Of a stretch of DNA of 64,000 nt, positions 1-64,000 are shown in pieces. How positions within the stretch are numbered: position 1 is the stretch's first letter; each line of letters begins with the position of its first letter. Origin of the DNA: Maribacter sp. HTCC2170 (GTDB taxonomy: Bacteria; Bacteroidota; Bacteroidia; Flavobacteriales; Flavobacteriaceae). The position numbers and the translations under genes are program-made. The notes under the pieces are model-generated. The model worked only from the letters and a program-made list of their open reading frames with translations, did not search any database and was not told the DNA's origin. Location of the stretch: positions 989,501-1,053,500 of the forward strand of contig NC_014472.1 in assembly GCF_000153165.2 (NCBI RefSeq). The letters are read 5' to 3'.

Positions 1-2
1 CA

Positions 3-581
3 TATATCTTTCATCCACTATTTATTCCCATTGCCGGGACCCTTGCCTACTTTCTTATTACTCCAAAATATAGTCCGTTAGAATTGCAAAGCGGGAACAT
101 TTTGCCAATCTTTATTCTAACGGTTATCATACCTATAATTACTTTTTTGATCCTTAGAAATATAGGTTATGTTAATTCAATACAACTACCTACAATCCAA
201 GAGCGTAAATATCCTTTGTACATTAATCTTGTGATATTATTAATGATAGTCTACAAGGTGATTCCAAATAATTATATCATCGAGCTTTATTTCTATTTTG
301 TTGGGTTAATTGCCGCTACTTTCGCAACAATTATATTACTGTTCTTTAAAGTGAAAAGCAGTATGCATCTACTTGGCATGGGCAGCTTATTTATGTTTTT
401 AGTGAATTTGAGCATACATTTTGAAATCAACATTACCTTGGCTTTAAGTCTATTTATACTGGCAATTGGCCTTGTATCCACTTCCAGATTATATCTTAAG
501 GCCCACACAAAGGCAGAATTGATTCTTGGCTTTGGTATAGGGCTAATTTCACAATTGCTTACAGTTAAATATTGGTTATAA
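3..581 (+). CDS. PAP2-like integral membrane protein (5' end outside window)
   Basis: The reading frame is open from the window edge, so the N-terminus is missing; an internal TTG at 84 is not a convincing start. The visible part is almost entirely hydrophobic, with about five or six membrane segments. Near the C-terminus, SRLYLKAHTKAEL resembles the last PAP2 phosphatase motif (SR..x..H), and KVKSSMHLLGMG may correspond to the middle PSGH-like motif, as in a widespread Bacteroidetes family of PAP2-like proteins. Both motifs are degenerate, so phosphatase activity is not assured. The 3' end overlaps the convergent barrel gene by 6 bases. Confidence 0.6.
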   Translation, partial: YIFHPLFIPIAGTLAYFLITPKYSPLELQSGNILPIFILTVIIPIITFLILRNIGYVNSIQLPTIQERKYPLYINLVILLMIVYKVIPNNYIIELYFYFVGLIAATFATIILLFFKVKSSMHLLGMGSLFMFLVNLSIHFEINITLALSLFILAIGLVSTSRLYLKAHTKAELILGFGIGLISQLLTVKYWL

Positions 582-1289
582 AATGTAAAAAATTAAACCT
601 ACACGTAATGGTTTTAATTTTAAATTCTCATTCTCTAATAAAACATCATCTTCAAAAAGATTATTCAAAGCATAGTAGATGTGAACATTGAACGTATTAT
701 AGCCAAAATTGAACATTAGCCCATATTGAAGTTTTCTAACATCAGAGTTTACAAATGAAGTCTTCTCCTCAGATGTCACTAATTTAGAACGTGACCCAAA
801 TATGTATCCTAGTTTTATCCCTGAATAAACCCTCCAAAATTTATACTCAGTAGCCGAAGAATTTCGCCACCTAAACTCGAGCGGCAATTCTACTAAATGA
901 GTTTCAATTTTATTTCTTTTCACCGATAATTCGTCTTCGCTCAAAACAATTACATCTTCTTCTATAAATGAGTAGTCTATACCTGCAGCCGATTTTGACG
1001 CCCATAAATTAGAATAGTATGAATTAACTGCATAGCCAAGACCCAACCCAATGGCAAAAGTTCTATCAGGATTAAGAGGTATATCCTTAATAAACCCACC
1101 CTGCAATCCATATGAAAGATTGGTCTGTTTAAAATCATCCGGCTTATTAAGCAAAAAATTATAAGTAACCCCCAAATAGAATTGATCCTCAAGATATTTT
1201 GAATCAGCTGCCTCCCGTTCATTTAATGATTGACCAAATAACCCACTATATGTAAAAAATAACAGAAGACCAAGAATTGTTTGTTTCAT
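576..1289 (-). CDS. PorT-like outer-membrane beta-barrel protein
   Basis: Predicted secreted protein of about 237 residues. The chosen ATG gives a classic signal peptide (MKQTILGLLLFFTYSGLFGQ) followed by alternating aromatic/polar strands and a C-terminal aromatic/hydrophobic end (VGLIFYIL), the pattern of the PorT/OmpA-like barrel family in Flavobacteria. An upstream in-frame start at 1307 would put the signal peptide behind extra residues and is less likely. True PorT is part of the type IX secretion apparatus, but this family has many paralogues and no other secretion genes are near, so the role is not fixed. The gene starts directly downstream of a strong terminator. Confidence 0.65.
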   Translation of the reverse strand: MKQTILGLLLFFTYSGLFGQSLNEREAADSKYLEDQFYLGVTYNFLLNKPDDFKQTNLSYGLQGGFIKDIPLNPDRTFAIGLGLGYAVNSYYSNLWASKSAAGIDYSFIEEDVIVLSEDELSVKRNKIETHLVELPLEFRWRNSSATEYKFWRVYSGIKLGYIFGSRSKLVTSEEKTSFVNSDVRKLQYGLMFNFGYNTFNVHIYYALNNLFEDDVLLENENLKLKPLRVGLIFYIL

Positions 1290-1310
1290 GAAGATAAATT
1301 TAATCAAATA

Positions 1311-1344
1311 AAAAACGCCCCGATAAATTTATCGGGGCGTTTTT
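1311..1344 (-). terminator. Rho-independent terminator of the exbB/exbD operon
   Basis: A perfect 17+17 base inverted repeat: a GC-rich core (CGCCCCGATAAA and its complement) flanked by A and T tracts. It sits 20 bases after the stop of the minus-strand ExbD gene and could act in both directions. Confidence 0.9.
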
Positions 1345-1364
1345 ATAAGTTTGAAAATTTGTAT

Positions 1365-1847
1365 TTACTGCAAGTTTCTAAAGGCATCGCCTTCATAGGT
1401 CGTATAATTTACCTTAAGGGCATTAACTTTTCTCAACTCTTGTTTAATGTCCGATATTAATCCCATATTGGCATTTTTATCAACTTTTAAAGCAGTTGTC
1501 AAAACGTTCTGCAGTTCTTGCGACTTCTTTGCTCTTTCTGCTAGGATATAATCACCTACATCAGATGGGTTCGCAAATTTATCATTTAACTGAATCTTTG
1601 ACTCAGTACCAAAAACTTTTTGATATTCTTGGGTTGGCTTACCAACATAAATGTATATAACACGGTCCTTTTTTTCTAACTTCTTAATTTCGTTAGCATT
1701 AGGAAGCACGTTTTCTACCTTAAGTGAACTATCCTTCATAACCGTAACCGTCATAAAAAAGAACAGCAACATAAAAACGATATCAGGTAAGGACGCCGTA
1801 GATACTGGTGGCAGTTCACCACTCTTTTTCTTACTAAATTTAGACAT
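1365..1847 (-). CDS. exbD: ExbD/TolR family protein (second ExbD of the operon)
   Basis: Inner-membrane component of a TonB- or Tol-type energising complex that couples proton flow to outer-membrane work. About 160 residues: a short cytoplasmic N-terminus (KFSKKKSGELPP), one membrane segment near residues 22-42 beginning PDIVFMLLFFF with the conserved Asp of the ExbD/TolR helix, then a periplasmic domain. It follows the other ExbD by 19 bases. Two consecutive ExbD genes behind one ExbB is the usual flavobacterial arrangement. No TonB gene is present here. Confidence 0.85.
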   Translation of the reverse strand: MSKFSKKKSGELPPVSTASLPDIVFMLLFFFMTVTVMKDSSLKVENVLPNANEIKKLEKKDRVIYIYVGKPTQEYQKVFGTESKIQLNDKFANPSDVGDYILAERAKKSQELQNVLTTALKVDKNANMGLISDIKQELRKVNALKVNYTTYEGDAFRNLQ

Positions 1848-1866
1848 AGCTTGTATTTAGAAATTA

Positions 1867-2478
1867 TTAGTTAGAGGAAGATGTTTCAGCTTCAGACAGT
1901 TTTTGTGGAAACAAATCCTGTATTTGTTTTACCTTCTCCTTAAGATCATCTTTAGTACTCTGAGCCGTTTCAGGATTTAAGTACTCCGCTTCCATATCAG
2001 TAAATTTACGGCCAAATAACCGCTCAGCTTCCCTGTTACGTAAATCGTTATAAGCCCCTACCAATTCGTTTTGAACAGTAATATAGGTCCCATACTTGGT
2101 CTCCCTATCATTCTTTAAGGATATTATCGCCTTTGTCGGGTTATCTGATGATTCAGAATTTTTTCTTCCCTTACAATAAGTACAAGTACCATCACCTCCA
2201 TTATCTAAAAAGGCCATCGCTTTAGTTCTCAAATCTTTCAAATTCACCAATTCTTCATCAGCTAACAACTGCCCATTCTTATTGATGTTAACCTGAAAGA
2301 TGTTCTTTTGCTTAATAACAACATCAATGTCATCAGGTGGGTCCATAGGCGGTAACATACGATCTAAACCAGCATCTGTCTCAATGGTCGTAGTAACCAA
2401 GAAAAAGATTAATAGTAAGAAAGCTATGTCTGCCATAGAACCAGCATTTACTTCTGGTGCTCCTGCTCTTCTAGCCAT
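1867..2478 (-). CDS. exbD: ExbD/TolR family protein with a periplasmic Cys pair
   Basis: ExbD/TolR homologue of 203 residues, longer than typical ExbD (about 140). One membrane segment around residues 16-34 (MADIAFLLLIFFLVTTT) carries the conserved Asp. The periplasmic part contains an inserted CTYCKG segment near residues 98-103, a CxxC-type pair that could form a disulfide, and a charged helical C-terminal tail. It is the third gene of the ExbB operon and is probably a structural subunit of a TonB-dependent transport motor. Confidence 0.85.
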   Translation of the reverse strand: MARRAGAPEVNAGSMADIAFLLLIFFLVTTTIETDAGLDRMLPPMDPPDDIDVVIKQKNIFQVNINKNGQLLADEELVNLKDLRTKAMAFLDNGGDGTCTYCKGRKNSESSDNPTKAIISLKNDRETKYGTYITVQNELVGAYNDLRNREAERLFGRKFTDMEAEYLNPETAQSTKDDLKEKVKQIQDLFPQKLSEAETSSSN

Positions 2479-2488
2479 AGTTTATTTT

Positions 2489-2920
2489 TTATTTACTGAA
2501 TAGTTTTTTAATCCCTGGCAATACTATTGCTCCTATTGCAACTATTGTAAGGATAAAGAACACATTCAATCCCATTCCTATTTTCTTAACAGTACTCTCT
2601 GTGGTCATGGCTGCATAATCAGCTGCCACGTCTGTTCCACTAGACATTACATACGCTATAGCAACAACCAAAAGAAAACCAACAACGACAAATAAGGTTT
2701 TTTTAAGCCCTTTTGGGTTTGCGAAAAGATTCATTAAAGTGAACACCAAACTTGCGACTACTGCAATTCCCAATAATAGGTATGTAATCATAAACATTGT
2801 GTTCATTGCCCCACTCTGGGCAGCTTCAGCCGTTGGCATATCCTTCTCTGGCAACATATACCAAAGTATAGCGGAGATAACGCCAATTACTAACAAAAAT
2901 ATTTTTAAAATTTTATGCAT
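2489..2920 (-). CDS. Conserved small membrane protein in ExbB/ExbD operon
   Basis: About 143 residues with four hydrophobic segments: an N-terminal one (ILKIFLLVIGVISAILWYML), two central ones, and a last one before the charged end KKLFSK. It lies between ExbB (24 bases upstream) and the first ExbD (10 bases downstream), so it is very likely co-transcribed and may be an accessory part of the motor complex. I do not recognise a named domain; the function is inferred only from position. Confidence 0.7.
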   Translation of the reverse strand: MHKILKIFLLVIGVISAILWYMLPEKDMPTAEAAQSGAMNTMFMITYLLLGIAVVASLVFTLMNLFANPKGLKKTLFVVVGFLLVVAIAYVMSSGTDVAADYAAMTTESTVKKIGMGLNVFFILTIVAIGAIVLPGIKKLFSK

Positions 2921-2944
2921 GATACATTTTGTATTAAGTCCGAC

Positions 2945-3691
2945 TTATTTTTTATGGTCTACCAACATATCAATCAATGAGATTGATGAATCTTCCATAT
3001 CATTAACAATACTATCGATTTTTGCAATGATGTAGTTATAGAAGATTTGAAGTATGATAGCCGTAATAAGACCAAATACAGTTGTTAATAATGCTACCTG
3101 AATATCGCCGGCAATAAGCGATGCACTAAGGTTACCCACTGCACTAATTTTCTGGAAGGCCTGAATCATACCGATTACCGTTCCCATGAAACCAAGCATT
3201 GGCGCAATTGCGATGAACAATGACAACCAAGAAACATTCTTCTCTAATTGTCCCATTTGAACACCACCGTATGCCACAACTGATTTTTCTGCTGATTCAA
3301 CGCTTTCCCCTGCTCTATCCAAACCTTGATAGTAGATTGATGCAACAGGGCCTTTTGTATTTCTACAAACTTCCTTCGCAGCCTCAACACCACCAGATGC
3401 CAAAGCATCTTCAACTTGTTGTTTTAATTTAGTCGTGTTTGTTGTAGCCATATTCAAGTAAATGATTCTTTCAATGGCAACAGCCAAACCAAGAATCAAA
3501 CACAATAATACGATACCCATAAATCCGGCACCACCTGTTATGAACATTTCTTTTAAAACCTGAGTAAATCCTTTGCTAGCTTCTGGAGCTGCATCCTGCA
3601 ATACTATCGCTGAAGCAATGTTTGCACTTACTGTATTTGTACCTGCCACAAATAACCCAGCCATTGCTAGGATAGAGAATGATCTTTTCAT
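2945..3691 (-). CDS. exbB: MotA/TolQ/ExbB proton channel family protein
   Basis: Proton-channel subunit that works with ExbD. The preferred ATG at 3691 gives a signal-like N-terminus (MKRSFSILAMAGLFVAGTNTVSA); a TTG at 3700 in frame is possible. The family pattern follows: a membrane segment (GFMGIVLLCLILGLAVAIERIIYL), a cytoplasmic loop, then two C-terminal helices containing the conserved block LGFMGTVIGMIQAF and LLTTVFGLITAI. First gene of a four-gene operon running to the terminator at 1311-1344. An N-terminal extension carrying a signal peptide is common in Bacteroidetes ExbB. Confidence 0.88.
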   Translation of the reverse strand: MKRSFSILAMAGLFVAGTNTVSANIASAIVLQDAAPEASKGFTQVLKEMFITGGAGFMGIVLLCLILGLAVAIERIIYLNMATTNTTKLKQQVEDALASGGVEAAKEVCRNTKGPVASIYYQGLDRAGESVESAEKSVVAYGGVQMGQLEKNVSWLSLFIAIAPMLGFMGTVIGMIQAFQKISAVGNLSASLIAGDIQVALLTTVFGLITAIILQIFYNYIIAKIDSIVNDMEDSSISLIDMLVDHKK

Positions 3692-3769
3692 TTTTTTCAA
3701 ACTTAAAATTAGTTAGTTAATAGGGTTAAAGATAAAAAAAAATTGCAATAAAAAAAGTAAAATATTGAG

Positions 3770-3857
3770 CAGAGAGGAAGGGATTCGAACCCTCGATACA
3801 CTTTTGGTGTATACACACTTTCCAGGCGTGCGCCTTCGACCACTCGGCCACCTCTCT
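3770..3857 (-). tRNA. tRNA-Ser (GGA)
   Basis: The complementary strand folds as a type II tRNA: acceptor AGAGAGG paired with CCTCTCT, discriminator G, T-loop GGTTCGAATCC, and a long variable arm (AGTGTGTATACACCAAAAGTGTATC). The anticodon loop CTGGAAA gives anticodon GGA, serine. CCA is not encoded. It lies between ansA and the exbB operon on the same strand. Confidence 0.95.
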
Positions 3858-3924
3858 AGATAAGCCTTAAAGGTTGGCCAATTAACAAAAAAATAATTAA
3901 GAAATAAAATTTAAAGCCTTTTTT

Positions 3925-4953
3925 TTATTGCATTTCTCCTCGTAAGGAAGTTTCAAAAATGGTTTTGAACAACTTGGGTGAAACCTTGTTTCCCAACAAG
4001 TACATGAGCTTGGTAATTGCAGCTTCAGTCGTAATGTCCTTACCATTAATGACTTGCATTTTCCTTAGGTCCTTACTTGTTTCATATTGACCCATAATAA
4101 CACTACCTCCCGAACATTGCGTAACATTCACAATATGCAATCCACGGTCAATTGCATTTTTCAAACAATTAAGTAGCCATTTTTCCGTAGGTGCGTTTCC
4201 AGCCCCATAAGTCTCAAGGACTAGAGCCTTTAAATTTGGAATATTCAAAACACTCTCAAAAACTGATTCGTTGATTCCTGGAAATATTTTTAAAACTGCA
4301 ACATTCGTATCCATTTTATGATGGACCTTGAACTTTTTACCTCTTTTCTTTTTTTCTATGTATTCAGGATACACCTTTAAGTGAACTCCAGATTCAGCCA
4401 ATGGCGGATAATTTAATGAACTAAAGGCTTGAAAATGTTCAGCATTGATTTTCGTAGTTCTATTTGCCCTATACAGTTTGTACTCAAAATAAAGTCCCAC
4501 TTCTTGAATAACCGACTTGCCTTTTTCTCTTAACGCCGCTATCTGAATAGAGGTAATAAGATTTTCTTTTGCATCAGTACGTAAATCCCCAATGGGTAAT
4601 TGAGAACCCGTAAAAATAACTGGTTTGCCCAAATTCTCCAGCATAAAACTCAAAGCTGAAGCCGTATAACTCATGGTATCACTACCGTGCAACACCACAA
4701 AACCATCGTACAAAGAATAATTGACCTCAATCAATTCAGCAATATCCGTCCAATGCTTAGGGTTCATATTCGAAGAATCCAAAGGTTCATCAAAAGAGAC
4801 ACTTTCAATATTACAATCCAGCTGATTAAGTTCAGGTATACTTTTTAACAAAGTATTGAAATCAAAAGCTTTAAGTACTCCAGATTCATAATCTTTCACC
4901 ATACCTATGGTACCACCAGTATAAATAAGAAGTATGTTTGGTTTTTCATTCAT
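3925..4953 (-). CDS. ansA: Type I L-asparaginase
   Basis: Hydrolyses L-asparagine to aspartate and ammonia in the cytoplasm. About 342 residues, the usual family length, with no signal peptide. The N-terminal catalytic block YTGGTIGM carries the nucleophilic Thr (T15 from the ATG at 4953). The second block HGSDTMSYTASAL (about residues 89-101) matches the family HGTDTM block, with Ser in place of the first Thr, and contains the second catalytic Thr/Asp pair. A TTG at 4962 is in frame, but the ATG is preferred; it lies 5 bases from the TatD stop, so the two genes are probably one operon. Confidence 0.9.
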   Translation of the reverse strand: MNEKPNILLIYTGGTIGMVKDYESGVLKAFDFNTLLKSIPELNQLDCNIESVSFDEPLDSSNMNPKHWTDIAELIEVNYSLYDGFVVLHGSDTMSYTASALSFMLENLGKPVIFTGSQLPIGDLRTDAKENLITSIQIAALREKGKSVIQEVGLYFEYKLYRANRTTKINAEHFQAFSSLNYPPLAESGVHLKVYPEYIEKKKRGKKFKVHHKMDTNVAVLKIFPGINESVFESVLNIPNLKALVLETYGAGNAPTEKWLLNCLKNAIDRGLHIVNVTQCSGGSVIMGQYETSKDLRKMQVINGKDITTEAAITKLMYLLGNKVSPKLFKTIFETSLRGEMQ

Positions 4954-4958
4954 AATAA

Positions 4959-5726
4959 TCAAATTCCAAATATTTTCTTAGAATTCGCTGTTGTAATATC
5001 AGCAATCTCTTGTTTACTTACGCCATAAATCCCAGAAAGCTTTTCCAAAACATTAAGAATGTAGGCACTTTCATTTCGCTTACCACGATAAGGGGTTGGC
5101 GCCAAATATGGCGCATCTGTCTCAAGTACAATATATTCTAAATCAATTTCTTTTAAAAATTTATCAATTTTTCCGTTCTTAAAAGTCACCACTCCCCCAA
5201 TGCCTAATTTCATACCATAAGATATTGCTCTTCTAGCCTGTTCAATTGTTCCAGTAAAACAATGGAAAATTCCGAATAAATCATCACCTTTCTCCATTTC
5301 AAGAATCTCAAATATTTCATCAAAAGACTCTCTACAGTGAATCACTATAGGTAGCTTATATTTTTTTGCCAACTGTATTTGAAAGCGGAAAGCTGTTTGT
5401 TGTTCTTTCAAAAAACTTTTATCCCAATACAAATCAATACCAATTTCTCCAACCGCATAAAAACTTCTTTTCGCCAACATTTCTTCAACATGTGCCAATT
5501 CATCTTTATAGTTTTCTTTCACATGTGTGGGATGCAATCCGGTCATTAAAAACATGTTTTCAGGATAAGCTTTTTCCAAAGCCAGCATAGCCTCAGTATA
5601 ACTTGAATCGATTGCCGGGATAAAAAAACGTTCAACGCCCAAATCCATAGCTTTTTTTATCATCTCATCCCTGTCCTCATCAAAGGCCTCACTATAAAGA
5701 TGGGTATGCGTGTCAGTCAAAATCAT
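4959..5726 (-). CDS. tatD: TatD family metal-dependent DNase/hydrolase
   Basis: Cytoplasmic TIM-barrel metallohydrolase of 255 residues. The metal ligands of the family are visible: DTHTH (H7, H9), GEIGID (E94), H130 in VIHCRE, H155 in FHCFTG and the catalytic D204 in LETDAPYLAP, followed by PYRGKRNE. TatD proteins act as 3'-5' exonucleases in DNA repair and turnover. It is followed immediately by ansA on the same strand. Confidence 0.92.
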   Translation of the reverse strand: MILTDTHTHLYSEAFDEDRDEMIKKAMDLGVERFFIPAIDSSYTEAMLALEKAYPENMFLMTGLHPTHVKENYKDELAHVEEMLAKRSFYAVGEIGIDLYWDKSFLKEQQTAFRFQIQLAKKYKLPIVIHCRESFDEIFEILEMEKGDDLFGIFHCFTGTIEQARRAISYGMKLGIGGVVTFKNGKIDKFLKEIDLEYIVLETDAPYLAPTPYRGKRNESAYILNVLEKLSGIYGVSKQEIADITTANSKKIFGI

Positions 5727-5830
5727 TTACAATTAATTAATTTGTTTCTTCTAATTAAATACTTTCCACCAGTGTACAATCTGGCCAGAGCTAACCTAAT
5801 AAAGGCTCATTTCATGGACAAAAATAGCCT

Positions 5831-5838
5831 TATCTTTG
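5831..5838 (+). promoter_or_regulatory. Putative -7 promoter box (TATCTTTG)
   Basis: Matches the Bacteroidetes -7 consensus TAnnTTTG and lies 12 bases before the ATG of the retropepsin-like gene, implying a very short leader. No clear -33 TTG was found, so support is moderate. Confidence 0.4.
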
Positions 5839-5850
5839 AGAAAAAAATAG

Positions 5851-6303
5851 ATGTTGAGCCTCAAAAAGTTCTTGAAAAAGAAAAAGTACATTAGAGTTCC
5901 CTTAGTGTTTACTGCAACCAATCATTTTGAAGTTGTCGCCAAAATCAATGGAATTTCTGGTCGATTCATTTTAGATACCGGTGCCTCCAACACTTGTATC
6001 GGAATGGATAAAATTGAATTCTTCAAACTCATTTCAAAAGAATCAGAAGTAAAGGCCGCCGGAGCCGGAGCCACTAATATGGAAACATTGATATCAACAA
6101 AAAATTTTATTAAGATTGGCAAATGGAGCAAACCAAAACAAAAAATAGTACTCTTTGATCTTAATCATGTAAACGAAGCCCTCACAACCCATAACGCACT
6201 ACCTGTAGATGGTATTATCGGAGCCGACATACTAAAGAAGTCGAAAGCCATAATTGACTACAAAAACTCTTTTGTATATCTAAAACAAAAAGGCTCGAAA
6301 TAA
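5851..6303 (+). CDS. Retropepsin-like aspartic protease family protein (clan AA)
   Basis: A compact 150-residue protein. FILDTGASNTCIG (D42-T43-G44) is the catalytic signature of clan AA aspartyl peptidases, and the later DGIIGADIL resembles the IIG flap/fold element of retropepsin-like domains. A single such domain would have to dimerise to form an active site. The N-terminus is basic (SLKKFLKKKKYIRV) with no clear signal peptide. It is transcribed divergently from tatD and ends in a terminator overlapping its stop codon. The substrate is unknown. Confidence 0.75.
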   Translation: MLSLKKFLKKKKYIRVPLVFTATNHFEVVAKINGISGRFILDTGASNTCIGMDKIEFFKLISKESEVKAAGAGATNMETLISTKNFIKIGKWSKPKQKIVLFDLNHVNEALTTHNALPVDGIIGADILKKSKAIIDYKNSFVYLKQKGSK

Positions 6304-6314
6304 ATTCGAGCCTT
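6290..6314 (+). terminator. Rho-independent terminator overlapping a stop codon
   Basis: AAGGCTCGAA paired with TTCGAGCCTT around a 5-base loop. It includes the stop codon of the retropepsin-like gene and faces the convergent odhB gene, so it may serve both. Confidence 0.75.
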
Positions 6315-6336
6315 ATAAATTAACGTTTTTGGCAAC

Positions 6337-7551
6337 TTACATTTCAAGCGCCTTCTTCACATCGTTATCCATCAACAGTTCTTCTGGACTTTCCAATGCC
6401 TCTTTTACAGCAACCAAAAATCCTACAGATTCTTTTCCGTCAATGATCCTGTGATCATATGACAATGCTACATACATAATAGGCGCAATTACAACTTCTC
6501 CGTTTTTAGCGATAGGTCTTTCCACAATATTGTGCATTCCCAATATCGCGCTTTGAGGTGGGTTTATTATTGGCGTAGACAACATGGACCCAAAAACACC
6601 TCCATTTGTAATCGTGAATGTACCTCCGGTCATTTCATCGACTGTAATTTCACCATCCCGTGCTCGAATAGCCAATCGTTTTACCTCAGCTTCAACACCC
6701 CTAAAGGTCAACTTTTCAGCATTTCGAATAACCGGCACCATTAATCCTTTTGGTCCTGAGACGGCAATACTTATATCAGCAAAATCGTAAGAGATCATTT
6801 CCTTACCATCAATCATTGAATTAACAGCAGGATACATTTCCAATGCCCTCACAACTGCCTTTGTAAAAAATGACATGAAACCTAAACTAACTCCGTGTTT
6901 CTCTTTAAAATTCTCTTTATATTTTTTTCGAAGGGCAAAAATCGGTGACATATCCACTTCATTAAAAGTGGTTAACATCGCAGTTTCGTTCTTAGCCGAA
7001 ACCAATCTTTCTGCTACTTTTCTTCGCAACATAGAAAGCTTTGAACGGGTTTCCCCGCGATTACCACCAGATAAAGGTGTACCCATTGATGGTACCGCTT
7101 TTACTGCATCCTCCTTGGTGATTCTACCATCCTTACCTGTACCTTTTATGGTAGCGCCATCAATATTTTTTTCCGCTAATATTTTCTTTGCTGCAGGAGA
7201 GGCGGCACCTGTTGCATAAGTCTCTTTCGTTTCTGCGACCACCTTAGAAGTAGCTTCTATGGTTTTAGTTTCAACTGTTACAATTTTATCTGAGGATTCA
7301 CCTTCAGGCTTTGGCGCAGAAGTATCTATCAAACAAACTATAGCCCCCACGGCCACGGCATCACCCTCTTCAGCTTTTAAAGTAATAGTACCACTTTCCT
7401 CAGCAGGAAGTTCTAATGTTGCCTTGTCGGAATCAACCTCAGCAATTGCCTGGTCTTTTTCAACATAATCACCATCTTCAACCAACCATTCCGCAATTTC
7501 AACTTCGGTAATCGACTCGCCCGGTGAAGGGACTTTCATTTCTAAAATCAT
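6337..7551 (-). CDS. odhB: 2-oxoglutarate dehydrogenase E2 (dihydrolipoyl succinyltransferase)
   Basis: Transfers the succinyl group from lipoamide to CoA in the TCA cycle. 404 residues in the expected order: lipoyl domain with [10 protein letters not shown] (lipoylated K43), an Ala/Glu/Thr-rich linker, a peripheral subunit-binding domain ([15 protein letters not shown]...GRITKEDAV), and the catalytic domain ending in the active-site motif SYDHRIIDG (H367, D371). Its start overlaps the stop of the E1 gene by 4 bases (ATGA), indicating translational coupling. E3 is not in the window. Confidence 0.96.
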
Positions 7552-10376
7552 TCTTCTAAACGTTTGATAATTTGTTGATATTCTTTTTTTCTAGTCATAT
7601 TGTCTTTTCTCTTGTCAAAGACATAATCTATAACTTGTTGGTGCCTGTTCTTTGAGCGCACTGCACTACCTGCAGCAGGCGATGCATAATATCTTCTCGA
7701 TGCTACCCGGAATTTCTTGGCCTCACTATAATGCATCATTATATGACTCCAAGCCCCCATATTTCTTGGTTCTTCCTGAGCCCAAACCAAATCATCAGCA
7801 TTATTGTATTTTTTCAAAATTGCATTCATTTGTTCGGTCGGAATTGGGAACAATTGCTCTATACGTACCAAGGCAACATCGTCTCTATTTGTTTTCTCTT
7901 TTTCATCCAATAAATCATAATAGAACTTTCCTGTACTAAAAACCAAAGTTTTTACTTTTTCAGCATTTGCAGAAACATCATCCAAGACCTCTTCAAACCT
8001 GCCTGATGTAAATTCATCAACGGAAGAAACCGCTTTAGGATGTCTAAGCAAGCTTTTTGGAGTGAAAACAACCAATGGCTTTCTAAAATTTACTTTCATC
8101 TGACGTCTCAATATATGAAACATCTGCGCCGGGGTCGTAACATCCGCTATATACATATTATCCCTAGCACATAATTGTAAATATCTTTCCATACGAGCCG
8201 ATGAATGCTCGGCACCCTGACCCTCATAACCATGTGGTAGTAACATGACCAGACCGTTCTGCAACTTCCATTTATCTTCAGCCGCCGAAATATATTGATC
8301 AATCATAATTTGAGCCCCGTTACTGAAATCCCCAAATTGTGCCTCCCAGATGGTCAAGGTATTCGGGCTAGCCATCGCATACCCATAATCAAATCCGACT
8401 ACGGCATATTCTGATAATAGAGAATTATAAATCTGGAACTCTCCTTGCTTATCAGAAATATGGTTCAATAACATAACCTCTTCTTCACTTTCCTCCACTT
8501 TCATAACCGCATGTCTATGCGAAAAAGTTCCCCTTTCTACATCCTGACCAGACATACGTACACCAAAACCTTCTTCTAAAAGTGTACCATAGGCCAATAA
8601 TTCTCCCATGGCCCAATCAAGTTTATTAGTTTCAAAGAACATCTTCTTACGATCATTCACAAGCCTCACCACTTTCCTTAAAAATTTCTTGTCTTCAGGA
8701 AGTTCTGTAAGCACTCTGGCAATTTGGGTTAACTTTTTCTTATCGTAAGCGGTTTCAACTGGATCCAACATCGCCCATTCGCGAACTTGTTTAAACCCCT
8801 TCCATTCGTCAGCCATAAAAGGAGTGATAATCGTCTTATCTTCCTTTCTTGAATCTTCAAGTTCCTCTTCCAAAGTAGCCTTGTAATCAAGCTCTAGTTG
8901 CTTAACAAAGCCTTCTTCAATCACCCCTTCTGCCAGCAGTTTTTCAGCATAAATATCCCTTGGGTTTTTATGTTTAGCAATTACCTTATATAATTTGGGT
9001 TGGGTAAATCTTGGCTCATCACCTTCATTATGACCATATTTTCTGTACCCCAATAAATCAATAAAAACATCAGTCTTAAAACGCATGCGATACTCCAACG
9101 CAAATAGCGCTGCGTGACAAACCGCTTCCGCGTCATCTGCATTGACATGTAAAACCGGACTCAAAGTCACCTTACCCACATCTGTACAATAAGTGGACGA
9201 CCTTGCGTCTAAATAATTTGTTGTAAAACCAATTTGGTTATTCACAACCATATGGATTGTTCCATTTGTCCTATACCCATCAAGCGTTGCCATTTGCACC
9301 ATTTCATAGGCTATCCCCTGACCGGCGATTGCCGCATCACCATGAACAACAATCGGAAGCACTTTGGAAAAATCATCTTTATACTGTGCATCCTGTTTTG
9401 CCCTAGAAATACCTTCAACCACTGCCCCAACAGTTTCCAAATGAGATGGATTGGGTGCAATGTTCATCTTTATATTGTTTCCATAGTCAGATTTTCTATC
9501 TGATGTCCATCCTAAATGATACTTCACATCACCATCAAAAATCTCCTCTTCGTAATCCTTACCATCGAATTCGCTAAAAATATCTTTGGCCGATTTTCCA
9601 AAAATATTGGTCAAAACATTCAATCTACCTCTGTGGGCCATCCCCATCACAAACTGCTCAACACCGAGCTCTGCGGCTTTTTCAACAATAGCATCCAAAG
9701 CAGGAATCAAAGATTCATTTCCTTCTAGGGAAAACCGCTTTTGGCCAACATATTTTGTATGGAGAAAACCTTCAAAAGAAACCGCTTGGTTAAGCTTCTT
9801 TAAGATATGCTTTTTACGGTTATTGTCAAATTCGGGATGATTATCATTAACATTTATCCAGTTTTGAATCCATTCCCTAAGTTCTGGCTTACGAATATAC
9901 ATGTATTCGACCCCAATGGCATCGCAATAGATCCGTTGCAAATGCTCTATTATCTGAGCTAGTGTTTTTGGTCCAATTCCAATAATTTCACCAGCGGTGA
10001 AAACCGTTTCTAAATCCTCTTTAGTAAGTCCAAAGTTCTCAATTTCCAGGGTCGGGATATACTTTCTACGTTCCCGTACTGGATTTGTCTTGGTAAAAAG
10101 GTGACCTCGACTTCGATAACCATTGATCAACTGAATCACCTGAAACTCTTTATGAAGTTTTTCGGGCACTTCACCATTCACAACCGCTCCTTCAATAGAA
10201 GCTCCATTCTCAGATGGTAAATCAAGTCCATCCAAAGAACTTTCCACTCCAAAATCAAAACCTTGGAAAAAAGCTCTCCAACTTGGCTCTACACTATCGG
10301 GATTCGTTAAATACTTGTCATATAACTCTGCGAAGAAAGAAGTGTGCGCAGTGTTTAAAAAGGAATACTTATCCAT
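7548..10376 (-). CDS. sucA: 2-oxoglutarate dehydrogenase E1
   Basis: Thiamine-diphosphate-dependent decarboxylase of the TCA-cycle complex. 942 residues, full length. The N-terminal peptide [22 protein letters not shown] is the E2-interaction motif of OGDH E1. The core contains [11 protein letters not shown] and [10 protein letters not shown], the ThDP-binding and catalytic regions; the C-terminal transketolase-like half contains [17 protein letters not shown] and EEPRNMGAW. First gene of the odh operon. A possible minus-strand -7 box (TATTTTTG, 10410-10417) lies upstream of the start. Confidence 0.97.
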
Positions 10377-10505
10377 AAGAGGTTCTCTATCTTAACCACA
10401 AAATTTGACCAAAAATACAATAATTCCCATTTCTAGGCGTATCTTAAATAGTAATATTGATATAAAAATATAAAGCACTTGGCTTTATCCTTAAATCATC
10501 ACAAA

Positions 10506-11006
10506 ATGAAACGTTATATATTATTGTTCTCCCTTCTTGCTGGATTTTCAGTTTTAGGTCAAAATTCAAATAGGGATTTCTGGGACAATGTTCGTTTTGG
10601 CGGCGCTCTAGGTTTAGGGTTTTCCAATGGAAGCTTTAATGGATCCATATCCCCAAGTGCCATTTATCAAATAAATGATCAGTTTGCAACCGGTGCAAGC
10701 CTAAACTTTAGCTATGCCAAGTTCAATGAAGACAAGTTTTTAGCATATGGCGGAAGCGTTTTGTCATTATATAACCCACTCCCATATATTCAATTTTCTG
10801 CTGAGTATGAGCAGTTGCGAATCAACAGGACTTACGCTCTTGACGGTGGGAATTTGGAAGACGACTATTGGTCACCTGCTTTATTTTTAGGGGTAGGATA
10901 TAGCAATCGCAATGCGACTTTTGGGCTTAGGTATGATGTCTTGTATGATGAAGACAAAAGCATCTACATTAACGCTTTGATGCCATTTGTACGTTTTTAT
11001 TTTTAA
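10506..11006 (+). CDS. Outer-membrane beta-barrel protein
   Basis: About 166 residues with a signal peptide (MKRYILLFSLLAGFSVLGQ) from the ATG at 10506, which is preferred over an earlier in-frame start that would precede the signal with nine residues. The mature part consists of short amphipathic strands (GGALGLGFSNGSFNGSISPSA, a barrel-like pattern) and ends in FVRFYF, a terminal aromatic typical of barrel insertion. The family is small and uncharacterised. It overlaps the convergent downstream gene by 4 bases. Confidence 0.7.
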   Translation: MKRYILLFSLLAGFSVLGQNSNRDFWDNVRFGGALGLGFSNGSFNGSISPSAIYQINDQFATGASLNFSYAKFNEDKFLAYGGSVLSLYNPLPYIQFSAEYEQLRINRTYALDGGNLEDDYWSPALFLGVGYSNRNATFGLRYDVLYDEDKSIYINALMPFVRFYF

Positions 11007-11359
11007 GAAGAATACTTCCTTTTTAGCCACACTTTCTGAAGTTCTCTTTTCAAAATCAAAAAAGAAACCTGTTCTGCAACCTCGACAACATCGGTAACTT
11101 TGATTCGCTTAAATGCCTTTTCAGGCACATCAATAACATAAAGCAAATTCAAATAATCACTGAACTTTTCTAGTATCAAGTAATAGATTTTCTCATGAAG
11201 AAAAGACCGCAGATTTTCAGGTAAAACGTCATTGGGGAAATCAACAAAAATATTGGCCAAACCAAAATCCTTTTTGATTTGAATTACCAATTTTTCATAC
11301 AAATGTTCTTCTTGAACCTCTTGTAAAAGTACCGAGCTATTTTGGAAATCAAAGTTCAT
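11003..11359 (-). CDS. Conserved hypothetical protein
   Basis: A soluble, leucine- and charge-rich protein of 118 residues with no signal peptide or membrane segment. I do not recognise a domain; it appears helical (EHLYEKLVIQIKKDF, LHEKIYYLILEKFSDYL). It lies 34 bases downstream of the amidohydrolase's upstream neighbourhood on the same strand, transcribed toward the barrel gene, and is probably a lineage-specific flavobacterial protein. Confidence 0.6.
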   Translation of the reverse strand: MNFDFQNSSVLLQEVQEEHLYEKLVIQIKKDFGLANIFVDFPNDVLPENLRSFLHEKIYYLILEKFSDYLNLLYVIDVPEKAFKRIKVTDVVEVAEQVSFLILKRELQKVWLKRKYSS

Positions 11360-11393
11360 ACTCTACATACGATTTGCAAGATTATTTCCTTTA

Positions 11394-12668
11394 TTAATCT
11401 TTATAAACAACACCTTCTTTCATAACAAATACCACACTTTCCAAAGTAGCCACATTCTTTTCAGGATTCTCTTCAACAGCAATTATATCGGCAATATAAT
11501 TTTCTTTCAATTGTCCAAGTTCAGCGCCCATTCCCAATAATCCAGCATTGGTCACTGTTGCCGATTTCAGAGCTTCCATAAGTGGCATTCCCACTTCAAC
11601 CATATACCCAAATTCCTTGGCATTTAGGCCATGTGGGAAAACACCGGCATCCGTACCAAATGCAATGGGAACTCCTTTTTTATATGCTTTTTTGAACATA
11701 TCTTGAATCAATGGCCCAATTTCTGCAGCTTTCTTTGCTACAACTTCAGGAAAGAAACCCTTTATTTTGGCTTTTTCCTCCACTTGCTTACCGGCAGTTA
11801 TCGTCGGCACCAAAAACGTGTTGTGCTTCTTCATTAATTCCATAGTCTCATCGCTCATATAGGTACCGTGCTCAATTGTTTTAATACCGCCTTTAATAGC
11901 TCTTTGCATTCCTTCATCGCCGTGGGCGTGGGCAGCCGTAAGCATGCCATAATCTTTTGCAGTTTCTGTAATTGCTTTTATTTCCTCAATCGTAAACTGT
12001 GGATTTTTTCCACTTTTCGCCACACTAAGCACTCCCCCTGTTGCTGTAATCTTAATAACATCGGCCCCATTCTTATATCGCTGTCTGACCGCTTTTTTTC
12101 CATCCTCCGGAGAATTCACAACACCTTCCTTCGGACCTGGATTACCCATTAAATCTTTTCGTGAACCATTTGTTGGATCTGCGTGACCACCTGTAGTCCC
12201 GATTGCCTTGCCTGCAGTAAAAATTCGAGGTCCAGTGACCAATCCTTTATTAATAGCTTTTCGTAAGGCAATATTCACTCCAGAACCTCCCAAATCCCGA
12301 ACAGTGGTAAAACCAGCCATTAAAGTACGTTTTGCATATAGTGTGGACTGAAAAGCTACATCGGCTTCATTCTTGGTATATCTGTTAATGTAGGCTTGTG
12401 GTCCAGATTCGCTCTCAATATGAACATGCATATCAATAAAACCTGGCATAACTGTCATGTTCTTCAGATCTATAATCTTGTCATTTGCAGAACCATTTAC
12501 AAATCCGTTCTTAATACTTTTTATCTTATTGCCTGAAACAACTATTGTTTTTCCAGAGATTGTTTTCCCATTTGCAACGTCTATTATGCTTCCACATTGT
12601 AAATAAGTGTCTTGCGCACTGGAAAGTAACATTGAAATAAGTGCAAAGAAGAGTAGTGATTTTTTCAT
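11394..12668 (-). CDS. Exported amidohydrolase (imidazolonepropionase/prolidase-like)
   Basis: Metal-dependent amidohydrolase of 424 residues with a signal peptide (MKKSLLFFALISMLLSSAQ), so probably periplasmic. The metal motif GFIDMHVHIES gives the HxH pair; ITATGGV, AHAHGDEG, IEHGTYM and AFGTDAGV carry the remaining family ligands. This subfamily (COG1228) often cleaves Xaa-Pro or other small amide substrates; the substrate here is not predictable. It appears to be a single gene with its own short upstream region. Confidence 0.82.
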   Translation of the reverse strand: MKKSLLFFALISMLLSSAQDTYLQCGSIIDVANGKTISGKTIVVSGNKIKSIKNGFVNGSANDKIIDLKNMTVMPGFIDMHVHIESESGPQAYINRYTKNEADVAFQSTLYAKRTLMAGFTTVRDLGGSGVNIALRKAINKGLVTGPRIFTAGKAIGTTGGHADPTNGSRKDLMGNPGPKEGVVNSPEDGKKAVRQRYKNGADVIKITATGGVLSVAKSGKNPQFTIEEIKAITETAKDYGMLTAAHAHGDEGMQRAIKGGIKTIEHGTYMSDETMELMKKHNTFLVPTITAGKQVEEKAKIKGFFPEVVAKKAAEIGPLIQDMFKKAYKKGVPIAFGTDAGVFPHGLNAKEFGYMVEVGMPLMEALKSATVTNAGLLGMGAELGQLKENYIADIIAVEENPEKNVATLESVVFVMKEGVVYKD

Positions 12669-12747
12669 GATAAGGTATGTATATAAATAAAATGAGAGGA
12701 AATATACATATAATTCCTCTCATCCAGTTAAACTTTTATCCCCTAAA

Positions 12748-13764
12748 TCAGCTTCTTATTTTCTGCTCCCAATCCCAAGCAGATTTCATTGCCTCGTCTA
12801 AGGTGTATTTTGATTTCCATCCTAATTCTTCATTGGCATAAGTTGTATCCGCATAGGCAGAAGTGATATCTCCTGGTCTCCTGTCTACAATCTTATAATT
12901 TAGCTTTTTGCCCGATACCTTTTCGAAACTTTTAATCACTTCAAGAACTGTACTTCCCTTTCCTGTACCTACATTGAACACCTCATAATTGTTTTTATTC
13001 TTCCCTGCCAACAATCTTTGCAAAGCAATTACATGGGCTTTTGCCAAATCAACAACATAAATATAATCTCGAACACAAGTACCATCTTGTGTTGGATAAT
13101 CATCGCCAAATACGGACAATTCCTCTCTAAGCCCTGCTCCTGTTTGAGTGATAAACGGCACCAAGTTTTGCGGAACACCTATAGGTAATTCACCAATCTC
13201 CGAACTAGGGTGTGCACCCATAGGGTTAAAATATCTTAAAGCAATTGCATTAAGAGTAGGTGTAACTTTACATGTATCACGAATAATCTCTTCACCCATT
13301 TGTTTGGTATTACCATATGGGGATTCTGCCTCCTTCACAGGAGCAACTTCGGTAATAGGCATTGTATCTGCCTGACCATAAACAGTACAGGACGAACTAA
13401 AAATAAAACTTGATTTGTTTTTCTTGGAAAGCTCCTTTAGTAAATAAACCAAGGTGCCAATATTGTTTTCGTAATACAATAAAGGCTTCTCAACACTCTC
13501 ACCCACCGCCTTTGAAGCTGCAAAATGAATTACCCCTTCAATGTCATGATGTCTTTTGAAAAAGTCTTCGATTTTGGATTTTTCTTTTAAGTCCAGTTTT
13601 TCAAATAATGGCTGCTTACCCGTAATGGAAACGATACCTTCAAGTACTTTTTCCGAAGAATTTGAACAATCATCGATAATGACCACCTCAAAACCTTCAT
13701 TCTGAAGTTCTACAACAGTATGCGAACCTATAAATCCCAATCCGCCAGTTACTAATATTTTCAT
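12748..13764 (-). CDS. galE: UDP-glucose 4-epimerase
   Basis: Interconverts UDP-glucose and UDP-galactose. An extended SDR of 338 residues: NAD-binding GGLGFIGSH (residues 7-15), SSSCTVYG and the catalytic YxxxK (Y150-GNT-K154), and the GalE-typical NPMGAHPSSEIGE and NVGTGKGSTVLEV segments. It lies 45 bases downstream of the aminotransferase gene on the same strand; both could supply sugars for envelope polysaccharide, although GalE may also serve galactose metabolism. Confidence 0.93.
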   Translation of the reverse strand: MKILVTGGLGFIGSHTVVELQNEGFEVVIIDDCSNSSEKVLEGIVSITGKQPLFEKLDLKEKSKIEDFFKRHHDIEGVIHFAASKAVGESVEKPLLYYENNIGTLVYLLKELSKKNKSSFIFSSSCTVYGQADTMPITEVAPVKEAESPYGNTKQMGEEIIRDTCKVTPTLNAIALRYFNPMGAHPSSEIGELPIGVPQNLVPFITQTGAGLREELSVFGDDYPTQDGTCVRDYIYVVDLAKAHVIALQRLLAGKNKNNYEVFNVGTGKGSTVLEVIKSFEKVSGKKLNYKIVDRRPGDITSAYADTTYANEELGWKSKYTLDEAMKSAWDWEQKIRS

Positions 13765-13809
13765 TTAGTTTGTTTAGTGTTAAAACATCAAATCTAGAAC
13801 AACAATACA

Positions 13810-14964
13810 TTAACCATTGACAAAACCGATGACCGTATCTGTTATATAGTCTATTTGCTCATGGTCAAGCTCGGTATGCATAGGAAGTGAAATGACTTCC
13901 TTTACCAATTGATTGGTAACAGGAAAATCATCTTCATTATATCTATCATCTTCATATGCTTTTTGGCTATGTAATGGTATGGGATAATAGACCCCGCATG
14001 GAATTTGACTATCATTTAAATGCTGAACCAAGGCATCTCTCTTGCCATTGGTTATTCTTAAGGTATACTGATGAAAAACATGGCAGTCACAACTTTCACA
14101 AATCTCACCACAATTGTTCACAGTTACTGGAACCACAATATTCTCTTGCCCTTCAAATGCCTTTGAATATTTTCTGGCCGCTTCTCTCCTAGCATCACAA
14201 TAACCATCCAATAACGGAAGCTTGGCCCTTAGAACGGTTGCCTGAATAGAATCCAATCTTGAATTGACACCAACCACATCATGATGATACCTTTCATACA
14301 TTCCATGATTAACAATGCCTCTAATCGTATGGGCTAAATCATCATCATTGGTGAAAATAGCTCCTCCATCTCCATAGCATCCGAGGTTTTTTGATGGAAA
14401 GAATGACGTAGAACCAATGCGGCCAATAGTGCCCGCTTTTTGCTTCATCCCTTTCCCATTCTTGTAATCCGCACCAATAGCTTGGGCATTATCCTCTATT
14501 ACAAATAAATCGTGCTTTTCCGCCAAAGCCATAATAGCATCCATATTAGCACATTGCCCAAAAAGGTGTACTGGTACTATTGCTTTTGTTTTTGGTGTAA
14601 TAGACTTCTCTATAGCGGCAATACTTATATTAAAAGTATCTCTATCAACATCAACCAAAACAGGGGTGAGTTGTAACAAAGCGATTACTTCAACAGTGGC
14701 TGCAAACGTAAAATCTGCAGTAATAACCTCATCTCCAGGTTTTAATCCTAAACCCATCATTGCAATCTGCAAAGCATCTGTACCATTGGCACAAGGAATT
14801 ACATGTTTAACCTCCAAATAATCTTCTAATTCCTTTTGAAAGGCATGCACCTCGGGGCCATTAATAAAAGCCGAGGTTTCCAGAATATTTGAAATTGATG
14901 AATTAACTTGCTCCTTGATGGTTTGGTATTGACCGTTAAGGTCTACCATTTGTATTTTACGCAT
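13810..14964 (-). CDS. DegT/DnrJ/EryC1/StrS family sugar aminotransferase
   Basis: PLP-dependent aminotransferase acting on nucleotide-linked keto sugars for lipopolysaccharide or capsule. 384 residues. The PLP lysine is K192 in SFFPSKNLGCYGDGG, with family blocks CANGTDALQ and VIEDNAQAIGADY and the C-terminal GVYYPIPLHSQ. A cysteine cluster (C286, C290, C293, C295 in CGEICESCDC) is also seen in some relatives and could bind a metal. The neighbours galE and Kdo transferase support a role in envelope sugars. Confidence 0.88.
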   Translation of the reverse strand: MRKIQMVDLNGQYQTIKEQVNSSISNILETSAFINGPEVHAFQKELEDYLEVKHVIPCANGTDALQIAMMGLGLKPGDEVITADFTFAATVEVIALLQLTPVLVDVDRDTFNISIAAIEKSITPKTKAIVPVHLFGQCANMDAIMALAEKHDLFVIEDNAQAIGADYKNGKGMKQKAGTIGRIGSTSFFPSKNLGCYGDGGAIFTNDDDLAHTIRGIVNHGMYERYHHDVVGVNSRLDSIQATVLRAKLPLLDGYCDARREAARKYSKAFEGQENIVVPVTVNNCGEICESCDCHVFHQYTLRITNGKRDALVQHLNDSQIPCGVYYPIPLHSQKAYEDDRYNEDDFPVTNQLVKEVISLPMHTELDHEQIDYITDTVIGFVNG

Positions 14965-15046
14965 CTGTAAGAATTAGAATAGTATAATTGCAAAAATAAG
15001 GAACAATTCTGTAAAGAAGTGTATTTTAGCCGCAAACGATAACCAA

Positions 15047-16282
15047 GTGCATTTTATTTATAATCTTATCGTACAAATCACATGGTTCCACTTGAAAATA
15101 GTGGCTCTTTTTCATCCTAAAATCAAACTTTTCGTTGATGGCAGAAAAGAGACTTTTTCAGTTTTAAAAAATAAAATCAACAGAGATGACAAAGTCATAT
15201 GGATTCATGTTGCATCTTTAGGTGAATTTGAACAAGGGTTGCCTATAATCGAAAAACTTAAAACCGAATATCCTTCCCATAAAATATTGATTACTTTCTT
15301 TTCACCATCGGGCTACGAGGTCAAAAAAAATACCAATGCCGCAGATTGTGTGGTTTATCTTCCGATGGATACAAAGGCAAATGCAAAAGAATTTATTTCC
15401 ACCATCAACCCTATTTTGGCAATTTTCGTGAAATATGAAATTTGGCCGAACATACTGAATGTGCTTAAAGAAAATGAAACTCCAACGTTATTGATTTCAG
15501 CAATTTTTAGAAAGAACCAGGTTTTCTTTAAATGGTACGGCGCTATTATGAAAAAGGCGCTAAAGACCTTTGACCATTTCTTTGTACAGGATGAAAATTC
15601 GGTGACCCTTATTCAAAATATAAATTTAAAAAACGTCACCCTAAGTGGCGATACTAGATTCGATAGGGTTTCTGAAATATTGAAAAGGGACAATAGCCTA
15701 AAATTCATGGAGCAATTCAAAGCAACCGAACCTTGTTTTGTCGCGGGTAGTACATGGCCAGAAGATGAGGAAATTATAGTAGCGTTTGTTAATGAATCCT
15801 CAAAATCAATCAAATACGTAATCGCACCACACAATATCAAAACAGACCACATACAATCACTTAAAAAATCTATTTCCAAAAAAGTACTTCTTTATTCTGA
15901 AATTGAGAAAAAAGACCCGTCGCTTTATGAAGTGATTATTATTGACACCATTGGCCTTTTGACAAAAATCTACAGTTATGCCGATTTTACATATGTCGGT
16001 GGCGCCTTTGCAACTGGCCTCCATAATACTTTAGAACCAGCCGTTTTTGGAGCACCCATAATTATTGGCCCAAACTACAAGGGTTTTAACGAAGCAGAGA
16101 ATCTTGTCACCAAAAAAGGATTATTGGTGATAAAAACCCTCGAGGAATTCACTTCAGTTTTAAACAATCTGTGTGAAAATCAGGAATTCTCGAAAAGAAC
16201 TGGGCTTATTAACTCTAGTTTTGTTAAAGAAAATATGGGAGCAAGCATCCAAATCATGGCTCATATTCGTAGATTACTATAA
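15047..16282 (+). CDS. waaA: 3-deoxy-D-manno-octulosonic acid transferase
   Basis: Transfers Kdo from CMP-Kdo to lipid A precursor at the inner membrane. 411 residues starting at a GTG, with an N-terminal membrane-anchoring helix (FIYNLIVQITWFHLK). The family-defining HVASLGEFEQGLPII contains the catalytic Glu, and the C-terminal half has VGGAFATGLHNTLEP and FGAPIIIGPNYKGFNEA, the CMP-binding GT30 pattern. It is divergent from the aminotransferase gene and followed by a small lipoprotein gene. Confidence 0.93.
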   Translation: MHFIYNLIVQITWFHLKIVALFHPKIKLFVDGRKETFSVLKNKINRDDKVIWIHVASLGEFEQGLPIIEKLKTEYPSHKILITFFSPSGYEVKKNTNAADCVVYLPMDTKANAKEFISTINPILAIFVKYEIWPNILNVLKENETPTLLISAIFRKNQVFFKWYGAIMKKALKTFDHFFVQDENSVTLIQNINLKNVTLSGDTRFDRVSEILKRDNSLKFMEQFKATEPCFVAGSTWPEDEEIIVAFVNESSKSIKYVIAPHNIKTDHIQSLKKSISKKVLLYSEIEKKDPSLYEVIIIDTIGLLTKIYSYADFTYVGGAFATGLHNTLEPAVFGAPIIIGPNYKGFNEAENLVTKKGLLVIKTLEEFTSVLNNLCENQEFSKRTGLINSSFVKENMGASIQIMAHIRRLL

Positions 16283-16300
16283 CACGAATATTTAGCCATT

Positions 16301-16552
16301 ATGAAATTTCCCCAAATTTTCAAGCTTTTGGCCTTGTTATGCTTTTTCGCTGCGTTATCCTGTAAAGAGGCCAGTGTAAAAGACAAGCACGCACCAAAGG
16401 AAGAAAAAAACATTCCATCTGCAGAGAAGCATCATAAATTTAAGTCAACTCCAAAAAACGACCCTAAGCGGTCTATTCAATCAAGGGACAGTATTTTGCG
16501 AAAGCAAAAAAAATCTAAGGATTTGGACACTTTAAAACCTAAGGTGGCCTAG
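16301..16552 (+). CDS. Small lysine-rich lipoprotein
   Basis: 83 residues. A signal peptide ending in a lipobox (LLCFFAALSC) makes it a predicted lipoprotein; the rest is a highly charged, Lys/Ser-rich, probably disordered tail. It starts 18 bases after waaA, likely in the same transcript. No recognised domain. Confidence 0.6.
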   Translation: MKFPQIFKLLALLCFFAALSCKEASVKDKHAPKEEKNIPSAEKHHKFKSTPKNDPKRSIQSRDSILRKQKKSKDLDTLKPKVA

Positions 16553-16617
16553 TTGACATTATAGATATTTCTGGTCTGGTAATTTTTGCTAGCTTTACCA
16601 AAACCAAAAATATACCT

Positions 16618-17973
16618 ATGAATTCCAAACTCTTCCGAATTTCTTTGACCGCCGCCTTATCTGGATTTTTATTCGGCTTTGATACTGTTGTAATCAGTGG
16701 AGCAAACCTTCCTATTAAAGAACTTTGGGACACTTCTCCCTGGTTTCATGGAACTTTCATCATGTCTATGGCATTATGGGGTACGGTAATAGGTTCTTTG
16801 TTTGGAGGCATTCCATGTGACCGATTCGGTCGAAAGAAAACTTTATTTTGGATTGGTATTTTGTATGCTGTTTCGGCCTTGGGTTCTGGACTTGCCACGG
16901 ATCCATATATGTTTTCATTTTTTAGATTCATTGGAGGTTTAGGTGTCGGGGCTTCTTCAGTTGCCGCTCCCATTTATATTTCAGAAATCTCATCTCCAGA
17001 AAATCGTGGAAAACTTGGCGCTCTATATCAATTCAATCTGGTATTGGGTATACTAATTGCTTTTATCTCAAATTATCTACTTCAAGGAATTGGTGGCGAT
17101 AATGACTGGAGATGGATGCTTGGAGTAGAAGCCATCCCAGCAATTTTGTACACTATTATGGTAATCAGTATCCCCAATAGCCCGAGATGGTTGGTTCTTA
17201 ACAAAGGTGATGATGAAGGTGCACTAAACACTTTAAAATTGATTTATACCGATGAGGAGGCCCATAATAAGCTAGATGATATAAAAGCCCACAATCCCGC
17301 AGGTCAAGCAAAAGAAAGCTTGTTTTCGGGCAATTACAAAACCCCCTTGATTTTGGCCTTTCTTATAGCTTTTTTCAATCAATTATCAGGCATTAATTTT
17401 GTCCTGTACTATGCTCCTGAAATTCTTGAACGAGCAGGTCTTGCAGCTCAAGAATCCTTGTTCAGTTCAATATCAATTGGAATTGTAAATCTAATATTCA
17501 CATTTGTGGGGGTTTGGTTGATAGATAGATTAGGAAGAAAACAATTAATGAAAATCGGATCTATAGGTTATATTATTAGCCTTGGTATGGTAGGTTGGTG
17601 TTTTTATACAGGTGCCAGTTCAGTTCTACTTTTGACATTTATCTGTGTTTTCATCGCCTCACACGCCATTGGACAGGGAGCCGTTATATGGGTGTTTATT
17701 TCTGAGATTTTTCCAAATAAAATTAGGGCATTTGGTCAATCATGGGGCACTGGCACCCATTGGATATTCGCAGCCATTATTACCTTGATAACCCCAATTT
17801 TTCTAGATAGCGAGAAAGGTATTTTCAAGGACAACCCTTGGCCAATTTTTATATTTTTTGCTGGAATGATGGTTCTACAGTTACTGTTCGTCTTATTTAT
17901 GATGCCAGAAACCAAAGGAATTTCCCTAGAGGAATTAAGCGACAGATTAAGTGGTAAAAAATCAAAATCTTAA
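16618..17973 (+). CDS. Sugar porter family MFS transporter
   Basis: Twelve-helix inner-membrane sugar transporter of 451 residues. Hallmarks of the sugar porter family are present: GFLFGFDTVVISG in helix 1, DRFGRKK in the loop after helix 2, PESPR-like NSPRWL after helix 6, the helix 7 block FNQLSGINFVLYYAPEI, DRLGRKQ, and the C-terminal PETKGISLEEL. The substrate is likely a hexose or pentose. It stands just before a sulfatase and sugar-catabolism region but is not in an operon with it. Confidence 0.92.
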   Translation: MNSKLFRISLTAALSGFLFGFDTVVISGANLPIKELWDTSPWFHGTFIMSMALWGTVIGSLFGGIPCDRFGRKKTLFWIGILYAVSALGSGLATDPYMFSFFRFIGGLGVGASSVAAPIYISEISSPENRGKLGALYQFNLVLGILIAFISNYLLQGIGGDNDWRWMLGVEAIPAILYTIMVISIPNSPRWLVLNKGDDEGALNTLKLIYTDEEAHNKLDDIKAHNPAGQAKESLFSGNYKTPLILAFLIAFFNQLSGINFVLYYAPEILERAGLAAQESLFSSISIGIVNLIFTFVGVWLIDRLGRKQLMKIGSIGYIISLGMVGWCFYTGASSVLLLTFICVFIASHAIGQGAVIWVFISEIFPNKIRAFGQSWGTGTHWIFAAIITLITPIFLDSEKGIFKDNPWPIFIFFAGMMVLQLLFVLFMMPETKGISLEELSDRLSGKKSKS

Positions 17974-18113
17974 AAAAGACATTTTCACTTTAACGAATTA
18001 TTTGGAAATACATCGCTGAAACATACTAAACAACAGGCATTTAGTCGAATTATTCTTTAAAATTCGAGGATTTTAGATCACAATTCCCTACATTGGAATA
18101 AATAAATAAAATC

Positions 18114-18242
18114 ATGGAGCAGGAAATTACATTTGGCACTAAGATGCTCAACGGCTTTTTAAGCATTATGGTAGTGATATTGGTTGCTATTTTGCTAGCG
18201 GTTGTTGGCGGTCTTTTGTTAGCCGCGTTTGGTATCATTTAG
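18114..18242 (+). CDS. Putative 42-residue membrane protein
   Basis: An ATG-initiated frame preceded by an A/T-rich leader typical of Bacteroidetes start sites. It encodes a polar N-terminus (MEQEITFGTKMLN) and one long hydrophobic helix (LSIMVVILVAILLAVVGG...) ending in IMH-free FGII, and is followed 57 bases later by a good terminator. This would be a single-span membrane peptide. An antisense frame also exists here but lacks any protein-like signature. Coding status is plausible, not proven. Confidence 0.4.
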   Translation: MEQEITFGTKMLNGFLSIMVVILVAILLAVVGGLLLAAFGII

Positions 18243-18299
18243 GCCAATCAAACCAGAGATTTCCCCAAATATTATCTCCCTATTTATTTATAAAATTAC

Positions 18300-18325
18300 A
18301 AAGCCCATCCTTGTTGATGGGCTTT
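18300..18325 (+). terminator. Rho-independent terminator
   Basis: AAAGCCCATC and GATGGGCTTT form a 10-bp stem around a 6-base loop with a T-rich end. It can terminate the small membrane ORF upstream and, in reverse, the sulfatase transcript coming from the minus strand. Confidence 0.75.
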
Positions 18326-18408
18326 CTGTTTAATAGTACAATTGCTATCCAGGCCCTAGCTCAATATACACCTCTAATAAGTACAGTCATCCGTTCCAAT
18401 AGTAAAAG

Positions 18409-19974
18409 TTATTTCAGTTCCAATCTCTCAGTATTGTTAAGATTTTTTCCTCTAATATCTTCAAAAACCCCTATCATTTCTTTCAACTTTTCCGAATGGG
18501 ACACAGCCAGATTATTTTGCTGTCCAATATCCGATTTTAAATTGTACAATTGATATTCTTTGTCATTGCCCAATTCAATATTTACATATTTGTTCTTGGC
18601 TTGTCCTTGATATGGAGGAATCATTACCCAATCCCCTTTGCGCAAGGCAGTTCTTGTTGAAGCTTCAAGTATTAAAGTTTCTCTACCCGCATTGCTTTTA
18701 CCCATTAACACATCTAACATATTTTCACTATCACTGGTATTTTCCTTACTGTTTACCAGAAAAGCGAGAGATGAAAATAAATCCAACTGAGATACCATGG
18801 CCTCAGAAGTTCCTGGAATAATTTTTCCTTTCCAGTAAGCAATAAAAGGCACACGAGTGCCAGCTTCAAACAAACTATATTTGCCCCCCCGCAAAACCCC
18901 TGCAGGTTTGTGCTTACCTAGTTTTTTTACGGAATCATCATAATACCCATCGTTAACCACAGGACCATTATCACTTGAAAATATGATAAGTGTATTTTCT
19001 AGCAACCCTTCTGATTTCAAAGTTTTCATGAATTCTCCAATCATCCAGTCTGCTTCCACAATAACATCTCCTCTTGGCCCCATACCAGATTTACCGACAA
19101 AACGGGCGTGTGGCGTACGTGGCACATGAGGTTGCTGTAACGCATAATACAGGAAAAAAGGGGAGTTCTTATGGTCTTTTACATACTGTTGAGCCTCCTC
19201 CAAAAAATAATCTGCCATATCTTCGTCGACCCATTTGGCTGCTTCACCACCCTTCATGAAACCTATTCGTGGAATACCGTTCACTATACTATTATTATGC
19301 CCATGATGCCATTTCATCTTTAACATTTCAGGGTTTTTCAATCCTGTAGGCTCGCCTTCAAAATTTTTGTTATAATCGACCTCAATCGGATCACTTGGGT
19401 CTAAGTTTACTACATTCCCATTTTCTATATATACTGTTGGCACCCTATCCTGTGTGGCTGCCAAAATATTACTGTAGTCAAACCCTACTTCATTGGGACC
19501 AGGAGAGATACGCTGGTTCCAATCTACATTTCCGCTACCCAAACCTAAGTGCCATTTACCAACTATACCAGTATAATATCCCTCTTTCTTAAGCATTTTA
19601 GGAATGGTTGTCTGAGCAGTGTCAATAATTAAGGGAGCCGTTCCAGGAAGAATTTTGGCTTTTTTATTTCTCCAGGGATAAATACCTGTCAGCAATGCAT
19701 ACCTGCTAGGGGTACAAGTCGCAGAAGAGGCATACCCATTTGTAAAACGCAATCCCCCATTTGCCAATTTATCCAAATTTGGAGTTTTTAATTCAGTCGC
19801 GCCATAAGCCCCTAATTCCCCATATCCCAAATCATCTGCATAAATAACAATGATATTAGGCTTGTCGGTTAATGTCTCAGCAGTTTCTTTTGAAACATCT
19901 TTATTTTCCTTGCAAGAGAAAAAAATTAGTGATGTTAATACGCATAGAAAGTTGAATTGAATTGTCTTGCTCAT
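18409..19974 (-). CDS. Sulfatase (S1 family, arylsulfatase type), lipoprotein
   Basis: Removes sulfate esters from polysaccharide-derived sugars. 521 residues with lipobox FFSC (C21), so a surface or periplasmic lipoprotein. Metal-binding YADDLGYGEL (D47, D48) and the formylglycine motif C87-T-P-S-R with downstream ALLTG are canonical S1. SSDNGPVVNDG supplies later metal ligands. It is followed on the same strand by nothing coding, and is preceded by another sulfatase gene 24 bases away, making an operon with sulfatase, PhyH and AraC genes plausible. The substrate position is unknown; an L-galactose or galactan sulfate would fit the locus. Confidence 0.93.
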   Translation of the reverse strand: MSKTIQFNFLCVLTSLIFFSCKENKDVSKETAETLTDKPNIIVIYADDLGYGELGAYGATELKTPNLDKLANGGLRFTNGYASSATCTPSRYALLTGIYPWRNKKAKILPGTAPLIIDTAQTTIPKMLKKEGYYTGIVGKWHLGLGSGNVDWNQRISPGPNEVGFDYSNILAATQDRVPTVYIENGNVVNLDPSDPIEVDYNKNFEGEPTGLKNPEMLKMKWHHGHNNSIVNGIPRIGFMKGGEAAKWVDEDMADYFLEEAQQYVKDHKNSPFFLYYALQQPHVPRTPHARFVGKSGMGPRGDVIVEADWMIGEFMKTLKSEGLLENTLIIFSSDNGPVVNDGYYDDSVKKLGKHKPAGVLRGGKYSLFEAGTRVPFIAYWKGKIIPGTSEAMVSQLDLFSSLAFLVNSKENTSDSENMLDVLMGKSNAGRETLILEASTRTALRKGDWVMIPPYQGQAKNKYVNIELGNDKEYQLYNLKSDIGQQNNLAVSHSEKLKEMIGVFEDIRGKNLNNTERLELK

Positions 19975-19998
19975 ATGTACAATATTATATTTTGCTTA

Positions 19999-21876
19999 TT
20001 ATTTGGAATTTATAAATTCAATACGCCTTTTTACCAAGTCGCCATCTTTCGCTAGCCAATCTGTTGGAAATATTGAATTTGTTATGTGAATTTCAAAATC
20101 AGGTTGCACCATTTTTAAAAGGGCAATACTATTCAATATCAAATTGGCCTCTGTCTCCGATTTGGCATTTTTCACAATCTCGAGTAGGTTGTCATTTGTA
20201 ACCTTTTGATTGTTTAGAACCAAAAATTCAGCAGCCCTAATACGCACCAAGTTTTCTTCTTCACTTTCAATCATTTTTTCTGCTGTTTTATAGAAAGAAG
20301 AAGCCTGTTCACCAAAAGAACTACAAACAATTAAACTCCAATATTTCTTCCATGGATTATCAGATTCAAGAGTGACCCTTAATCTATCCTTAACATCATC
20401 AAAAGTTTTTAAACTCATGTCGGCAATTGTAATTAGCTCTGCTATCTCCGTTTTGTTCCGTTTTCCAAAATCCACAGGATTCAAAAGACCATTTTCTATA
20501 AAGTGTGGTTCAGGATAAAAACTCAAATCAGGCATTGATTTTACTTGCTTCTGCAAATCTTGCCGCAGGTCCTCCAAAATTTCTCTGTTAGCTGGATTAG
20601 CCGCTAAATTATGAATTTCATGTGGGTCTTTTTCTATGTTGTACAGGGCTTCTGCCGCTCTTGGCCTGAAAAACTGCTGTTGAGCCTCATTTAATTTACC
20701 TTCTTGAAAGAGTTCGTACCATTCTTTATAGGCCAACATTTTATACCGATAAAAATTGTAAAGACCGTCTATAATAAAAGGTTGGTAATTACGAATGTAC
20801 TTGTATTTTCCTTTCCTTATCGACCTTACCAAGTCATATTTCTCATCAAACCTATCTGCATAGCCAAAAGTCGTGTCCATATCATTCAAATCCTCTTGAG
20901 TAACTCCCTTTCCCAGAAAAGGAGTTCCGTCCATTTGCTCCGGGACGGAAATTCCAGCTAAGTTTAAAATAGTGGGTGCTAAGTCAATAAACTCAACAAA
21001 TGCATCAGTTCTATTCCCCATCTGCAGCGGTGATAAATGCTTCCATTTTTCAGGAATATAGACTAACATTGGTACATTTAGTCCGCTTTCATAAACGTAT
21101 CCTTTACTTCTGGGAAGTACACCACCATGATCTCCATAATAAAAAATAATGGTGTTTTCCATAAGATTATCATCCTCTAGTTGTTTTATAAAATTCCCGA
21201 TTTGAATATCAGCTTTTTGATGCAAATCATGATATATGGCATTGGTATAGCGGTAGATAGCCGTATTGGGATGATAAGGGAAGACGGTAACGTTCTGCAC
21301 CGAGGTCTTCGTAATATTTCGTTGCATTTGGTTTTCGCTGAAATGCAATTGACCTTCATGTGTTGTGCCAAAATTTTGCACATGGAAAAATGGCTGGTCT
21401 GGTTTACGATTTTGATAAGAAGCTCCGCGTGAAGATTCGTCCCATACTTTTCCTGACTTAACAAAATTGTAGTCTTCTTTAGAATTGTTCGTGGTATAAT
21501 AACCCACTTCCCTAAGATACTCGGGAAACATCCTTAACCCTTGGGGCATTGGTGACAATTTCATTTTGCGATGATATTGCGACCCAACCCTGGGGGCATA
21601 ACATCCAGAGATAATTGTACTACGAGCCACAGAACAGACAGGAGCATTTGAAAATGCATTGTTAAAAACAATGCCCTTATCCGCGAGCGTTTCTATTTGT
21701 GGCATTGAGGCTCCATCCTTGTCATAAAGTTTTAAAAAATGTTTGGAATTATCTTCAGTTACCAACCAAACAATATTAGGTTTTTCATCTTGGCCTTGAG
21801 ATTGTATTGTTTGGATACAAAAAAATCCCAAAATAAAAAGTAATATGTTGGTCCAAACGTTTAAAAAATCTCTCAT
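19999..21876 (-). CDS. Sulfatase (S1 family, N-sulfoglucosamine sulfohydrolase-like)
   Basis: 625 residues with an N-terminal signal segment (ILLFILGFFCIQTIQSQ). The metal site is VTEDNS instead of the usual ADD pair, and the formylglycine motif is C81-S-V-A-R-S rather than CxPSR; both variants occur in the S1 branch related to heparan N-sulfatase. YYGDHGGVLPRSKG follows the expected second metal block. Beyond about residue 470 is a helical, HEAT-like extension (RAAEFLVLNNQKVTNDNLLEIV). It lies between the other sulfatase and the PhyH gene in one orientation. Confidence 0.88.
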   Translation of the reverse strand: MRDFLNVWTNILLFILGFFCIQTIQSQGQDEKPNIVWLVTEDNSKHFLKLYDKDGASMPQIETLADKGIVFNNAFSNAPVCSVARSTIISGCYAPRVGSQYHRKMKLSPMPQGLRMFPEYLREVGYYTTNNSKEDYNFVKSGKVWDESSRGASYQNRKPDQPFFHVQNFGTTHEGQLHFSENQMQRNITKTSVQNVTVFPYHPNTAIYRYTNAIYHDLHQKADIQIGNFIKQLEDDNLMENTIIFYYGDHGGVLPRSKGYVYESGLNVPMLVYIPEKWKHLSPLQMGNRTDAFVEFIDLAPTILNLAGISVPEQMDGTPFLGKGVTQEDLNDMDTTFGYADRFDEKYDLVRSIRKGKYKYIRNYQPFIIDGLYNFYRYKMLAYKEWYELFQEGKLNEAQQQFFRPRAAEALYNIEKDPHEIHNLAANPANREILEDLRQDLQKQVKSMPDLSFYPEPHFIENGLLNPVDFGKRNKTEIAELITIADMSLKTFDDVKDRLRVTLESDNPWKKYWSLIVCSSFGEQASSFYKTAEKMIESEEENLVRIRAAEFLVLNNQKVTNDNLLEIVKNAKSETEANLILNSIALLKMVQPDFEIHITNSIFPTDWLAKDGDLVKRRIEFINSK

Positions 21877-21922
21877 AACACCTTACAAATTTTAATTTCA
21901 ACTAAGCCAAAAATGAACCATC

Positions 21923-22819
21923 CTATTTTGCATATAAGTTTCTATCCAATAACAATGGAAAAAATTGACCTTTCATTTTATGACCTTTCTCAATTACAGG
22001 CACTCCACTCAATAGAGGTTCATTCGTATTGGAAACCGTACCATCTGCAAAAACGTTCAACACAAAAGCCCTTCGTGAAAATTCAGAAGTATTAGCATAA
22101 GACCCATGCACCATTAGAGGATGATGGAAAGTTCCATACCCTTTCTTCAACTCAATTGCAACACTACTTTTGAATTCTTCTTTTTGTTTTTCATTTAAAC
22201 ACTCCTTAAAATCATCCATTGGTCCGGTTAAAACTGGTTTATCCAATAAACCCCATTTATGACTCTTTGGAATATAATGTAAACAACCGTTTTCTTTTGT
22301 TGAATCATCTAATCCTGTCCAGCAAGTTAAGTGCTGCATTTCAATAGTCCGGGTCCAATAAGAATAATCCTGGTGCCAAGCGACTACTCCACCATGCTTT
22401 GCAGGCTTACAAAACAACTGATCGTGCCAAAAACGCACTGACCTGTCACCCAACAATTGACTGGCGGCCATTAAAAAAGCAGGGTTCCAATTTACGTCGT
22501 GAAAACCGGGGGTAATTCGCCAGTGACCTAAGGAATGAAATATTGCTTTGTTCGGATCAACCGATTCATTGGAATGAAACTCATAGAAAAGATCATTTGC
22601 CGGATGATTAGGATCTTGGATTTCGACGAGCTCATTAATTAATCTATCCACTTGCCAGTCGTCAAGCAACTTTATATTGGACAAATAACCGTTCTCATGA
22701 AAAAAAGCAACCTGTTCATCTGAGAGTTTATAGGGTTCCCATTCTTTATGTGATTGTGGCCATTTAAATAAATCAGAGGCCAATCCATGAACCTTGGACA
22801 AATCTTTAACTGTTCGCAT
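21923..22819 (-). CDS. Phytanoyl-CoA dioxygenase (PhyH) family protein
   Basis: Fe(II)/2-oxoglutarate-dependent oxygenase of 298 residues. The metal triad is visible as H149-x-D151 in AWHQDYSYW and H238 in LMVHGSYAN, with a following Arg-Arg pair suited to 2-oxoglutarate. No signal peptide, so cytoplasmic. Bacterial PhyH proteins act on varied small molecules; sugar-linked substrates are possible in this setting. The gene's start lies inside the 3' end of the AraC regulator gene (14-base overlap), so the two are translationally linked. Confidence 0.85.
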   Translation of the reverse strand: MRTVKDLSKVHGLASDLFKWPQSHKEWEPYKLSDEQVAFFHENGYLSNIKLLDDWQVDRLINELVEIQDPNHPANDLFYEFHSNESVDPNKAIFHSLGHWRITPGFHDVNWNPAFLMAASQLLGDRSVRFWHDQLFCKPAKHGGVVAWHQDYSYWTRTIEMQHLTCWTGLDDSTKENGCLHYIPKSHKWGLLDKPVLTGPMDDFKECLNEKQKEEFKSSVAIELKKGYGTFHHPLMVHGSYANTSEFSRRAFVLNVFADGTVSNTNEPLLSGVPVIEKGHKMKGQFFPLLLDRNLYAK

Positions 22820-23729
22820 AGTTCTTCTTTTTTATTTCAACTTTTGACAGATGGCCCTTATCCAACTTAGTGAATCCTGCTCTATATTCAGTAGGAGACA
22901 TATTCATTATTGACCTAAATTGTCTATTAAAATTAGAAATATTGTTGAAACCGGATTCATAACAAATCGCCGTAATGTTACTTTCACGCTCGAGTATTAA
23001 CCTACAGGCATATCCTATTCGAACTTCATTTAGATATCTGGAAAAGGTTTTTCGATTTACACGTTTAAAGAACCTACTAAATGCTGAAGGATTCATGTTG
23101 GCTACCTTTGCAACCTGTTCTAGGTTAATAGACCGCATAAAATTTTCAAAAACAAACTCATAAGTCCTATCCAAACTTTCGTTTTGATTCTTTTTGAATG
23201 AATTTACAAAGACCTCACTACATAGTAGTTTACTTTCAGGGTGTTCTGCTAGAATTTGCAAAAGCTTAATAAATTCTATTGTCCTTCCAAATCCGACCTT
23301 CATTTCGGCAATTTGCTTTATCAATCGAATGACGCTATGATCAAGGCCATTAAATTTAATCCCATATCTTGCTTCTTGCAGTAAATTGGCTATTGGTTCC
23401 ATTTCATTTAAAGAGAGAAAATCTATGCCTAGAAATTGTTTTTTAAAATGGATAACTATATCCTCAGCAATCAAATCAGATTTTTCATCAAAGTACACTT
23501 CATCATTCAACCACATATGTGGCAGATTTTTGCCTATTAACACAACTTCTCCTTCATCAAACTTTTCAATACTATCACCAACAAATCTGGTTCCGGCGCT
23601 TTTAATAGTTAACACTAATTCCAACTCTGGATGATAATGCCAAATCTTCAAGAAGTATGGCACACGATGTTTTGTAACCATAAAAGAATTGTTTTCCGGA
23701 GTTTCCCTATTTAGTAGATGGAGTCTCAT
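22806..23729 (-). CDS. AraC family transcriptional regulator
   Basis: 307 residues: an N-terminal cupin-like sensing domain (PYFLKIWHYHPELELVLTIKSAG, then EVVLIGKNLPHMW) and a C-terminal double helix-turn-helix of about 100 residues (EQVAKVANMNPSAFSRFFK and ICYESGFNNISNFNRQFR). It is divergent from the MDR/UxaA/UxaB/GH29 run, with a shared 180-base intergenic region, and overlaps the PhyH gene. A sugar or sugar-acid-responsive control of the catabolic run is the likely role. Confidence 0.9.
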   Translation of the reverse strand: MRLHLLNRETPENNSFMVTKHRVPYFLKIWHYHPELELVLTIKSAGTRFVGDSIEKFDEGEVVLIGKNLPHMWLNDEVYFDEKSDLIAEDIVIHFKKQFLGIDFLSLNEMEPIANLLQEARYGIKFNGLDHSVIRLIKQIAEMKVGFGRTIEFIKLLQILAEHPESKLLCSEVFVNSFKKNQNESLDRTYEFVFENFMRSINLEQVAKVANMNPSAFSRFFKRVNRKTFSRYLNEVRIGYACRLILERESNITAICYESGFNNISNFNRQFRSIMNMSPTEYRAGFTKLDKGHLSKVEIKKKNYANS

Positions 23730-23825
23730 TTTGGCACTAATAATTTAAGAAATAAACCAACATTTAAATTACAAAAATTACATCAAATACCCATAATAGG
23801 CAAAAAAAGTATTGCTTATGGTTTT

Positions 23826-23864
23826 AAAAGTAGTGGGTTTTTCCTTTTTATCCGAGTACTTTTG
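23826..23864 (+). promoter_or_regulatory. Divergent promoter region with inverted repeat and -7 box
   Basis: AAAAGTA (23826-23832) and TACTTTT (23857-23863) form an inverted repeat separated by 24 bases. The right arm is part of TACTTTTG (23857-23864), a perfect match to the -7 consensus TAnnTTTG, 45 bases before the MDR start. No -33 TTG at the usual distance was seen, which would fit an activator-dependent promoter under the adjacent AraC protein. Confidence 0.4.
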
Positions 23865-23909
23865 ACTTAGTAGGTCTAAGAACAAAATCATAATATTCGT
23901 TCTAAAAAC

Positions 23910-24923
23910 ATGAAATATATAGTTTGCGAAAAACCTGGAAAATTCCTCTTAAAAGAGAAAAAAGCGCCGTTAGGCGTAAAAGGCCATGCTTTGTTGAAAA
24001 TAAACAAGGTTGGTATTTGCGGCACAGACCTACATGCTTATGCTGGGAATCAGGCATTTTTCACTTACCCTCGTATATTAGGTCATGAATTAGCTGCAGA
24101 AATAATCTCTATCCCCACTAACCAAAAAGGTCTAAAAGCCGGTGATAAGGTCGTAATAATGCCTTATGTTAGTTGCAATACATGTATTGCCTGTAGAAAT
24201 GGCAAAAATAATTGTTGTACGAACATGCAAGTATTGGGCATACACACCGATGGAGGTATGCAAGAAAAAATTAACGTTCCAATAGAATTGTTGCTTAAAG
24301 CCAATGAACTTACGGATGATGAAATAGCTATTGTAGAGCCTTTGGCTATTGGGGCACATGCTATTAGTAGATCAGGACTTTCAAAGGATGAGACTGCAGT
24401 CGTGGTCGGTTGCGGGCCGATAGGACTGGGTATTATGAAATTGGCTCAACTTGAAGGTGTACAGATAATCGCAATAGATAACAATAGTGAACGATTGAGT
24501 TTTGCCAAAGAGATTATGGGCATTGATCATACAATAATTGCCAATAATGATACTGTTAACGAAGTGATGAAAATAACTAAGGGAGACCTGGCGACCACTG
24601 TTTTTGATGCTTCTGGAAATAAACTGGCTTTGGAATCAGGAATCCATTATATGTCACATGGTGGACGATACATCTTAGTAGGATTATCCAAAGGGAACCT
24701 AAATTTTGTTCACCCTGAAATTCATGCCAAAGAATCTACAATTTTGTGTAGTAGAAATGCCACTTTGGATGATTTTAAACATGTTATGACCGTGCTCAAA
24801 AAGAAACAATTTCCAGTTTCATCTTTCATAACCCATAATGTAGATTTCACCAATATGATCCACAATTTTGATAATTGGCTGGATCCAGCCACGGGTGTCA
24901 TTAAAGCTACTGTGGACTTTTAA
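23910..24923 (+). CDS. Zinc-dependent MDR dehydrogenase, probable L-galactonate 5-dehydrogenase
   Basis: 337-residue medium-chain dehydrogenase. Catalytic zinc ligands C37 and H59-E60 (GICGTDLH; GHELAAE), structural zinc cysteines C89, C92, C95 and C103, and a Rossmann loop GCGPIGLG are all present. By family it oxidises a polyol or sugar acid. First gene of a run with UxaA, UxaB, a sugar lactonase, an SDR and FucP, where an L-galactonate to D-tagaturonate oxidation is the missing step; oxidation of L-fuconate is the alternative. The functional assignment is inferred from context. Confidence 0.82.
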   Translation: MKYIVCEKPGKFLLKEKKAPLGVKGHALLKINKVGICGTDLHAYAGNQAFFTYPRILGHELAAEIISIPTNQKGLKAGDKVVIMPYVSCNTCIACRNGKNNCCTNMQVLGIHTDGGMQEKINVPIELLLKANELTDDEIAIVEPLAIGAHAISRSGLSKDETAVVVGCGPIGLGIMKLAQLEGVQIIAIDNNSERLSFAKEIMGIDHTIIANNDTVNEVMKITKGDLATTVFDASGNKLALESGIHYMSHGGRYILVGLSKGNLNFVHPEIHAKESTILCSRNATLDDFKHVMTVLKKKQFPVSSFITHNVDFTNMIHNFDNWLDPATGVIKATVDF

Positions 24924-24938
24924 ATTGATTGAACAAAT

Positions 24939-24977
24939 ATGAAAAAAGTAATAAGGATTGGTGAGATAATGCTTTAA
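24939..24977 (+). pseudogene. 12-codon remnant resembling the start of 2-keto-3-deoxygluconate kinase
   Basis: Between the MDR and UxaA genes, an ATG frame reads MKKVIRIGEIML and stops. The K-V-x-x-I/F-G-E-I-M-L start is the typical N-terminus of PfkB-type KDG kinases. No further kinase coding follows in any frame, so this looks like the stub of a deleted kdgK. The match is short and could be chance. Confidence 0.4.
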
Positions 24978-25007
24978 AAAATAACCAACATATATTTCAA
25001 TTTTAAT

Positions 25008-26660
25008 ATGCCGATTAAATATCTACAAATAGATTCTAGGGATAACCTAATGGTGGCTTTGGCCAATTTAGATGAAGGTTTCAAAGTCTCCATAAATGAT
25101 AGCGAGATTATTCTAAAAGAGGATGTTAAAGCCAAACATAAATTCACCATGAACGACTTCGAAATCGGTGATGAACTTTATATGTACGGCGTTTTGATAG
25201 GCAAAGCCACAACAACAATAAAAAGTGGTACTGCAATTACCGTCAATAATGTAAAACATGCCTCTGAAGATTATAAAACAGTTGAACAAAAATATCATTG
25301 GGAGGCTCCAAACATTGAAAAATTCAAGAACAGAACCTTTAATGGATACCATCGAGCAAATGGAACCGTTGGCACAGCCAATTATTGGTTGGTTATTCCG
25401 TTGGTTTTTTGCGAAAACAAGAATGTTGATGTACTCGAAGAAATATTTATAGAATCTTTGGGTTACCAAACCCAAAAGGATTTTGAGATCAATACCCAAG
25501 CACTGATTAGCAAATTTAAAGAAGGAGCTTCCGAGGAAGACATTTACGATACGCCAATAATCACAACCAAAGAAGAAATAAAGAAAAACAGGGTTTTCCC
25601 CAACGTTGATGGTATTAAGTTTTTGAGACATGATGGAGGTTGTGGTGGAACCAGACAAGACTCGGATGCACTCTGTAGATTATTGGCAGGTTATATCACC
25701 AACCCAAATGTGGCTGGAGCAACAGTTTTAAGTTTAGGTTGTCAACATGCTCAAATACCAATACTACAAGAAGCAATCGCAACGAACGACCCTGAATTCG
25801 CAAAACCTGTCTACTATTTGGAGCAGCAAAATATCAGTAGTGAAAAACAGTTGATTGAAGAAGCCGTGAAACACACTTTTGTTGGTCTTACCAAAGCAAA
25901 TAATATCAAAAGAAGTCCCGCTCCCTTAAGTAAACTTGTACTTGGATTGGAGTGCGGTGCTTCTGACGGATTCTCAGGGATTTCTGCAAACCCAGCCCTT
26001 GGTTACGCCTCAGATTTATTGGTTGCCTTAGGAGGTTCTCCTGCTCTTTCTGAATTTCCAGAACTCAATGGCGTGGAACAAGAACTAATCAATAGGTGTG
26101 AGACACTGGAGGCGGCCAGCAAATTTGAAAGTATTATGCGTTCCTATTCAGATGCTGCAATTGCCGTTGGATCGGGGTTTGAAAACAATCCATCCCCCGG
26201 AAATATCAAAGACGGTTTGATTACTGACGCGATAAAATCTGCAGGAGCCGCAAAAAAGGGTGGTACTTCCCCTGTTACCGATGTATTGGATTATACAGAA
26301 CAAATCACAAAACCCGGTCTAAATCTTTTATGCACCCCTGGTAATGATGTTGAAAGTACTACAGGCTTGGCTGGCTCTGGATGCACTGTCATTGTCTTCA
26401 CAACTGGGTTGGGAACACCAACTGGCAATCCTATCGCCCCTGTAATTAAACTGTCCAGCAATACCCATTTATTCCAGAAAATGGGAAACTTGATGGACTT
26501 AAATGCAGGCTCAATAATCAGTGGTGAAGATAGTATTGGAAGCATGGGTGAAAAGATTCTGGAATTTATTATCCAAGTGGCAGGAGGTGAACAAGAGACA
26601 AAGGCAAATATGAACGGACAAAATGATTTTATCCCTTGGAAAAGAGGAATTTCACTTTAA
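25008..26660 (+). CDS. uxaA: Altronate dehydratase family protein
   Basis: 550 residues, the length of a fused UxaA. The N-terminal SAF-like segment (LDEGFKVSINDSEIILKED, about residues 1-90) precedes the large catalytic part with HDGGCGGTRQD, LGLECGASDGFSG, PALGYASDLLVALGG and CTPGNDVESTTGLAGSG, the conserved cysteine-containing blocks of the Fe-dependent UxaA/GarD family. It dehydrates D-altronate to 2-keto-3-deoxygluconate. Followed after 7 bases by UxaB. A different C6 aldonate is possible, given the fucose-type neighbours. Confidence 0.9.
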   Translation: MPIKYLQIDSRDNLMVALANLDEGFKVSINDSEIILKEDVKAKHKFTMNDFEIGDELYMYGVLIGKATTTIKSGTAITVNNVKHASEDYKTVEQKYHWEAPNIEKFKNRTFNGYHRANGTVGTANYWLVIPLVFCENKNVDVLEEIFIESLGYQTQKDFEINTQALISKFKEGASEEDIYDTPIITTKEEIKKNRVFPNVDGIKFLRHDGGCGGTRQDSDALCRLLAGYITNPNVAGATVLSLGCQHAQIPILQEAIATNDPEFAKPVYYLEQQNISSEKQLIEEAVKHTFVGLTKANNIKRSPAPLSKLVLGLECGASDGFSGISANPALGYASDLLVALGGSPALSEFPELNGVEQELINRCETLEAASKFESIMRSYSDAAIAVGSGFENNPSPGNIKDGLITDAIKSAGAAKKGGTSPVTDVLDYTEQITKPGLNLLCTPGNDVESTTGLAGSGCTVIVFTTGLGTPTGNPIAPVIKLSSNTHLFQKMGNLMDLNAGSIISGEDSIGSMGEKILEFIIQVAGGEQETKANMNGQNDFIPWKRGISL

Positions 26661-26667
26661 AAAAAGA

Positions 26668-28101
26668 ATGAAATCACTTAAAAGAAAAACAGCTGCAAAC
26701 GTATTCCCAGAGCGAATCTTGCAATTTGGTGCAGGTAATTTTATGCGTGGCTTTATTGACTGGATTGTTCAAGAACTAAACCAGAAGACAGATTTTAACA
26801 GCGGTGTAATAGCAGTAAAACCAACTAATAGAGGCAATTATGATGAGTTGAAATCCCAGGAAGGAGCATATACCCTTTTTTTAAAAGGTATAAAGAATGG
26901 AAAACCCCAGAGTGAATACTCCATTATTGATTGCATACAACGCGTAGTTAATCCATATAAAAATCATGTCGAATATTTGTCATGTGCCAAAAATCCAGAT
27001 TTAAGATTTGTATTTTCAAATACCACGGAAGCAGGAATTATTTATGAAAAGAACGATAAATTAAGTGACACCCCTCAAAGTAGTTTTCCAGGTAAATTAA
27101 CTGCCTTTCTATATCATAGATTTCAACACTTTATGGGTGAAAAAACCAAGAGAGGTTTAATAATCATCCCTTTCGAACTCATTGAGAAAAATGGGCAAAC
27201 TCTAAGAAAAATCATCCTACAACATGCCAAAGATTGGCGCTTGGGTAAAGATTTTATAAATTGGATTATTGAGCATAACTTTTTCTGTGATACCCTTGTT
27301 GATCGGATTGTTCCTGGCTTTCCTAAAACAGAAGAAGTTGAAATCACCACTGAACTGGGCTATAGTGATAAATTAATGGTCGTTGGGGAACAATTTCATT
27401 TGTTAATAATACAGGGGCCACCTGTTTTACGAAATGAATTACCCACAGAAAAATGTGGTTTGAATGTCGTTTTTACAGATAACTTGGAACCATACCGAAC
27501 CAGAAAAGTTCGTATATTAAATGGCGCACATACTACATTGGTTCCAGTGGGTTATTTATATGGTATTGATAATGTTCGAGAGTCTTTGGAAGATCCAATA
27601 GTTGGATCCTTTCTTAAAGATGCTGTATTCAAAGAGATTTGCCCAACTTTGAATCAATCTGAGCAAGAATTAGATCAATTCTCCAGAGATGTCTTAGATA
27701 GATTTAGAAATCCGTATTTGGAACATGCCTTGTTGAGTATCTCTTTAAATTCAATCTCAAAATATAAGACAAGGATTTTACCTTCTGTATTGGACTATAT
27801 CAAAAGAAAAAACGCGCTGCCAAAAAGACTTTTGTTTTCATTAGCAGCTCTAATCGCCTTTTACAAAGGTGAAAGAAACACTGAACCCATACCTTTAAAA
27901 GATACCCAAGAAGTATTGGATTTTTACCATAAACTATGGTCAAATAACAATTACGAAACTATAGTTAACAACGTACTTTCAAATACTGAGTTTTGGAACA
28001 CAGACCTTACCAAATATGATGGATTGGAAGATTTTGTAACCATATGTTTAGCAAATATCATGGACAAAGGAATGAAGGAAGCATTAAAAATGTTCTCTTA
28101 A
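26668..28101 (+). CDS. uxaB: Tagaturonate reductase (mannitol dehydrogenase family)
   Basis: About 477 residues from the ATG at 26668, which follows the UxaA stop by 7 bases; a start at 26623 inside uxaA is also in frame but less likely. PERILQFGAGNFMRGFIDW is the NAD-binding start of UxaB/mannitol dehydrogenases, and KVRILNGAHTTLVPVGYLYG carries the conserved catalytic Lys/Asn/His region. It reduces D-tagaturonate to D-altronate with NADH. Its pairing with uxaA and an MDR dehydrogenase points to an L-galactonate route. Confidence 0.9.
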   Translation: MKSLKRKTAANVFPERILQFGAGNFMRGFIDWIVQELNQKTDFNSGVIAVKPTNRGNYDELKSQEGAYTLFLKGIKNGKPQSEYSIIDCIQRVVNPYKNHVEYLSCAKNPDLRFVFSNTTEAGIIYEKNDKLSDTPQSSFPGKLTAFLYHRFQHFMGEKTKRGLIIIPFELIEKNGQTLRKIILQHAKDWRLGKDFINWIIEHNFFCDTLVDRIVPGFPKTEEVEITTELGYSDKLMVVGEQFHLLIIQGPPVLRNELPTEKCGLNVVFTDNLEPYRTRKVRILNGAHTTLVPVGYLYGIDNVRESLEDPIVGSFLKDAVFKEICPTLNQSEQELDQFSRDVLDRFRNPYLEHALLSISLNSISKYKTRILPSVLDYIKRKNALPKRLLFSLAALIAFYKGERNTEPIPLKDTQEVLDFYHKLWSNNNYETIVNNVLSNTEFWNTDLTKYDGLEDFVTICLANIMDKGMKEALKMFS

Positions 28102-28127
28102 ATCATAGCAATATTTAATTTTCAATT

Positions 28128-29666
28128 ATGAAAAAGTTTAGATTAGAATTATTGAGTATTTCAATTTTATTATTATTTATTACGTGCGGTGAAAGAAATG
28201 AGGTCACAAACTTAAAAGAAGTGACAGCCGCTGCATCTCAAGAATATACTAAAGATTGGGCTTCTTTGGGAAACCATAATGAGTCTCCAGAATGGTTTAA
28301 AAATTCAAAGCTGGGAATATACTTTCACTGGGGCTTGTATTCTGTACCAGCGTACAGCAGTGAGTGGTATCCAAGATGGATGCACTTTAAAGACCATAAA
28401 GTGTACAAACACCATGTAGAAAAATACGGGAAGCCATCCGAGTTTGGCTACCATGATTTCGCTCCTATGTTCAATGCCGAAAAATTCAATCCAGATGAAT
28501 GGGCGCAACTTTTCAAAGATGCCGGCGCACAATTTGCTGGCCCAGTTGCAGAACACCATGATGGTTATGCCATGTGGGATAGTGAAATCACACCGTGGAA
28601 CACGATGGATACAGGACCGAAACGTGATATTACCGGGGAATTGGAAAAGGCTATTAAAGGCAAAGGAATGAAATTTATAACTGCCTTTCACCATGCAAAG
28701 AATCTACAACGAAGTACTGAAATTGGAAAAGAGGTTCCCAATAGCCATTATCCCAATTTTGAAGGTATGCCACCTACCTCAAACGACCCAGATTTGCAGT
28801 TGATGTATGGGAATATGGAACCCGAAAAATGGTATAAAGAAGTATGGTTCGGCAAAATAAAGGAAGTAATAGACAAATACCATCCCGATATTATTTGGTT
28901 TGATTACGTTTTGGGTGATATTCCAGCAAAATACCGTAAAGAATTTGCCGCTTATTATCTTAACGAAGCTTCTAAGATAGATCAAGAAGCAGTGATTGTC
29001 AGGAAGCAACATGACATGCCTCTCAATATGAGTGTCGAAGATTTGGAACAAGCCAGAAAGAACAATATTGGCACCAAAACCTGGATGACCGATGCTACTA
29101 TTAGTGACGGAAGTTGGTGTTATACAGAGGATTTAGGAGTTAAACCTGCAGAGGATGTATTACATATGCTTATTGACATTGTAAGTAAAAATGGAGTTCT
29201 TCTTTTGAACGTTTCGCCCAAGGCAGATGGTACCATTCCCAACAATCAAAAAGAGGGAATATTAAAAATGGGTGCATGGTTAAAAAAATATGGCGAAGCC
29301 ATTTACGGAACCGAAGCATGGTACACTTTTGGCGAAGGGCCTACTAAAGAACCAGAAGGTCATTTTAAAAATCATAAGGCGTTTATGAAACTAAAATATT
29401 CCAATAAGGATATTCGCTATACTACTAAAGATTACACTATTTATGGCATTGTCTTAGGGGCTGTAGAACCAAATAAAGAAATCTTGCTGGAATCTTTTGC
29501 GAAAGAAAAAATCCATGATGCCCCTAGTATTGAAAATGTAACCTTTTTGGGGAGCGATGAAAAAATCGAATGGACATATAATGAAGAAAACGGCTTATCT
29601 TTAAAGGCACCTTCAACTTCAATCGACAATATGGCCACGGTTATTAAAGTAGAAATTTCACAGTAG
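28128..29666 (+). CDS. GH29 alpha-L-fucosidase/alpha-L-galactosidase, lipoprotein
   Basis: Cleaves terminal alpha-L-fucose or alpha-L-galactose. 512 residues; lipobox FITC (C20) predicts a lipoprotein. GH29 landmarks are FHWGLYSVPAYSSEWY (residues 66-81), EHHDGYAMW (H143/H144) and DIIWFDYVLGD with the nucleophile D259 in WFD. The usual G after WFD is Tyr. The general acid/base cannot be assigned from sequence alone. Its place between uxaB and an L-sugar lactonase makes L-galactose as likely a released sugar as L-fucose. Confidence 0.92.
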   Translation: MKKFRLELLSISILLLFITCGERNEVTNLKEVTAAASQEYTKDWASLGNHNESPEWFKNSKLGIYFHWGLYSVPAYSSEWYPRWMHFKDHKVYKHHVEKYGKPSEFGYHDFAPMFNAEKFNPDEWAQLFKDAGAQFAGPVAEHHDGYAMWDSEITPWNTMDTGPKRDITGELEKAIKGKGMKFITAFHHAKNLQRSTEIGKEVPNSHYPNFEGMPPTSNDPDLQLMYGNMEPEKWYKEVWFGKIKEVIDKYHPDIIWFDYVLGDIPAKYRKEFAAYYLNEASKIDQEAVIVRKQHDMPLNMSVEDLEQARKNNIGTKTWMTDATISDGSWCYTEDLGVKPAEDVLHMLIDIVSKNGVLLLNVSPKADGTIPNNQKEGILKMGAWLKKYGEAIYGTEAWYTFGEGPTKEPEGHFKNHKAFMKLKYSNKDIRYTTKDYTIYGIVLGAVEPNKEILLESFAKEKIHDAPSIENVTFLGSDEKIEWTYNEENGLSLKAPSTSIDNMATVIKVEISQ

Positions 29667-29668
29667 TT

Positions 29669-30499
29669 ATGACGATAGATGCCCATCAACATTTTTGGAA
29701 ATATGACACCCATAAACACGCATGGATAGATGACTCCATGTCAGTTATCCGTCAGGATTTTATGCCTGTCGATTTAGAAAAAACATATGCCGAAAATGGT
29801 GTTGATGGTTGTGTTGCAGTACAAGCTGACCAAACACTGTCCGAAACATATTTTTTACTTGAACTTTCCAAAGATCATTCTTTCATAAAAGGTGTGGTTG
29901 GCTGGGTAGACCTTCGCTCTTCCAGAATCAACAGTTATCTAGAGAAGTATTCATCCTTTGAAAAGTTAAAAGGGTTCAGACATATTGTGCAAGGTGAATC
30001 AGATCATAATTTCTTGTTACGTCCCGATTTTACAAGAGGAATTGGAGCTTTGAAAAAGTACAATTACACTTATGACATATTAGTTTTTCCACATCAATTG
30101 GGTGCAACTCTTGAGTTTGTGAAAAAATTTCCAAATCAGAAATTTGTTATTGACCATATTGCCAAACCTTATATTAAGGATGGTTTTTTTGACGGTTGGG
30201 CAGTATTGATGAATGAGATAGCCAAACATGAAAATGTACATTGTAAATTATCAGGAATGATTACCGAAGCCGAATTCAATTCTTGGACACCGAATCAGGT
30301 TAAACCATATTTGGATTTGGTATTATCTTCTTTTGGACCAGACAGGATTATGTTCGGGTCCGATTGGCCTGTTTGCCTTGTTGCTGGCACATATGACCAG
30401 GTTAAACTTTTGACAACCGATTTCATATCAAAACTCAGTCTGATCGAACAAGCAAAAATAATGGGCGAGAACGCAATGCAATTTTATAATCTAAAATAA
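29669..30499 (+). CDS. Amidohydrolase-family L-sugar lactonase (COG3618)
   Basis: 276 residues of the amidohydrolase_2 family. Metal ligands DAHQH (H6, H8), H163 in VIDHIAKP and D232 in FGSDWPVC are visible. Members opened from fucose-type loci hydrolyse L-fucono- or L-galactono-1,5-lactone to the aldonate, which fits the SDR directly downstream (6 bases) that would make the lactone. It starts 2 bases after the GH29 stop, so the genes form one operon. Confidence 0.88.
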   Translation: MTIDAHQHFWKYDTHKHAWIDDSMSVIRQDFMPVDLEKTYAENGVDGCVAVQADQTLSETYFLLELSKDHSFIKGVVGWVDLRSSRINSYLEKYSSFEKLKGFRHIVQGESDHNFLLRPDFTRGIGALKKYNYTYDILVFPHQLGATLEFVKKFPNQKFVIDHIAKPYIKDGFFDGWAVLMNEIAKHENVHCKLSGMITEAEFNSWTPNQVKPYLDLVLSSFGPDRIMFGSDWPVCLVAGTYDQVKLLTTDFISKLSLIEQAKIMGENAMQFYNLK

Positions 30500-30505
30500 A
30501 AATAA

Positions 30506-31297
30506 ATGGATTTAGGTTTAAAAGACAAAGTAGTAGTAATATCTGGGGCAGCGGGAATGAAAGGTAGTATTGGAGAGACCATTCTACAGAATTTGGTGAA
30601 TGAAGGTGCCATACCTGCCGTAATTGATAGAAATGACAGAGGCTTTGGTTACATCAGCGAAATACAAGAAAAGGGTGTTGATGCCATTTTTTGCAAAACA
30701 GACGTCACAGACCCAGATCAGATTAAAAAGGCTTTAGATACTATCGCAGGCAAATATGGTAGAATAGATGCTGTAATAAATAATGTTGGAGTTAATGATG
30801 GGGTTGGACTTGATGCCTCTTATGAAGAATTCATGAATTCGTTAAAATTAAATATGGTTAGTTACTTTCTTATCGTAAAGCATGCCTTACCATTTCTAAA
30901 AAAGTCCAAAGGAAACATTTTGAACATTGGGTCCAAAGTAGCACTGACGGGACAGGGAAGAACCTCAGGTTATGCCGCATCTAAAGGAGGGGTTCTAGGC
31001 TTGACCAGAGAGTGGGCGGTTGATCTCATAAAATATGGTATTAGATCCAACGCGATTATAATTGCAGAAAGTTGGACCCCTGCTTATGACACGTGGATTA
31101 AAACCTTGGTAGATGGAGAAGAAAAGCTAAAATCCATAATCAAAAAAATCCCCCTTGAAAATCGAATGACAACAACTCAAGAAATCGCCAACACTTGCTT
31201 ATTTACAATTTCTGAACGATCCTCCCATACAACCGGGCAGTTCATAACCGTAGATGGTGGTTATGTTCATCTTGACCGATCTTTATTGACCGAATAA
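30506..31297 (+). CDS. SDR dehydrogenase, probable L-fucose/L-galactose 1-dehydrogenase
   Basis: 263-residue classical SDR. The cofactor loop ISGAAGMKGSIG replaces the common TGxxxGxG, and the catalytic set S143, Y156, K160 (GYAASK) is intact. VINNVGVNDGVG is the NNAG-like stabilising motif. In L-fucose and L-galactose pathways such SDRs oxidise the pyranose to the 1,5-lactone. It lies between the lactonase and fucP. A later-step keto-acid dehydrogenase is possible but fits the gene set less well. Confidence 0.8.
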   Translation: MDLGLKDKVVVISGAAGMKGSIGETILQNLVNEGAIPAVIDRNDRGFGYISEIQEKGVDAIFCKTDVTDPDQIKKALDTIAGKYGRIDAVINNVGVNDGVGLDASYEEFMNSLKLNMVSYFLIVKHALPFLKKSKGNILNIGSKVALTGQGRTSGYAASKGGVLGLTREWAVDLIKYGIRSNAIIIAESWTPAYDTWIKTLVDGEEKLKSIIKKIPLENRMTTTQEIANTCLFTISERSSHTTGQFITVDGGYVHLDRSLLTE

Positions 31298-31326
31298 AAT
31301 TCTAAACAACCAACCAATATTCTAAT

Positions 31327-32646
31327 ATGGAAAACAGCAACAAAATACCAGTAGTTTCAAAAGAGTTACTACTGCCGTTTATATTAATTACTTCGTTATT
31401 TGCCTTATGGGGTTTTGCAAACGATATTACAAACCCAATGGTATCCGCATTCAAAAAGATTCTGGAATTGAATAATACGCAGGCTTCATGGGTACAAATG
31501 GCATTTTACGGGGGTTACTTTACCATGGCCTTTCCTGCAGCCATCTTTATCAAAAAATATACATACAAAAAGGGGATTATACTAGGTTTAATACTATATG
31601 CTTTAGGAGCCTTATTATTTTACCCTGCCGCCGCCTACGAAGAATTCGGTTTTTTCTTGGCTGCCCTTTATATTCTAACATTTGGATTGGCCTTTTTGGA
31701 AACCACAGCCAATCCTTTTGTTTTGTCCATGGGACACAAAAAGACAGCAACCAGAAGATTAAACCTAGCCCAGGCATTTAATCCAATTGGTGCATTGACC
31801 GGACTGTTCATTGCGCAAACTTTTATTTTAGGTTCTTTACAATCTGACGACCTCGATACACAAGGAAATGTGATTTACGATACGCTATCAGAAACCGCAA
31901 AAACTGCGGTTCGGACGTCTGATCTTATGGTCATTCGCAACCCTTATGTGCTTTTAGGACTGTTTGTTCTATTCATGTTGGTATTAATTGCTTTGGTCAA
32001 AATGCCGGAAAAGAAAGAAGTGGGTGGTGGGTCCGTAGCCAGTGCTGTTAAACGTCTTTTTAAAAATAAGAAATTTGTTGAGGGTGTAAATGCACAAATG
32101 TTCTATGTAGGTGCGCAAATCATGTGCTGGACCTATATTTATCAATACGCAGAAACTTTGGGCATCGACAATAGAAGCGCAGTTACATACGCCTACTGGG
32201 CCTTAGGTATTTTTTTAGTCGGAAGATGGATAGGCACCTATTTATTGAAATTTGTCAGCTCTGGAAAGTTACTCATGTATTTTGCAATTGGTGCAATGGC
32301 CTTTACATTAGGAGCAATTTTTATCCAGGGCATGATAGGTCTTTATTCCTTAGTGGGCATTTCCTTTTGTATGTCCCTTATGTTTCCGACCATTTATGGT
32401 ATAGCTTTAGAAGGGGTTGGGGAAGATGCTAAATTTGGGGCTGCTTTCTTGGTTATGGCAATCGTTGGCGGTGCCATTATGCCTGTCTTGCAAGGGGCAA
32501 TTTTGGATATTGGAGGTTCAGGTTATACTGACGTTGATATTTTTGGAGTTCCAGAAGTGAATTTTTCCTTTGCACTTCCATTGATTTGCTTTTTGGTTGT
32601 AGCTGTATATGGGTATAGAACTATTAAGGTTCATAATTCCGATTAG
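31327..32646 (+). CDS. fucP: L-fucose:H+ symporter-type permease
   Basis: Major facilitator of 439 residues with twelve predicted helices; uptake of L-fucose or L-galactose across the inner membrane. LLPFILITSLFALWGFAND at the N-terminus and FGLAFLETTANPFV around helix 5 are FucP family blocks, and a sizable loop separates the two halves. Last gene of the run; its stop overlaps that of the convergent sulfatase by 4 bases. FucP is known to accept L-galactose in some bacteria. Confidence 0.9.
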   Translation: MENSNKIPVVSKELLLPFILITSLFALWGFANDITNPMVSAFKKILELNNTQASWVQMAFYGGYFTMAFPAAIFIKKYTYKKGIILGLILYALGALLFYPAAAYEEFGFFLAALYILTFGLAFLETTANPFVLSMGHKKTATRRLNLAQAFNPIGALTGLFIAQTFILGSLQSDDLDTQGNVIYDTLSETAKTAVRTSDLMVIRNPYVLLGLFVLFMLVLIALVKMPEKKEVGGGSVASAVKRLFKNKKFVEGVNAQMFYVGAQIMCWTYIYQYAETLGIDNRSAVTYAYWALGIFLVGRWIGTYLLKFVSSGKLLMYFAIGAMAFTLGAIFIQGMIGLYSLVGISFCMSLMFPTIYGIALEGVGEDAKFGAAFLVMAIVGGAIMPVLQGAILDIGGSGYTDVDIFGVPEVNFSFALPLICFLVVAVYGYRTIKVHNSD

Positions 32647-34154
32647 TTATCATTTTGTGTCAAGACATAACTAATATCTAGTTCATCATTTAACTCATCT
32701 TGAAGCACCAATAACTCTTTAAACAGGGTGTTGATTTTTCCTTGGTATTCTGGATTTTCGGAGAGATCATTTATTTCCTCTGGGTCGGTTTCCATATTGA
32801 ACAATAATACCTTCTTTAATTTGGGATAAACTATGAGTTTATAACCATCTTTACGTATCATTCTTTGAGTCGTCGTATACCCTCCATATATTTCTTTATA
32901 ATGGCTTTCTTTTCGTTCGCCTTTTGCCAAATCTTTTATACTGTTAAAAAAAACATAGTCCGGTTTTTCAATACCCGCCAAATCTAAACTGGTCGCCATG
33001 GCATCTTGTAAATAAATGTCTTTATCTATACTAGCATCTTTTGGGATATCTGGGCCTACAATCATAAACGGAGGTCTAATACTATGGTCAAATTGGGATT
33101 GTTTTCCTAAAAGACCATGTTTCCCAATTGCCAAGCCGTGATCGGCAGTAAATATGACATATGTATTCTCCATTTTCCCGCTATTTTCCAAAGCATCCAA
33201 AATCTCACCTATTTGATTATCCATATGTGAAATCAAAGCATAATACTCTTGAATATGTTTTTTGGTGGCGTACTCTGTCCTCGGGAAAGGTGCTAACGCC
33301 TCATCTCTAAGTCCTGGACCATTACCAATACTATCTTTATAGGGGTACATTGGCATCCAACTTTTTGGCAAGCTTATTTTATCCAAAGAATACATATCAA
33401 CATATTCTTGAGGTGCCTGTCTTGGATCATGGGGAGCATTGAACGCTAAATACATGAAAAAAGGGTTATCCTTCACTTTTGCCTGATCGATAAAACCAAC
33501 TGCGTCATCTTTTAAGACTTCACTCCAATGCTTGCCTCCGACCCAAAAACCTCCAAACTTTTTGTCAACAGGATTCCATGTGGTATCATTTTCATTTAAT
33601 GGACGATTGTACCCAATGGCTCTAATCTCTTTTTTTGATTTACCCTCCTTTATCATTTCATTGATAGCAGGAATCTTGCCTCCATGGCCCCAAGAATCCC
33701 AAGGCATTCCCCTTCGAACATGTGTCACATTCTGAAAAACAGAATCTGCGGGAGCATCAACATGCCATTTTCCAGTCATATAAGTATCATAACCGGCACT
33801 TTCCATTAACTTACCCCAGGTTTTATCAAACTCTTTTCCTTCAAGCCAATTTTGTCTAAAGTTATTGGCATTCCAAACACTTCTTCCTGAAATCATCATA
33901 GCTCTAGATGCGACACAAACAGCGCCATTCCAAGCACCCATATTATAAGCGTTTTTAAACGTAGTCCCACCTTTAACCAAACGATCTAAATTAGGGGTTT
34001 GTATTTCTTTGTTCCCTAAAGCATTGATTGCCGTATACGTCATGTCATCTGCAAAAATGAGGACTATATTAGGTTTTTTAGAATGGGTTTTTGATTCAGT
34101 ATTACACCCTAAGGCAACTAGCAGTATTAGAAATAAATTGAAGAATTTTGTCAT
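32643..34154 (-). CDS. Sulfatase (S1 family), lipoprotein
   Basis: 503 residues; lipobox LGCN (C17). Metal pair ADD (FADDMTY) near residues 35-37 and formylglycine motif C80-V-A-S-R-A (CxAxR variant) followed by MMISG. FTADHGLAIGKHG gives the later metal/histidine block as in choline-sulfatase and iduronate-sulfatase-like S1 branches. Its own transcription unit faces fucP; it is divergent from the DUF255 gene. Probably desulfates the sugar fed into the adjacent pathway. Confidence 0.92.
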   Translation of the reverse strand: MTKFFNLFLILLVALGCNTESKTHSKKPNIVLIFADDMTYTAINALGNKEIQTPNLDRLVKGGTTFKNAYNMGAWNGAVCVASRAMMISGRSVWNANNFRQNWLEGKEFDKTWGKLMESAGYDTYMTGKWHVDAPADSVFQNVTHVRRGMPWDSWGHGGKIPAINEMIKEGKSKKEIRAIGYNRPLNENDTTWNPVDKKFGGFWVGGKHWSEVLKDDAVGFIDQAKVKDNPFFMYLAFNAPHDPRQAPQEYVDMYSLDKISLPKSWMPMYPYKDSIGNGPGLRDEALAPFPRTEYATKKHIQEYYALISHMDNQIGEILDALENSGKMENTYVIFTADHGLAIGKHGLLGKQSQFDHSIRPPFMIVGPDIPKDASIDKDIYLQDAMATSLDLAGIEKPDYVFFNSIKDLAKGERKESHYKEIYGGYTTTQRMIRKDGYKLIVYPKLKKVLLFNMETDPEEINDLSENPEYQGKINTLFKELLVLQDELNDELDISYVLTQNDN

Positions 34155-34322
34155 TGGTTTAAATTGATGTGATAGAATATGAAATATTACTTCCTTCTTT
34201 TTTAACTATAGAATTCAAAGGTCAAAACAAAGCAATATTCAGGGCATTTAAGTATTAAGTTCCAATTTAACTAAAACATTCAATACCATGTTGTATTTTG
34301 GCAGCTATTTACATGTTATATT

Positions 34323-36434
34323 ATGATAAAAAAGTTAAGAACACATACTCTTTCGTTTGGTTATATGCTTTTTTTCTTTGCTTTAATAGTGTCGTGCAAA
34401 GACAACAAAGCCCAAAATGAAAATCACGCCTTTACCAACGATCTAGTCAAAGAAACCAGCCCGTATTTGTTACAACACGCTCATAATCCTGTAAACTGGA
34501 AGCCGTGGAGTGATGAGATTTTTGAAGAAGCAACAAAAGAAGATAAGTTGGTCATCATCAGTATTGGATATTCTTCTTGTCATTGGTGCCATGTCATGGA
34601 GGAAGAAACCTTTGAAGACGAAAAAGTGGCCGAAATAATGAACAATGATTTTATAAGTGTTAAGGTAGATCGTGAAGAGCGACCTGATGTTGATCAGGTT
34701 TACATGACAGCAGTTCAATTGATGTCTGGCAATGCAGGATGGCCGCTTAATGTTATTGTTCTCCCTAACGGCAAACCATTATACGGAGGAACTTACCATA
34801 CAAATGCACAGTGGAGTCAGGTCTTGGAAAAAATAAACAACCTTTATAAAGATGACCCCACAAAGGCTAACGAATATGCAGATATGGTCTCCAAAGGCAT
34901 CCAAGATGTAAACCTAATTGAACCTTCAGAAGAAAACAGCGAAATCTCTCTGGATATTCTAAAAGAAGGGGTCACCCAATGGAAACCAAACTGGGACCTG
35001 GAAAGGGGAGGTAATATGGGGCCTGAAAAGTTTATGTTACCCGGCAGTCTTGATTTTTTATTGGATTATGCTGAATTATCAAATGATGAATCCGTTCGTT
35101 CTTATATAAAAACCACCCTGGATCAAATGGCAAAAGGAGGCATCTATGATCATATTGCTGGAGGATTTTATCGCTATAGCACAGATCCAAATTGGAATAT
35201 TCCACATTTCGAAAAAATGCTTTATGACAATGCTCAATTGATTAGTCTATATTCAAAAGCCTATACTATTTTCAAAGATCCCGTTTACAAGCAAATTGTT
35301 TTGGAAACCGTTGCGTTTTTGCAAAAGGAAATGAAAAACACGACAGGAGGATATTTTGCTGCCTTGGATGCTGACAGCGAAGGAGAAGAAGGCAAATATT
35401 ATGTATGGACCAACGAAGAATTAAGAAGTACCATCAACAATAATCAGGAATTGTTCTCCAAATATTATTCCACTGAGATTAGCACTAAAATGGAAGGTGA
35501 TAAAATCGTACTTCGAAAAAATCAGAATGATGAAGTTTTCGCTTCCGAAAACGAAATCAGTATCGAAAAACTTCAGGAGCTCAATAAGGAGTGGAAGAAA
35601 AAACTGGTCGAAGTTAGGGCCGATAGGGTAAAACCAAGAATTGATGATAAAATCATAGTTTCCTGGAACGCTTTATTGATAAATGGTTATGTCGATGCGT
35701 TTAAAGCCTTTGGGGAGACACGATTTTTAGTTGAAGCAGAATCGATTTTTACTACTATTCATGAAAATGCTTACTCAGATAACCAACTTGTACATTCGTT
35801 TAAAAAAGGTAGTAATCGCACAGAAGGATTCCTTGAAGATTATTCGTTTTTGGCGAATGCCTCATTGAATCTTTATAGTGCCTCGATGAACCCCGACTAT
35901 CTGAATTTTGCCCAACAGCTAATTAAGACCACCCAGAAGCGATTCAAAGATGATGACTCCGATTTTTATAAATTCAACAGTAGTAATTCTTTAATTGCGA
36001 AAATCATTAAAAATGATGATGGGGTGATTCCTTCCCCCAATGCCGTAATGGCCCATAACCTGCTGACTCTTGGGCACATTGAATACAACAAAGATTACGC
36101 CGCACACTCAAAAAATATGCTGATTTCTATTCAGCCCTTATTGCAAGAAAGTTTAACCAGTTATACGCAGTGGGCCGCTTTGCAATTGAAAAATGTTTAT
36201 CCCTTTTTTGAAATAGCGGTTGTCGGTAATAATGCAGACAAAATGCGAAAAGAGCTGCATCAAAAACACATCCCAAATACATTAATCGTCGGCAGTAAAA
36301 AAGAAAGCAACCTACCGCTTTTTGAAGATAGGTACGTCGAGGAAGGTACTTATATTTACGTCTGCCGGGATAATACATGTAAGCTTCCTGTTGATAATGT
36401 AAGTGATGCCATTGAGCAATTAGAGAATTTTTAG
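34323..36434 (+). CDS. DUF255 thioredoxin-domain protein (YyaL-like), lipoprotein
   Basis: 703 residues; lipobox VSCK (C25). The N-terminal thioredoxin-fold DUF255 domain begins [17 protein letters not shown] and contains C86-H-W-C89 (SSCHWCHVM). The rest is an (alpha/alpha)6-like glycan-type barrel ([22 protein letters not shown]). Homologues are widespread and poorly understood; roles in sugar epimerisation or redox have been suggested. The exported, lipid-anchored form next to sulfatases hints at a periplasmic role, but this is not certain. Confidence 0.85.
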
Positions 36435-36472
36435 CTTGGACATTCAGGGTAAAAGTAAGTTAAGGCGATAAA

Positions 36473-37579
36473 CTATAGACCATCCAAATACTCTTTTACC
36501 AAATAACCATATATCTCATTTGTATTGACAAAATATGTGAGCTTTTCTAAAATAACTTGAGTAGTTTCTTTTTCGGACAAGATTTTTAAAAAATACTTTA
36601 TTTGATTCTTCGTGAGAATTTCAAGTTGCCCAGAAATTTGTTCTATTACTTTTGGTGTTGCATATTCTAAATGATCAAGTAACAAACTTCGACTACCAAC
36701 ATCAATCTTGGGTAGAGCATCCCAAAACACTTGACTAAGCTTGGGTGAATTCCAAATGTTCACTGGTATTTTTTTGACAATGAAACTTCTAACCAACGGG
36801 ACTCCTTCAGTGAATACTTCTGAAATTCTTATATAATGTTCCTTAAACCGTGCTTGATCAAGTTTTTTGAGCGCAAACATTTGATATTTTGTATTGCTAC
36901 TATAAAGCATCTCAAGCAACATATTCTCATTTAAGACTGACATCGTATTCATTCTTAATAATTGACGGACTTCACCATGTACAATATGCCAAGCAGTATA
37001 GCAAGAATATAGTGCTCCTGACACAACAGACTCTTTTACCTCAGTTATAGTTGCACCTGAAATAGCATCAATGCCATTCACATTTCTCATCTTAGGCTTT
37101 TCAACCAACTCGCTTATACTTCTTCTAGCAAGGATACTCTTATTGTCCTTTAATAATTGATGTAATTTATTGTAATCTTCAAATGCAAACTCGTCATGGT
37201 CGTGTTTTGTCAAGGGAAATTCTTCGTACCTATCAAACCCAGCATATTCACCTAAGAGGGACCAATAAACTTTGATATTCATTAATTTACATTCACCATC
37301 TGCGCAAACGGGGGTAATAATTTCTGAGGTATATAATACGGGGGTATTCTCTTTATTAACCAAGGCAGTTATTACATGTTTGCCTTTTGAGTCCATATCA
37401 ATGGTCAAACCAGTCTTTTGATAGGTCAAAACAGTCCCTTTTTCCCAATCTAGCAAGAAAAATTCAGGAGCTTTTTCCAATACCTCGTTATTTAACTCAC
37501 TGACTGAAATACATACAACATCCTTATATTCTTTTCCAGAAGTCAAAATCAACAAAATAATGGAAAGAATGGTTTTCAT
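36473..37579 (-). CDS. FMN-binding-motif protein with helical C-terminus
   Basis: 368 residues with a hydrophobic N-terminus (MKTILSIILLILTSGK). DAISGATIT at residues 171-179 matches the Dxx[S/T]GAT motif to which ApbE-type transferases attach FMN through the Thr (here T177). A cysteine pair, C92 and C97 in VCADGEC, precedes it. The remaining C-terminal half is helical and HEAT-like. Its first codons overlap the end of the FAD oxidoreductase gene by 4 bases, so they are coupled. A flavin-carrying electron partner for that enzyme is a reasonable hypothesis; the protein family itself I do not recognise. Confidence 0.65.
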   Translation of the reverse strand: MKTILSIILLILTSGKEYKDVVCISVSELNNEVLEKAPEFFLLDWEKGTVLTYQKTGLTIDMDSKGKHVITALVNKENTPVLYTSEIITPVCADGECKLMNIKVYWSLLGEYAGFDRYEEFPLTKHDHDEFAFEDYNKLHQLLKDNKSILARRSISELVEKPKMRNVNGIDAISGATITEVKESVVSGALYSCYTAWHIVHGEVRQLLRMNTMSVLNENMLLEMLYSSNTKYQMFALKKLDQARFKEHYIRISEVFTEGVPLVRSFIVKKIPVNIWNSPKLSQVFWDALPKIDVGSRSLLLDHLEYATPKVIEQISGQLEILTKNQIKYFLKILSEKETTQVILEKLTYFVNTNEIYGYLVKEYLDGL

Positions 37580-39366
37580 TTTTTGGACTCAGGTATTTTT
37601 TGATATTTCTGTTCTTCAATCAAAGCCAAATATTCATCAAGATATCCTGTGTAAATATCTCTAGGATTTACATCATATTTTTTACATAGTACAGCAGCAA
37701 AACCTACGGCTGCACCCATTTGTCCCGTAGTGCGCATTACTCTAGGCCCACCTAAACCTGCATGGGAACAACTAAAATTCCTTCCTGCCATAAACAAATT
37801 ATTTATGTTTTTAGAATACAAACTTCTATAAGGAATATAATACTCTGGTGTTCTATAGAATAAGGCTTCAGAGATAAAATCTGGATTTTCCTCATCCTCT
37901 AAAATGGTTTGGTAATGCACATCTACCTCTCTTGTTTCGATAACCACTCCATCAACGAATTTTCGGCCCTCTTTTGCATCATTGAAAGTAAAAATATGGT
38001 CCCCGACCAATCTTCTAGATTCTCTTTTACCCACTAATGATGACACCCATTCCAGTTTCCGATTAGCATTCTCGGTCTTCTTTTTTGCATTGGCAAAAGA
38101 ACCATATATGGCACGCAGCATATGATCTCGGATTTCTTCCGAATCTTCAATTTGGTTTAAATCTGGTCTACTGAACTCCCATTGCCATTCTCCGGCAACC
38201 TTTGCATATGTCCTGGCTACTGGCATTGCCCAAGGAACTTCTGGGAAGAATTGCTCAGATATCATTTCCTTGGAACCCCACAAAACTGATGAGCCCATAA
38301 CTGCATTATCTGCCTCTTTCGGAGTCCATAATTCACCATGTTCCTCCCAAATCTCACCATAGACATCAGAGCTTTCACGACCATAATTAAACATAGCTCC
38401 AGCCCAAAAACCTATCCAACCATCGCCCGTAGAATCTACAAAGTAAGGTGCTACAAACCTAATTCGTTCTCCCGTTGAGGTGTGCCTGGCATCTACATAT
38501 TCGATACTACTGTTTTCAGCTTTTGCGTTGTAGGCTCTATGGTTCAGAAATAACGAAATATTCGCATAACTCTTTACATTGTCATCTCTTTTCTTCTGGT
38601 CTAATTTGGCATCAGCACTTCCGTTTGGGTAATGTTCGGTATCAATTTTTTTAAGTATGCGCTCGAAATTGCCATAAATACCTAAGGTATGTACCCTGAT
38701 TTCCTCGCTTGCGTTTCCACCAAGTACTGGTCGGTCATGAATTAGGGCAACTTTAAGCCCCTCCTCGGCTGCAGCAATAGACGCTGCGCAACCGGCCAAA
38801 CCACCTCCCACTACTACTAGATCAAATTTTTTCGTTATGGTTGGTAAATTTGGTTCTGATTTCACATTTCTTCTCCAGATTGCCAAATTCTTTGGATCGG
38901 ATGGCGGTTCTTGCTTTTTAGTTGAAAAATAGATAGCATCAACTCTACCATCGAACCCAGTTAAATCCACTAATTGCAATTCAGTTGTATCATTGTCAAC
39001 AGAAATGAAATCAACATATTCCCAACCCCAACCAGAACGTAAGCCTAGCTCTTTTGAAATTAGGGTATTGTTTACTTTTAATTGAAATCTTCCCGGAGCC
39101 TCCCAATTACCAGGCACCCAGTTCTTAGTTCTTACCCAAACATGATATTTTTCATTAGAATTGAATTTTACCTTAGTTCGCGCATTTTTGACAGGTACGC
39201 CCATGCCATGTGCCAATAGATAGGGCGAACCCATTTGCTGCTCAAATTGCGGATCTATGGTCCACCCTCCAGGATCATCAAAGCTCTCTGCCTCAATTAA
39301 GACATCTTGTGCATTTACTGGCAAATACAACATCAAAAGAACAAAAAAAGATAATAAGAATCTCAT
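37576..39366 (-). CDS. Secreted FAD-dependent oxidoreductase with N-terminal carbohydrate-binding-like domain
   Basis: 596 residues with a signal peptide (MRFLLSFFVLLMLYLPVNAQ). Residues about 21-150 form a beta-rich module beginning with DVLIEAESFDDPGGW, the pattern of carbohydrate-binding-like domains. Residue 183 onward is an FAD_oxidored domain: VVVGGGLAGCAAS (187-192 loop), PVLGGNASEE, and the C-terminal AGRNFSCSHAGLGGPRVM. The reaction is unknown; such proteins occur in polysaccharide-utilisation regions. It forms a coupled pair with the FMN-motif gene. Confidence 0.85.
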   Translation of the reverse strand: MRFLLSFFVLLMLYLPVNAQDVLIEAESFDDPGGWTIDPQFEQQMGSPYLLAHGMGVPVKNARTKVKFNSNEKYHVWVRTKNWVPGNWEAPGRFQLKVNNTLISKELGLRSGWGWEYVDFISVDNDTTELQLVDLTGFDGRVDAIYFSTKKQEPPSDPKNLAIWRRNVKSEPNLPTITKKFDLVVVGGGLAGCAASIAAAEEGLKVALIHDRPVLGGNASEEIRVHTLGIYGNFERILKKIDTEHYPNGSADAKLDQKKRDDNVKSYANISLFLNHRAYNAKAENSSIEYVDARHTSTGERIRFVAPYFVDSTGDGWIGFWAGAMFNYGRESSDVYGEIWEEHGELWTPKEADNAVMGSSVLWGSKEMISEQFFPEVPWAMPVARTYAKVAGEWQWEFSRPDLNQIEDSEEIRDHMLRAIYGSFANAKKKTENANRKLEWVSSLVGKRESRRLVGDHIFTFNDAKEGRKFVDGVVIETREVDVHYQTILEDEENPDFISEALFYRTPEYYIPYRSLYSKNINNLFMAGRNFSCSHAGLGGPRVMRTTGQMGAAVGFAAVLCKKYDVNPRDIYTGYLDEYLALIEEQKYQKIPESKK

Positions 39367-39759
39367 CGCGACAATTCATTTAGTTTCCCAAAAGATAGGC
39401 TAAAAAAGGGAACATTACTGTCTATAAATATATGTAATAAATGTGATGCTGAATAGTGAAGTAAACTAAAGGTTCAGCCCATTAATTCAAAGTAAAAGGC
39501 TTAACAAGCATCTAAATGATTTGACTTTGATAAAGAACAATAAAATAAAATGGTTCTTCACATACATGTAATATGAAGATGGAAATAAAAAGTCCTCAGG
39601 GAGAAAAGTGAATGTATTACTGGCATTTACGTGATTTACCACAACCATACATATGGCTTTTGTAAATCACGCTTATCTTATCTCCCAATATGTAATATTC
39701 ATATAATTTACATAGAACTTGGTTTATCCAGTGCCGGTCTTTAGAACTAACAAAAACGA
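39367..39759 (-). other. Intergenic stretch with an inverted repeat
   Basis: No protein-coding frame with a plausible start was found. It contains CGTGATTTAC (39630-39639) and GTAAATCACG (39662-39671), a perfect 10-bp inverted repeat with a 22-base spacer that itself holds CCATA/TATGG. This could be an operator or RNA hairpin. The rest is AT-rich with no recognised signal. Confidence 0.4.
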
Positions 39760-39861
39760 TTATGCCCCAAAGGTCATAATTATTATTAATAATAATATGG
39801 CTCCTAGAAAAAATGCCAAAGCAATATAAAGTGCTTTCTCACTTCTACTTTGGTTATTCAT
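39760..39861 (-). CDS. 33-residue single-span membrane protein
   Basis: ATG frame directly behind the stop of the DUF6747-like gene (2-base gap), which argues for translational coupling. The product starts MNNQSRSEKALYIALAFFLG and continues with a hydrophobic helix rich in Leu and Ile, ending MTFGA. It has one membrane span, N-terminus polar. No known family is recognised; the arrangement is the main support. Confidence 0.5.
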   Translation of the reverse strand: MNNQSRSEKALYIALAFFLGAILLLIIIMTFGA

Positions 39862-39863
39862 GA

Positions 39864-40040
39864 TTATAAATTAGAAAATGCGAATCCAGTAGACAATCTG
39901 AATAGAAAAGCATATAAAACAATTACAAACATTGCCAAGGTAAACCAAGCAAACGCTCTAAAATAATGCTTCACTACATAGTTCTGAATATTTCTGAATC
40001 CTTCAAGATAAATTTCTTTTAAAAGTAAAATTGTTTTCAT
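39864..40040 (-). CDS. DUF6747-like small membrane protein
   Basis: About 58 residues from the ATG at 40040 (an earlier in-frame start at 40076 would add a weak N-terminus). It begins MKTILLLKEIYLEGFRNIQN, then a hydrophobic segment AFAWFTLAMFVIVLYAFLFRL. I recall this pattern from small conserved flavobacterial proteins classed as DUF6747. Role unknown. It precedes the 33-residue gene in the same transcript. Confidence 0.6.
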   Translation of the reverse strand: MKTILLLKEIYLEGFRNIQNYVVKHYFRAFAWFTLAMFVIVLYAFLFRLSTGFAFSNL

Positions 40041-40373
40041 ATTTCGGGGTTTATGTGTTGTACAAAGCTTTGTCAAATATTAGAACCCTTCTGGTATTTT
40101 CCATAAATAGTTAGAATAAATGGACGAATTACATTCTGATTACAGAATAACAGTGAAAACTACTTATAATCGATAAACGGTAAATTAATATTTTGCGTTA
40201 AGGCCTACATTTTATGGATAAAGCGCAATGTTCTTTTCAACAAACACCCGATTGGGTATTAATCAAAAATTTTTCGCTCAACACAACTTTTTTAAATACT
40301 ATATAAGGATAATCCTAGCAATTAACACTTTTCATTAATCAATTTGACTCTCTCCTAAACACCTAACAAGCAA
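40041..40373 (-). other. Intergenic stretch, promoter region of small genes
   Basis: No convincing gene. A 30-codon plus-strand frame from an ATG at 40214 has no protein-like features. A small hairpin (ACCC/GGGT) is present around 40246. The region probably contains the promoter of the DUF6747-like gene. Confidence 0.4.
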
Positions 40374-40679
40374 TTAGCTCCATTTTTTACCTAAATTGCC
40401 CAAATCGGCTTGCATTAAATCATTAGGGGTCATGGCAATTCTAAACTCGCACTCTGCTTCAAAATTTAGATACCAGGGCTCGGCAATTATAGGTACGGCT
40501 GAGGCATTGGGAACATCGACCACCATAACAGCTGCACGATTCCCGTCTAATTCAGTAAAATATATGGCCTCTGGCTTGACATCATCAAGCACACGGCCGA
40601 TGATTTCTCCTGCGGTACCATTTTTTACCATTGAATTGAAAGGCTCGATCGGGAAGGCTACATTAACTAACATTTTCAT
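40374..40679 (-). CDS. Conserved hypothetical protein of about 100 residues
   Basis: Read from the ATG at 40679, which starts MKMLVNVAFPIEPFNSMVKN; an earlier in-frame ATG at 40787 would add 36 residues with no recognisable feature. It is a small alpha/beta protein with GTAGEIIGRVLDDVKPEAIYF and IIAEPWYLNFEAEC, soluble, no signal peptide. Similar short stand-alone proteins are known in many genomes without an assigned function. The opposite-strand frame over the same bases is a shadow. Confidence 0.65.
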   Translation of the reverse strand: MKMLVNVAFPIEPFNSMVKNGTAGEIIGRVLDDVKPEAIYFTELDGNRAAVMVVDVPNASAVPIIAEPWYLNFEAECEFRIAMTPNDLMQADLGNLGKKWS

Positions 40680-41002
40680 GACTATAATATTTACGGTTAA
40701 TAACTCTGTGAGAAATAAAGCAAGGACTTTTAGATTCCAAAATCGAGTCAATTTGGACGAAGCAGTACAATTACTGTCCAAAGACACAATATCATTTATC
40801 TAGGTCTTGGATTGATTATTCATTAAAAATTTCAATTCATTATTGAATTATATGGCCCCCTTCTTTTAATGTTCAATTAAAACCTAGTATATTGTATGCC
40901 CCTTGTATTGAAAACTTTTTAACAAATAATTTGGCAACCCCCCTAACGCCAGATATTTGATAATATTTTTAAGGTATTATTAACCTAAAAAATATTATCA
41001 AA
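40680..41002 (+). promoter_or_regulatory. Intergenic region ending in a long hairpin at a start codon
   Basis: No gene is supported in this stretch. The last part (40959-40999) is a 17-bp inverted repeat with one mismatch: GATAATATTTTTAAGGT against ACCTAAAAAATATTATC around a 7-base loop. Its right arm ends 3 bases before the ATG at 41003, so it covers the likely ribosome-binding region of the lipoprotein gene. It could be an operator or a translation-control structure. Confidence 0.5.
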
Positions 41003-41146
41003 ATGAAAAAAGTATTATTAGTATTAGCAGTAGCGATTTTCACAATCGGATTTGTAGGTTGTGAGCCAGAAACAGCATCAGATGATAACCTCTATGAGCA
41101 AGCAAGCGACAAAGACGAAGAGCCGGACAGAGGGGACGATAAATAA
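41003..41146 (+). CDS. 47-residue acidic lipoprotein
   Basis: The ATG lies 3 bases from the hairpin. MKKVLLVLAVAIFTIGFVGC is a signal peptide with lipobox FVGC (C20). The remainder is very acidic (EPETASDD..., DKDEEPDRGDD), probably disordered. It overlaps the start of the next gene, in another frame. A small surface or periplasmic lipoprotein of unknown function. Confidence 0.6.
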   Translation: MKKVLLVLAVAIFTIGFVGCEPETASDDNLYEQASDKDEEPDRGDDK

Positions 41147-41936
41147 AAGCAAATTTGTTCTATTTATTGGAATTTTACTGGGTGCGCTCATTATTTTGAT
41201 CGCACCCTTATTGCATATTGGGCTAGAGAAAAAAAATCCGGATGTCGAAGCCTATAGAGCGCAATTAGCAGAACCGGTCGAAGCTTTGAATCTTATGGCA
41301 ACCAATATAAGAGCTGATTATGATAATGGTAGAATTACGGCTTCGCAATACATAGAACAAAGTGACCAATTGAACAAAGAGGTTACTGCATTACAAGCTG
41401 AGAATAAAGCTTTGATAAAAACAAAGGTGGATCAGGCTAGGGTGTTTGGTTGGACCACCACAAGAAAGTTCATCATAGGGCTGGGCATCAGATTACCTTT
41501 TTTGATATTTTCTATAATTATAAGCATGTTGATAGCACGTGACCAATCCCGCGATAAAAATCTTAAGAAGGCATTTTTTATTCTCCAAACGGCTTGTTAC
41601 GCAATTTCTTTTTACGTGGTTATCTGGTGCTTTTGGTATGTTCAGGATTACCCCTTGGAAGTGTATTGGTCTGCAATGATAGCTTTTTGTATTCTGGCTG
41701 GTGCGTTTACAACTTATTCATTTAGATACTACGAATCTAACCTCATAAAAATAGTAAAGATAAAAGGGTCATTCCTCAACTTTCTCGTCGAAATAAGAAA
41801 CAAACACTACAAGCCTATGTTGAAGAAAGCTATGATTCAGGGCTTATACGATGAAGCCTATCAAGAGGAAATAAAAATGGAAACTAAAGAATTTGACAAA
41901 CGACTACGTGTTAAAGCTGAAGAACTTATTGACTAA
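41094..41936 (+). CDS. Membrane protein of unknown function with coiled-coil
   Basis: 280 residues from the ATG at 41094, which overlaps the lipoprotein gene by 53 bases in another frame; an ATG at 41061 would overlap more. The start is uncertain, since good protein signal begins near NKSKFVLFIGILLGALIIL. One N-terminal membrane helix is followed by a charged coiled-coil region (about residues 60-110), then three further hydrophobic segments and a basic tail. No known family recognised. The composition is unlike the housekeeping neighbours. Confidence 0.55.
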   Translation: MSKQATKTKSRTEGTINKSKFVLFIGILLGALIILIAPLLHIGLEKKNPDVEAYRAQLAEPVEALNLMATNIRADYDNGRITASQYIEQSDQLNKEVTALQAENKALIKTKVDQARVFGWTTTRKFIIGLGIRLPFLIFSIIISMLIARDQSRDKNLKKAFFILQTACYAISFYVVIWCFWYVQDYPLEVYWSAMIAFCILAGAFTTYSFRYYESNLIKIVKIKGSFLNFLVEIRNKHYKPMLKKAMIQGLYDEAYQEEIKMETKEFDKRLRVKAEELID

Positions 41937-42159
41937 GACCTGGGCAGGTATTTTTTTTTGGCAACCACAAGAGACGGTTTCCCAAGATTTCAATGATATC
42001 TTTGATGATATCTACACAGAGACTTTGGATGAATTGCTTGAAGAGTACAAGGCCTCAGAAATCTCTTATATCAAAGCAAAAGAAATAAGAGCTAAAATAA
42101 AAGAGAATAGACCTTTGACCAGTGAAGAAATCAAAATCTTAGGTTTAATTCAAATATAA
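41929..42159 (+). CDS. Small acidic protein coupled to the membrane protein
   Basis: About 76 residues. There is no ATG; a TTG at 41929, overlapping the upstream stop by 8 bases, is the best start, with an earlier TTG at 41893. It is acidic and helical (FNDIFDDIYTETLDELLEEY, then IKAKEIRAKIKENRP). No family recognised. Its position suggests it acts together with the preceding membrane protein. Confidence 0.45.
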   Translation: MTKTWAGIFFWQPQETVSQDFNDIFDDIYTETLDELLEEYKASEISYIKAKEIRAKIKENRPLTSEEIKILGLIQI

Positions 42160-42160
42160 A

Positions 42161-42361
42161 CTAAAGGGTGCCATTCCTATTTAGTGCTTCTTCCTTGGCC
42201 TTTCTTAGTTCTTCGCCCTCTAAAATATTGTTCTTTATACGTGCGTAATAAATTTTAAAAAGCTCATCTTCTATAAATTGTTCGTGATGCTTTGACAAGA
42301 ACCTGACCAAAGCGTTCATTCTCCGAGGATCATTGAAAATGGTTTCATCAATATTAATCAT
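42161..42361 (-). CDS. Small hypothetical helical protein
   Basis: 66 residues, soluble, with MINIDETIFNDPRRMNALV followed by a helical region rich in Lys, Glu and Arg. Convergent to the previous gene with a 1-base gap. No recognised domain; possibly a small regulator or antitoxin-like protein, but nothing in the sequence proves that. Confidence 0.45.
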   Translation of the reverse strand: MINIDETIFNDPRRMNALVRFLSKHHEQFIEDELFKIYYARIKNNILEGEELRKAKEEALNRNGTL

Positions 42362-42533
42362 ATTAGTATCATTATTAAATTTATTGGCTTTTTGAATCTT
42401 ATCTTATTGAGATTTTTTCAAAGAAATAAGAGCCAAAAGAAAATTCTAATCTCTATAAATATATGGATTAAATAGAGACGCCAATATTGAAAATCTACCG
42501 CATAAAAACAACAAACGCAATTTAACCTCAAAT

Positions 42534-42563
42534 AAAAAGCCCTTCATTTCTGAAGAGCTTTTT
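42534..42563 (-). terminator. Rho-independent terminator of tRNA-Leu
   Basis: AAAAAGC-CTTCA with TGAAG-GCTTTTT forms a stem with one internal mismatch around a 4-base loop, 6 bases beyond the 3' end of the minus-strand tRNA-Leu. Confidence 0.65.
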
Positions 42564-42568
42564 ATTAG

Positions 42569-42650
42569 TACGGGCGGAGAGACTCGAACTCTCACACCTC
42601 GCGGCACTAGATCCTAAGTCTAGCGTGTCTACCAATTCCACCACGCCCGC
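42569..42650 (-). tRNA. tRNA-Leu (UAG)
   Basis: The complementary strand folds into a type II tRNA: acceptor GCGGGCG paired with CGCCCGT (a G-U first pair), discriminator A, T-loop GTTCGAGTC, and a variable arm (TGCCGCGAGGTGT). The anticodon loop CTTAGGA gives anticodon TAG, leucine. CCA is not encoded. Confidence 0.95.
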
Positions 42651-42742
42651 ATCATTATTTCCAAATCCGTTAGGATTATCGGGTTGCAAATATAAAGCAA
42701 AATTTCAATTTAGAATACACTACCATTAAAAAGTTCTTTTCG

Positions 42743-42750
42743 TAATTTTG
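42743..42750 (+). promoter_or_regulatory. Putative -7 promoter box (TAATTTTG)
   Basis: Matches TAnnTTTG and sits 22 bases before the ATG of the M20 peptidase gene, a suitable distance for a short leader. No clear -33 element was seen. Confidence 0.4.
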
Positions 42751-42772
42751 AGCATACTTCAAAGCCATATAA

Positions 42773-44161
42773 ATGCAAAGCAGTTCAGATTACATCAACC
42801 AACACAAAGACAGATTTTTAAACGAACTTATTGAGTTGTTAAAAATACCATCAATCAGTGCAGATTCTGCGTTTTCTGAGGATGTGATAACCACTGCCAA
42901 CAGTGTTGAAAAAGCAATGACTGAAGCCGGTTGTGATTCGGTAGAGGTATGTGAGACCGATGGTTATCCTATTGTTTATGGCGAAAAAATAATCAATCCA
43001 AATTTACCTACTGTTTTGGTATATGGTCATTACGACGTACAACCACCGGATCCACTTGACCTTTGGGATTCGCCACCATTTGAACCAGTTATCAAAGAGA
43101 CCGACAAACATCCAGAAGGGGCTATTTTTGCTAGAGGATCCAGTGATGACAAAGGTCAAATGTACATGCACGTGAAAGCATTGGAATTTATGGTTAAAAC
43201 CAACCAACTTCCTTGCAATGTGAAATTCATGATCGAAGGGGAAGAAGAAGTAGGTAGCGTTAATCTAGCCAAATATGTGGCTGAAAACAGGGAGAAGTTA
43301 AAGAATGATATAATCCTGATTTCGGATACCGGAATGATAAGCAGGGAACATCCTTCAATTACAACTGGACTTCGCGGTCTTAGTTATGTCGAAGTAGAAG
43401 TAACCGGGCCCAATAGAGACCTGCATTCTGGATTATATGGAGGTGCAGTTGCCAATCCCATCAATATTCTTTCAAAGATGATTGCCTCATTACATGATGA
43501 GAATAACCATATTACCATTCCAGGGTTTTATGACAAAGTAGAGGAACTATCTACAGAAGAACGGGCTGAAATGGCCAAAGCACCTTTTGATCTAGATGCT
43601 TATCAAAAAGCATTGGACATTGATAGCATTTATGGTGAAAAAGGGTTTACTACAAACGAACGCAATTCAATACGCCCCACATTAGATGTGAATGGCATTT
43701 GGGGAGGTTATATCGGCGAAGGGGCAAAAACCGTGATTGCCAGTAAAGCCTATGCAAAAATTTCGATGCGTCTTGTTCCCCATCAAGATTGGGAAGAGAT
43801 TACAACGCTTTTTACAACACATTTCGAGGGTATCGCACCAAAAGGAACCACAGTAAAAGTAACACCCCACCACGGTGGTCAAGGCTATGTTACCCCGATT
43901 GATACTATTGCTTACCAAGCTGCTTCAAAGGCCTATGAATCAACATTTGGTAAGACACCTATTCCACAACGTAGTGGTGGCAGTATCCCAATCGTTTCTT
44001 TATTCGAAAAAGAGTTAGGAAGCAAGACTATTTTAATGGGCTTTGGTTTGGATAGTGATGCTATTCATTCACCTAACGAACATTTTGGTATGTGGAACTA
44101 TCTTAAGGGTATTGAGACCATACCTTATTTCTATAAATACTTTGCTGAAATGATGGCTTAA
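42773..44161 (+). CDS. M20 family dipeptidase
   Basis: Zinc aminopeptidase/dipeptidase of 462 residues, cytoplasmic. VYGHYDVQPPDP (H86, D88) and the following bridging-Asp region FARGSSDDKGQ, then catalytic EGEEEVGS and the C-terminal GGSIPIV and SDAIHSPNEHFG match M20A dipeptidases. A dimerisation domain lies between the two halves. It is a single-gene unit between tRNA-Leu and the convergent PhnA-like gene. Confidence 0.92.
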   Translation: MQSSSDYINQHKDRFLNELIELLKIPSISADSAFSEDVITTANSVEKAMTEAGCDSVEVCETDGYPIVYGEKIINPNLPTVLVYGHYDVQPPDPLDLWDSPPFEPVIKETDKHPEGAIFARGSSDDKGQMYMHVKALEFMVKTNQLPCNVKFMIEGEEEVGSVNLAKYVAENREKLKNDIILISDTGMISREHPSITTGLRGLSYVEVEVTGPNRDLHSGLYGGAVANPINILSKMIASLHDENNHITIPGFYDKVEELSTEERAEMAKAPFDLDAYQKALDIDSIYGEKGFTTNERNSIRPTLDVNGIWGGYIGEGAKTVIASKAYAKISMRLVPHQDWEEITTLFTTHFEGIAPKGTTVKVTPHHGGQGYVTPIDTIAYQAASKAYESTFGKTPIPQRSGGSIPIVSLFEKELGSKTILMGFGLDSDAIHSPNEHFGMWNYLKGIETIPYFYKYFAEMMA

Positions 44162-44174
44162 GGCAAAATCTATA

Positions 44175-44753
44175 TTAGATTTTCTTTACGTATTTAGTTA
44201 TAATCACGATTTGTGTTGGTCCTACCTTACCTTCAATAAATTCGGCATTTTCACGGTCCACTGAAATTCTACGAACTGCAGTTCCTTGTTTGGCAACCAT
44301 ACTAGAACCTTTAACTTTAAGATCCTTTACCAATACTACATTATCGCCGTTTTGTAAAATAACACCATTGACATCGCGATGAATCACTTTTTCCTCCTCT
44401 TCCATTCCTTCCCCAGTAGCCTTTGCCCAGTTGAGAGTTTCATCATCTAAATACATCATGTCTAACAAATCTTGAGGCCATCCTTCCGCTTTCAATCTTG
44501 AAAGCATGCGCCAAGCTATCACTTGAACAGCGGTATGTTCGCTCCACATACTATCATTTAAACATCGCCAATGATTGACATCAACAGTATCAGGGTTTTC
44601 AATTTGACTAATACAAGTTTCACAACCCAAAAGACTTCCATCAGGCCCGCCTGTTGATTTTGGTGGAACCTCATATACTATTAAATCATTGGTAGCCGTA
44701 CATAGTTCACATTTATTCCCACTACGTGATTGCAAATCTTCTAATAAACCCAT
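44175..44753 (-). CDS. PhnA domain protein
   Basis: 192 residues. The N-terminal zinc-ribbon has CELC near residue 17 and CETC near residue 49. The C-terminal PhnA domain (DVNGVILQNGDNVVLVKDLKVKG) is an SH3-like barrel. The E. coli name derives from alkylphosphonate genes, but the function is not established. Convergent with the M20 gene and divergent from blaI. Confidence 0.8.
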   Translation of the reverse strand: MGLLEDLQSRSGNKCELCTATNDLIVYEVPPKSTGGPDGSLLGCETCISQIENPDTVDVNHWRCLNDSMWSEHTAVQVIAWRMLSRLKAEGWPQDLLDMMYLDDETLNWAKATGEGMEEEEKVIHRDVNGVILQNGDNVVLVKDLKVKGSSMVAKQGTAVRRISVDRENAEFIEGKVGPTQIVIITKYVKKI

Positions 44754-44804
44754 ATCGCATTTTATATTACGGCCAAAGCTACATTAATTATCGCAACAGT
44801 TCTA

Positions 44805-44837
44805 TTGACAAACTACAATTATCCACCTCTACATTTG
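44805..44837 (+). promoter_or_regulatory. blaI promoter (TTG -N22- TACATTTG)
   Basis: A -33 TTG at 44805-44807 and a -7 box TACATTTG at 44830-44837, spaced by 22 bases, match the Bacteroidetes promoter pattern. The -7 box is inside the first palindromic operator, so repressor and polymerase would compete. Confidence 0.6.
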
Positions 44838-44888
44838 TAGAATCAAAACATTTGTTCTATGTTTGTAGAAGTAATTCTAAAAACGTAG
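44829..44888 (+). promoter_or_regulatory. Three BlaI-type operators
   Basis: CTACATTTGTAG (44829-44840) is a perfect palindrome carrying the TACA/TGTA core of BlaI/MecI operators. Two imperfect copies follow: CTATGTTTGTAG (44857-44868) and CTAAAAACGTAG (44877-44888). The copies start 28 and 20 bases apart and end just before the GTG of blaI, fitting autorepression. Confidence 0.65.
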
Positions 44889-44891
44889 AAC

Positions 44892-45257
44892 GTGCAGTTA
44901 TCAAAAACAGAAGAGGAGTTGATGAATATTCTATGGAAACAACAAAAAGCTTTCCTAAAAGATTTGTTGGATGCCTATCCCGAACCAAAGCCTGCAACCA
45001 CAACCATTGCAACTTTACTTAAACGTATGACCGACAAAGGGTTCGTTGCTTACAATAGTTATGGTCGCTCTCGTGAATACTACCCTACCGTCAAAAAGAA
45101 GGATTATTTCTCAAAGCATGTGAACGGACTAATAAAGAACTTCTTTAATGACAGTGCAACACAATTTGCCTCATTCTTTACTACGGAAACCGACCTTAGT
45201 AAATCTGAATTGGAAGATTTAAAAAAACTAATAGATCAAGAAATTAAAAAGAAGTAA
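44892..45257 (+). CDS. blaI: BlaI/MecI/CopY family transcriptional repressor
   Basis: 121-residue winged-helix repressor starting at a GTG. The DNA-binding N-terminus (QLSKTEEELMNILWKQQKAFLKD) and TIATLLKRMTDKGFVAY are typical; the C-terminal helices mediate dimerisation and contain the region cleaved upon derepression. It is 2 bases upstream of the M56 peptidase gene, the usual repressor/sensor-peptidase pair. Confidence 0.92.
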   Translation: MQLSKTEEELMNILWKQQKAFLKDLLDAYPEPKPATTTIATLLKRMTDKGFVAYNSYGRSREYYPTVKKKDYFSKHVNGLIKNFFNDSATQFASFFTTETDLSKSELEDLKKLIDQEIKKK

Positions 45258-45259
45258 GT

Positions 45260-47602
45260 ATGTTACTCTATATTCTAAAGTCATCAGCGATTCTTGCAGT
45301 ATTACTCCTTTTCTACAAATTACTTCTTGAAAAAGAAAGTATACACACTTTCAAAAGGTTTTATCTACTGGGTTCTTTGACCATGGCAATCATTATCCCT
45401 TTTATCACATTTGTGGAATATGTTGATGCGCCCAGAATATCACAGACACCTTTACCCATGACTTCTTATACTACCACGCCTATTGTTCATCAAGAAGTAG
45501 GATTAATGGAATACATTCCTTATTCACTCTGGAGTATTTATGCGATAGGGGGTTTGTTTTTTGGATACAAATTTGCCAGAAATCTGTTCGATATAATTCA
45601 AAAAATCCGGAAGAACCCCAAATATAGAATCAAACAAATTACGAATGTACTATTACTTGAAAGTACAATTCCCCATACATTTTTTAATTACATATTTCTT
45701 AACAAGCAGAAATACGTAGCAAAGGAAATTCCAGCAGAGGTTCTTTTACATGAGGAAACCCATGCCCTACAAAAACATAGTATTGACGTTTTGTTAATAG
45801 AGTTTCTCCAAGTATTGTTTTGGTTTAATCCAGTCATATATTTTATGCAAAAAGCCATTAAACTGAACCATGAGTTTTTGGCAGATCGTAAAGTTTTAGA
45901 TGGTGGAATAAAACCATCATTATATCAAAACATATTATTGAATTTTTCATCAAACCCGCATCAGCTGCAATTGGCCAACGCCATTAATTATTCATCAATC
46001 AAAAAACGATTTACAGTCATGAAAACACGAACATCAAAAAAAGCAATTGTACTAAAGAGTGTTTTACTACTACCATTGTTAGCTATAATACTATATGGAT
46101 TTAGTGAAAAGAAATTGATTCAAAAAGAACAAAAACAAGTTAGTATTGAATCAACTGAAAATTTTAGAAAAAAAGTCGCCACTGGTTCACAGGTTAAAGA
46201 TTATAATGCACCAGCAAAAAAATTCATTGCCCAGACCCCATCGAAATACAGAATAATCATCTATTTACATGATAGTGGAGAATTATTAGTTCATGGTAAA
46301 TGGGTGCAAATAGAACAGTTAAAGACGAGAATGGATAAATTTCACGAAAGGGATAATCAAAGCCAGACGGATGTTGAACTAATAGTAAATGAATTGGCTC
46401 CAAAGAAATTGATTGTAGGTAGCCAAGGCATTTTAAGTACATACGGCTCTTTGATAACAAAGGTTACAGACAAACAACCATGGACATTACCAAAGTCAAA
46501 TGAAGAAACCCAAGAGGGCGCAACAAAATCAGAGATTAAAGAATACAACGCACTGGCCAAAAAGTACAATCGCCAATTGAGCAATAAGAAATCCATTCAA
46601 ATTTTTAAATCAGATGTAGAACGTTTGAAATACCTACATGGGATTATGACCCATGAGCAGAAAGAAAGCGCGGAACCCTTTCCTGACTTCCCAGAGCCCC
46701 CACCAGCTCCCGAAGCCCCAATAGTTAAAGTGGGAGAAGTTAGCAACATTCCACCACCTCCACCTCCATTTAAAGTTCCGTCAAAAGATGGGAATTATTC
46801 TGAAGAACTTATAAAGGCATATGATAAATTCAATGAAGAAGGTGAGAGATATGGCAAAGCTGTTACAAGTTACTTGAAAAATGGAAAAGGCAAAATTTCT
46901 AGCTTACACGAGAAATATAAAAAAGTGATGATTTTATATGACAAATTTCATGCCTTGGCAGTAAAAGAAAATCTAATGAAGCCAAATGTAAAATCATCTC
47001 CAAAAATAAAATTAGGACAACCTAGTAACATTCCTCCACCGCCACCAGCGCCCATGGTACGTAAAGGTGAAAAAAGTGATATTCCCCCGCCCCCAAAAGC
47101 TGCGAAAGGGCCAAAAGTGAAGAAAGGAACGAAAAGTAATCTTCCTCCGCCACCTCCATCTGCTTCTAACGTTAGCGATGTTGAATACGCGGATAGCGTT
47201 ATTGACGATGTTATTGCACACCAGGACCCTTATGATGTTGTAGGTGGTTCAGTGCATCAATTTATTTCAAAAGGAGAGGCGGGCACTATTCCACCAACTT
47301 CTCCTGTTGAACTAAAGACTGTAAAAGAAATTAGGGAAAAATCACAAAGTGTTAAACCCATTAGAGATGAGTTAGAAAGAGACCTGGTAAAACCACCGAC
47401 TCCTCCTAAATCCCCATTAGACCATGTTATTGAAATGGCAAAAAAAGATGCGACATTCTTCTTTGAAGGCAAGGAAATTTCATCAGATAAGGCAATAGCC
47501 ATTCTAAAAAAGAATAACAAAATAAATATTAGGACCAAACATGCCGGGCTTAAAAATCCTCTTGTGGAAATATCCACAAAACCCATCATCATTAAAAAGT
47601 GA
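45260..47602 (+). CDS. BlaR1-like M56 peptidase with proline-repeat tail
   Basis: 780 residues. The N-terminal membrane peptidase domain (about 1-290) has several helices and the zinc motif H164-E-E-T-H168 in LLHEETHAL. A last membrane helix near residue 270 (AIVLKSVLLLPLLAIILYGF) leads into a periplasmic part. From about residue 474 it carries a repeated motif of the type G-x-x-SNIPPPPP at least four times, with degenerate copies, before a final conserved-looking domain. This differs from BlaR1 penicillin-binding sensors and suggests a cell-wall or other ligand. Confidence 0.88.
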   Translation: MLLYILKSSAILAVLLLFYKLLLEKESIHTFKRFYLLGSLTMAIIIPFITFVEYVDAPRISQTPLPMTSYTTTPIVHQEVGLMEYIPYSLWSIYAIGGLFFGYKFARNLFDIIQKIRKNPKYRIKQITNVLLLESTIPHTFFNYIFLNKQKYVAKEIPAEVLLHEETHALQKHSIDVLLIEFLQVLFWFNPVIYFMQKAIKLNHEFLADRKVLDGGIKPSLYQNILLNFSSNPHQLQLANAINYSSIKKRFTVMKTRTSKKAIVLKSVLLLPLLAIILYGFSEKKLIQKEQKQVSIESTENFRKKVATGSQVKDYNAPAKKFIAQTPSKYRIIIYLHDSGELLVHGKWVQIEQLKTRMDKFHERDNQSQTDVELIVNELAPKKLIVGSQGILSTYGSLITKVTDKQPWTLPKSNEETQEGATKSEIKEYNALAKKYNRQLSNKKSIQIFKSDVERLKYLHGIMTHEQKESAEPFPDFPEPPPAPEAPIVKVGEVSNIPPPPPPFKVPSKDGNYSEELIKAYDKFNEEGERYGKAVTSYLKNGKGKISSLHEKYKKVMILYDKFHALAVKENLMKPNVKSSPKIKLGQPSNIPPPPPAPMVRKGEKSDIPPPPKAAKGPKVKKGTKSNLPPPPPSASNVSDVEYADSVIDDVIAHQDPYDVVGGSVHQFISKGEAGTIPPTSPVELKTVKEIREKSQSVKPIRDELERDLVKPPTPPKSPLDHVIEMAKKDATFFFEGKEISSDKAIAILKKNNKINIRTKHAGLKNPLVEISTKPIIIKK

Positions 47603-47623
47603 ACAAAAACATAAATTCATTGT

Positions 47624-47648
47624 AAAAGCCTCGATTTTCGAGGCTTTT
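47624..47648 (+). terminator. Rho-independent terminator of the blaI operon
   Basis: AAAAGCCTCGA and TCGAGGCTTTT form an 11-bp stem with a 3-base loop, 22 bases after the blaR1-like stop. Confidence 0.88.
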
Positions 47649-47715
47649 GTGTAACAAATCCACACGGATGGCGTTCTAATAGTCTATATGAACCATCAAT
47701 CAAAATCAGAACACT

Positions 47716-48816
47716 ATGTTACAGAACTTCTTTATCCTCTGTTCAGGGGCAGACGCTTCATTGCTTAAAACTTGCTCAGAAGGCGAACAAAATAAATATG
47801 CTGGAATTGGCGCAACTGTTTTTTTTACAGCCGTTATGGCCTTTTTAGCCAGTGCTTATGCCCTTTATACTGTTTTTGACACTATTTATGCCGCAATCTT
47901 TTTTGGGCTTATTTGGGGATTATTGATTTTCAATCTCGACCGTTTTATCGTTTCAACCATTAAGAAAAGAGATAGTTTTGGAAATGAACTTCTACAGGCA
48001 ACCCCGCGGATAATCCTTGCTGTGATTATTGCCGTCGTTATTTCCAAACCGTTGGAAATGAAAATATTTGAGAAAGAAATAAATCAAGTATTACTTGAAC
48101 AAAAGAATGAATTGACCTTGGCAAACAAGGATCAAATTGCTTTGCAATATACCCCTGTAATTGAGAAATTGAATCAAGATATTACTGCTTTGAAAACTGA
48201 AATTGATACTCAGGAAGCCGAAACCAATGCGCTTTATGATGTATATATAAATGAAGCTGAAGGAACAGCCGGCACCATGCTTTTGGGTAAAGGACCTGTA
48301 TATGCGGAAAAAAGGGAAAAGCACGATGCCGCACTCGCAGAGCTTCAACAACTAAAAACTACCAATGCCGATAAAATTGCGGGTATTGAAACACAAATTG
48401 TTGGGTTACAGGCTGAATACACTACATCAGTAAAGGATTCCCAGCCTATCATTGATGGCTTTGACGGACTTATGGCTCGAATAAATGCATTGGGTGCTTT
48501 ACCATGGTTTCCGTCATTCTTTATTTTCCTATTGTTCCTAGCTATTGAGACTTCACCCATTATAGCTAAGATTTTGGCCCCAAAAGGTGAATACGACATT
48601 AAACTTGAAGAAGAGGAAAGTGTCTTAAAAACATGGGTGACACAAAAGGTTGAGGAACGTAATAAAATACTTGCCACTGACCGAGTTCTCAATGACAAAA
48701 TATATAGCGAAATTGAAGAAGAGGAAGCAGTCTATGCTTACAAAAAGAAAAAAGCAGAGGAATTATTGAAACTCCAGGCAGATGCTTTTCACAACCTGCA
48801 AGCAAAGAGTTTATAA
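47716..48816 (+). CDS. DUF4407 domain membrane protein
   Basis: 366 residues. Two N-terminal membrane helices and another pair (ATPRIILAVIIAVVIS), then a long periplasmic or cytoplasmic coiled coil (about residues 125-245: QDITALKTEIDTQEAE, KREKHDAALAELQQLK), a further membrane span (FPSFFIFLLFLAIETSP) and a charged tail. This is the DUF4407 pattern; its function is not known. It stands alone between two terminators. A possible LytTR half-site upstream is too weak to count. Confidence 0.8.
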   Translation: MLQNFFILCSGADASLLKTCSEGEQNKYAGIGATVFFTAVMAFLASAYALYTVFDTIYAAIFFGLIWGLLIFNLDRFIVSTIKKRDSFGNELLQATPRIILAVIIAVVISKPLEMKIFEKEINQVLLEQKNELTLANKDQIALQYTPVIEKLNQDITALKTEIDTQEAETNALYDVYINEAEGTAGTMLLGKGPVYAEKREKHDAALAELQQLKTTNADKIAGIETQIVGLQAEYTTSVKDSQPIIDGFDGLMARINALGALPWFPSFFIFLLFLAIETSPIIAKILAPKGEYDIKLEEEESVLKTWVTQKVEERNKILATDRVLNDKIYSEIEEEEAVYAYKKKKAEELLKLQADAFHNLQAKSL

Positions 48817-48838
48817 ACGAATTATTTTTCAAAAAACA

Positions 48839-48869
48839 AAAAACCAACCAGGAATCCTGGTCGGTTTTT
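48839..48869 (+). terminator. Bidirectional rho-independent terminator
   Basis: AAAACC-A-CCAGGA paired with TCCTGG-T-GGTTTT with a single mismatch and a one-base-type tight loop, flanked by A and T runs. It lies between the DUF4407 gene and the convergent response-regulator fusion. Confidence 0.8.
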
Positions 48870-48906
48870 ACAATAACAGAGTACTGCACTCCAAATAACA
48901 ATCCTT

Positions 48907-50076
48907 TTAAGCGTTGTACCGTACGGCAATCTTTGCCAACTGCCCAACTATCGTAATAGAGTCTTTCATAGATAATTTGGAACCGTCGGCATGTATCCAT
49001 CTTTTTAGGGGTTTTTCACAAATCAAACGTTGTACCTTTTCCTTACCGTAATGCTTACGCATACGCATAAAAATCTCAACATCGAACAACCACCGTGTAA
49101 TGAACTTTTTATTGAACATCGAGGATGCAATCTCCCTATCCATAATTTTGGCACCACATTGCGTATCCTTAAAAGGCATTCCCAAGATTTTTTGAATAAT
49201 AAAATTAATGGTCATACTAATGATTTTTCTGGCAGATTCTTTTGTAATATCAGCGCCCATCCTACTTATTCTAGAACCACTTACAATCTTGAAATCTGAA
49301 TTCTCCAAAGTCTGAACCAACTCATCAAAATCTCTAAAATCTGTCGAAAGGTCAGCGTCAAGATATCCTATATAATCTAACTGATGGTCCTTTGATAAGT
49401 GCAGCACCCCTTGACGAACCGCTTCAGCCTTTCCTCCATTTTTTTTACAATTGAAAATACTGATGGTATCTTCATTACCCTTTCTCAGACCCTGCAAAAC
49501 TGACAAGGTATTGTCTGTACTTCCATCATTAACAAAACATAAGTGGTATCCCAAATTCTTATGGGCGAAATCCTTAAATTCAGAAGTAAGCAATCTTTCT
49601 TCCTCATTGTAACAAGGTATTACCACGCCTACACAATGTTTTTGTACCATACGAGTACTATTACTTTCATTTTTCACGGCTTTGTTCACTTTAGGCGCAC
49701 CAATTATGCGCTTAATCCGTACTGCCATTTCATCTAAACTCACAGGCTTTTTCATGTAATCATTTATCCCTAGATCAAAGTTCTCCAAAATAACGGATTC
49801 ATTGGTATTACCCGACATGACAAGTATAGGGGTATCCTTATCCATGAAAACACGTATGTACTTCACAACCTCTATACCAGTGCAGTGAACAAGTTCATGT
49901 CCAGACATTTCTGGCATATTCATATCCAACAGAACCAAATCCGGTTCAAAAGAATTATATAGCATAATGCCATCCTCAGTTGAGCTAGCGGTTTTTACTT
50001 CGTACCCTAATTGGGTCAATTTTTTTTCTACAGATAACAATATTAATTGTTGATCATCAATGGCTAAAATTTTCAT
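48907..50076 (-). CDS. Response regulator receiver fused to polyprenyl-phosphate glycosyltransferase (REC-GT2)
   Basis: 389 residues. Residues 1-126 are a receiver domain with acid pocket D7/D8, phosphoacceptor D51 (LLDMNMPEMSG), S88 (VMSGN) and K110 (KKP). A linker (127-146) leads to a DPM1-type GT2: VVIPCYNEEERL, FVNDGSTDNT, DAD (240-242), GSRISR and the C-terminal PLKRWIHADGSK. Relatives transfer a sugar from a nucleotide donor to a polyprenyl phosphate. The 8-residue HELVHCTG insertion (60-67) is unusual. Divergent from the large GT-C-like gene, which would use such lipid-linked donors. Confidence 0.9.
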   Translation of the reverse strand: MKILAIDDQQLILLSVEKKLTQLGYEVKTASSTEDGIMLYNSFEPDLVLLDMNMPEMSGHELVHCTGIEVVKYIRVFMDKDTPILVMSGNTNESVILENFDLGINDYMKKPVSLDEMAVRIKRIIGAPKVNKAVKNESNSTRMVQKHCVGVVIPCYNEEERLLTSEFKDFAHKNLGYHLCFVNDGSTDNTLSVLQGLRKGNEDTISIFNCKKNGGKAEAVRQGVLHLSKDHQLDYIGYLDADLSTDFRDFDELVQTLENSDFKIVSGSRISRMGADITKESARKIISMTINFIIQKILGMPFKDTQCGAKIMDREIASSMFNKKFITRWLFDVEIFMRMRKHYGKEKVQRLICEKPLKRWIHADGSKLSMKDSITIVGQLAKIAVRYNA

Positions 50077-50142
50077 AGGTTAAGATTTAATGTTTCTTAA
50101 TAAAGGTTTACAAAATCATTTTGGTTTGAATAATTTCTGAAG

Positions 50143-50212
50143 CAAATCTATGAACAACTGACGCCCATTTTAGGCATCAAAAGGTCAATGGGCCTTTTCT
50201 ATAGTCGAGTGG
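50143..50212 (-). promoter_or_regulatory. LytTR-type box A and -7 box of the REC-GT2 promoter
   Basis: Coding-strand half-sites CCACTCGAC and CCATTGACC (start-to-start 21 bases) at 50183-50212, then exactly 32 bases and TAGATTTG (50143-50150), a perfect -7 box. The element lies between the divergent REC-GT2 and GT-C-like genes, about 107-136 bases upstream of the REC-GT2 start. Confidence 0.6.
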
Positions 50213-50294
50213 TTTTTTGGCTTCGATGATTGAATATGAAGGAATGTTACAATATATCTATCTTTATATTGTTATATTTTCCTACTTAATAACC

Positions 50295-53200
50295 ATGATG
50301 CAGCGAACAAACATCTTGCTTATTTTAGCGCTCTTCATAGGGGTGGCATTTCATGGCTCTAGCATTTTTTTTACACTAGAGAGCACTTATGACGCACTGA
50401 TCCATTTGTTCTTTGCCGACCATTATGCCCAAAGTTGGTTTGAACCATGGGATTATCGTTGGTATACCGGTTTTACGGTGCAAGCCTATCCCCCGCTCGT
50501 TCATCAAACCATTGCTGTTTTATCCTATATAGGTGGATTGAAATTTGGTCTGTTTTCGGTAGCCTTGATAGGTATTATTCTTTTTATTACAGGGGCTTAT
50601 CGCTTTGGGTTATTGATGACCGGAAACCGAAAAGTGGCCGGATATACAGCTCTACTCGCAGTATTTTCTTCAACGTTTATTGAGACATTGCATATTTTCG
50701 GGCAGTTACCCAGTATTGTAGGGCTTTCAGTACTTTTACATGCTTTACCTGAAATTTATTCATGGATCAAAACTGGTAAATCAAGGTATTTAGCAACCAG
50801 CCTATCACTCATTGCCGTAACGGTAACCTCACATCATGTGACGCCTATTTTTGGTATGGTTTTCTTTATTTTTCCCTTGCTTGGTATGGTTGTAATGGAT
50901 GCTGCCAGAGACCAAGTTGCAAATAATAAGGCCATCACATTTAAAGTATTTTTAGTTCAGTTTAAAAAACTGTTTTGGCGTATTGTGGGTTTTGGTTTCT
51001 CTTCGTTGGTACTGATTGTAGTTTGTATTTTACCTTACTGGATAAACTCCAAGAAAAACCCTATTACCCAAGTACCAATTCCGCATGGTTCCCGGGATAA
51101 TTTTTTGGAAGTAACATCATCAGGATTAGTCTTCTTTTTAATTCCGTGGGGAGTTCTGTTATTCATCTTACCGTATATTTTCTATCGCTATTTCAGTAAA
51201 AGATATCTATTTTTTGGATTGTCTTTTGCCATGTTGACCCTATTAGGAACCGGAGGAACTACTCCAATTCCGATTAAATTGTTGGGGGAAACCGCTTTTA
51301 ACATCCTAACCTTGGACCGCTTTACCCTTTGGGCCACAATTATGGCCCTACCAATTTTTGGGGAATTTATGTATCGAATGACCGAAGGCGATTTAAAGGT
51401 ATATATACAACAACGCTTTGGTCCTGTATACCACCGTATTATTGGTGGTAGTATTGCTGGAGGCATACTAGTAATGGTCATTTTTACCATGAGCCTAAAC
51501 TATTTTAGGCCATCCCAACCTCAGAATATAAAAATGCTCCCCATTGTAAATTTCTTAAGTCAGGATGATCACGACAAATGGCGATATCTTCCTTTAGGTT
51601 TTGGCGACCAAATGGCTTGGCTTTCCGCACAGACCAATGCTATGACCGTAGATGGAAACTATCATTCGGCACGCCGTCTTCCAGAACTTACAACAAGAGC
51701 GATTGAGCGTTTAGAGAATTCCAAGTTTAGGGGCGTTGAGGGCATTGGTTCATTGCAACAATTTTTGACCGTACCGGAAAAATATAATTTGAAATATATA
51801 TTTTCCAATGACAAGTTCTATGACCCCATTCTATACTTCTGTGGATGGCAACGCCTTCAGCAATTGGAAAATGGTATTATGGTTTGGGAAAAATTGAACG
51901 TACCTCCCATTCCAACAATCATATCAAAAGAAGATGTAGCTACATGGCTTAAAGTTATGTGGGGAATCATTCCACTGCTTACGGTTATCTTGGCCTTGAT
52001 AATCAATATTCAATGGGTGTGGTATAGAATTTTGAAATCAAAACAGTTACCGGATGGGAAGTTTATGAACTATGCCTTACCGTATAAAAAATTTCCACGA
52101 AAATTAGTGACATTAAACCAATTTTGGGCTTTACTGATAATCTGTGTTTTGGGTTATGGGGCATATCATTTCTATATCAGCAATGCTACACAAATAGCTC
52201 CAAAAAATGTGTTGATGGCTTATTACGATGCACTTGATTTTAAGGAGTTTCAGCGGGCACATTCCTATCTTAATCCAGATGATGAGGTAGACCTTTCACA
52301 ATATATGCTGGAAGTTTCGGTTACTGATGGTATTTTAAGCTCTTACGCCAAGCTAGATTCTATAGGAATTGAACTTATGGATGAAACTGCAACCAGTGCC
52401 AGGGCAAAGGTATCTACCCAATGGATTACTCCTTTAGAAAAAGTGAACAAACACTTCTATCACACCTTAGTAAAAAAGGACGGCAAATGGTATCTTGAGC
52501 CTTCTAAATTTGATAATGACCTACCTCCCGACCAATTATTATCAGCAAACGGAAGTACGTTCTATAATCATGGGAGGCGCAGAATCACCACACAGCAAAC
52601 ACACCACGAGGATGTTTTGAAACAACCCGTTTTAGAGGTACTCAAAGCAAAATTGGTTAAGTATCAAGGCCGTTATAGCATTGTTGGCGAATTACAGAAT
52701 ATTGATAATATTCCAGCAGATGTGGTCATTAAGGCCACCTTATATAACGATACCAATAAAGAATTGGCGAATTACAATGCAAAATTTCAAATGAAACACA
52801 AACTAATGCCTAAAGAAACCACGGCATTTCGGATAGATTTTGAAGGTATTGCATGGTCATCGACAAAAGATACCCTACCCCCCACTTTTAATCCAGACGA
52901 GTTTACGCCAGTGACTTTAGAGGAACAGCCTACCAAATTCAATTTACAATGTGCCGGTAATACGGCAATAACGGATTTATACAAACAAATTGCTTTACAG
53001 GATTTAGAGCTTACAGAAGCTAGTATTAAAGGAACGCTTTTCAATTCTGGTATTCAAGAGGTAACCATACCACAACTCTTACTATCCTACTACAATGAAG
53101 AAAAAGAATTGCTTTGGGTAGATCATCACTTTTTGCAGGAAGGTGTTCGCATTCAACGTAAGCAGTTTTTTGATTATAAACCTTTGGATTTGAGTAACCT

Positions 53201-53384
53201 TCAAATTATCAGTAGCAGTTTGGAAAATTGTTTCGTAAACGGATTACCCAATACATCGATTTCAGAGATTATTTTCCCAAATAGGGTACATTCACACGCA
53301 TTGGAACAATTGCAACCTTTTGAAGGAAAAGGTTATAGGTTTTTAAAGTTTGAAGTTAACGGTTATATTGGCAATCCAAGATAG
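50295..53384 (+). CDS. Large membrane protein, GT-C glycosyltransferase-like, with periplasmic C-terminus
   Basis: About 1030 residues from the ATG at 50295; earlier in-frame starts lie almost on top of the regulatory box and are less likely. About ten or more helices fill the first half; the loop after helix 1 has TYDALIHLFFADHY and DYRWYTGFTVQAYPP, the acidic pattern of GT-C sugar transferases (annotated in relatives as 6-pyruvoyl-tetrahydropterin-synthase-related). The C-terminal third has an NTF2-like part (NVLMAYYDALDFKEF) and a beta-sandwich (FxLYD-like). It probably moves sugar from a polyprenyl-phosphate donor across or outside the membrane. Confidence 0.75.
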   Translation: MMQRTNILLILALFIGVAFHGSSIFFTLESTYDALIHLFFADHYAQSWFEPWDYRWYTGFTVQAYPPLVHQTIAVLSYIGGLKFGLFSVALIGIILFITGAYRFGLLMTGNRKVAGYTALLAVFSSTFIETLHIFGQLPSIVGLSVLLHALPEIYSWIKTGKSRYLATSLSLIAVTVTSHHVTPIFGMVFFIFPLLGMVVMDAARDQVANNKAITFKVFLVQFKKLFWRIVGFGFSSLVLIVVCILPYWINSKKNPITQVPIPHGSRDNFLEVTSSGLVFFLIPWGVLLFILPYIFYRYFSKRYLFFGLSFAMLTLLGTGGTTPIPIKLLGETAFNILTLDRFTLWATIMALPIFGEFMYRMTEGDLKVYIQQRFGPVYHRIIGGSIAGGILVMVIFTMSLNYFRPSQPQNIKMLPIVNFLSQDDHDKWRYLPLGFGDQMAWLSAQTNAMTVDGNYHSARRLPELTTRAIERLENSKFRGVEGIGSLQQFLTVPEKYNLKYIFSNDKFYDPILYFCGWQRLQQLENGIMVWEKLNVPPIPTIISKEDVATWLKVMWGIIPLLTVILALIINIQWVWYRILKSKQLPDGKFMNYALPYKKFPRKLVTLNQFWALLIICVLGYGAYHFYISNATQIAPKNVLMAYYDALDFKEFQRAHSYLNPDDEVDLSQYMLEVSVTDGILSSYAKLDSIGIELMDETATSARAKVSTQWITPLEKVNKHFYHTLVKKDGKWYLEPSKFDNDLPPDQLLSANGSTFYNHGRRRITTQQTHHEDVLKQPVLEVLKAKLVKYQGRYSIVGELQNIDNIPADVVIKATLYNDTNKELANYNAKFQMKHKLMPKETTAFRIDFEGIAWSSTKDTLPPTFNPDEFTPVTLEEQPTKFNLQCAGNTAITDLYKQIALQDLELTEASIKGTLFNSGIQEVTIPQLLLSYYNEEKELLWVDHHFLQEGVRIQRKQFFDYKPLDLSNLQIISSSLENCFVNGLPNTSISEIIFPNRVHSHALEQLQPFEGKGYRFLKFEVNGYIGNPR

Positions 53385-53385
53385 T

Positions 53386-54609
53386 TTGAAATATTGTACC
53401 TACATAGTCTTGATTTTAACTTTCCTTATCGGGTGCAGGGAAAGTGCTACCTATGTTGCGACTGAAAAATATTCTTTTGAAATACTGCCTTTAAATACTG
53501 AAGTTGTTGCTGGTGACGCCATTGAGATTCGATTTAAAACAAGCGCTTCAGCCAATTTATTTTTAATAATTACCAATCCTTTTGGTAATATCTTGGTAAA
53601 GCCAACATTGGAAGAGGAAATAGCAACGTTTTCATTTCCAAAGGAAATTACCCAAAAATCAGGTTTATGTCAATGGACCCTGGTGTATAATCAGGAAATA
53701 CAGGAAAAAGGAGCAATTTCAATTTACCCAAATCCCAAAAAAGGGACTACAATAGAATCTTATTTAGGGCCTAGAAGTATATCAGCCGGCAGTAATGATT
53801 TTTCAATGTTTGTCGTTTCTCCTACAGATGTTTATGATAATCCTTTGGCTGATAGTACAGAAATTGTCAACTCAATTCAATTTGAAAATAGTATTAAAAA
53901 AACATCGGTACAACTAAAAAACCTAATAGGTTGGAAAAACATCCAAAGCGCAGAAAATTCAGGTAGAATTTTGGTGACTGCTTCATGTAACAAGGCCAAA
54001 AGCAAAGAATTGACAACAATCGTTTACCCTGCCAATGCCATTGATTTTGGAATTGCGTATACCCGCAATCATCAATTTGCCGATGGCAATCAAATAATTA
54101 GTTTTTCTACGAATGTGATAAAAGACAAATTCAGAAATATAATAAGTGATGGGACATTAGTAACCTTCGCTGTTACTAACAGAGATGGAATGCTTCTTCA
54201 AACCACAGGAACTACCATAAATGGAGTGGCCAAAGCCAATTTATTACATCCTACAAAAGAAGAAGATTGGGAGGTCACGGCCTATATTAACGGAGCAGCT
54301 AAAAGTGACACCATTAAAGTGAATTTCGAATCTGCCATTAAAAATTATGACCTTTCTTTTTCACAAGACGGAAGGATAGTAAAAGTTGACGCCATAGTAA
54401 GTTTTATGGGGCAATGGGTTCCGGATGGTATTCCCATTACAATGGAAATAAAGGATGAACAAGGTATTTTAATTGATACCAAGCGTACTACTTCCAAGTT
54501 TGGAAAAGGTGAATTTACCTTGGCTGTTGATTTTTATCCCAACGGGAAATATCAATTGCATATTAGAGCAGCAGGAATCCTGAAATCAAAAAACGTGATA
54601 CTCCAATGA
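53386..54609 (+). CDS. Lipoprotein of unknown function with beta-sandwich repeats
   Basis: About 407 residues, starting with a TTG right after the upstream stop (MKYCTYIVLILTFLIGC, lipobox C17). The mature part is beta-rich with several Ig-like stretches (AGDAIEIRFKTSASANLFL, VVSPTDVYDNPLAD, DGTLVTFAVTNRDG, the last of Big/invasin-like type). It sits between the GT-C-like gene and the GH5-like gene with 1-base and 4-base junctions, so it is in their operon and may scaffold a glycan-handling complex at the membrane. Confidence 0.7.
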   Translation: MKYCTYIVLILTFLIGCRESATYVATEKYSFEILPLNTEVVAGDAIEIRFKTSASANLFLIITNPFGNILVKPTLEEEIATFSFPKEITQKSGLCQWTLVYNQEIQEKGAISIYPNPKKGTTIESYLGPRSISAGSNDFSMFVVSPTDVYDNPLADSTEIVNSIQFENSIKKTSVQLKNLIGWKNIQSAENSGRILVTASCNKAKSKELTTIVYPANAIDFGIAYTRNHQFADGNQIISFSTNVIKDKFRNIISDGTLVTFAVTNRDGMLLQTTGTTINGVAKANLLHPTKEEDWEVTAYINGAAKSDTIKVNFESAIKNYDLSFSQDGRIVKVDAIVSFMGQWVPDGIPITMEIKDEQGILIDTKRTTSKFGKGEFTLAVDFYPNGKYQLHIRAAGILKSKNVILQ

Positions 54610-56135
54610 AAATGAACCGTACCATATATCGCGTGCTTTTGATATTGTCATTCCTGGCGTTAAATGGGTTGATCTTGTTTGGGCTAAGCTCCGTTTGGTC
54701 ATATTTAAATACTGGAGCCGACCGTTCCAAAATGCTACATTTACCACAAGAACTTTCAGCCAACTACCTGCCAAAAATTGAATGGGAACCCTTAGAAAAC
54801 GATGGTAGGCCCATGGAAAAACAGACCTTGGATGAAATAGAGCGCGACTACTTAAAAGCATGGCAAATACGAAATATCGCTTTAGAAAACAATAGCGAAT
54901 ATGGTGTGGCTGATTATTATACGGATAGTGCACGGGTAAAATTGTTTAGTATCCTAGATCTTAATAGAACCAAAAATACTACTGTGAAAAGTGCTACTCT
55001 AAGGCACCGTCCGAAACTGGAATTCTATAGTACAGATGGTAAGATTATTGTCCTTACCGATACTAATGTAGAACGCTATGAAGAAATCTATTTAAATGAT
55101 AATTTGATTCTTAAACAGAAAAGTACCTCATCTTATCAGATCATGCTCCTTCTGGAAGATGGATTTTGGAGGATACGCCATTTTGTAGAAATACCATCTT
55201 CAAAAACAAAAACAATACCCCAAAAAAAGAATACCTCCTTTGATGTTTCCATTTCTAAAATTAGAGGTATTAACTACTATCCAAAAAAAACTCCATGGAA
55301 TATGTTCGGGAAGCAGTTTCAAGATAGTATTATCGACAGGGATTTTTCGAAAATCAAAACCTTGGGGTTAAATACCGTTAGAATTTTTGTCCCCTACGAC
55401 GCTTTTGGCAAGGCAGAAGTTGATTTTGAAAAATTGGAACAACTAAAACGCACTTTAGACCTCGCAACAAGAAATGACTTAAAGGTTATGGTCACCCTAT
55501 TTGATTTTTACGGGGATTATGGCATACAAGATTGGACAATTTCGCATAGACATGCTGAACAAATTGTTACCGAACTAAAGAACCATAAGGCTTTATTGGC
55601 TTGGGACATAAAAAATGAACCAGATCTGGATTTTAAATCTAGAGGAAAAGAAAAGGTTCTGGCTTGGTTAGAGCAAATGATTTCCAGCGTAAACGAATGG
55701 GATAAATTACATCCTGTTACAATCGGATGGTCTAGCCCAGAGGTAGCATTCAACCTATCCCAAGAAGTAGATTTTGTTTCTTTTCATTACTATAGGGATG
55801 CCCCCAGTTTCCCAAAGGCTTACGAAGAATTAAAAAACAAGGTTCCTAGTAAGAATCTGGTGTTGCAAGAATTCGGTTACTCCTCTTATGATGGTATTTG
55901 GAATGCATTTCTAGGCTCCCAAGAAAATCAAGCAAAATATCATACGGAAATACAGAAAACCCTAGAAGAAAATAATATACCTTTTCTATTCTGGACCTTA
56001 TACGACTTTGAAGAAATACCAAGTTCTGTAGTAGGTAAGTTACCTTGGCGTAAGGCAAGACAAAAACATTTCGGTATTTTTGATTTTGATGGAAAACAAA
56101 AAACTGTTTACCCTGTCATTATCACACGACATTAA
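54606..56135 (+). CDS. Membrane-anchored GH5-like glycoside hydrolase with N-terminal NTF2-like domain
   Basis: 509 residues. One N-terminal membrane anchor (IYRVLLILSFLALNGLILFG), an NTF2-like domain (about residues 75-195), and a TIM barrel from about residue 215. AWDIKNEPD gives the acid/base E338 and LQEFGYSS the nucleophile E422, the GH5/GH-A arrangement; RHAE, WSSPE and HYYRDAP are consistent. In exopolysaccharide systems such enzymes (as PslG, BcsZ) trim the nascent chain. It overlaps the lipoprotein gene by 4 bases. The exact family and substrate are unknown. Confidence 0.82.
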   Translation: MKMNRTIYRVLLILSFLALNGLILFGLSSVWSYLNTGADRSKMLHLPQELSANYLPKIEWEPLENDGRPMEKQTLDEIERDYLKAWQIRNIALENNSEYGVADYYTDSARVKLFSILDLNRTKNTTVKSATLRHRPKLEFYSTDGKIIVLTDTNVERYEEIYLNDNLILKQKSTSSYQIMLLLEDGFWRIRHFVEIPSSKTKTIPQKKNTSFDVSISKIRGINYYPKKTPWNMFGKQFQDSIIDRDFSKIKTLGLNTVRIFVPYDAFGKAEVDFEKLEQLKRTLDLATRNDLKVMVTLFDFYGDYGIQDWTISHRHAEQIVTELKNHKALLAWDIKNEPDLDFKSRGKEKVLAWLEQMISSVNEWDKLHPVTIGWSSPEVAFNLSQEVDFVSFHYYRDAPSFPKAYEELKNKVPSKNLVLQEFGYSSYDGIWNAFLGSQENQAKYHTEIQKTLEENNIPFLFWTLYDFEEIPSSVVGKLPWRKARQKHFGIFDFDGKQKTVYPVIITRH

Positions 56136-56144
56136 AAAAGAAAA

Positions 56145-56169
56145 GGGAACAGTTAACCAATCTGCTCCC
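56145..56169. terminator. Possible terminator
   Basis: GGGAACAG pairs with CTGCTCCC with one mismatch around a 9-base loop, between the convergent GH5-like and GT4 genes. No strong T tract, so support is limited. Confidence 0.4.
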
Positions 56170-56194
56170 CTCTCTACCTAACCTAACCTAAAAT

Positions 56195-57424
56195 TTATTG
56201 TAGCATCTCTTTTTCCAATTCGGGGATATCCAAAGTAAAGCCAGTTGATTTTGATTGTTGAATCGCCTTGAAAAAATCAATGTACATTTGGGTTATACTA
56301 GACATTGGAAGCGAACAAGCCGCTTTGTAATTCGCCTTTCCCAAATCAATTCTATACGCATCCTGGGTTAAAATACGCTCTATGGCATCTGCCAAAGAAG
56401 CTGCACTTTCAGGATTAAAAAACTCTCCCTTGTAACCTTCTTCTTTTACCAATATACTTAGGTCACCCAAATCTGGCAGGGCAACCGCCTTACCATAACT
56501 ACCAGCCTGGTGCAATACTCCAGAACTTCCTGTAGTTGATGTATAAGGAAAAACGACCACAGCACTCTCTCCAAAGATTACCGGCACGTCATCTTCAGCC
56601 ACATAGCCAGTAAAACGTAACCTCTCCACGTGGTCGTATTTTTCCTTAACTCCGTCTAAATAACCTGGTGTATTAGGGCTATCTGTCCCTGCAATCACAA
56701 TTTCAATGTCTTCTTTTGTTCGTTTGCGAATCAATTCTACAGCCTCAATTAATATCTCCACTTTTTTATAGGTTCCGAACTTCCCAAAAGCCATAACCTG
56801 TTTTGGGCCTTCCTGTAAACAATAATCCGGTTCTGATGGAATTTCAAACGAGCCATGGGGTACCAAAGCAACATTTCGGGCTTTATATTTCTTTTCAAGA
56901 ATAGTTCTGTATTTACTTATGGTCACTGCCAATACGTCCGAGGCTAGAACAAATCGTGTTAGGGTCGACCCTATTAAGTTGTATGCCCGTTGCAATATTT
57001 TGTTTTTGGTAATTCCGGCATTTTCCAAGTCTACCTGTTCCAGGATATTATGTAATAAGGATATCGTTGGAATACCTCTGAATTTGCATATTAGAGGAAG
57101 TACCAGTCCTAAAGCAGCGGGTATCTTTTTGTCCCCAAACTTTAAGAACTGTAAATTGAACAGTACTGCATCAGGTTTGGTTTCAGAAATAACACCATTG
57201 ATTTTAAAAATATTGGTGTAATCATTGAAACTCCAACATTCCTTTACAGTTATTTTACATCCTTCCTCTTCAAATGAAAGGTCTTTTTCCTCTTTGGTCC
57301 TATCGGTTATCAAAATAATTTCAGTTACTTCTTCCTGAAGTCTAAAATGCTTCACCAAGTGATATCCGTACTCGGTCAAGGTTACTTTACTGGGCGGGTA
57401 TGCCGTTACAATTGCTAATCTCAT
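56195..57424 (-). CDS. GT4 family glycosyltransferase
   Basis: 409 residues; cytoplasmic GT-B fold sugar transferase. MRLAIVTAYPPSKVTLTEYGYHL opens the N-terminal domain; the C-terminal donor domain has VMAFGKFGTYKKVEILIEA, VIAGTDSPN, RFTGYVAEDDVPVIF and the E-x7-E-like ESAVVVFPYTSTTGSSGVLHQA, typical GT4. Its own promoter region carries LytTR-type box B. Probably elongates the repeat unit made by this locus. Confidence 0.9.
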   Translation of the reverse strand: MRLAIVTAYPPSKVTLTEYGYHLVKHFRLQEEVTEIILITDRTKEEKDLSFEEEGCKITVKECWSFNDYTNIFKINGVISETKPDAVLFNLQFLKFGDKKIPAALGLVLPLICKFRGIPTISLLHNILEQVDLENAGITKNKILQRAYNLIGSTLTRFVLASDVLAVTISKYRTILEKKYKARNVALVPHGSFEIPSEPDYCLQEGPKQVMAFGKFGTYKKVEILIEAVELIRKRTKEDIEIVIAGTDSPNTPGYLDGVKEKYDHVERLRFTGYVAEDDVPVIFGESAVVVFPYTSTTGSSGVLHQAGSYGKAVALPDLGDLSILVKEEGYKGEFFNPESAASLADAIERILTQDAYRIDLGKANYKAACSLPMSSITQMYIDFFKAIQQSKSTGFTLDIPELEKEMLQ

Positions 57425-57464
57425 AAGGTTAAGTTTTAAACTGTTATAGGTTAATATTCTGATA

Positions 57465-57534
57465 CAAATATCCTTTGAAAAACCCTATTTTATCTATGAT
57501 CTATGTTGGATGGAGCATTAGTGTAGACGAATGG
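57465..57534 (-). promoter_or_regulatory. LytTR-type box B and -7 box of the GT4 promoter
   Basis: Coding-strand half-sites CCATTCGTC and CCATCCAAC, 21 bases apart start to start (57505-57534), then 32 bases and GATATTTG (57465-57472), one mismatch from TAnnTTTG. The element is about 81-110 bases before the GT4 start. Confidence 0.65.
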
Positions 57535-57557
57535 AAAAAGTATTTCGACAAAGCAAA

Positions 57558-57591
57558 AACCCCGAAAATCCTAGGTCAGATCTTTGGGGTT
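57558..57591 (-). terminator. Rho-independent terminator of the flippase gene
   Basis: AACCCC and GGGGTT close a long stem-loop with further A/T pairing next to it, starting 33 bases downstream of the flippase stop on the minus strand. Confidence 0.6.
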
Positions 57592-57623
57592 CTTGAATAA
57601 GTGAATAAGAGTATATCCAGTCG

Positions 57624-58859
57624 TTATTTCATCTGTTTTTGGGCGAAATAAAGTAGTTGAGCAATTAACAAAGCGATCATGGTTATTATCTGTACTTGCA
57701 CTACCATTGCCAAACTACCATGAAAAAACACAATTAATGCGACTTGCAACAGCCCAAGAGTTCCTGACAATACCACTGGTAAATAATGGTCCAAGGACAA
57801 AAAGTAGTAGGCAAAGATATTTGAAATTGCAAAAAGAGATGTCGCCAAAGCGTATTGCCATAGCAAATGGGCCATTGCAATGTATGCCTCTCCAAACATT
57901 AGCTTTATGATCAACTCCGGAAATAAATAGCATGAGGTTACAATCATAAGGGACAATAAACCAATATATCCCACATACTTAAAAAGTATTGGTGAAGTAG
58001 CTTCACCATCTTTCTGTTTTTGTACAACTATGGGCAACAGCAACATAACAAACATCCAAGCTATAAAGTATACCACACGACCAATCAAGGCCAATGAGGC
58101 ATAAAGCCCAGCATCCAAAGAGTCAAAATAATGTTTCACCAAAAGTACATCGCTATTGTTGATAATAATTTGTGTCAATTCATAAGAAGCGGTCAATACA
58201 ATGAAATTGGAAACACTTCTCTTATTCTTTATGTTCAGCATCTTAGGTTTAAAGATTGAGACGCCTTGAAAATTGGATGGAATCAGACCAAAAACAAACG
58301 ACAATGCTATACCCAATGCAACCAAAAAGGCTGGTTCCATAGGTACGAACAAAAGCAACCCAAAAGTAATCAACAGCCTACTCCACATTTCTGTTTGATA
58401 GGTGGTTGATAGTTTTGCAAATTCCAGCCTTCCTTGATATTTACCTCGGTTGACAGACATAAAAAAGTAAAGGGGAATGGCTGCCCCAAAAGCAATGAAC
58501 ATCCATGGGGATTCTGTATTGAATATTTCTTGAAGACTTGAAGAAAAGTATATGAGTATAATACCGACCAAAAAACCGAATAAACCGGCATAACGGTACA
58601 TTAAACTTTGGAAAGCTTCCCATTGTCCCTCTGAAAAGAGCACAGCGAATTTTGCTGTGGCCAACTGAAATGTCATTCCCAAAAAAGATAAAACCAACAA
58701 CAAGGTTACCAACAGCGCAGCATCTGCAAAAGCTTCAGGCCCTAACAATCTTCCTAAAATCAAGTTGTACAGGTAGTTGCCCGCATTTACCAGAAGCACA
58801 CTACCCATAAACAGCTGTTCCGGAGAAATTCTCTTTAATGTTATTCTAAAAGTAGTCAT
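57624..58859 (-). CDS. Wzx-like oligosaccharide flippase
   Basis: 411 residues with about twelve predicted membrane segments and few soluble loops (EQLFMGSVLLVNAGNYLYNL, GRLLGPEAFADAALLVTLL at the start), the polysaccharide-biosynthesis/MOP family pattern. It would translocate the undecaprenyl-linked repeat unit to the periplasm. It is divergent from the TPR/barrel gene, with box C between them, and belongs with the GT4 and GT-C-like genes to one exopolysaccharide locus. Confidence 0.85.
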   Translation of the reverse strand: MTTFRITLKRISPEQLFMGSVLLVNAGNYLYNLILGRLLGPEAFADAALLVTLLLVLSFLGMTFQLATAKFAVLFSEGQWEAFQSLMYRYAGLFGFLVGIILIYFSSSLQEIFNTESPWMFIAFGAAIPLYFFMSVNRGKYQGRLEFAKLSTTYQTEMWSRLLITFGLLLFVPMEPAFLVALGIALSFVFGLIPSNFQGVSIFKPKMLNIKNKRSVSNFIVLTASYELTQIIINNSDVLLVKHYFDSLDAGLYASLALIGRVVYFIAWMFVMLLLPIVVQKQKDGEATSPILFKYVGYIGLLSLMIVTSCYLFPELIIKLMFGEAYIAMAHLLWQYALATSLFAISNIFAYYFLSLDHYLPVVLSGTLGLLQVALIVFFHGSLAMVVQVQIITMIALLIAQLLYFAQKQMK

Positions 58860-58901
58860 GGTTAAAAATATTTTAGGTTAAGGTTTATTCTATTTACACT
58901 T

Positions 58902-58971
58902 CAAATATCCTTCAAACCTGCATTTTAAAATTGTGTTTTCAGGTGGATGGAAGTTTACTGTAGACGAATGG
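58902..58971 (-). promoter_or_regulatory. LytTR-type box C and -7 box of the flippase promoter
   Basis: Coding-strand half-sites CCATTCGTC and CCATCCACC, 21 bases apart (58942-58971), then 32 bases and GATATTTG (58902-58909). The intergenic region is shared with the divergent TPR/barrel gene, so the box could act on both. Confidence 0.65.
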
Positions 58972-59035
58972 CGTTAATCGCACTTCCGAGACAGAAAGAC
59001 CTGCTTTACCTTTACTTAAGCTTAACCATACTAAT

Positions 59036-59063
59036 AAATACATGATAACATCGTTATGTATTT
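59036..59063 (+). repeat. AT-rich inverted repeat before the TPR/barrel gene
   Basis: AAATACAT-gat-AAC and GTTATGTATTT form an imperfect hairpin ending 22 bases before the ATG at 59086. It may be a leader structure or operator; nothing further supports it. Confidence 0.35.
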
Positions 59064-59085
59064 GTAGTATTAATCTTACTAAATA

Positions 59086-61155
59086 ATGACACCTAACCGT
59101 TTTTACTACTTATTGTTATTTTTTCTTTGCTTCTTCGCCACTTGGGCCCAAAACCCTATGGAAAAAGGGTTTCAACTTTTGGAATCCGGACAATTCGCAG
59201 ATGCTGAACTATTTTTTGAATCCTATTTGGGCAATGACCCCAAGAACAAGACCGCTCAAATCTGCTATGGGAGAGCCGTGGGATTGAACGGAAAACCCAA
59301 AAAGGCGACCACTCTTTTTGCCGAGCTATTGAAAGTGTATCCCAATGATTTTGAAATACAGATCAATTATAACGAGTCTTTCCTATGGAATAAAGAATAT
59401 GAAACCGCAAAACCACTATATGCGGATTTAGTGACTAAATACCCCAAGAATTTTGGAGCAGTTTTAGGCTATGCCAATACTTTGAGCAACCTTATGGAAT
59501 ATAAGGAAGCACTAAAATGGGTTCAAAAAGCATTGGAAATACAACCAGAAAGCAAAAGCGCCAAGGTCTCCAGGAAATATATGAGATTGGGGTATGCCAA
59601 CCAATATGTAAATCAACAATTGTATGGTCAAGGGAAACAATTTTTGGAAGAAATATTTTTAGATTTCCCAGAGGATAAAGACGCCTTGTTGAATCTAGCC
59701 AATTTATACTTGATCACCAAAGAAGTAGATAGTGCCAAAACAACCTACTCAAGATATGCAACTAGCCCAAAAGACTCTATAACAGCGCTTATTGGAATTT
59801 CTTTAGCTGAACATATTGATGAAAAGGACAAAAAAGCACTCGAAGTAGCAACAATTGCAAAAAACCAAGTCATACAGTTTAAGAACACCGAACTCACCGA
59901 ACGCGCCTATGATCGCTATGTCCAGGCCCTAATTTGGAACCGAAAGTTCAAGATTGCAAAGCAACAGATCGACAGTTTGGAGAAAACGAACTCTAATCGT
60001 AAATGGATACTTGCCCTAAAGGCCACTTTAGGATTGTACACTGGAGATGCAAAAATGAGCATCAAAAATTATGACGCTATTTTAATCCAAGACCGTACTT
60101 CATTTGATGGTAACCTAGGCATGGCCAATGCACTATTCGCTGCGGACCAAATAGATGATGCATATACCGCAGCATTCGAAACATTGAAAATCTATAAGAA
60201 CCAAAAAGATGTCTTGGGATTTATTGAAAAGTTAAATACACAACACACACCATCAATTGAAGAACAAGTAGCTTATACTTTTGACAATGGTAACAACGTT
60301 GCCTTTTATACCAATACACGTACAACAATCCCTTTTTCCACAAAATTTAAGACCTCATTTTCATATTTGTACCGTACCACAGAAAACACCATTACCAAGA
60401 ACAAAGCAAATTCACATGTATTTTTGGCTGGGTTGGAATACAAATTATTTCCAAAAACCAACCTAAAGACGGTATTAGGATTCAACAACTCCAGATTTAT
60501 GATGGAAGCCTATACCCAACCGGTACTTGATGTCAAGTTACAAATGAAGCCTTTTAAGCTTCAAGATTTGAACTTTGGCTATCAGCGCGAAGTACAAAAC
60601 TTTAATGCCGATTTAATCGAACGTGAAATTGTTATGAATCATTATAGTCTGGATTACAACTTGGGCACAAATATTAATTTGGGTTGGTACACGCAATTGA
60701 TGCACACCCAACAGACTGATTCTAATACACGAAATCTTCTATTTACTTCTTTATACTATAACCTACTGCCGAAACCAGCATTAAAAGCGGGTATCAATTT
60801 TCAATACATAAGCTTTAAAGAACAGTTGCCTACCATTTACTTTAGTCCGGAACACTATAAAGTGGTTGAAGTTTTTATGGACATACGCGGGAATTTTACA
60901 GAAAAAACAAATTTCATCACCAGTGTAGCAACGGGCCTTCAGCAAGTAGAACAAGGTCCTCAAACCACAATTTTTAGAGGGGAAGCAAGTTTACAACATC
61001 AATTTCTGAAGCGATTAAGCGGAAGTATTTATGGGAAGTATAGTAATATTGCTTCAGCCACTGCCGCAGGATTCGAGTTTACCGAACTTGGAATAAAATT
61101 AAGATGGTTGCTGACCAAGAAACCATTGTTCGATTCAAAACTTGGAAAAAAATGA
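59086..61155 (+). CDS. TPR protein with C-terminal YaiO-type outer-membrane barrel
   Basis: 689 residues; signal peptide (RFYYLLLFFLCFFATWAQ). Residues about 25-390 are TPR-like repeats (PMEKGFQLLESGQFADAELFFESYL, NYNESFLWNKEYETAKPLY, LGYANTLSNLMEYKEALKW). From about 400 a beta-barrel with many aromatic strands ends in FDSKLGKK. TPR plus barrel is the layout of polysaccharide export porins such as PgaA, and YaiO-type barrels. It is likely the outer-membrane exit of this locus, divergent from the flippase gene. Confidence 0.82.
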   Translation: MTPNRFYYLLLFFLCFFATWAQNPMEKGFQLLESGQFADAELFFESYLGNDPKNKTAQICYGRAVGLNGKPKKATTLFAELLKVYPNDFEIQINYNESFLWNKEYETAKPLYADLVTKYPKNFGAVLGYANTLSNLMEYKEALKWVQKALEIQPESKSAKVSRKYMRLGYANQYVNQQLYGQGKQFLEEIFLDFPEDKDALLNLANLYLITKEVDSAKTTYSRYATSPKDSITALIGISLAEHIDEKDKKALEVATIAKNQVIQFKNTELTERAYDRYVQALIWNRKFKIAKQQIDSLEKTNSNRKWILALKATLGLYTGDAKMSIKNYDAILIQDRTSFDGNLGMANALFAADQIDDAYTAAFETLKIYKNQKDVLGFIEKLNTQHTPSIEEQVAYTFDNGNNVAFYTNTRTTIPFSTKFKTSFSYLYRTTENTITKNKANSHVFLAGLEYKLFPKTNLKTVLGFNNSRFMMEAYTQPVLDVKLQMKPFKLQDLNFGYQREVQNFNADLIEREIVMNHYSLDYNLGTNINLGWYTQLMHTQQTDSNTRNLLFTSLYYNLLPKPALKAGINFQYISFKEQLPTIYFSPEHYKVVEVFMDIRGNFTEKTNFITSVATGLQQVEQGPQTTIFRGEASLQHQFLKRLSGSIYGKYSNIASATAAGFEFTELGIKLRWLLTKKPLFDSKLGKK

Positions 61156-61296
61156 TTTTGACTAAGCTTAATTATATCTTTAAATCTCCCCTGCAATCGC
61201 GTAATAATCTATTTTGAGTATTTAAAAAATACGCAAACCTACCCGTTTTAAATCTTTAGTCCGGATTACTTATAGGTATTGTTGTACGCAGTTTTT

Positions 61297-61638
61297 TTAG
61301 TTACACAATCGGTAATATGGAATTTGAAGAACATCTTCAAATCCTAGTTTTTGAGCCAATTTATACGAACCTATATTTTCCAATCGACAAGCCCAAATGG
61401 GCTCATAGCTATTCTCTAAACAGTAGTCAATAAGTTTACTACAAGTATACCTTGCAAGTCCTTTTCCGCGAAACTTTGGTACGGTTTCCATACCAAGTTC
61501 CAAAAATTGATCCAATATGCACGATGCGTAAGCTGTACACGCTAATTCATTCTCATAATAAGTGCTGAAGCCAATCGCATTCTCAAGAAAATCATTGGTA
61601 TTGTTCCAAAAGTTTAATGGAATAACTGTGCCTTGCAT
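61297..61638 (-). CDS. GNAT acetyltransferase, N-terminally shortened
   Basis: 113 residues. ELGMETVPKFRGKGLARYTCSKL is the acetyl-CoA-binding block of GNAT proteins, and YEPIWACRLENIGSYKLAQKLGF is typical of the zwittermicin-type GNAT group. Relatives are about twice as long, so the N-terminal half is missing; upstream in-frame codons run to a stop with no start. It nevertheless has a good promoter (box D). It may modify the exopolysaccharide sugars or be a fragment. Confidence 0.65.
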   Translation of the reverse strand: MQGTVIPLNFWNNTNDFLENAIGFSTYYENELACTAYASCILDQFLELGMETVPKFRGKGLARYTCSKLIDYCLENSYEPIWACRLENIGSYKLAQKLGFEDVLQIPYYRLCN

Positions 61639-61675
61639 ATTCTCAAATTCTTTTTTACCCGTTCGAGTTTTAGCT

Positions 61676-61745
61676 CAAAAGTATATATTCTTTAGGGTAT
61701 CAAAGCTTTTGTTTGGGCAGATGGTTCTTTCCTGTAGACCGGCAG
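61676..61745 (-). promoter_or_regulatory. LytTR-type box D and -7 box of the GNAT promoter
   Basis: Coding-strand half-sites CTGCCGGTC and CCATCTGCC, 21 bases apart (61716-61745), then 32 bases and TACTTTTG (61676-61683), a perfect -7 box. The most diverged copy in sequence but with the same geometry as A to C. Confidence 0.5.
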
Positions 61746-61768
61746 TTTATTTGTATCGCGGAAACAGA

Positions 61769-62476
61769 TTACAAAAGATTCAATCTTCGCATAAGTTCTG
61801 GTCTATTGGAGCGGCTAATGGGGATTACATTTTTCTCAATCAACACACTATTATCCTCAATATCAATAATTTTTGTAAAATTGATGATGTATGAACGGTG
61901 AATCTGCAGGAAAGTTTTGTCTGGTAATTTCTCCTTGATTTTCTTTAGGGTAGTGTGAACGTGGTACAGTTCTTTTTCTGTCTTGATATCTATATAATCA
62001 CCCTTTGCCTCAATACATAGTATTTCATTGAATTTAAGCTTTATCAGGCGTCTGTCTATGTTAATGTAAAGATCTTCACCGGTTGAAGAGCCACCCGCTG
62101 TCTCCAAAGTCTGCGTCCTCTTTGCCATGGCTTTTCTTATTTTTTGCATCGAAATTTCAAAACGTTCCAAGGTTATGGGTTTCACCAAATAATCAACAAT
62201 AGACTCATATTGATAGGCTTCAATGGCAAAATTTGTATCGGAAGTGGTCAATACTATTCTCGGGGATTCTTTTAGCGTCTGCACAAAATCCACTCCACTA
62301 AAACCTGGCATGTGAATATCAAGAAAAACAATATCTATTATATGTTGATTTAGAAATTTCATGGCATCAATGGCATTATCGAATTCTTCGATAACATCCA
62401 ACTCCGGAACTTTGGAACATAATTGCTTTACGATAGCCCTAGCGGCAGTTTCGTCATCTACGATAATACAGTTCAT
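61769..62476 (-). CDS. LytTR family response regulator
   Basis: 235 residues: receiver domain with D7/D8, phosphoacceptor D53 (VFLDIHMPGFSG), then a LytTR DNA-binding domain from about residue 130 (FNEILCIEAKGDYIDIKTEKE, LHIHRSYIINFTKI). LytTR proteins bind two direct half-sites about 21 bases apart. The box geometry nearby matches this. Last of a three-gene operon with a histidine kinase and an HPt protein; the likely regulator of the exopolysaccharide locus. Confidence 0.9.
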   Translation of the reverse strand: MNCIIVDDETAARAIVKQLCSKVPELDVIEEFDNAIDAMKFLNQHIIDIVFLDIHMPGFSGVDFVQTLKESPRIVLTTSDTNFAIEAYQYESIVDYLVKPITLERFEISMQKIRKAMAKRTQTLETAGGSSTGEDLYINIDRRLIKLKFNEILCIEAKGDYIDIKTEKELYHVHTTLKKIKEKLPDKTFLQIHRSYIINFTKIIDIEDNSVLIEKNVIPISRSNRPELMRRLNLL

Positions 62477-62477
62477 G

Positions 62478-62798
62478 TTAAATGGTTTTTAGGTAGGTTT
62501 CTATTGTTTCCAGTATCTTTCTGAAGTCCATATCCATTTCAGTGTTTCCCTCACGCAATCGCTCTTCATAGGTGACGGCAAACTTATAGGCACCTTCCAT
62601 ACTCAATATATTGAATTTGTGTTTTAGCTTATGTACAATTTCAGAGGCCGCCCTAGGTAGCTCTTGCTCAATATAACCTACATATGTATCTTTTTCAACA
62701 GGAAATTCTTCCTTAACAATGGCAATGAACCTATTCTCAAAGTCGATATCATCGCCAGCCAGTTCTTTTATGTAATTTAAGTTCGGTTGTTCTTTCAT
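62478..62798 (-). CDS. HPt domain protein
   Basis: 106 residues, a stand-alone phosphotransfer domain. H56 in EIVHKLKHKFNIL is the phosphorylatable histidine in the xHxLK pattern. It sits 1 base from the regulator gene and 1 base from the kinase gene, so the three are one operon. It would relay phosphate between receivers; the kinase part in view has no receiver of its own. Confidence 0.8.
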   Translation of the reverse strand: MKEQPNLNYIKELAGDDIDFENRFIAIVKEEFPVEKDTYVGYIEQELPRAASEIVHKLKHKFNILSMEGAYKFAVTYEERLREGNTEMDMDFRKILETIETYLKTI

Positions 62799-62799
62799 T

Positions 62800-64000
62800 C
62801 TATTTTTTTATGGTAAAATAAAATGTGGTTCCTTCTCCTACACTACTTTCCAGCCAAATTCGGCCTTCATATAAGTCAATGATTTTTTTTACGATGGAAA
62901 GGCCAATACCCGTCGAACGTCCACCACTACCAATTGATTGAAATATTTTGAAAATCTTTTCATGATACTCTTTTGGTATACCTACCCCGTTGTCCTTTAT
63001 GCTAAACTGCCAATGGTCATCGTATTCTTTGGAACTTATCTGCACGAGTCCATCTTCTCTTTCGATATTGACCACCGCGTTTGCCATTAGATTTTGAAAT
63101 AATTGATGAATTTTTGTTTTATCGGCATTGATAACTGGCAAGGTGTTCATAATTACTACATCAACATTTTCCGGTATAAAAATAATTTCCCGTATTTCAT
63201 TAATGACCGTGTTAATATCAACAGGTATATTTTCCAAGCTATCCTGATCTATGCTGGAGTATTTTAATATTCCATCAATAAGTTTATCCATTCCTGCTAT
63301 TTTCTCCTGAATCTGCTGTAGATTGAAGACTCCATTTTCATCCAACACTTCTTCATAATCTTCAGACAACCAGGTCGCCAAAGCACTTATACTTCTTAAA
63401 GGTGACTTTAAATCATGGGAAACAATATGCGCATATTCCTGTAAACCTTGATTACTGGCCTCTAACTCTTTCATCAAACGTTCTTTCTGCAGCTCTAGGT
63501 TTCGTTGCTCGGTAATATCCTCTATCATTGCCACTTGATATTCTACTTCCCCATCGTCATCTTTAACGGCATTCACCGAAGTTTTTGCAAGCAATCGGGT
63601 ACCGTCTTTTCGTACGTAACCCTTTATAATTGAGAAATTGTCAAGTTCACCCGAATTCATCAACTCCATCAACCTAATGGATTTCTCATTCTCCTCAGGA
63701 GTAGAAATGTCCTTTACACTTATATTTTTAAGTTCAGCCTCAGAATATCCTAAAAGATCTGTAAAGGTTTTATTGGCTTTTATTACTTTGCCGTCTACGG
63801 TTAGCACAACACTCAATGGCGAGTTTTCAATAATTATATTGAGCTGTCTTTTTTGTTCGGCAAGTAAATGGTTAATCTCCATTTCATGGGTTACGTCTCT
63901 TATGATTCCCTGCGCAGCAATTGGCTTTCGTTCTTTATTATATATTAAACTACTATTTATCTGCACATATTTTTCGGAACCGTCCTTAACTATAATTTTG
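62800..64000 (-). CDS. PAS-domain sensor histidine kinase (5' end outside window)
   Basis: The frame is open to the window edge, so the N-terminus is missing. Visible are the tail of one PAS/PAC domain (QGIIRDVTHEM), a full PAS domain (NIIIENSPLSVVLTVDGKVIKAN), a HisKA helix with phosphoacceptor His in IVSHDLKSPLRS, and a HATPase_c domain with N-box ANAVVNIERED, G1 KDNGVGIP and G2 GSGGRSTGIGLSI, ending in YFTIKK. A cytoplasmic hybrid is not seen at the C-terminus. First gene of the HK-HPt-LytTR operon. Confidence 0.92.
   Translation of the reverse strand, partial: KIIVKDGSEKYVQINSSLIYNKERKPIAAQGIIRDVTHEMEINHLLAEQKRQLNIIIENSPLSVVLTVDGKVIKANKTFTDLLGYSEAELKNISVKDISTPEENEKSIRLMELMNSGELDNFSIIKGYVRKDGTRLLAKTSVNAVKDDDGEVEYQVAMIEDITEQRNLELQKERLMKELEASNQGLQEYAHIVSHDLKSPLRSISALATWLSEDYEEVLDENGVFNLQQIQEKIAGMDKLIDGILKYSSIDQDSLENIPVDINTVINEIREIIFIPENVDVVIMNTLPVINADKTKIHQLFQNLMANAVVNIEREDGLVQISSKEYDDHWQFSIKDNGVGIPKEYHEKIFKIFQSIGSGGRSTGIGLSIVKKIIDLYEGRIWLESSVGEGTTFYFTIKK

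Follow-up and report, generated by a model that had tools for sequence, protein, structure and literature searches.

What governs the exopolysaccharide genes of Maribacter sp. HTCC2170, and is it the LytTR regulator encoded beside them? To our knowledge, little is understood of how the Bacteroidota control their biofilm slime independently of c-di-GMP. The window, the whole stretch of DNA analysed here, has 64,000 nt (GCF_000153165.2, NC_014472.1, positions 989,501 to 1,053,500, forward strand). A first-pass annotation of it had pointed out four minus-strand boxes, each set at a fixed distance from a -7 element, and predicted from them a dedicated LytTR regulon.

Four boxes of one geometry

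All four boxes are present where they had been annotated (Table 1), and they are not a product of chance. Two 9-base half-sites, typically CCATTCGTC / CCATTCACC, flank a 12-base gap, making 21 bases from start to start in the four boxes and in those of relatives. The half-sites are tight in B and C and much looser in A and D, the first half of D being CTGCCGGTC. The 32-base interval between box and -7 element, claimed to be fixed, is exact in 4/4. The claimed absence of a -33 TTG holds for A, B and C, which have none at a suitable distance, but not for D, which carries a TTTG on the 5′ side of its -7 element, at a distance of 17 bases.

Table 1. Boxes, -7 elements and genes of the exopolysaccharide and regulator loci in the window
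Feature	Position	Strand	Remark
REC fused to family 2 glycosyltransferase (REC-GT2)	48907..50076	-	predicted target of box A; REC phospho-site residues invariant in the 14 full-length sequences aligned
-7 element of box A	50143..50150	-	TAGATTTG; 32 bases past box A
Box A, predicted operator	50183..50212	-	5′ of REC-GT2; profile E 2.5e-6
Membrane protein, 1030 aa	50292..53384	+	conserved locus; without Pfam family
Protein with weak Ig-like matches	53350..54609	+	conserved locus; matches below cut-off
GH5-like glycoside hydrolase	54606..56135	+	conserved locus
GT4 glycosyltransferase	56195..57424	-	predicted target of box B
-7 element of box B	57465..57472	-	GATATTTG; 32 bases past box B
Box B, predicted operator	57505..57534	-	5′ of GT4 gene; profile E 4.6e-11
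Flippase-like membrane protein	57624..58859	-	predicted target of box C; named in the first-pass annotation and by eye, no Pfam/NCBIfam family found
-7 element of box C	58902..58909	-	GATATTTG; 32 bases past box C
Box C, predicted operator	58942..58971	-	5′ of flippase gene; profile E 5.4e-14
TPR protein	59086..61155	+	conserved locus; weak BcsC/PgaA-like outer-membrane match, below cut-off
Small GNAT acetyltransferase	61297..61638	-	doubtful target of box D
-7 element of box D	61676..61683	-	TACTTTTG; 32 bases past box D
Box D, predicted operator	61716..61745	-	most divergent; directly 3′ of LytTR gene, 5′ of GNAT; profile E 4.2e-5
REC-LytTR response regulator	61769..62476	-	proposed box binder; Pfam LytTR 1.6e-19, Response_reg 2.6e-18
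Hpt phosphotransfer protein	62478..62798	-	Pfam Hpt E only 0.12
PAS-PAS histidine kinase (PAS-PAS-HisKA), 535 aa	62800..64000	-	cut by window end

NCBIfam gave nothing above the cut-off for nine proteins among the matches listed, which for two of them were the best 25 of 98 and the best 25 of 70. The canonical promoter TANNTTTG was not found in either intergenic region 5′ of the two divergent plus-strand genes.

Specificity within the genome

Leave-one-out matrices, each built from three boxes, were scanned over both window strands, about 128,000 positions. The omitted box ranked fourth every time, right after its three training boxes; A, B and C stood well clear of the site that followed, and D, at 14.1 bits, scored the same as the best chance site. 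A pattern of 28 positions, in which N stands for the varying ones, matched C exactly and B with one mismatch, and found 0 matches in 100 shuffles.

A genome scan with the exact B/C consensus recovered only B and C, so a profile was required for A and D. It covers 73 positions (box, gap and -7 element) and derives from 29 sites of 13 genomes, including the window's four. Over the whole 3.87 Mb genome it gave 19 matches at E≤10, the best four being C, B, A and D; the motif is thus not scattered at random positions.

The fifth-ranked match (G000:C1:3088715) was taken as chance, since it lies within a 393-aa ORF on the opposite strand and lacks the first half-site, aligning with profile positions 18–71 only. 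The other weak matches have E of 0.2 to 9.3, and two of them fall at a fifth box. This box (rank 6) lies 1.5 kb past the window end, 5′ of the regulator's own operon.

Conservation in relatives

In 17 loci from 16 relatives, the matrix of the window's four boxes alone found 42 sites of at least 14 bits. The reversed control gave 0, and the Markov and permuted-column controls averaged 1.25 and 1.08. The -7 element stands at offset 32 in 25 of these sites. In 76 further LytTR loci, which do not overlap the earlier set, the same matrix found 158 sites, and 1 when the sequence was reversed. Of the 158, 56 have the -7 pattern at offset 32; that there are only 56 counts against our explanation. Both the 21-base and the 32-base spacings are retained in relatives. 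A third half-site, 21 bases upstream, accompanies 6% of 163 boxes, as compared with a background of 0.1%.

Among 99 relatives, the organism's own genome included, the profile matches at E≤1e-3 in 19 of the 24 genomes with an orthologue of the LytTR gene and in 2 of the 75 without. Leaving out the 13 profile genomes, the counts are 7/12 and 1/74 (Fisher p 1e-6). All these counts were keyed in by hand. One of the matches scored as positive, in G061, is some 114 kb away from that genome's LytTR gene and could be due to chance. Filters were stricter in the 99-genome scan, in which 49 candidates per genome were scored, so weak sites were lost. A box of at least 14 bits is missing in 12 of 80 LytTR loci, one of them a 3.7 kb fragment, and this too weighs against our explanation; 7 of the 12 retain H-NOX, including Kordia algicida and four of Flagellimonas/Muricauda/Allomuricauda.

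The earlier assignment of the boxes to a LytTR regulator gains support from the unscattered motif, the kept spacings and this co-occurrence. The locus has what marks a LytTR regulon: a regulator on the spot, direct repeats of about 9 bases with a gap in the 10–13 base range, a fixed distance to the core promoter and a site chiefly where the regulator is present.

For the targets, we counted boxes within 450 bases upstream, among genomes that have the gene in annotated loci. A box precedes the REC-HNOX operon in 21/23 genomes, the flippase gene in 13/17, the GT4 gene in 11/17 and the REC-GT2 gene in only 9/17, the last being a point against our explanation. The neighbours without an expected box have almost none (TPR protein 0/16, GH5 0/16, 1030-aa protein 1/16, LytTR itself 0/23). 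Of the regulon first predicted, of REC-GT2, GT4, flippase and GNAT genes, the first three remain predicted targets. The GNAT gene occurs in 0/37 relatives' loci of one set and 0/80 LytTR loci of another, and with the most divergent box it appears the weakest target, a doubtful one. The weakness of box D, its TTTG and this unconserved gene also tell against our explanation. Boxes in D's position, after the LytTR gene, are found in L054, L056, L168 and L169.

The sensor operon and its likely signal

In order, the regulator's operon encodes a REC protein, H-NOX, which is a haem-based sensor of NO, the PAS histidine kinase, Hpt and LytTR. Its H-NOX protein matches Pfam HNOB at 2.2e-38, with 6bde as the nearest solved structure; H104 and Y133-x-S135-x-R137, that is, the proximal His and the YxSxR motif, are invariant in 18/18 sequences, and a histidine kinase is encoded adjacent. 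The Hpt motif H56-K57-x-x-H60 is likewise invariant (18/18), and Pfam Hpt is found at E≤1 in 16 of the 18 members (best 4.7e-5). The LytTR DNA-binding domain is strongly conserved in 13 aligned sequences, the Maribacter one included.

This combination of H-NOX, kinase and Hpt with LytTR makes nitric oxide the likely signal. H-NOX, the second operon gene, is conserved together with the operon: it lies within 6 kb of LytTR in 18/24 genomes by hand tally and near 63/80 LytTR orthologues. A gene for FIST, the fold to which the NO sensor NosP belongs, occurs in 39/80 LytTR loci (Pfam confirms two), and H-NOX or FIST is near 67/80. The residue five past the YxSxR arginine, which we take to be the Tyr140 position, is L or F and never Tyr in the 18 aligned H-NOX proteins.

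The regulon and its LytTR could be right and the kinase still not respond to NO, with H-NOX sensing oxygen or the redox state or acting elsewhere. The 13/80 loci whose examined DNA has neither H-NOX nor FIST speak for this and count against our explanation. The LytTR-bearing genome G016, which keeps REC, kinase, Hpt and LytTR without an HNOB match, speaks for this too. The H-NOX review, as excerpted, has a section on alternative signals and stresses diverse outputs (PMC8738867). Against a signal other than NO stand the linkage, the FIST genes and the missing Tyr above, and the related H-NOX of Kordia algicida favoured NO in a modelling study (PMC7356049, in part). We regard a signal other than NO as unlikely, though a serious contender.

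Mode of regulation

We infer that the adjacent LytTR binds the boxes and activates, and likewise the signal and its sign. As a whole, the boxes are probably the operators of this one LytTR, which would activate the exopolysaccharide genes together with its own operon for a probably NO-sensing phosphorelay. Phosphate would pass from the kinase to Hpt and on to LytTR. At promoters mostly without -33, LytTR~P bound to its two half-sites, 32 bases upstream of the flavobacterial -7, would stand in for the absent -33 contact and bring in RNA polymerase. The predicted targets are GT4, flippase and REC-GT2 of the conserved exopolysaccharide locus and, as self-regulation, the regulator's operon. The kinase would most likely be controlled by NO bound to H-NOX; judging by the H-NOX kinases already characterised, NO would inhibit it and so turn the slime genes off.

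The same protein might instead act as a repressor or a dual regulator, which we consider distinctly improbable. Some LytTR proteins do repress (CoxC, in an excerpt of PMC11347149), and box D has its -33-like element. However, with 32 bases between its end and the -7 element, each box leaves the -33 slot uncovered, and the spacing is rigid. TTG occupies that slot in 3/29 sites and other gap positions in 3 to 7/29; hence -33 is not conserved, which fits promoters that depend on an activator.

It is very improbable that another LytTR of the genome binds the boxes, with the adjacent one as a bystander. There are 19 LytTR domains in the genome and adjacency by itself does not prove pairing, but by coordinate comparison every profile match (E≤10) is more than 20 kb away from each of the other 18. 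The boxes also follow the adjacent gene's orthologue where it stands apart: in G022 the LytTR gene is on a separate contig with three boxes, and the exopolysaccharide locus has no box (best 8.2 bits).

That the boxes are functionless copies of one duplicated promoter, by chance or mere descent, has next to no probability in spite of the close likeness of B and C, given the genome ranking, the four-box-matrix counts in relatives, a gap poor in information between an informative box and -7 (29 sites), and boxes kept beside LytTR proteins 58–80% identical to the Maribacter one.

Comparison with known systems

The operator reading can be set beside several known systems. AlgR of Pseudomonas aeruginosa is likewise a LytTR regulator of exopolysaccharide genes. 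The Maribacter kinase, PAS-PAS-HisKA with Hpt and H-NOX, differs from AlgR's AlgZ/FimS-type partner. The AlgR core CCGTTCGTC (PMC4064291, in excerpt) is identical to a half-site in some relatives' loci (L059). It is one base apart from CCATTCGTC, B and C matching it in 8/9 bases. The AlgR sites given in that paper each consist of a single 9-base core, and their distances vary widely, unlike the paired boxes of fixed spacing.

The canonical LytTR site, of the AgrA, RcoM and CoxC type, lies upstream of the core promoter and consists of paired direct repeats of 9 bases with 12 bases between them (PMC11347149, as excerpted); the Maribacter boxes have the same arrangement, and their proposed binder is likewise a REC-LytTR protein. 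What sets Maribacter apart is its own half-site, CCATTCGTC / CCATTCACC, a bacteroidetal -7, and a LytTR that appears to be reserved for exopolysaccharide genes and for the operon of its own sensor. The half-site letters, queried as text in the open-access literature, gave matches that among those listed were unrelated by title.

The Shewanella Hno network also has an H-NOX-controlled kinase with several phospho-acceptors, together with a feedback loop at the level of transcription (PMC8738867, in part). It comprises H-NOX, kinase, c-di-GMP enzymes and HnoC, whereas the predicted Maribacter output is a LytTR transcription factor on slime genes. Judged on GGDEF alone, the GGDEF/EAL output is absent: no GGDEF match was found in the Maribacter genome, and c-di-GMP was therefore rejected as output.

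The Vibrio NosP-VpsS-LuxU-LuxO and H-NOX-HqsK-LuxU pathways similarly lead from an NO sensor over a kinase and Hpt to transcription, and in V. cholerae they end in exopolysaccharide control; they are grafted on quorum sensing with LuxO (PMC6769237, excerpted text), unlike the one dedicated Maribacter operon that adjoins its targets and carries LytTR. No FIST match was found in the Maribacter genome, hence NosP of the NosP-LuxU pathway has no counterpart there. Among the papers listed by our searches of an open-access library, none reports an H-NOX-LytTR circuit.

Implications

Marine flavobacteria thus carry a precisely spaced DNA element 5′ of slime genes and of probable NO-sensor genes, which suggests an on/off control of slime. 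A broader proposal, possible and put forward tentatively, is a family-wide, c-di-GMP-independent NO slime switch in the Flavobacteriaceae. The shared Hpt would serve LytTR~P, which turns on the promoters, and also REC-GT2 and the free REC, giving control at the transcript and enzyme levels.

If true, a named sensor, relay and regulator would come with a precisely defined operator and a brief list of targets, all conserved in a family of marine polysaccharide degraders. The fixed-geometry motif would be a tool for locating the regulon in other family members, and the nitric oxide response of these degraders would become directly testable.

Box geometry and chance tests

The first-pass annotation had proposed four putative LytTR operators in the exopolysaccharide locus, each with two half-sites 21 bases apart and 32 bases from a -7 element. 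The positions, the half-site spacing and the exact 32-base gap to a -7-like element are borne out in 4/4 boxes. The half-site pair is clearest in boxes B and C, as CCATTCGTC followed by CCATCCAAC or CCATCCACC, and loosest in box D. The reported lack of a -33 element holds for boxes A, B and C but not for D, which has TTTG 17 bases ahead of its -7. Among 29 sites, TTG occupies the -33 slot in 3 compared with 3 to 7 elsewhere in the gap, and is not commoner at -33.

Boxes and regulatory genes of the locus
Feature	Position	Strand	Size	Remark
Box A	50183-50212	minus	30 bases	precedes REC-GT2 fusion gene
Box B	57505-57534	minus	30 bases	precedes GT4 glycosyltransferase gene
Box C	58942-58971	minus	30 bases	precedes gene for flippase-like membrane protein
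Box D	61716-61745	minus	30 bases	precedes small GNAT protein gene
REC-LytTR response regulator	61769-62476	minus		
PAS-PAS histidine kinase			535 aa	LytTR operon
H-NOX haem NO sensor			180 aa	LytTR operon, past window end; Pfam HNOB 2.2e-38
Free REC protein			133 aa	opens LytTR operon

Leave-one-out matrices on both window strands placed the left-out box fourth in 4/4 cases, directly after the training boxes, box D scoring level with the top chance site. Searched against all 3.87 Mb of the genome, a profile covering box, gap and -7 gave C, B, A and D as the top four of 19 matches at E<=10. The profile was built from 29 sites in 13 genomes, these four boxes included, so the cleaner tests are those with a matrix from the four alone.

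This matrix found 42 sites at >=14 bits in 17 loci, which were retrieved via the flippase gene or a paralogue from 16 other members of the family. The control means were 1.25 (Markov), 1.08 (permuted matrix columns) and 0 (reversed sequences). Of 80 further LytTR loci, 76 are free of overlap with the earlier ones; in these it found 158 sites versus 1 in the reversed sequences, spread over 59/76 loci.

The -7 pattern is not part of the matrix. It lies at offset 32 in 25 of the 42 sites (offset 52 in 4, 31 in 3) and in 56 of the 158 (52 in 14, 31 in 12), while other offsets average 0.26 in a nearly identical locus set. About two thirds of the sites in the further loci are without the pattern at exactly 32. 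The annotation had asked whether the spacing persists in related genomes, and offset 32 is the most frequent in both sets. Offset 52 means one extra half-site further upstream; a third half-site 21 bases upstream occurs in 6% of 163 boxes versus 0.1% of the background.

Predicted target genes

A conserved set of flippase, GT4, GT2, TPR/outer-membrane protein, GH5-like hydrolase, Ig-like protein and 1030-aa membrane protein is complete in 15/17 loci, the others being L044 (a 5.8 kb contig) and L059 (a moved LytTR). Counting boxes within 450 bases upstream, the predicted regulon recurs for the flippase (13/17 genomes), GT4 (11/17) and REC-GT2 or GT2 alone (9/17). The box stands before the TPR and GH5 genes in 0/16 each, before the 1030-aa gene in 1/16 and before the LytTR gene itself in 0/23. 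On these counts, the box goes with individual genes rather than with the locus as a whole.

The GNAT gene is the weakest of the predicted targets. Box D and its 32-base gap are present, but the gene occurs in 0/37 annotated relatives' loci and 0/80 further LytTR loci. Boxes lie at the place of box D, directly behind LytTR, in loci L054, L056, L168 and L169. Behind this box, where the window has GNAT, tiny ORFs that look membrane-protein-like by eye are found at L168:9381-9497 and L169:8982-9125.

ORFs of 820-870 aa lie beside LytTR in L051, L055, L056, L163, L166 and L176, and likewise at L054:2061-4649. A box is 37-65 bases upstream of this gene in L054, L056, L163, L166 and L176, and DUF6923 and a Por secretion tail were identified in the L054 protein, the sole copy scanned.

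The REC phospho-site residues of REC-GT2 are invariant in 14 full-length aligned sequences (of 18 labelled ORFs), so a second, direct output from Hpt to REC-GT2 is conceivable. In genomes G016, G021 and G030, the ORF is a GT2 without REC. The window's REC-GT2 (48907-50076) has eight extra REC residues right after the MSG stretch, absent from the 13 other aligned sequences.

Regulator and sensor operon

The annotated LytTR regulator gene is indeed that of a REC-LytTR response regulator. Upstream of it, an operon running past the window end encodes Hpt, a PAS-PAS histidine kinase, H-NOX and a free REC. Hpt is a weak Pfam match (E 0.12 for the window's copy; 16/18 at E<=1, best 4.7e-5) and its H-K-x-x-H motif is kept in 18/18, as are the haem histidine and YxSxR of H-NOX. 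The nearest solved relative of H-NOX is PDB 6bde, which we take to be the Kordia algicida H-NOX.

A fifth box of three half-sites lies ahead of the sensor operon, 32 bases from AATATTTG; its profile matches are weak (E 0.09 and 0.27). A box is upstream of the opening REC gene in 21/23 annotated genomes and in 64/76 GTDB loci where scorable, so the sensor operon is very likely self-regulated.

Co-occurrence of box, LytTR and H-NOX

Among 99 genomes, the source genome included, a LytTR orthologue (E<=1e-60) is in 24, an HNOB domain in 25, the flippase in 17 and a box-profile match (E<=1e-3) in 21. The box occurs in 19/24 genomes with the LytTR orthologue versus 2/75 without it. Of these two, G004 is incomplete and its contig contributed to the profile; G059 retains H-NOX along with the preceding REC gene. 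Minus the 13 profile genomes, the box is in 7/12 with LytTR versus 1/74 without (Fisher p 1e-6, from hand-entered counts), and the match in G061, one of the seven, may be chance. By hand tally, H-NOX is <=6 kb from LytTR in 18/24 genomes.

The best 80 GTDB orthologues of LytTR (58-80% identical, mostly Flavobacteriaceae genera by name) are accompanied by H-NOX in 63, a FIST (NosP-like) gene in 39, either in 67 and the box in 68. In several operons, a second kinase and a gene the size of FIST separate the H-NOX kinase from Hpt; Pfam confirmed FIST in both scanned loci, L159 and L167.

Genome G022 gives the strongest indication that the box pairs with LytTR. Its LytTR gene is on a separate contig and is surrounded by three boxes, while none is found in the exopolysaccharide locus adjoining the H-NOX operon, where the best score is 8.2 bits. 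The boxes appear to accompany the relocated LytTR. Apart from its sensor operon, G022 (loci L049 and L059) carries LytTR together with a REC protein, a paralogue of the flippase and three boxes. L189, L193, L196 and L254 have LytTR, REC and boxes, with H-NOX and Hpt not found nearby.

A recognisable box is absent in 12/80 LytTR loci, one of them a short fragment. H-NOX is retained in 7 of the 12, including those of Kordia algicida (L238), Flagellimonas (L200, L206), Muricauda (L211) and Allomuricauda (L224). Diverged half-sites at period 21 are visible by eye in L200 and L206. L200, L206, L211, L224, L229 and L238 all keep the H-NOX operon and LytTR with boxes unrecognisable or diverged, and may have a shifted operator.

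Proposed mechanism and implications

LytTR~P would most likely bind both half-sites from the same side of the helix and, at the fixed distance, would substitute for the -33 contact that RNA polymerase lacks. In described H-NOX kinase systems, NO-bound H-NOX inhibits its kinase (PMC8738867, PMC6769237). By this analogy, NO would reduce LytTR~P and thereby turn the slime genes off, the sign being a prediction. GGDEF has no match in the genome, which makes the usual c-di-GMP route seem unavailable. Searches of an open-access library gave no title or abstract start that reports such an H-NOX-LytTR circuit; prior work may exist, for instance in subscription papers.

Elsewhere in the window, the listed ORFs of 18409-34154 resemble, by eye, a gene cluster for utilising sulfated fucose polysaccharides: they comprise sulfatases and a fucosidase-like hydrolase, along with sugar dehydrogenases, a transporter and a regulator of AraC type. 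In L159 (genome G010) and L160 (G044), different polysaccharide genes, some boxed, lie beside the H-NOX-LytTR operon, and one sugar transferase of L159 has an apparent REC-like front by eye.

This flippase is missing from both genomes, where the sensor operon adjoins other genes for polysaccharides. The boxes of G044 include ones ahead of a UDP-sugar dehydrogenase (Pfam) and of a 793-aa protein, Wzc-like by eye with no Pfam match. Since the operon adjoins different polysaccharide genes in the two, the module may go with slime production in general and not with a single polysaccharide.
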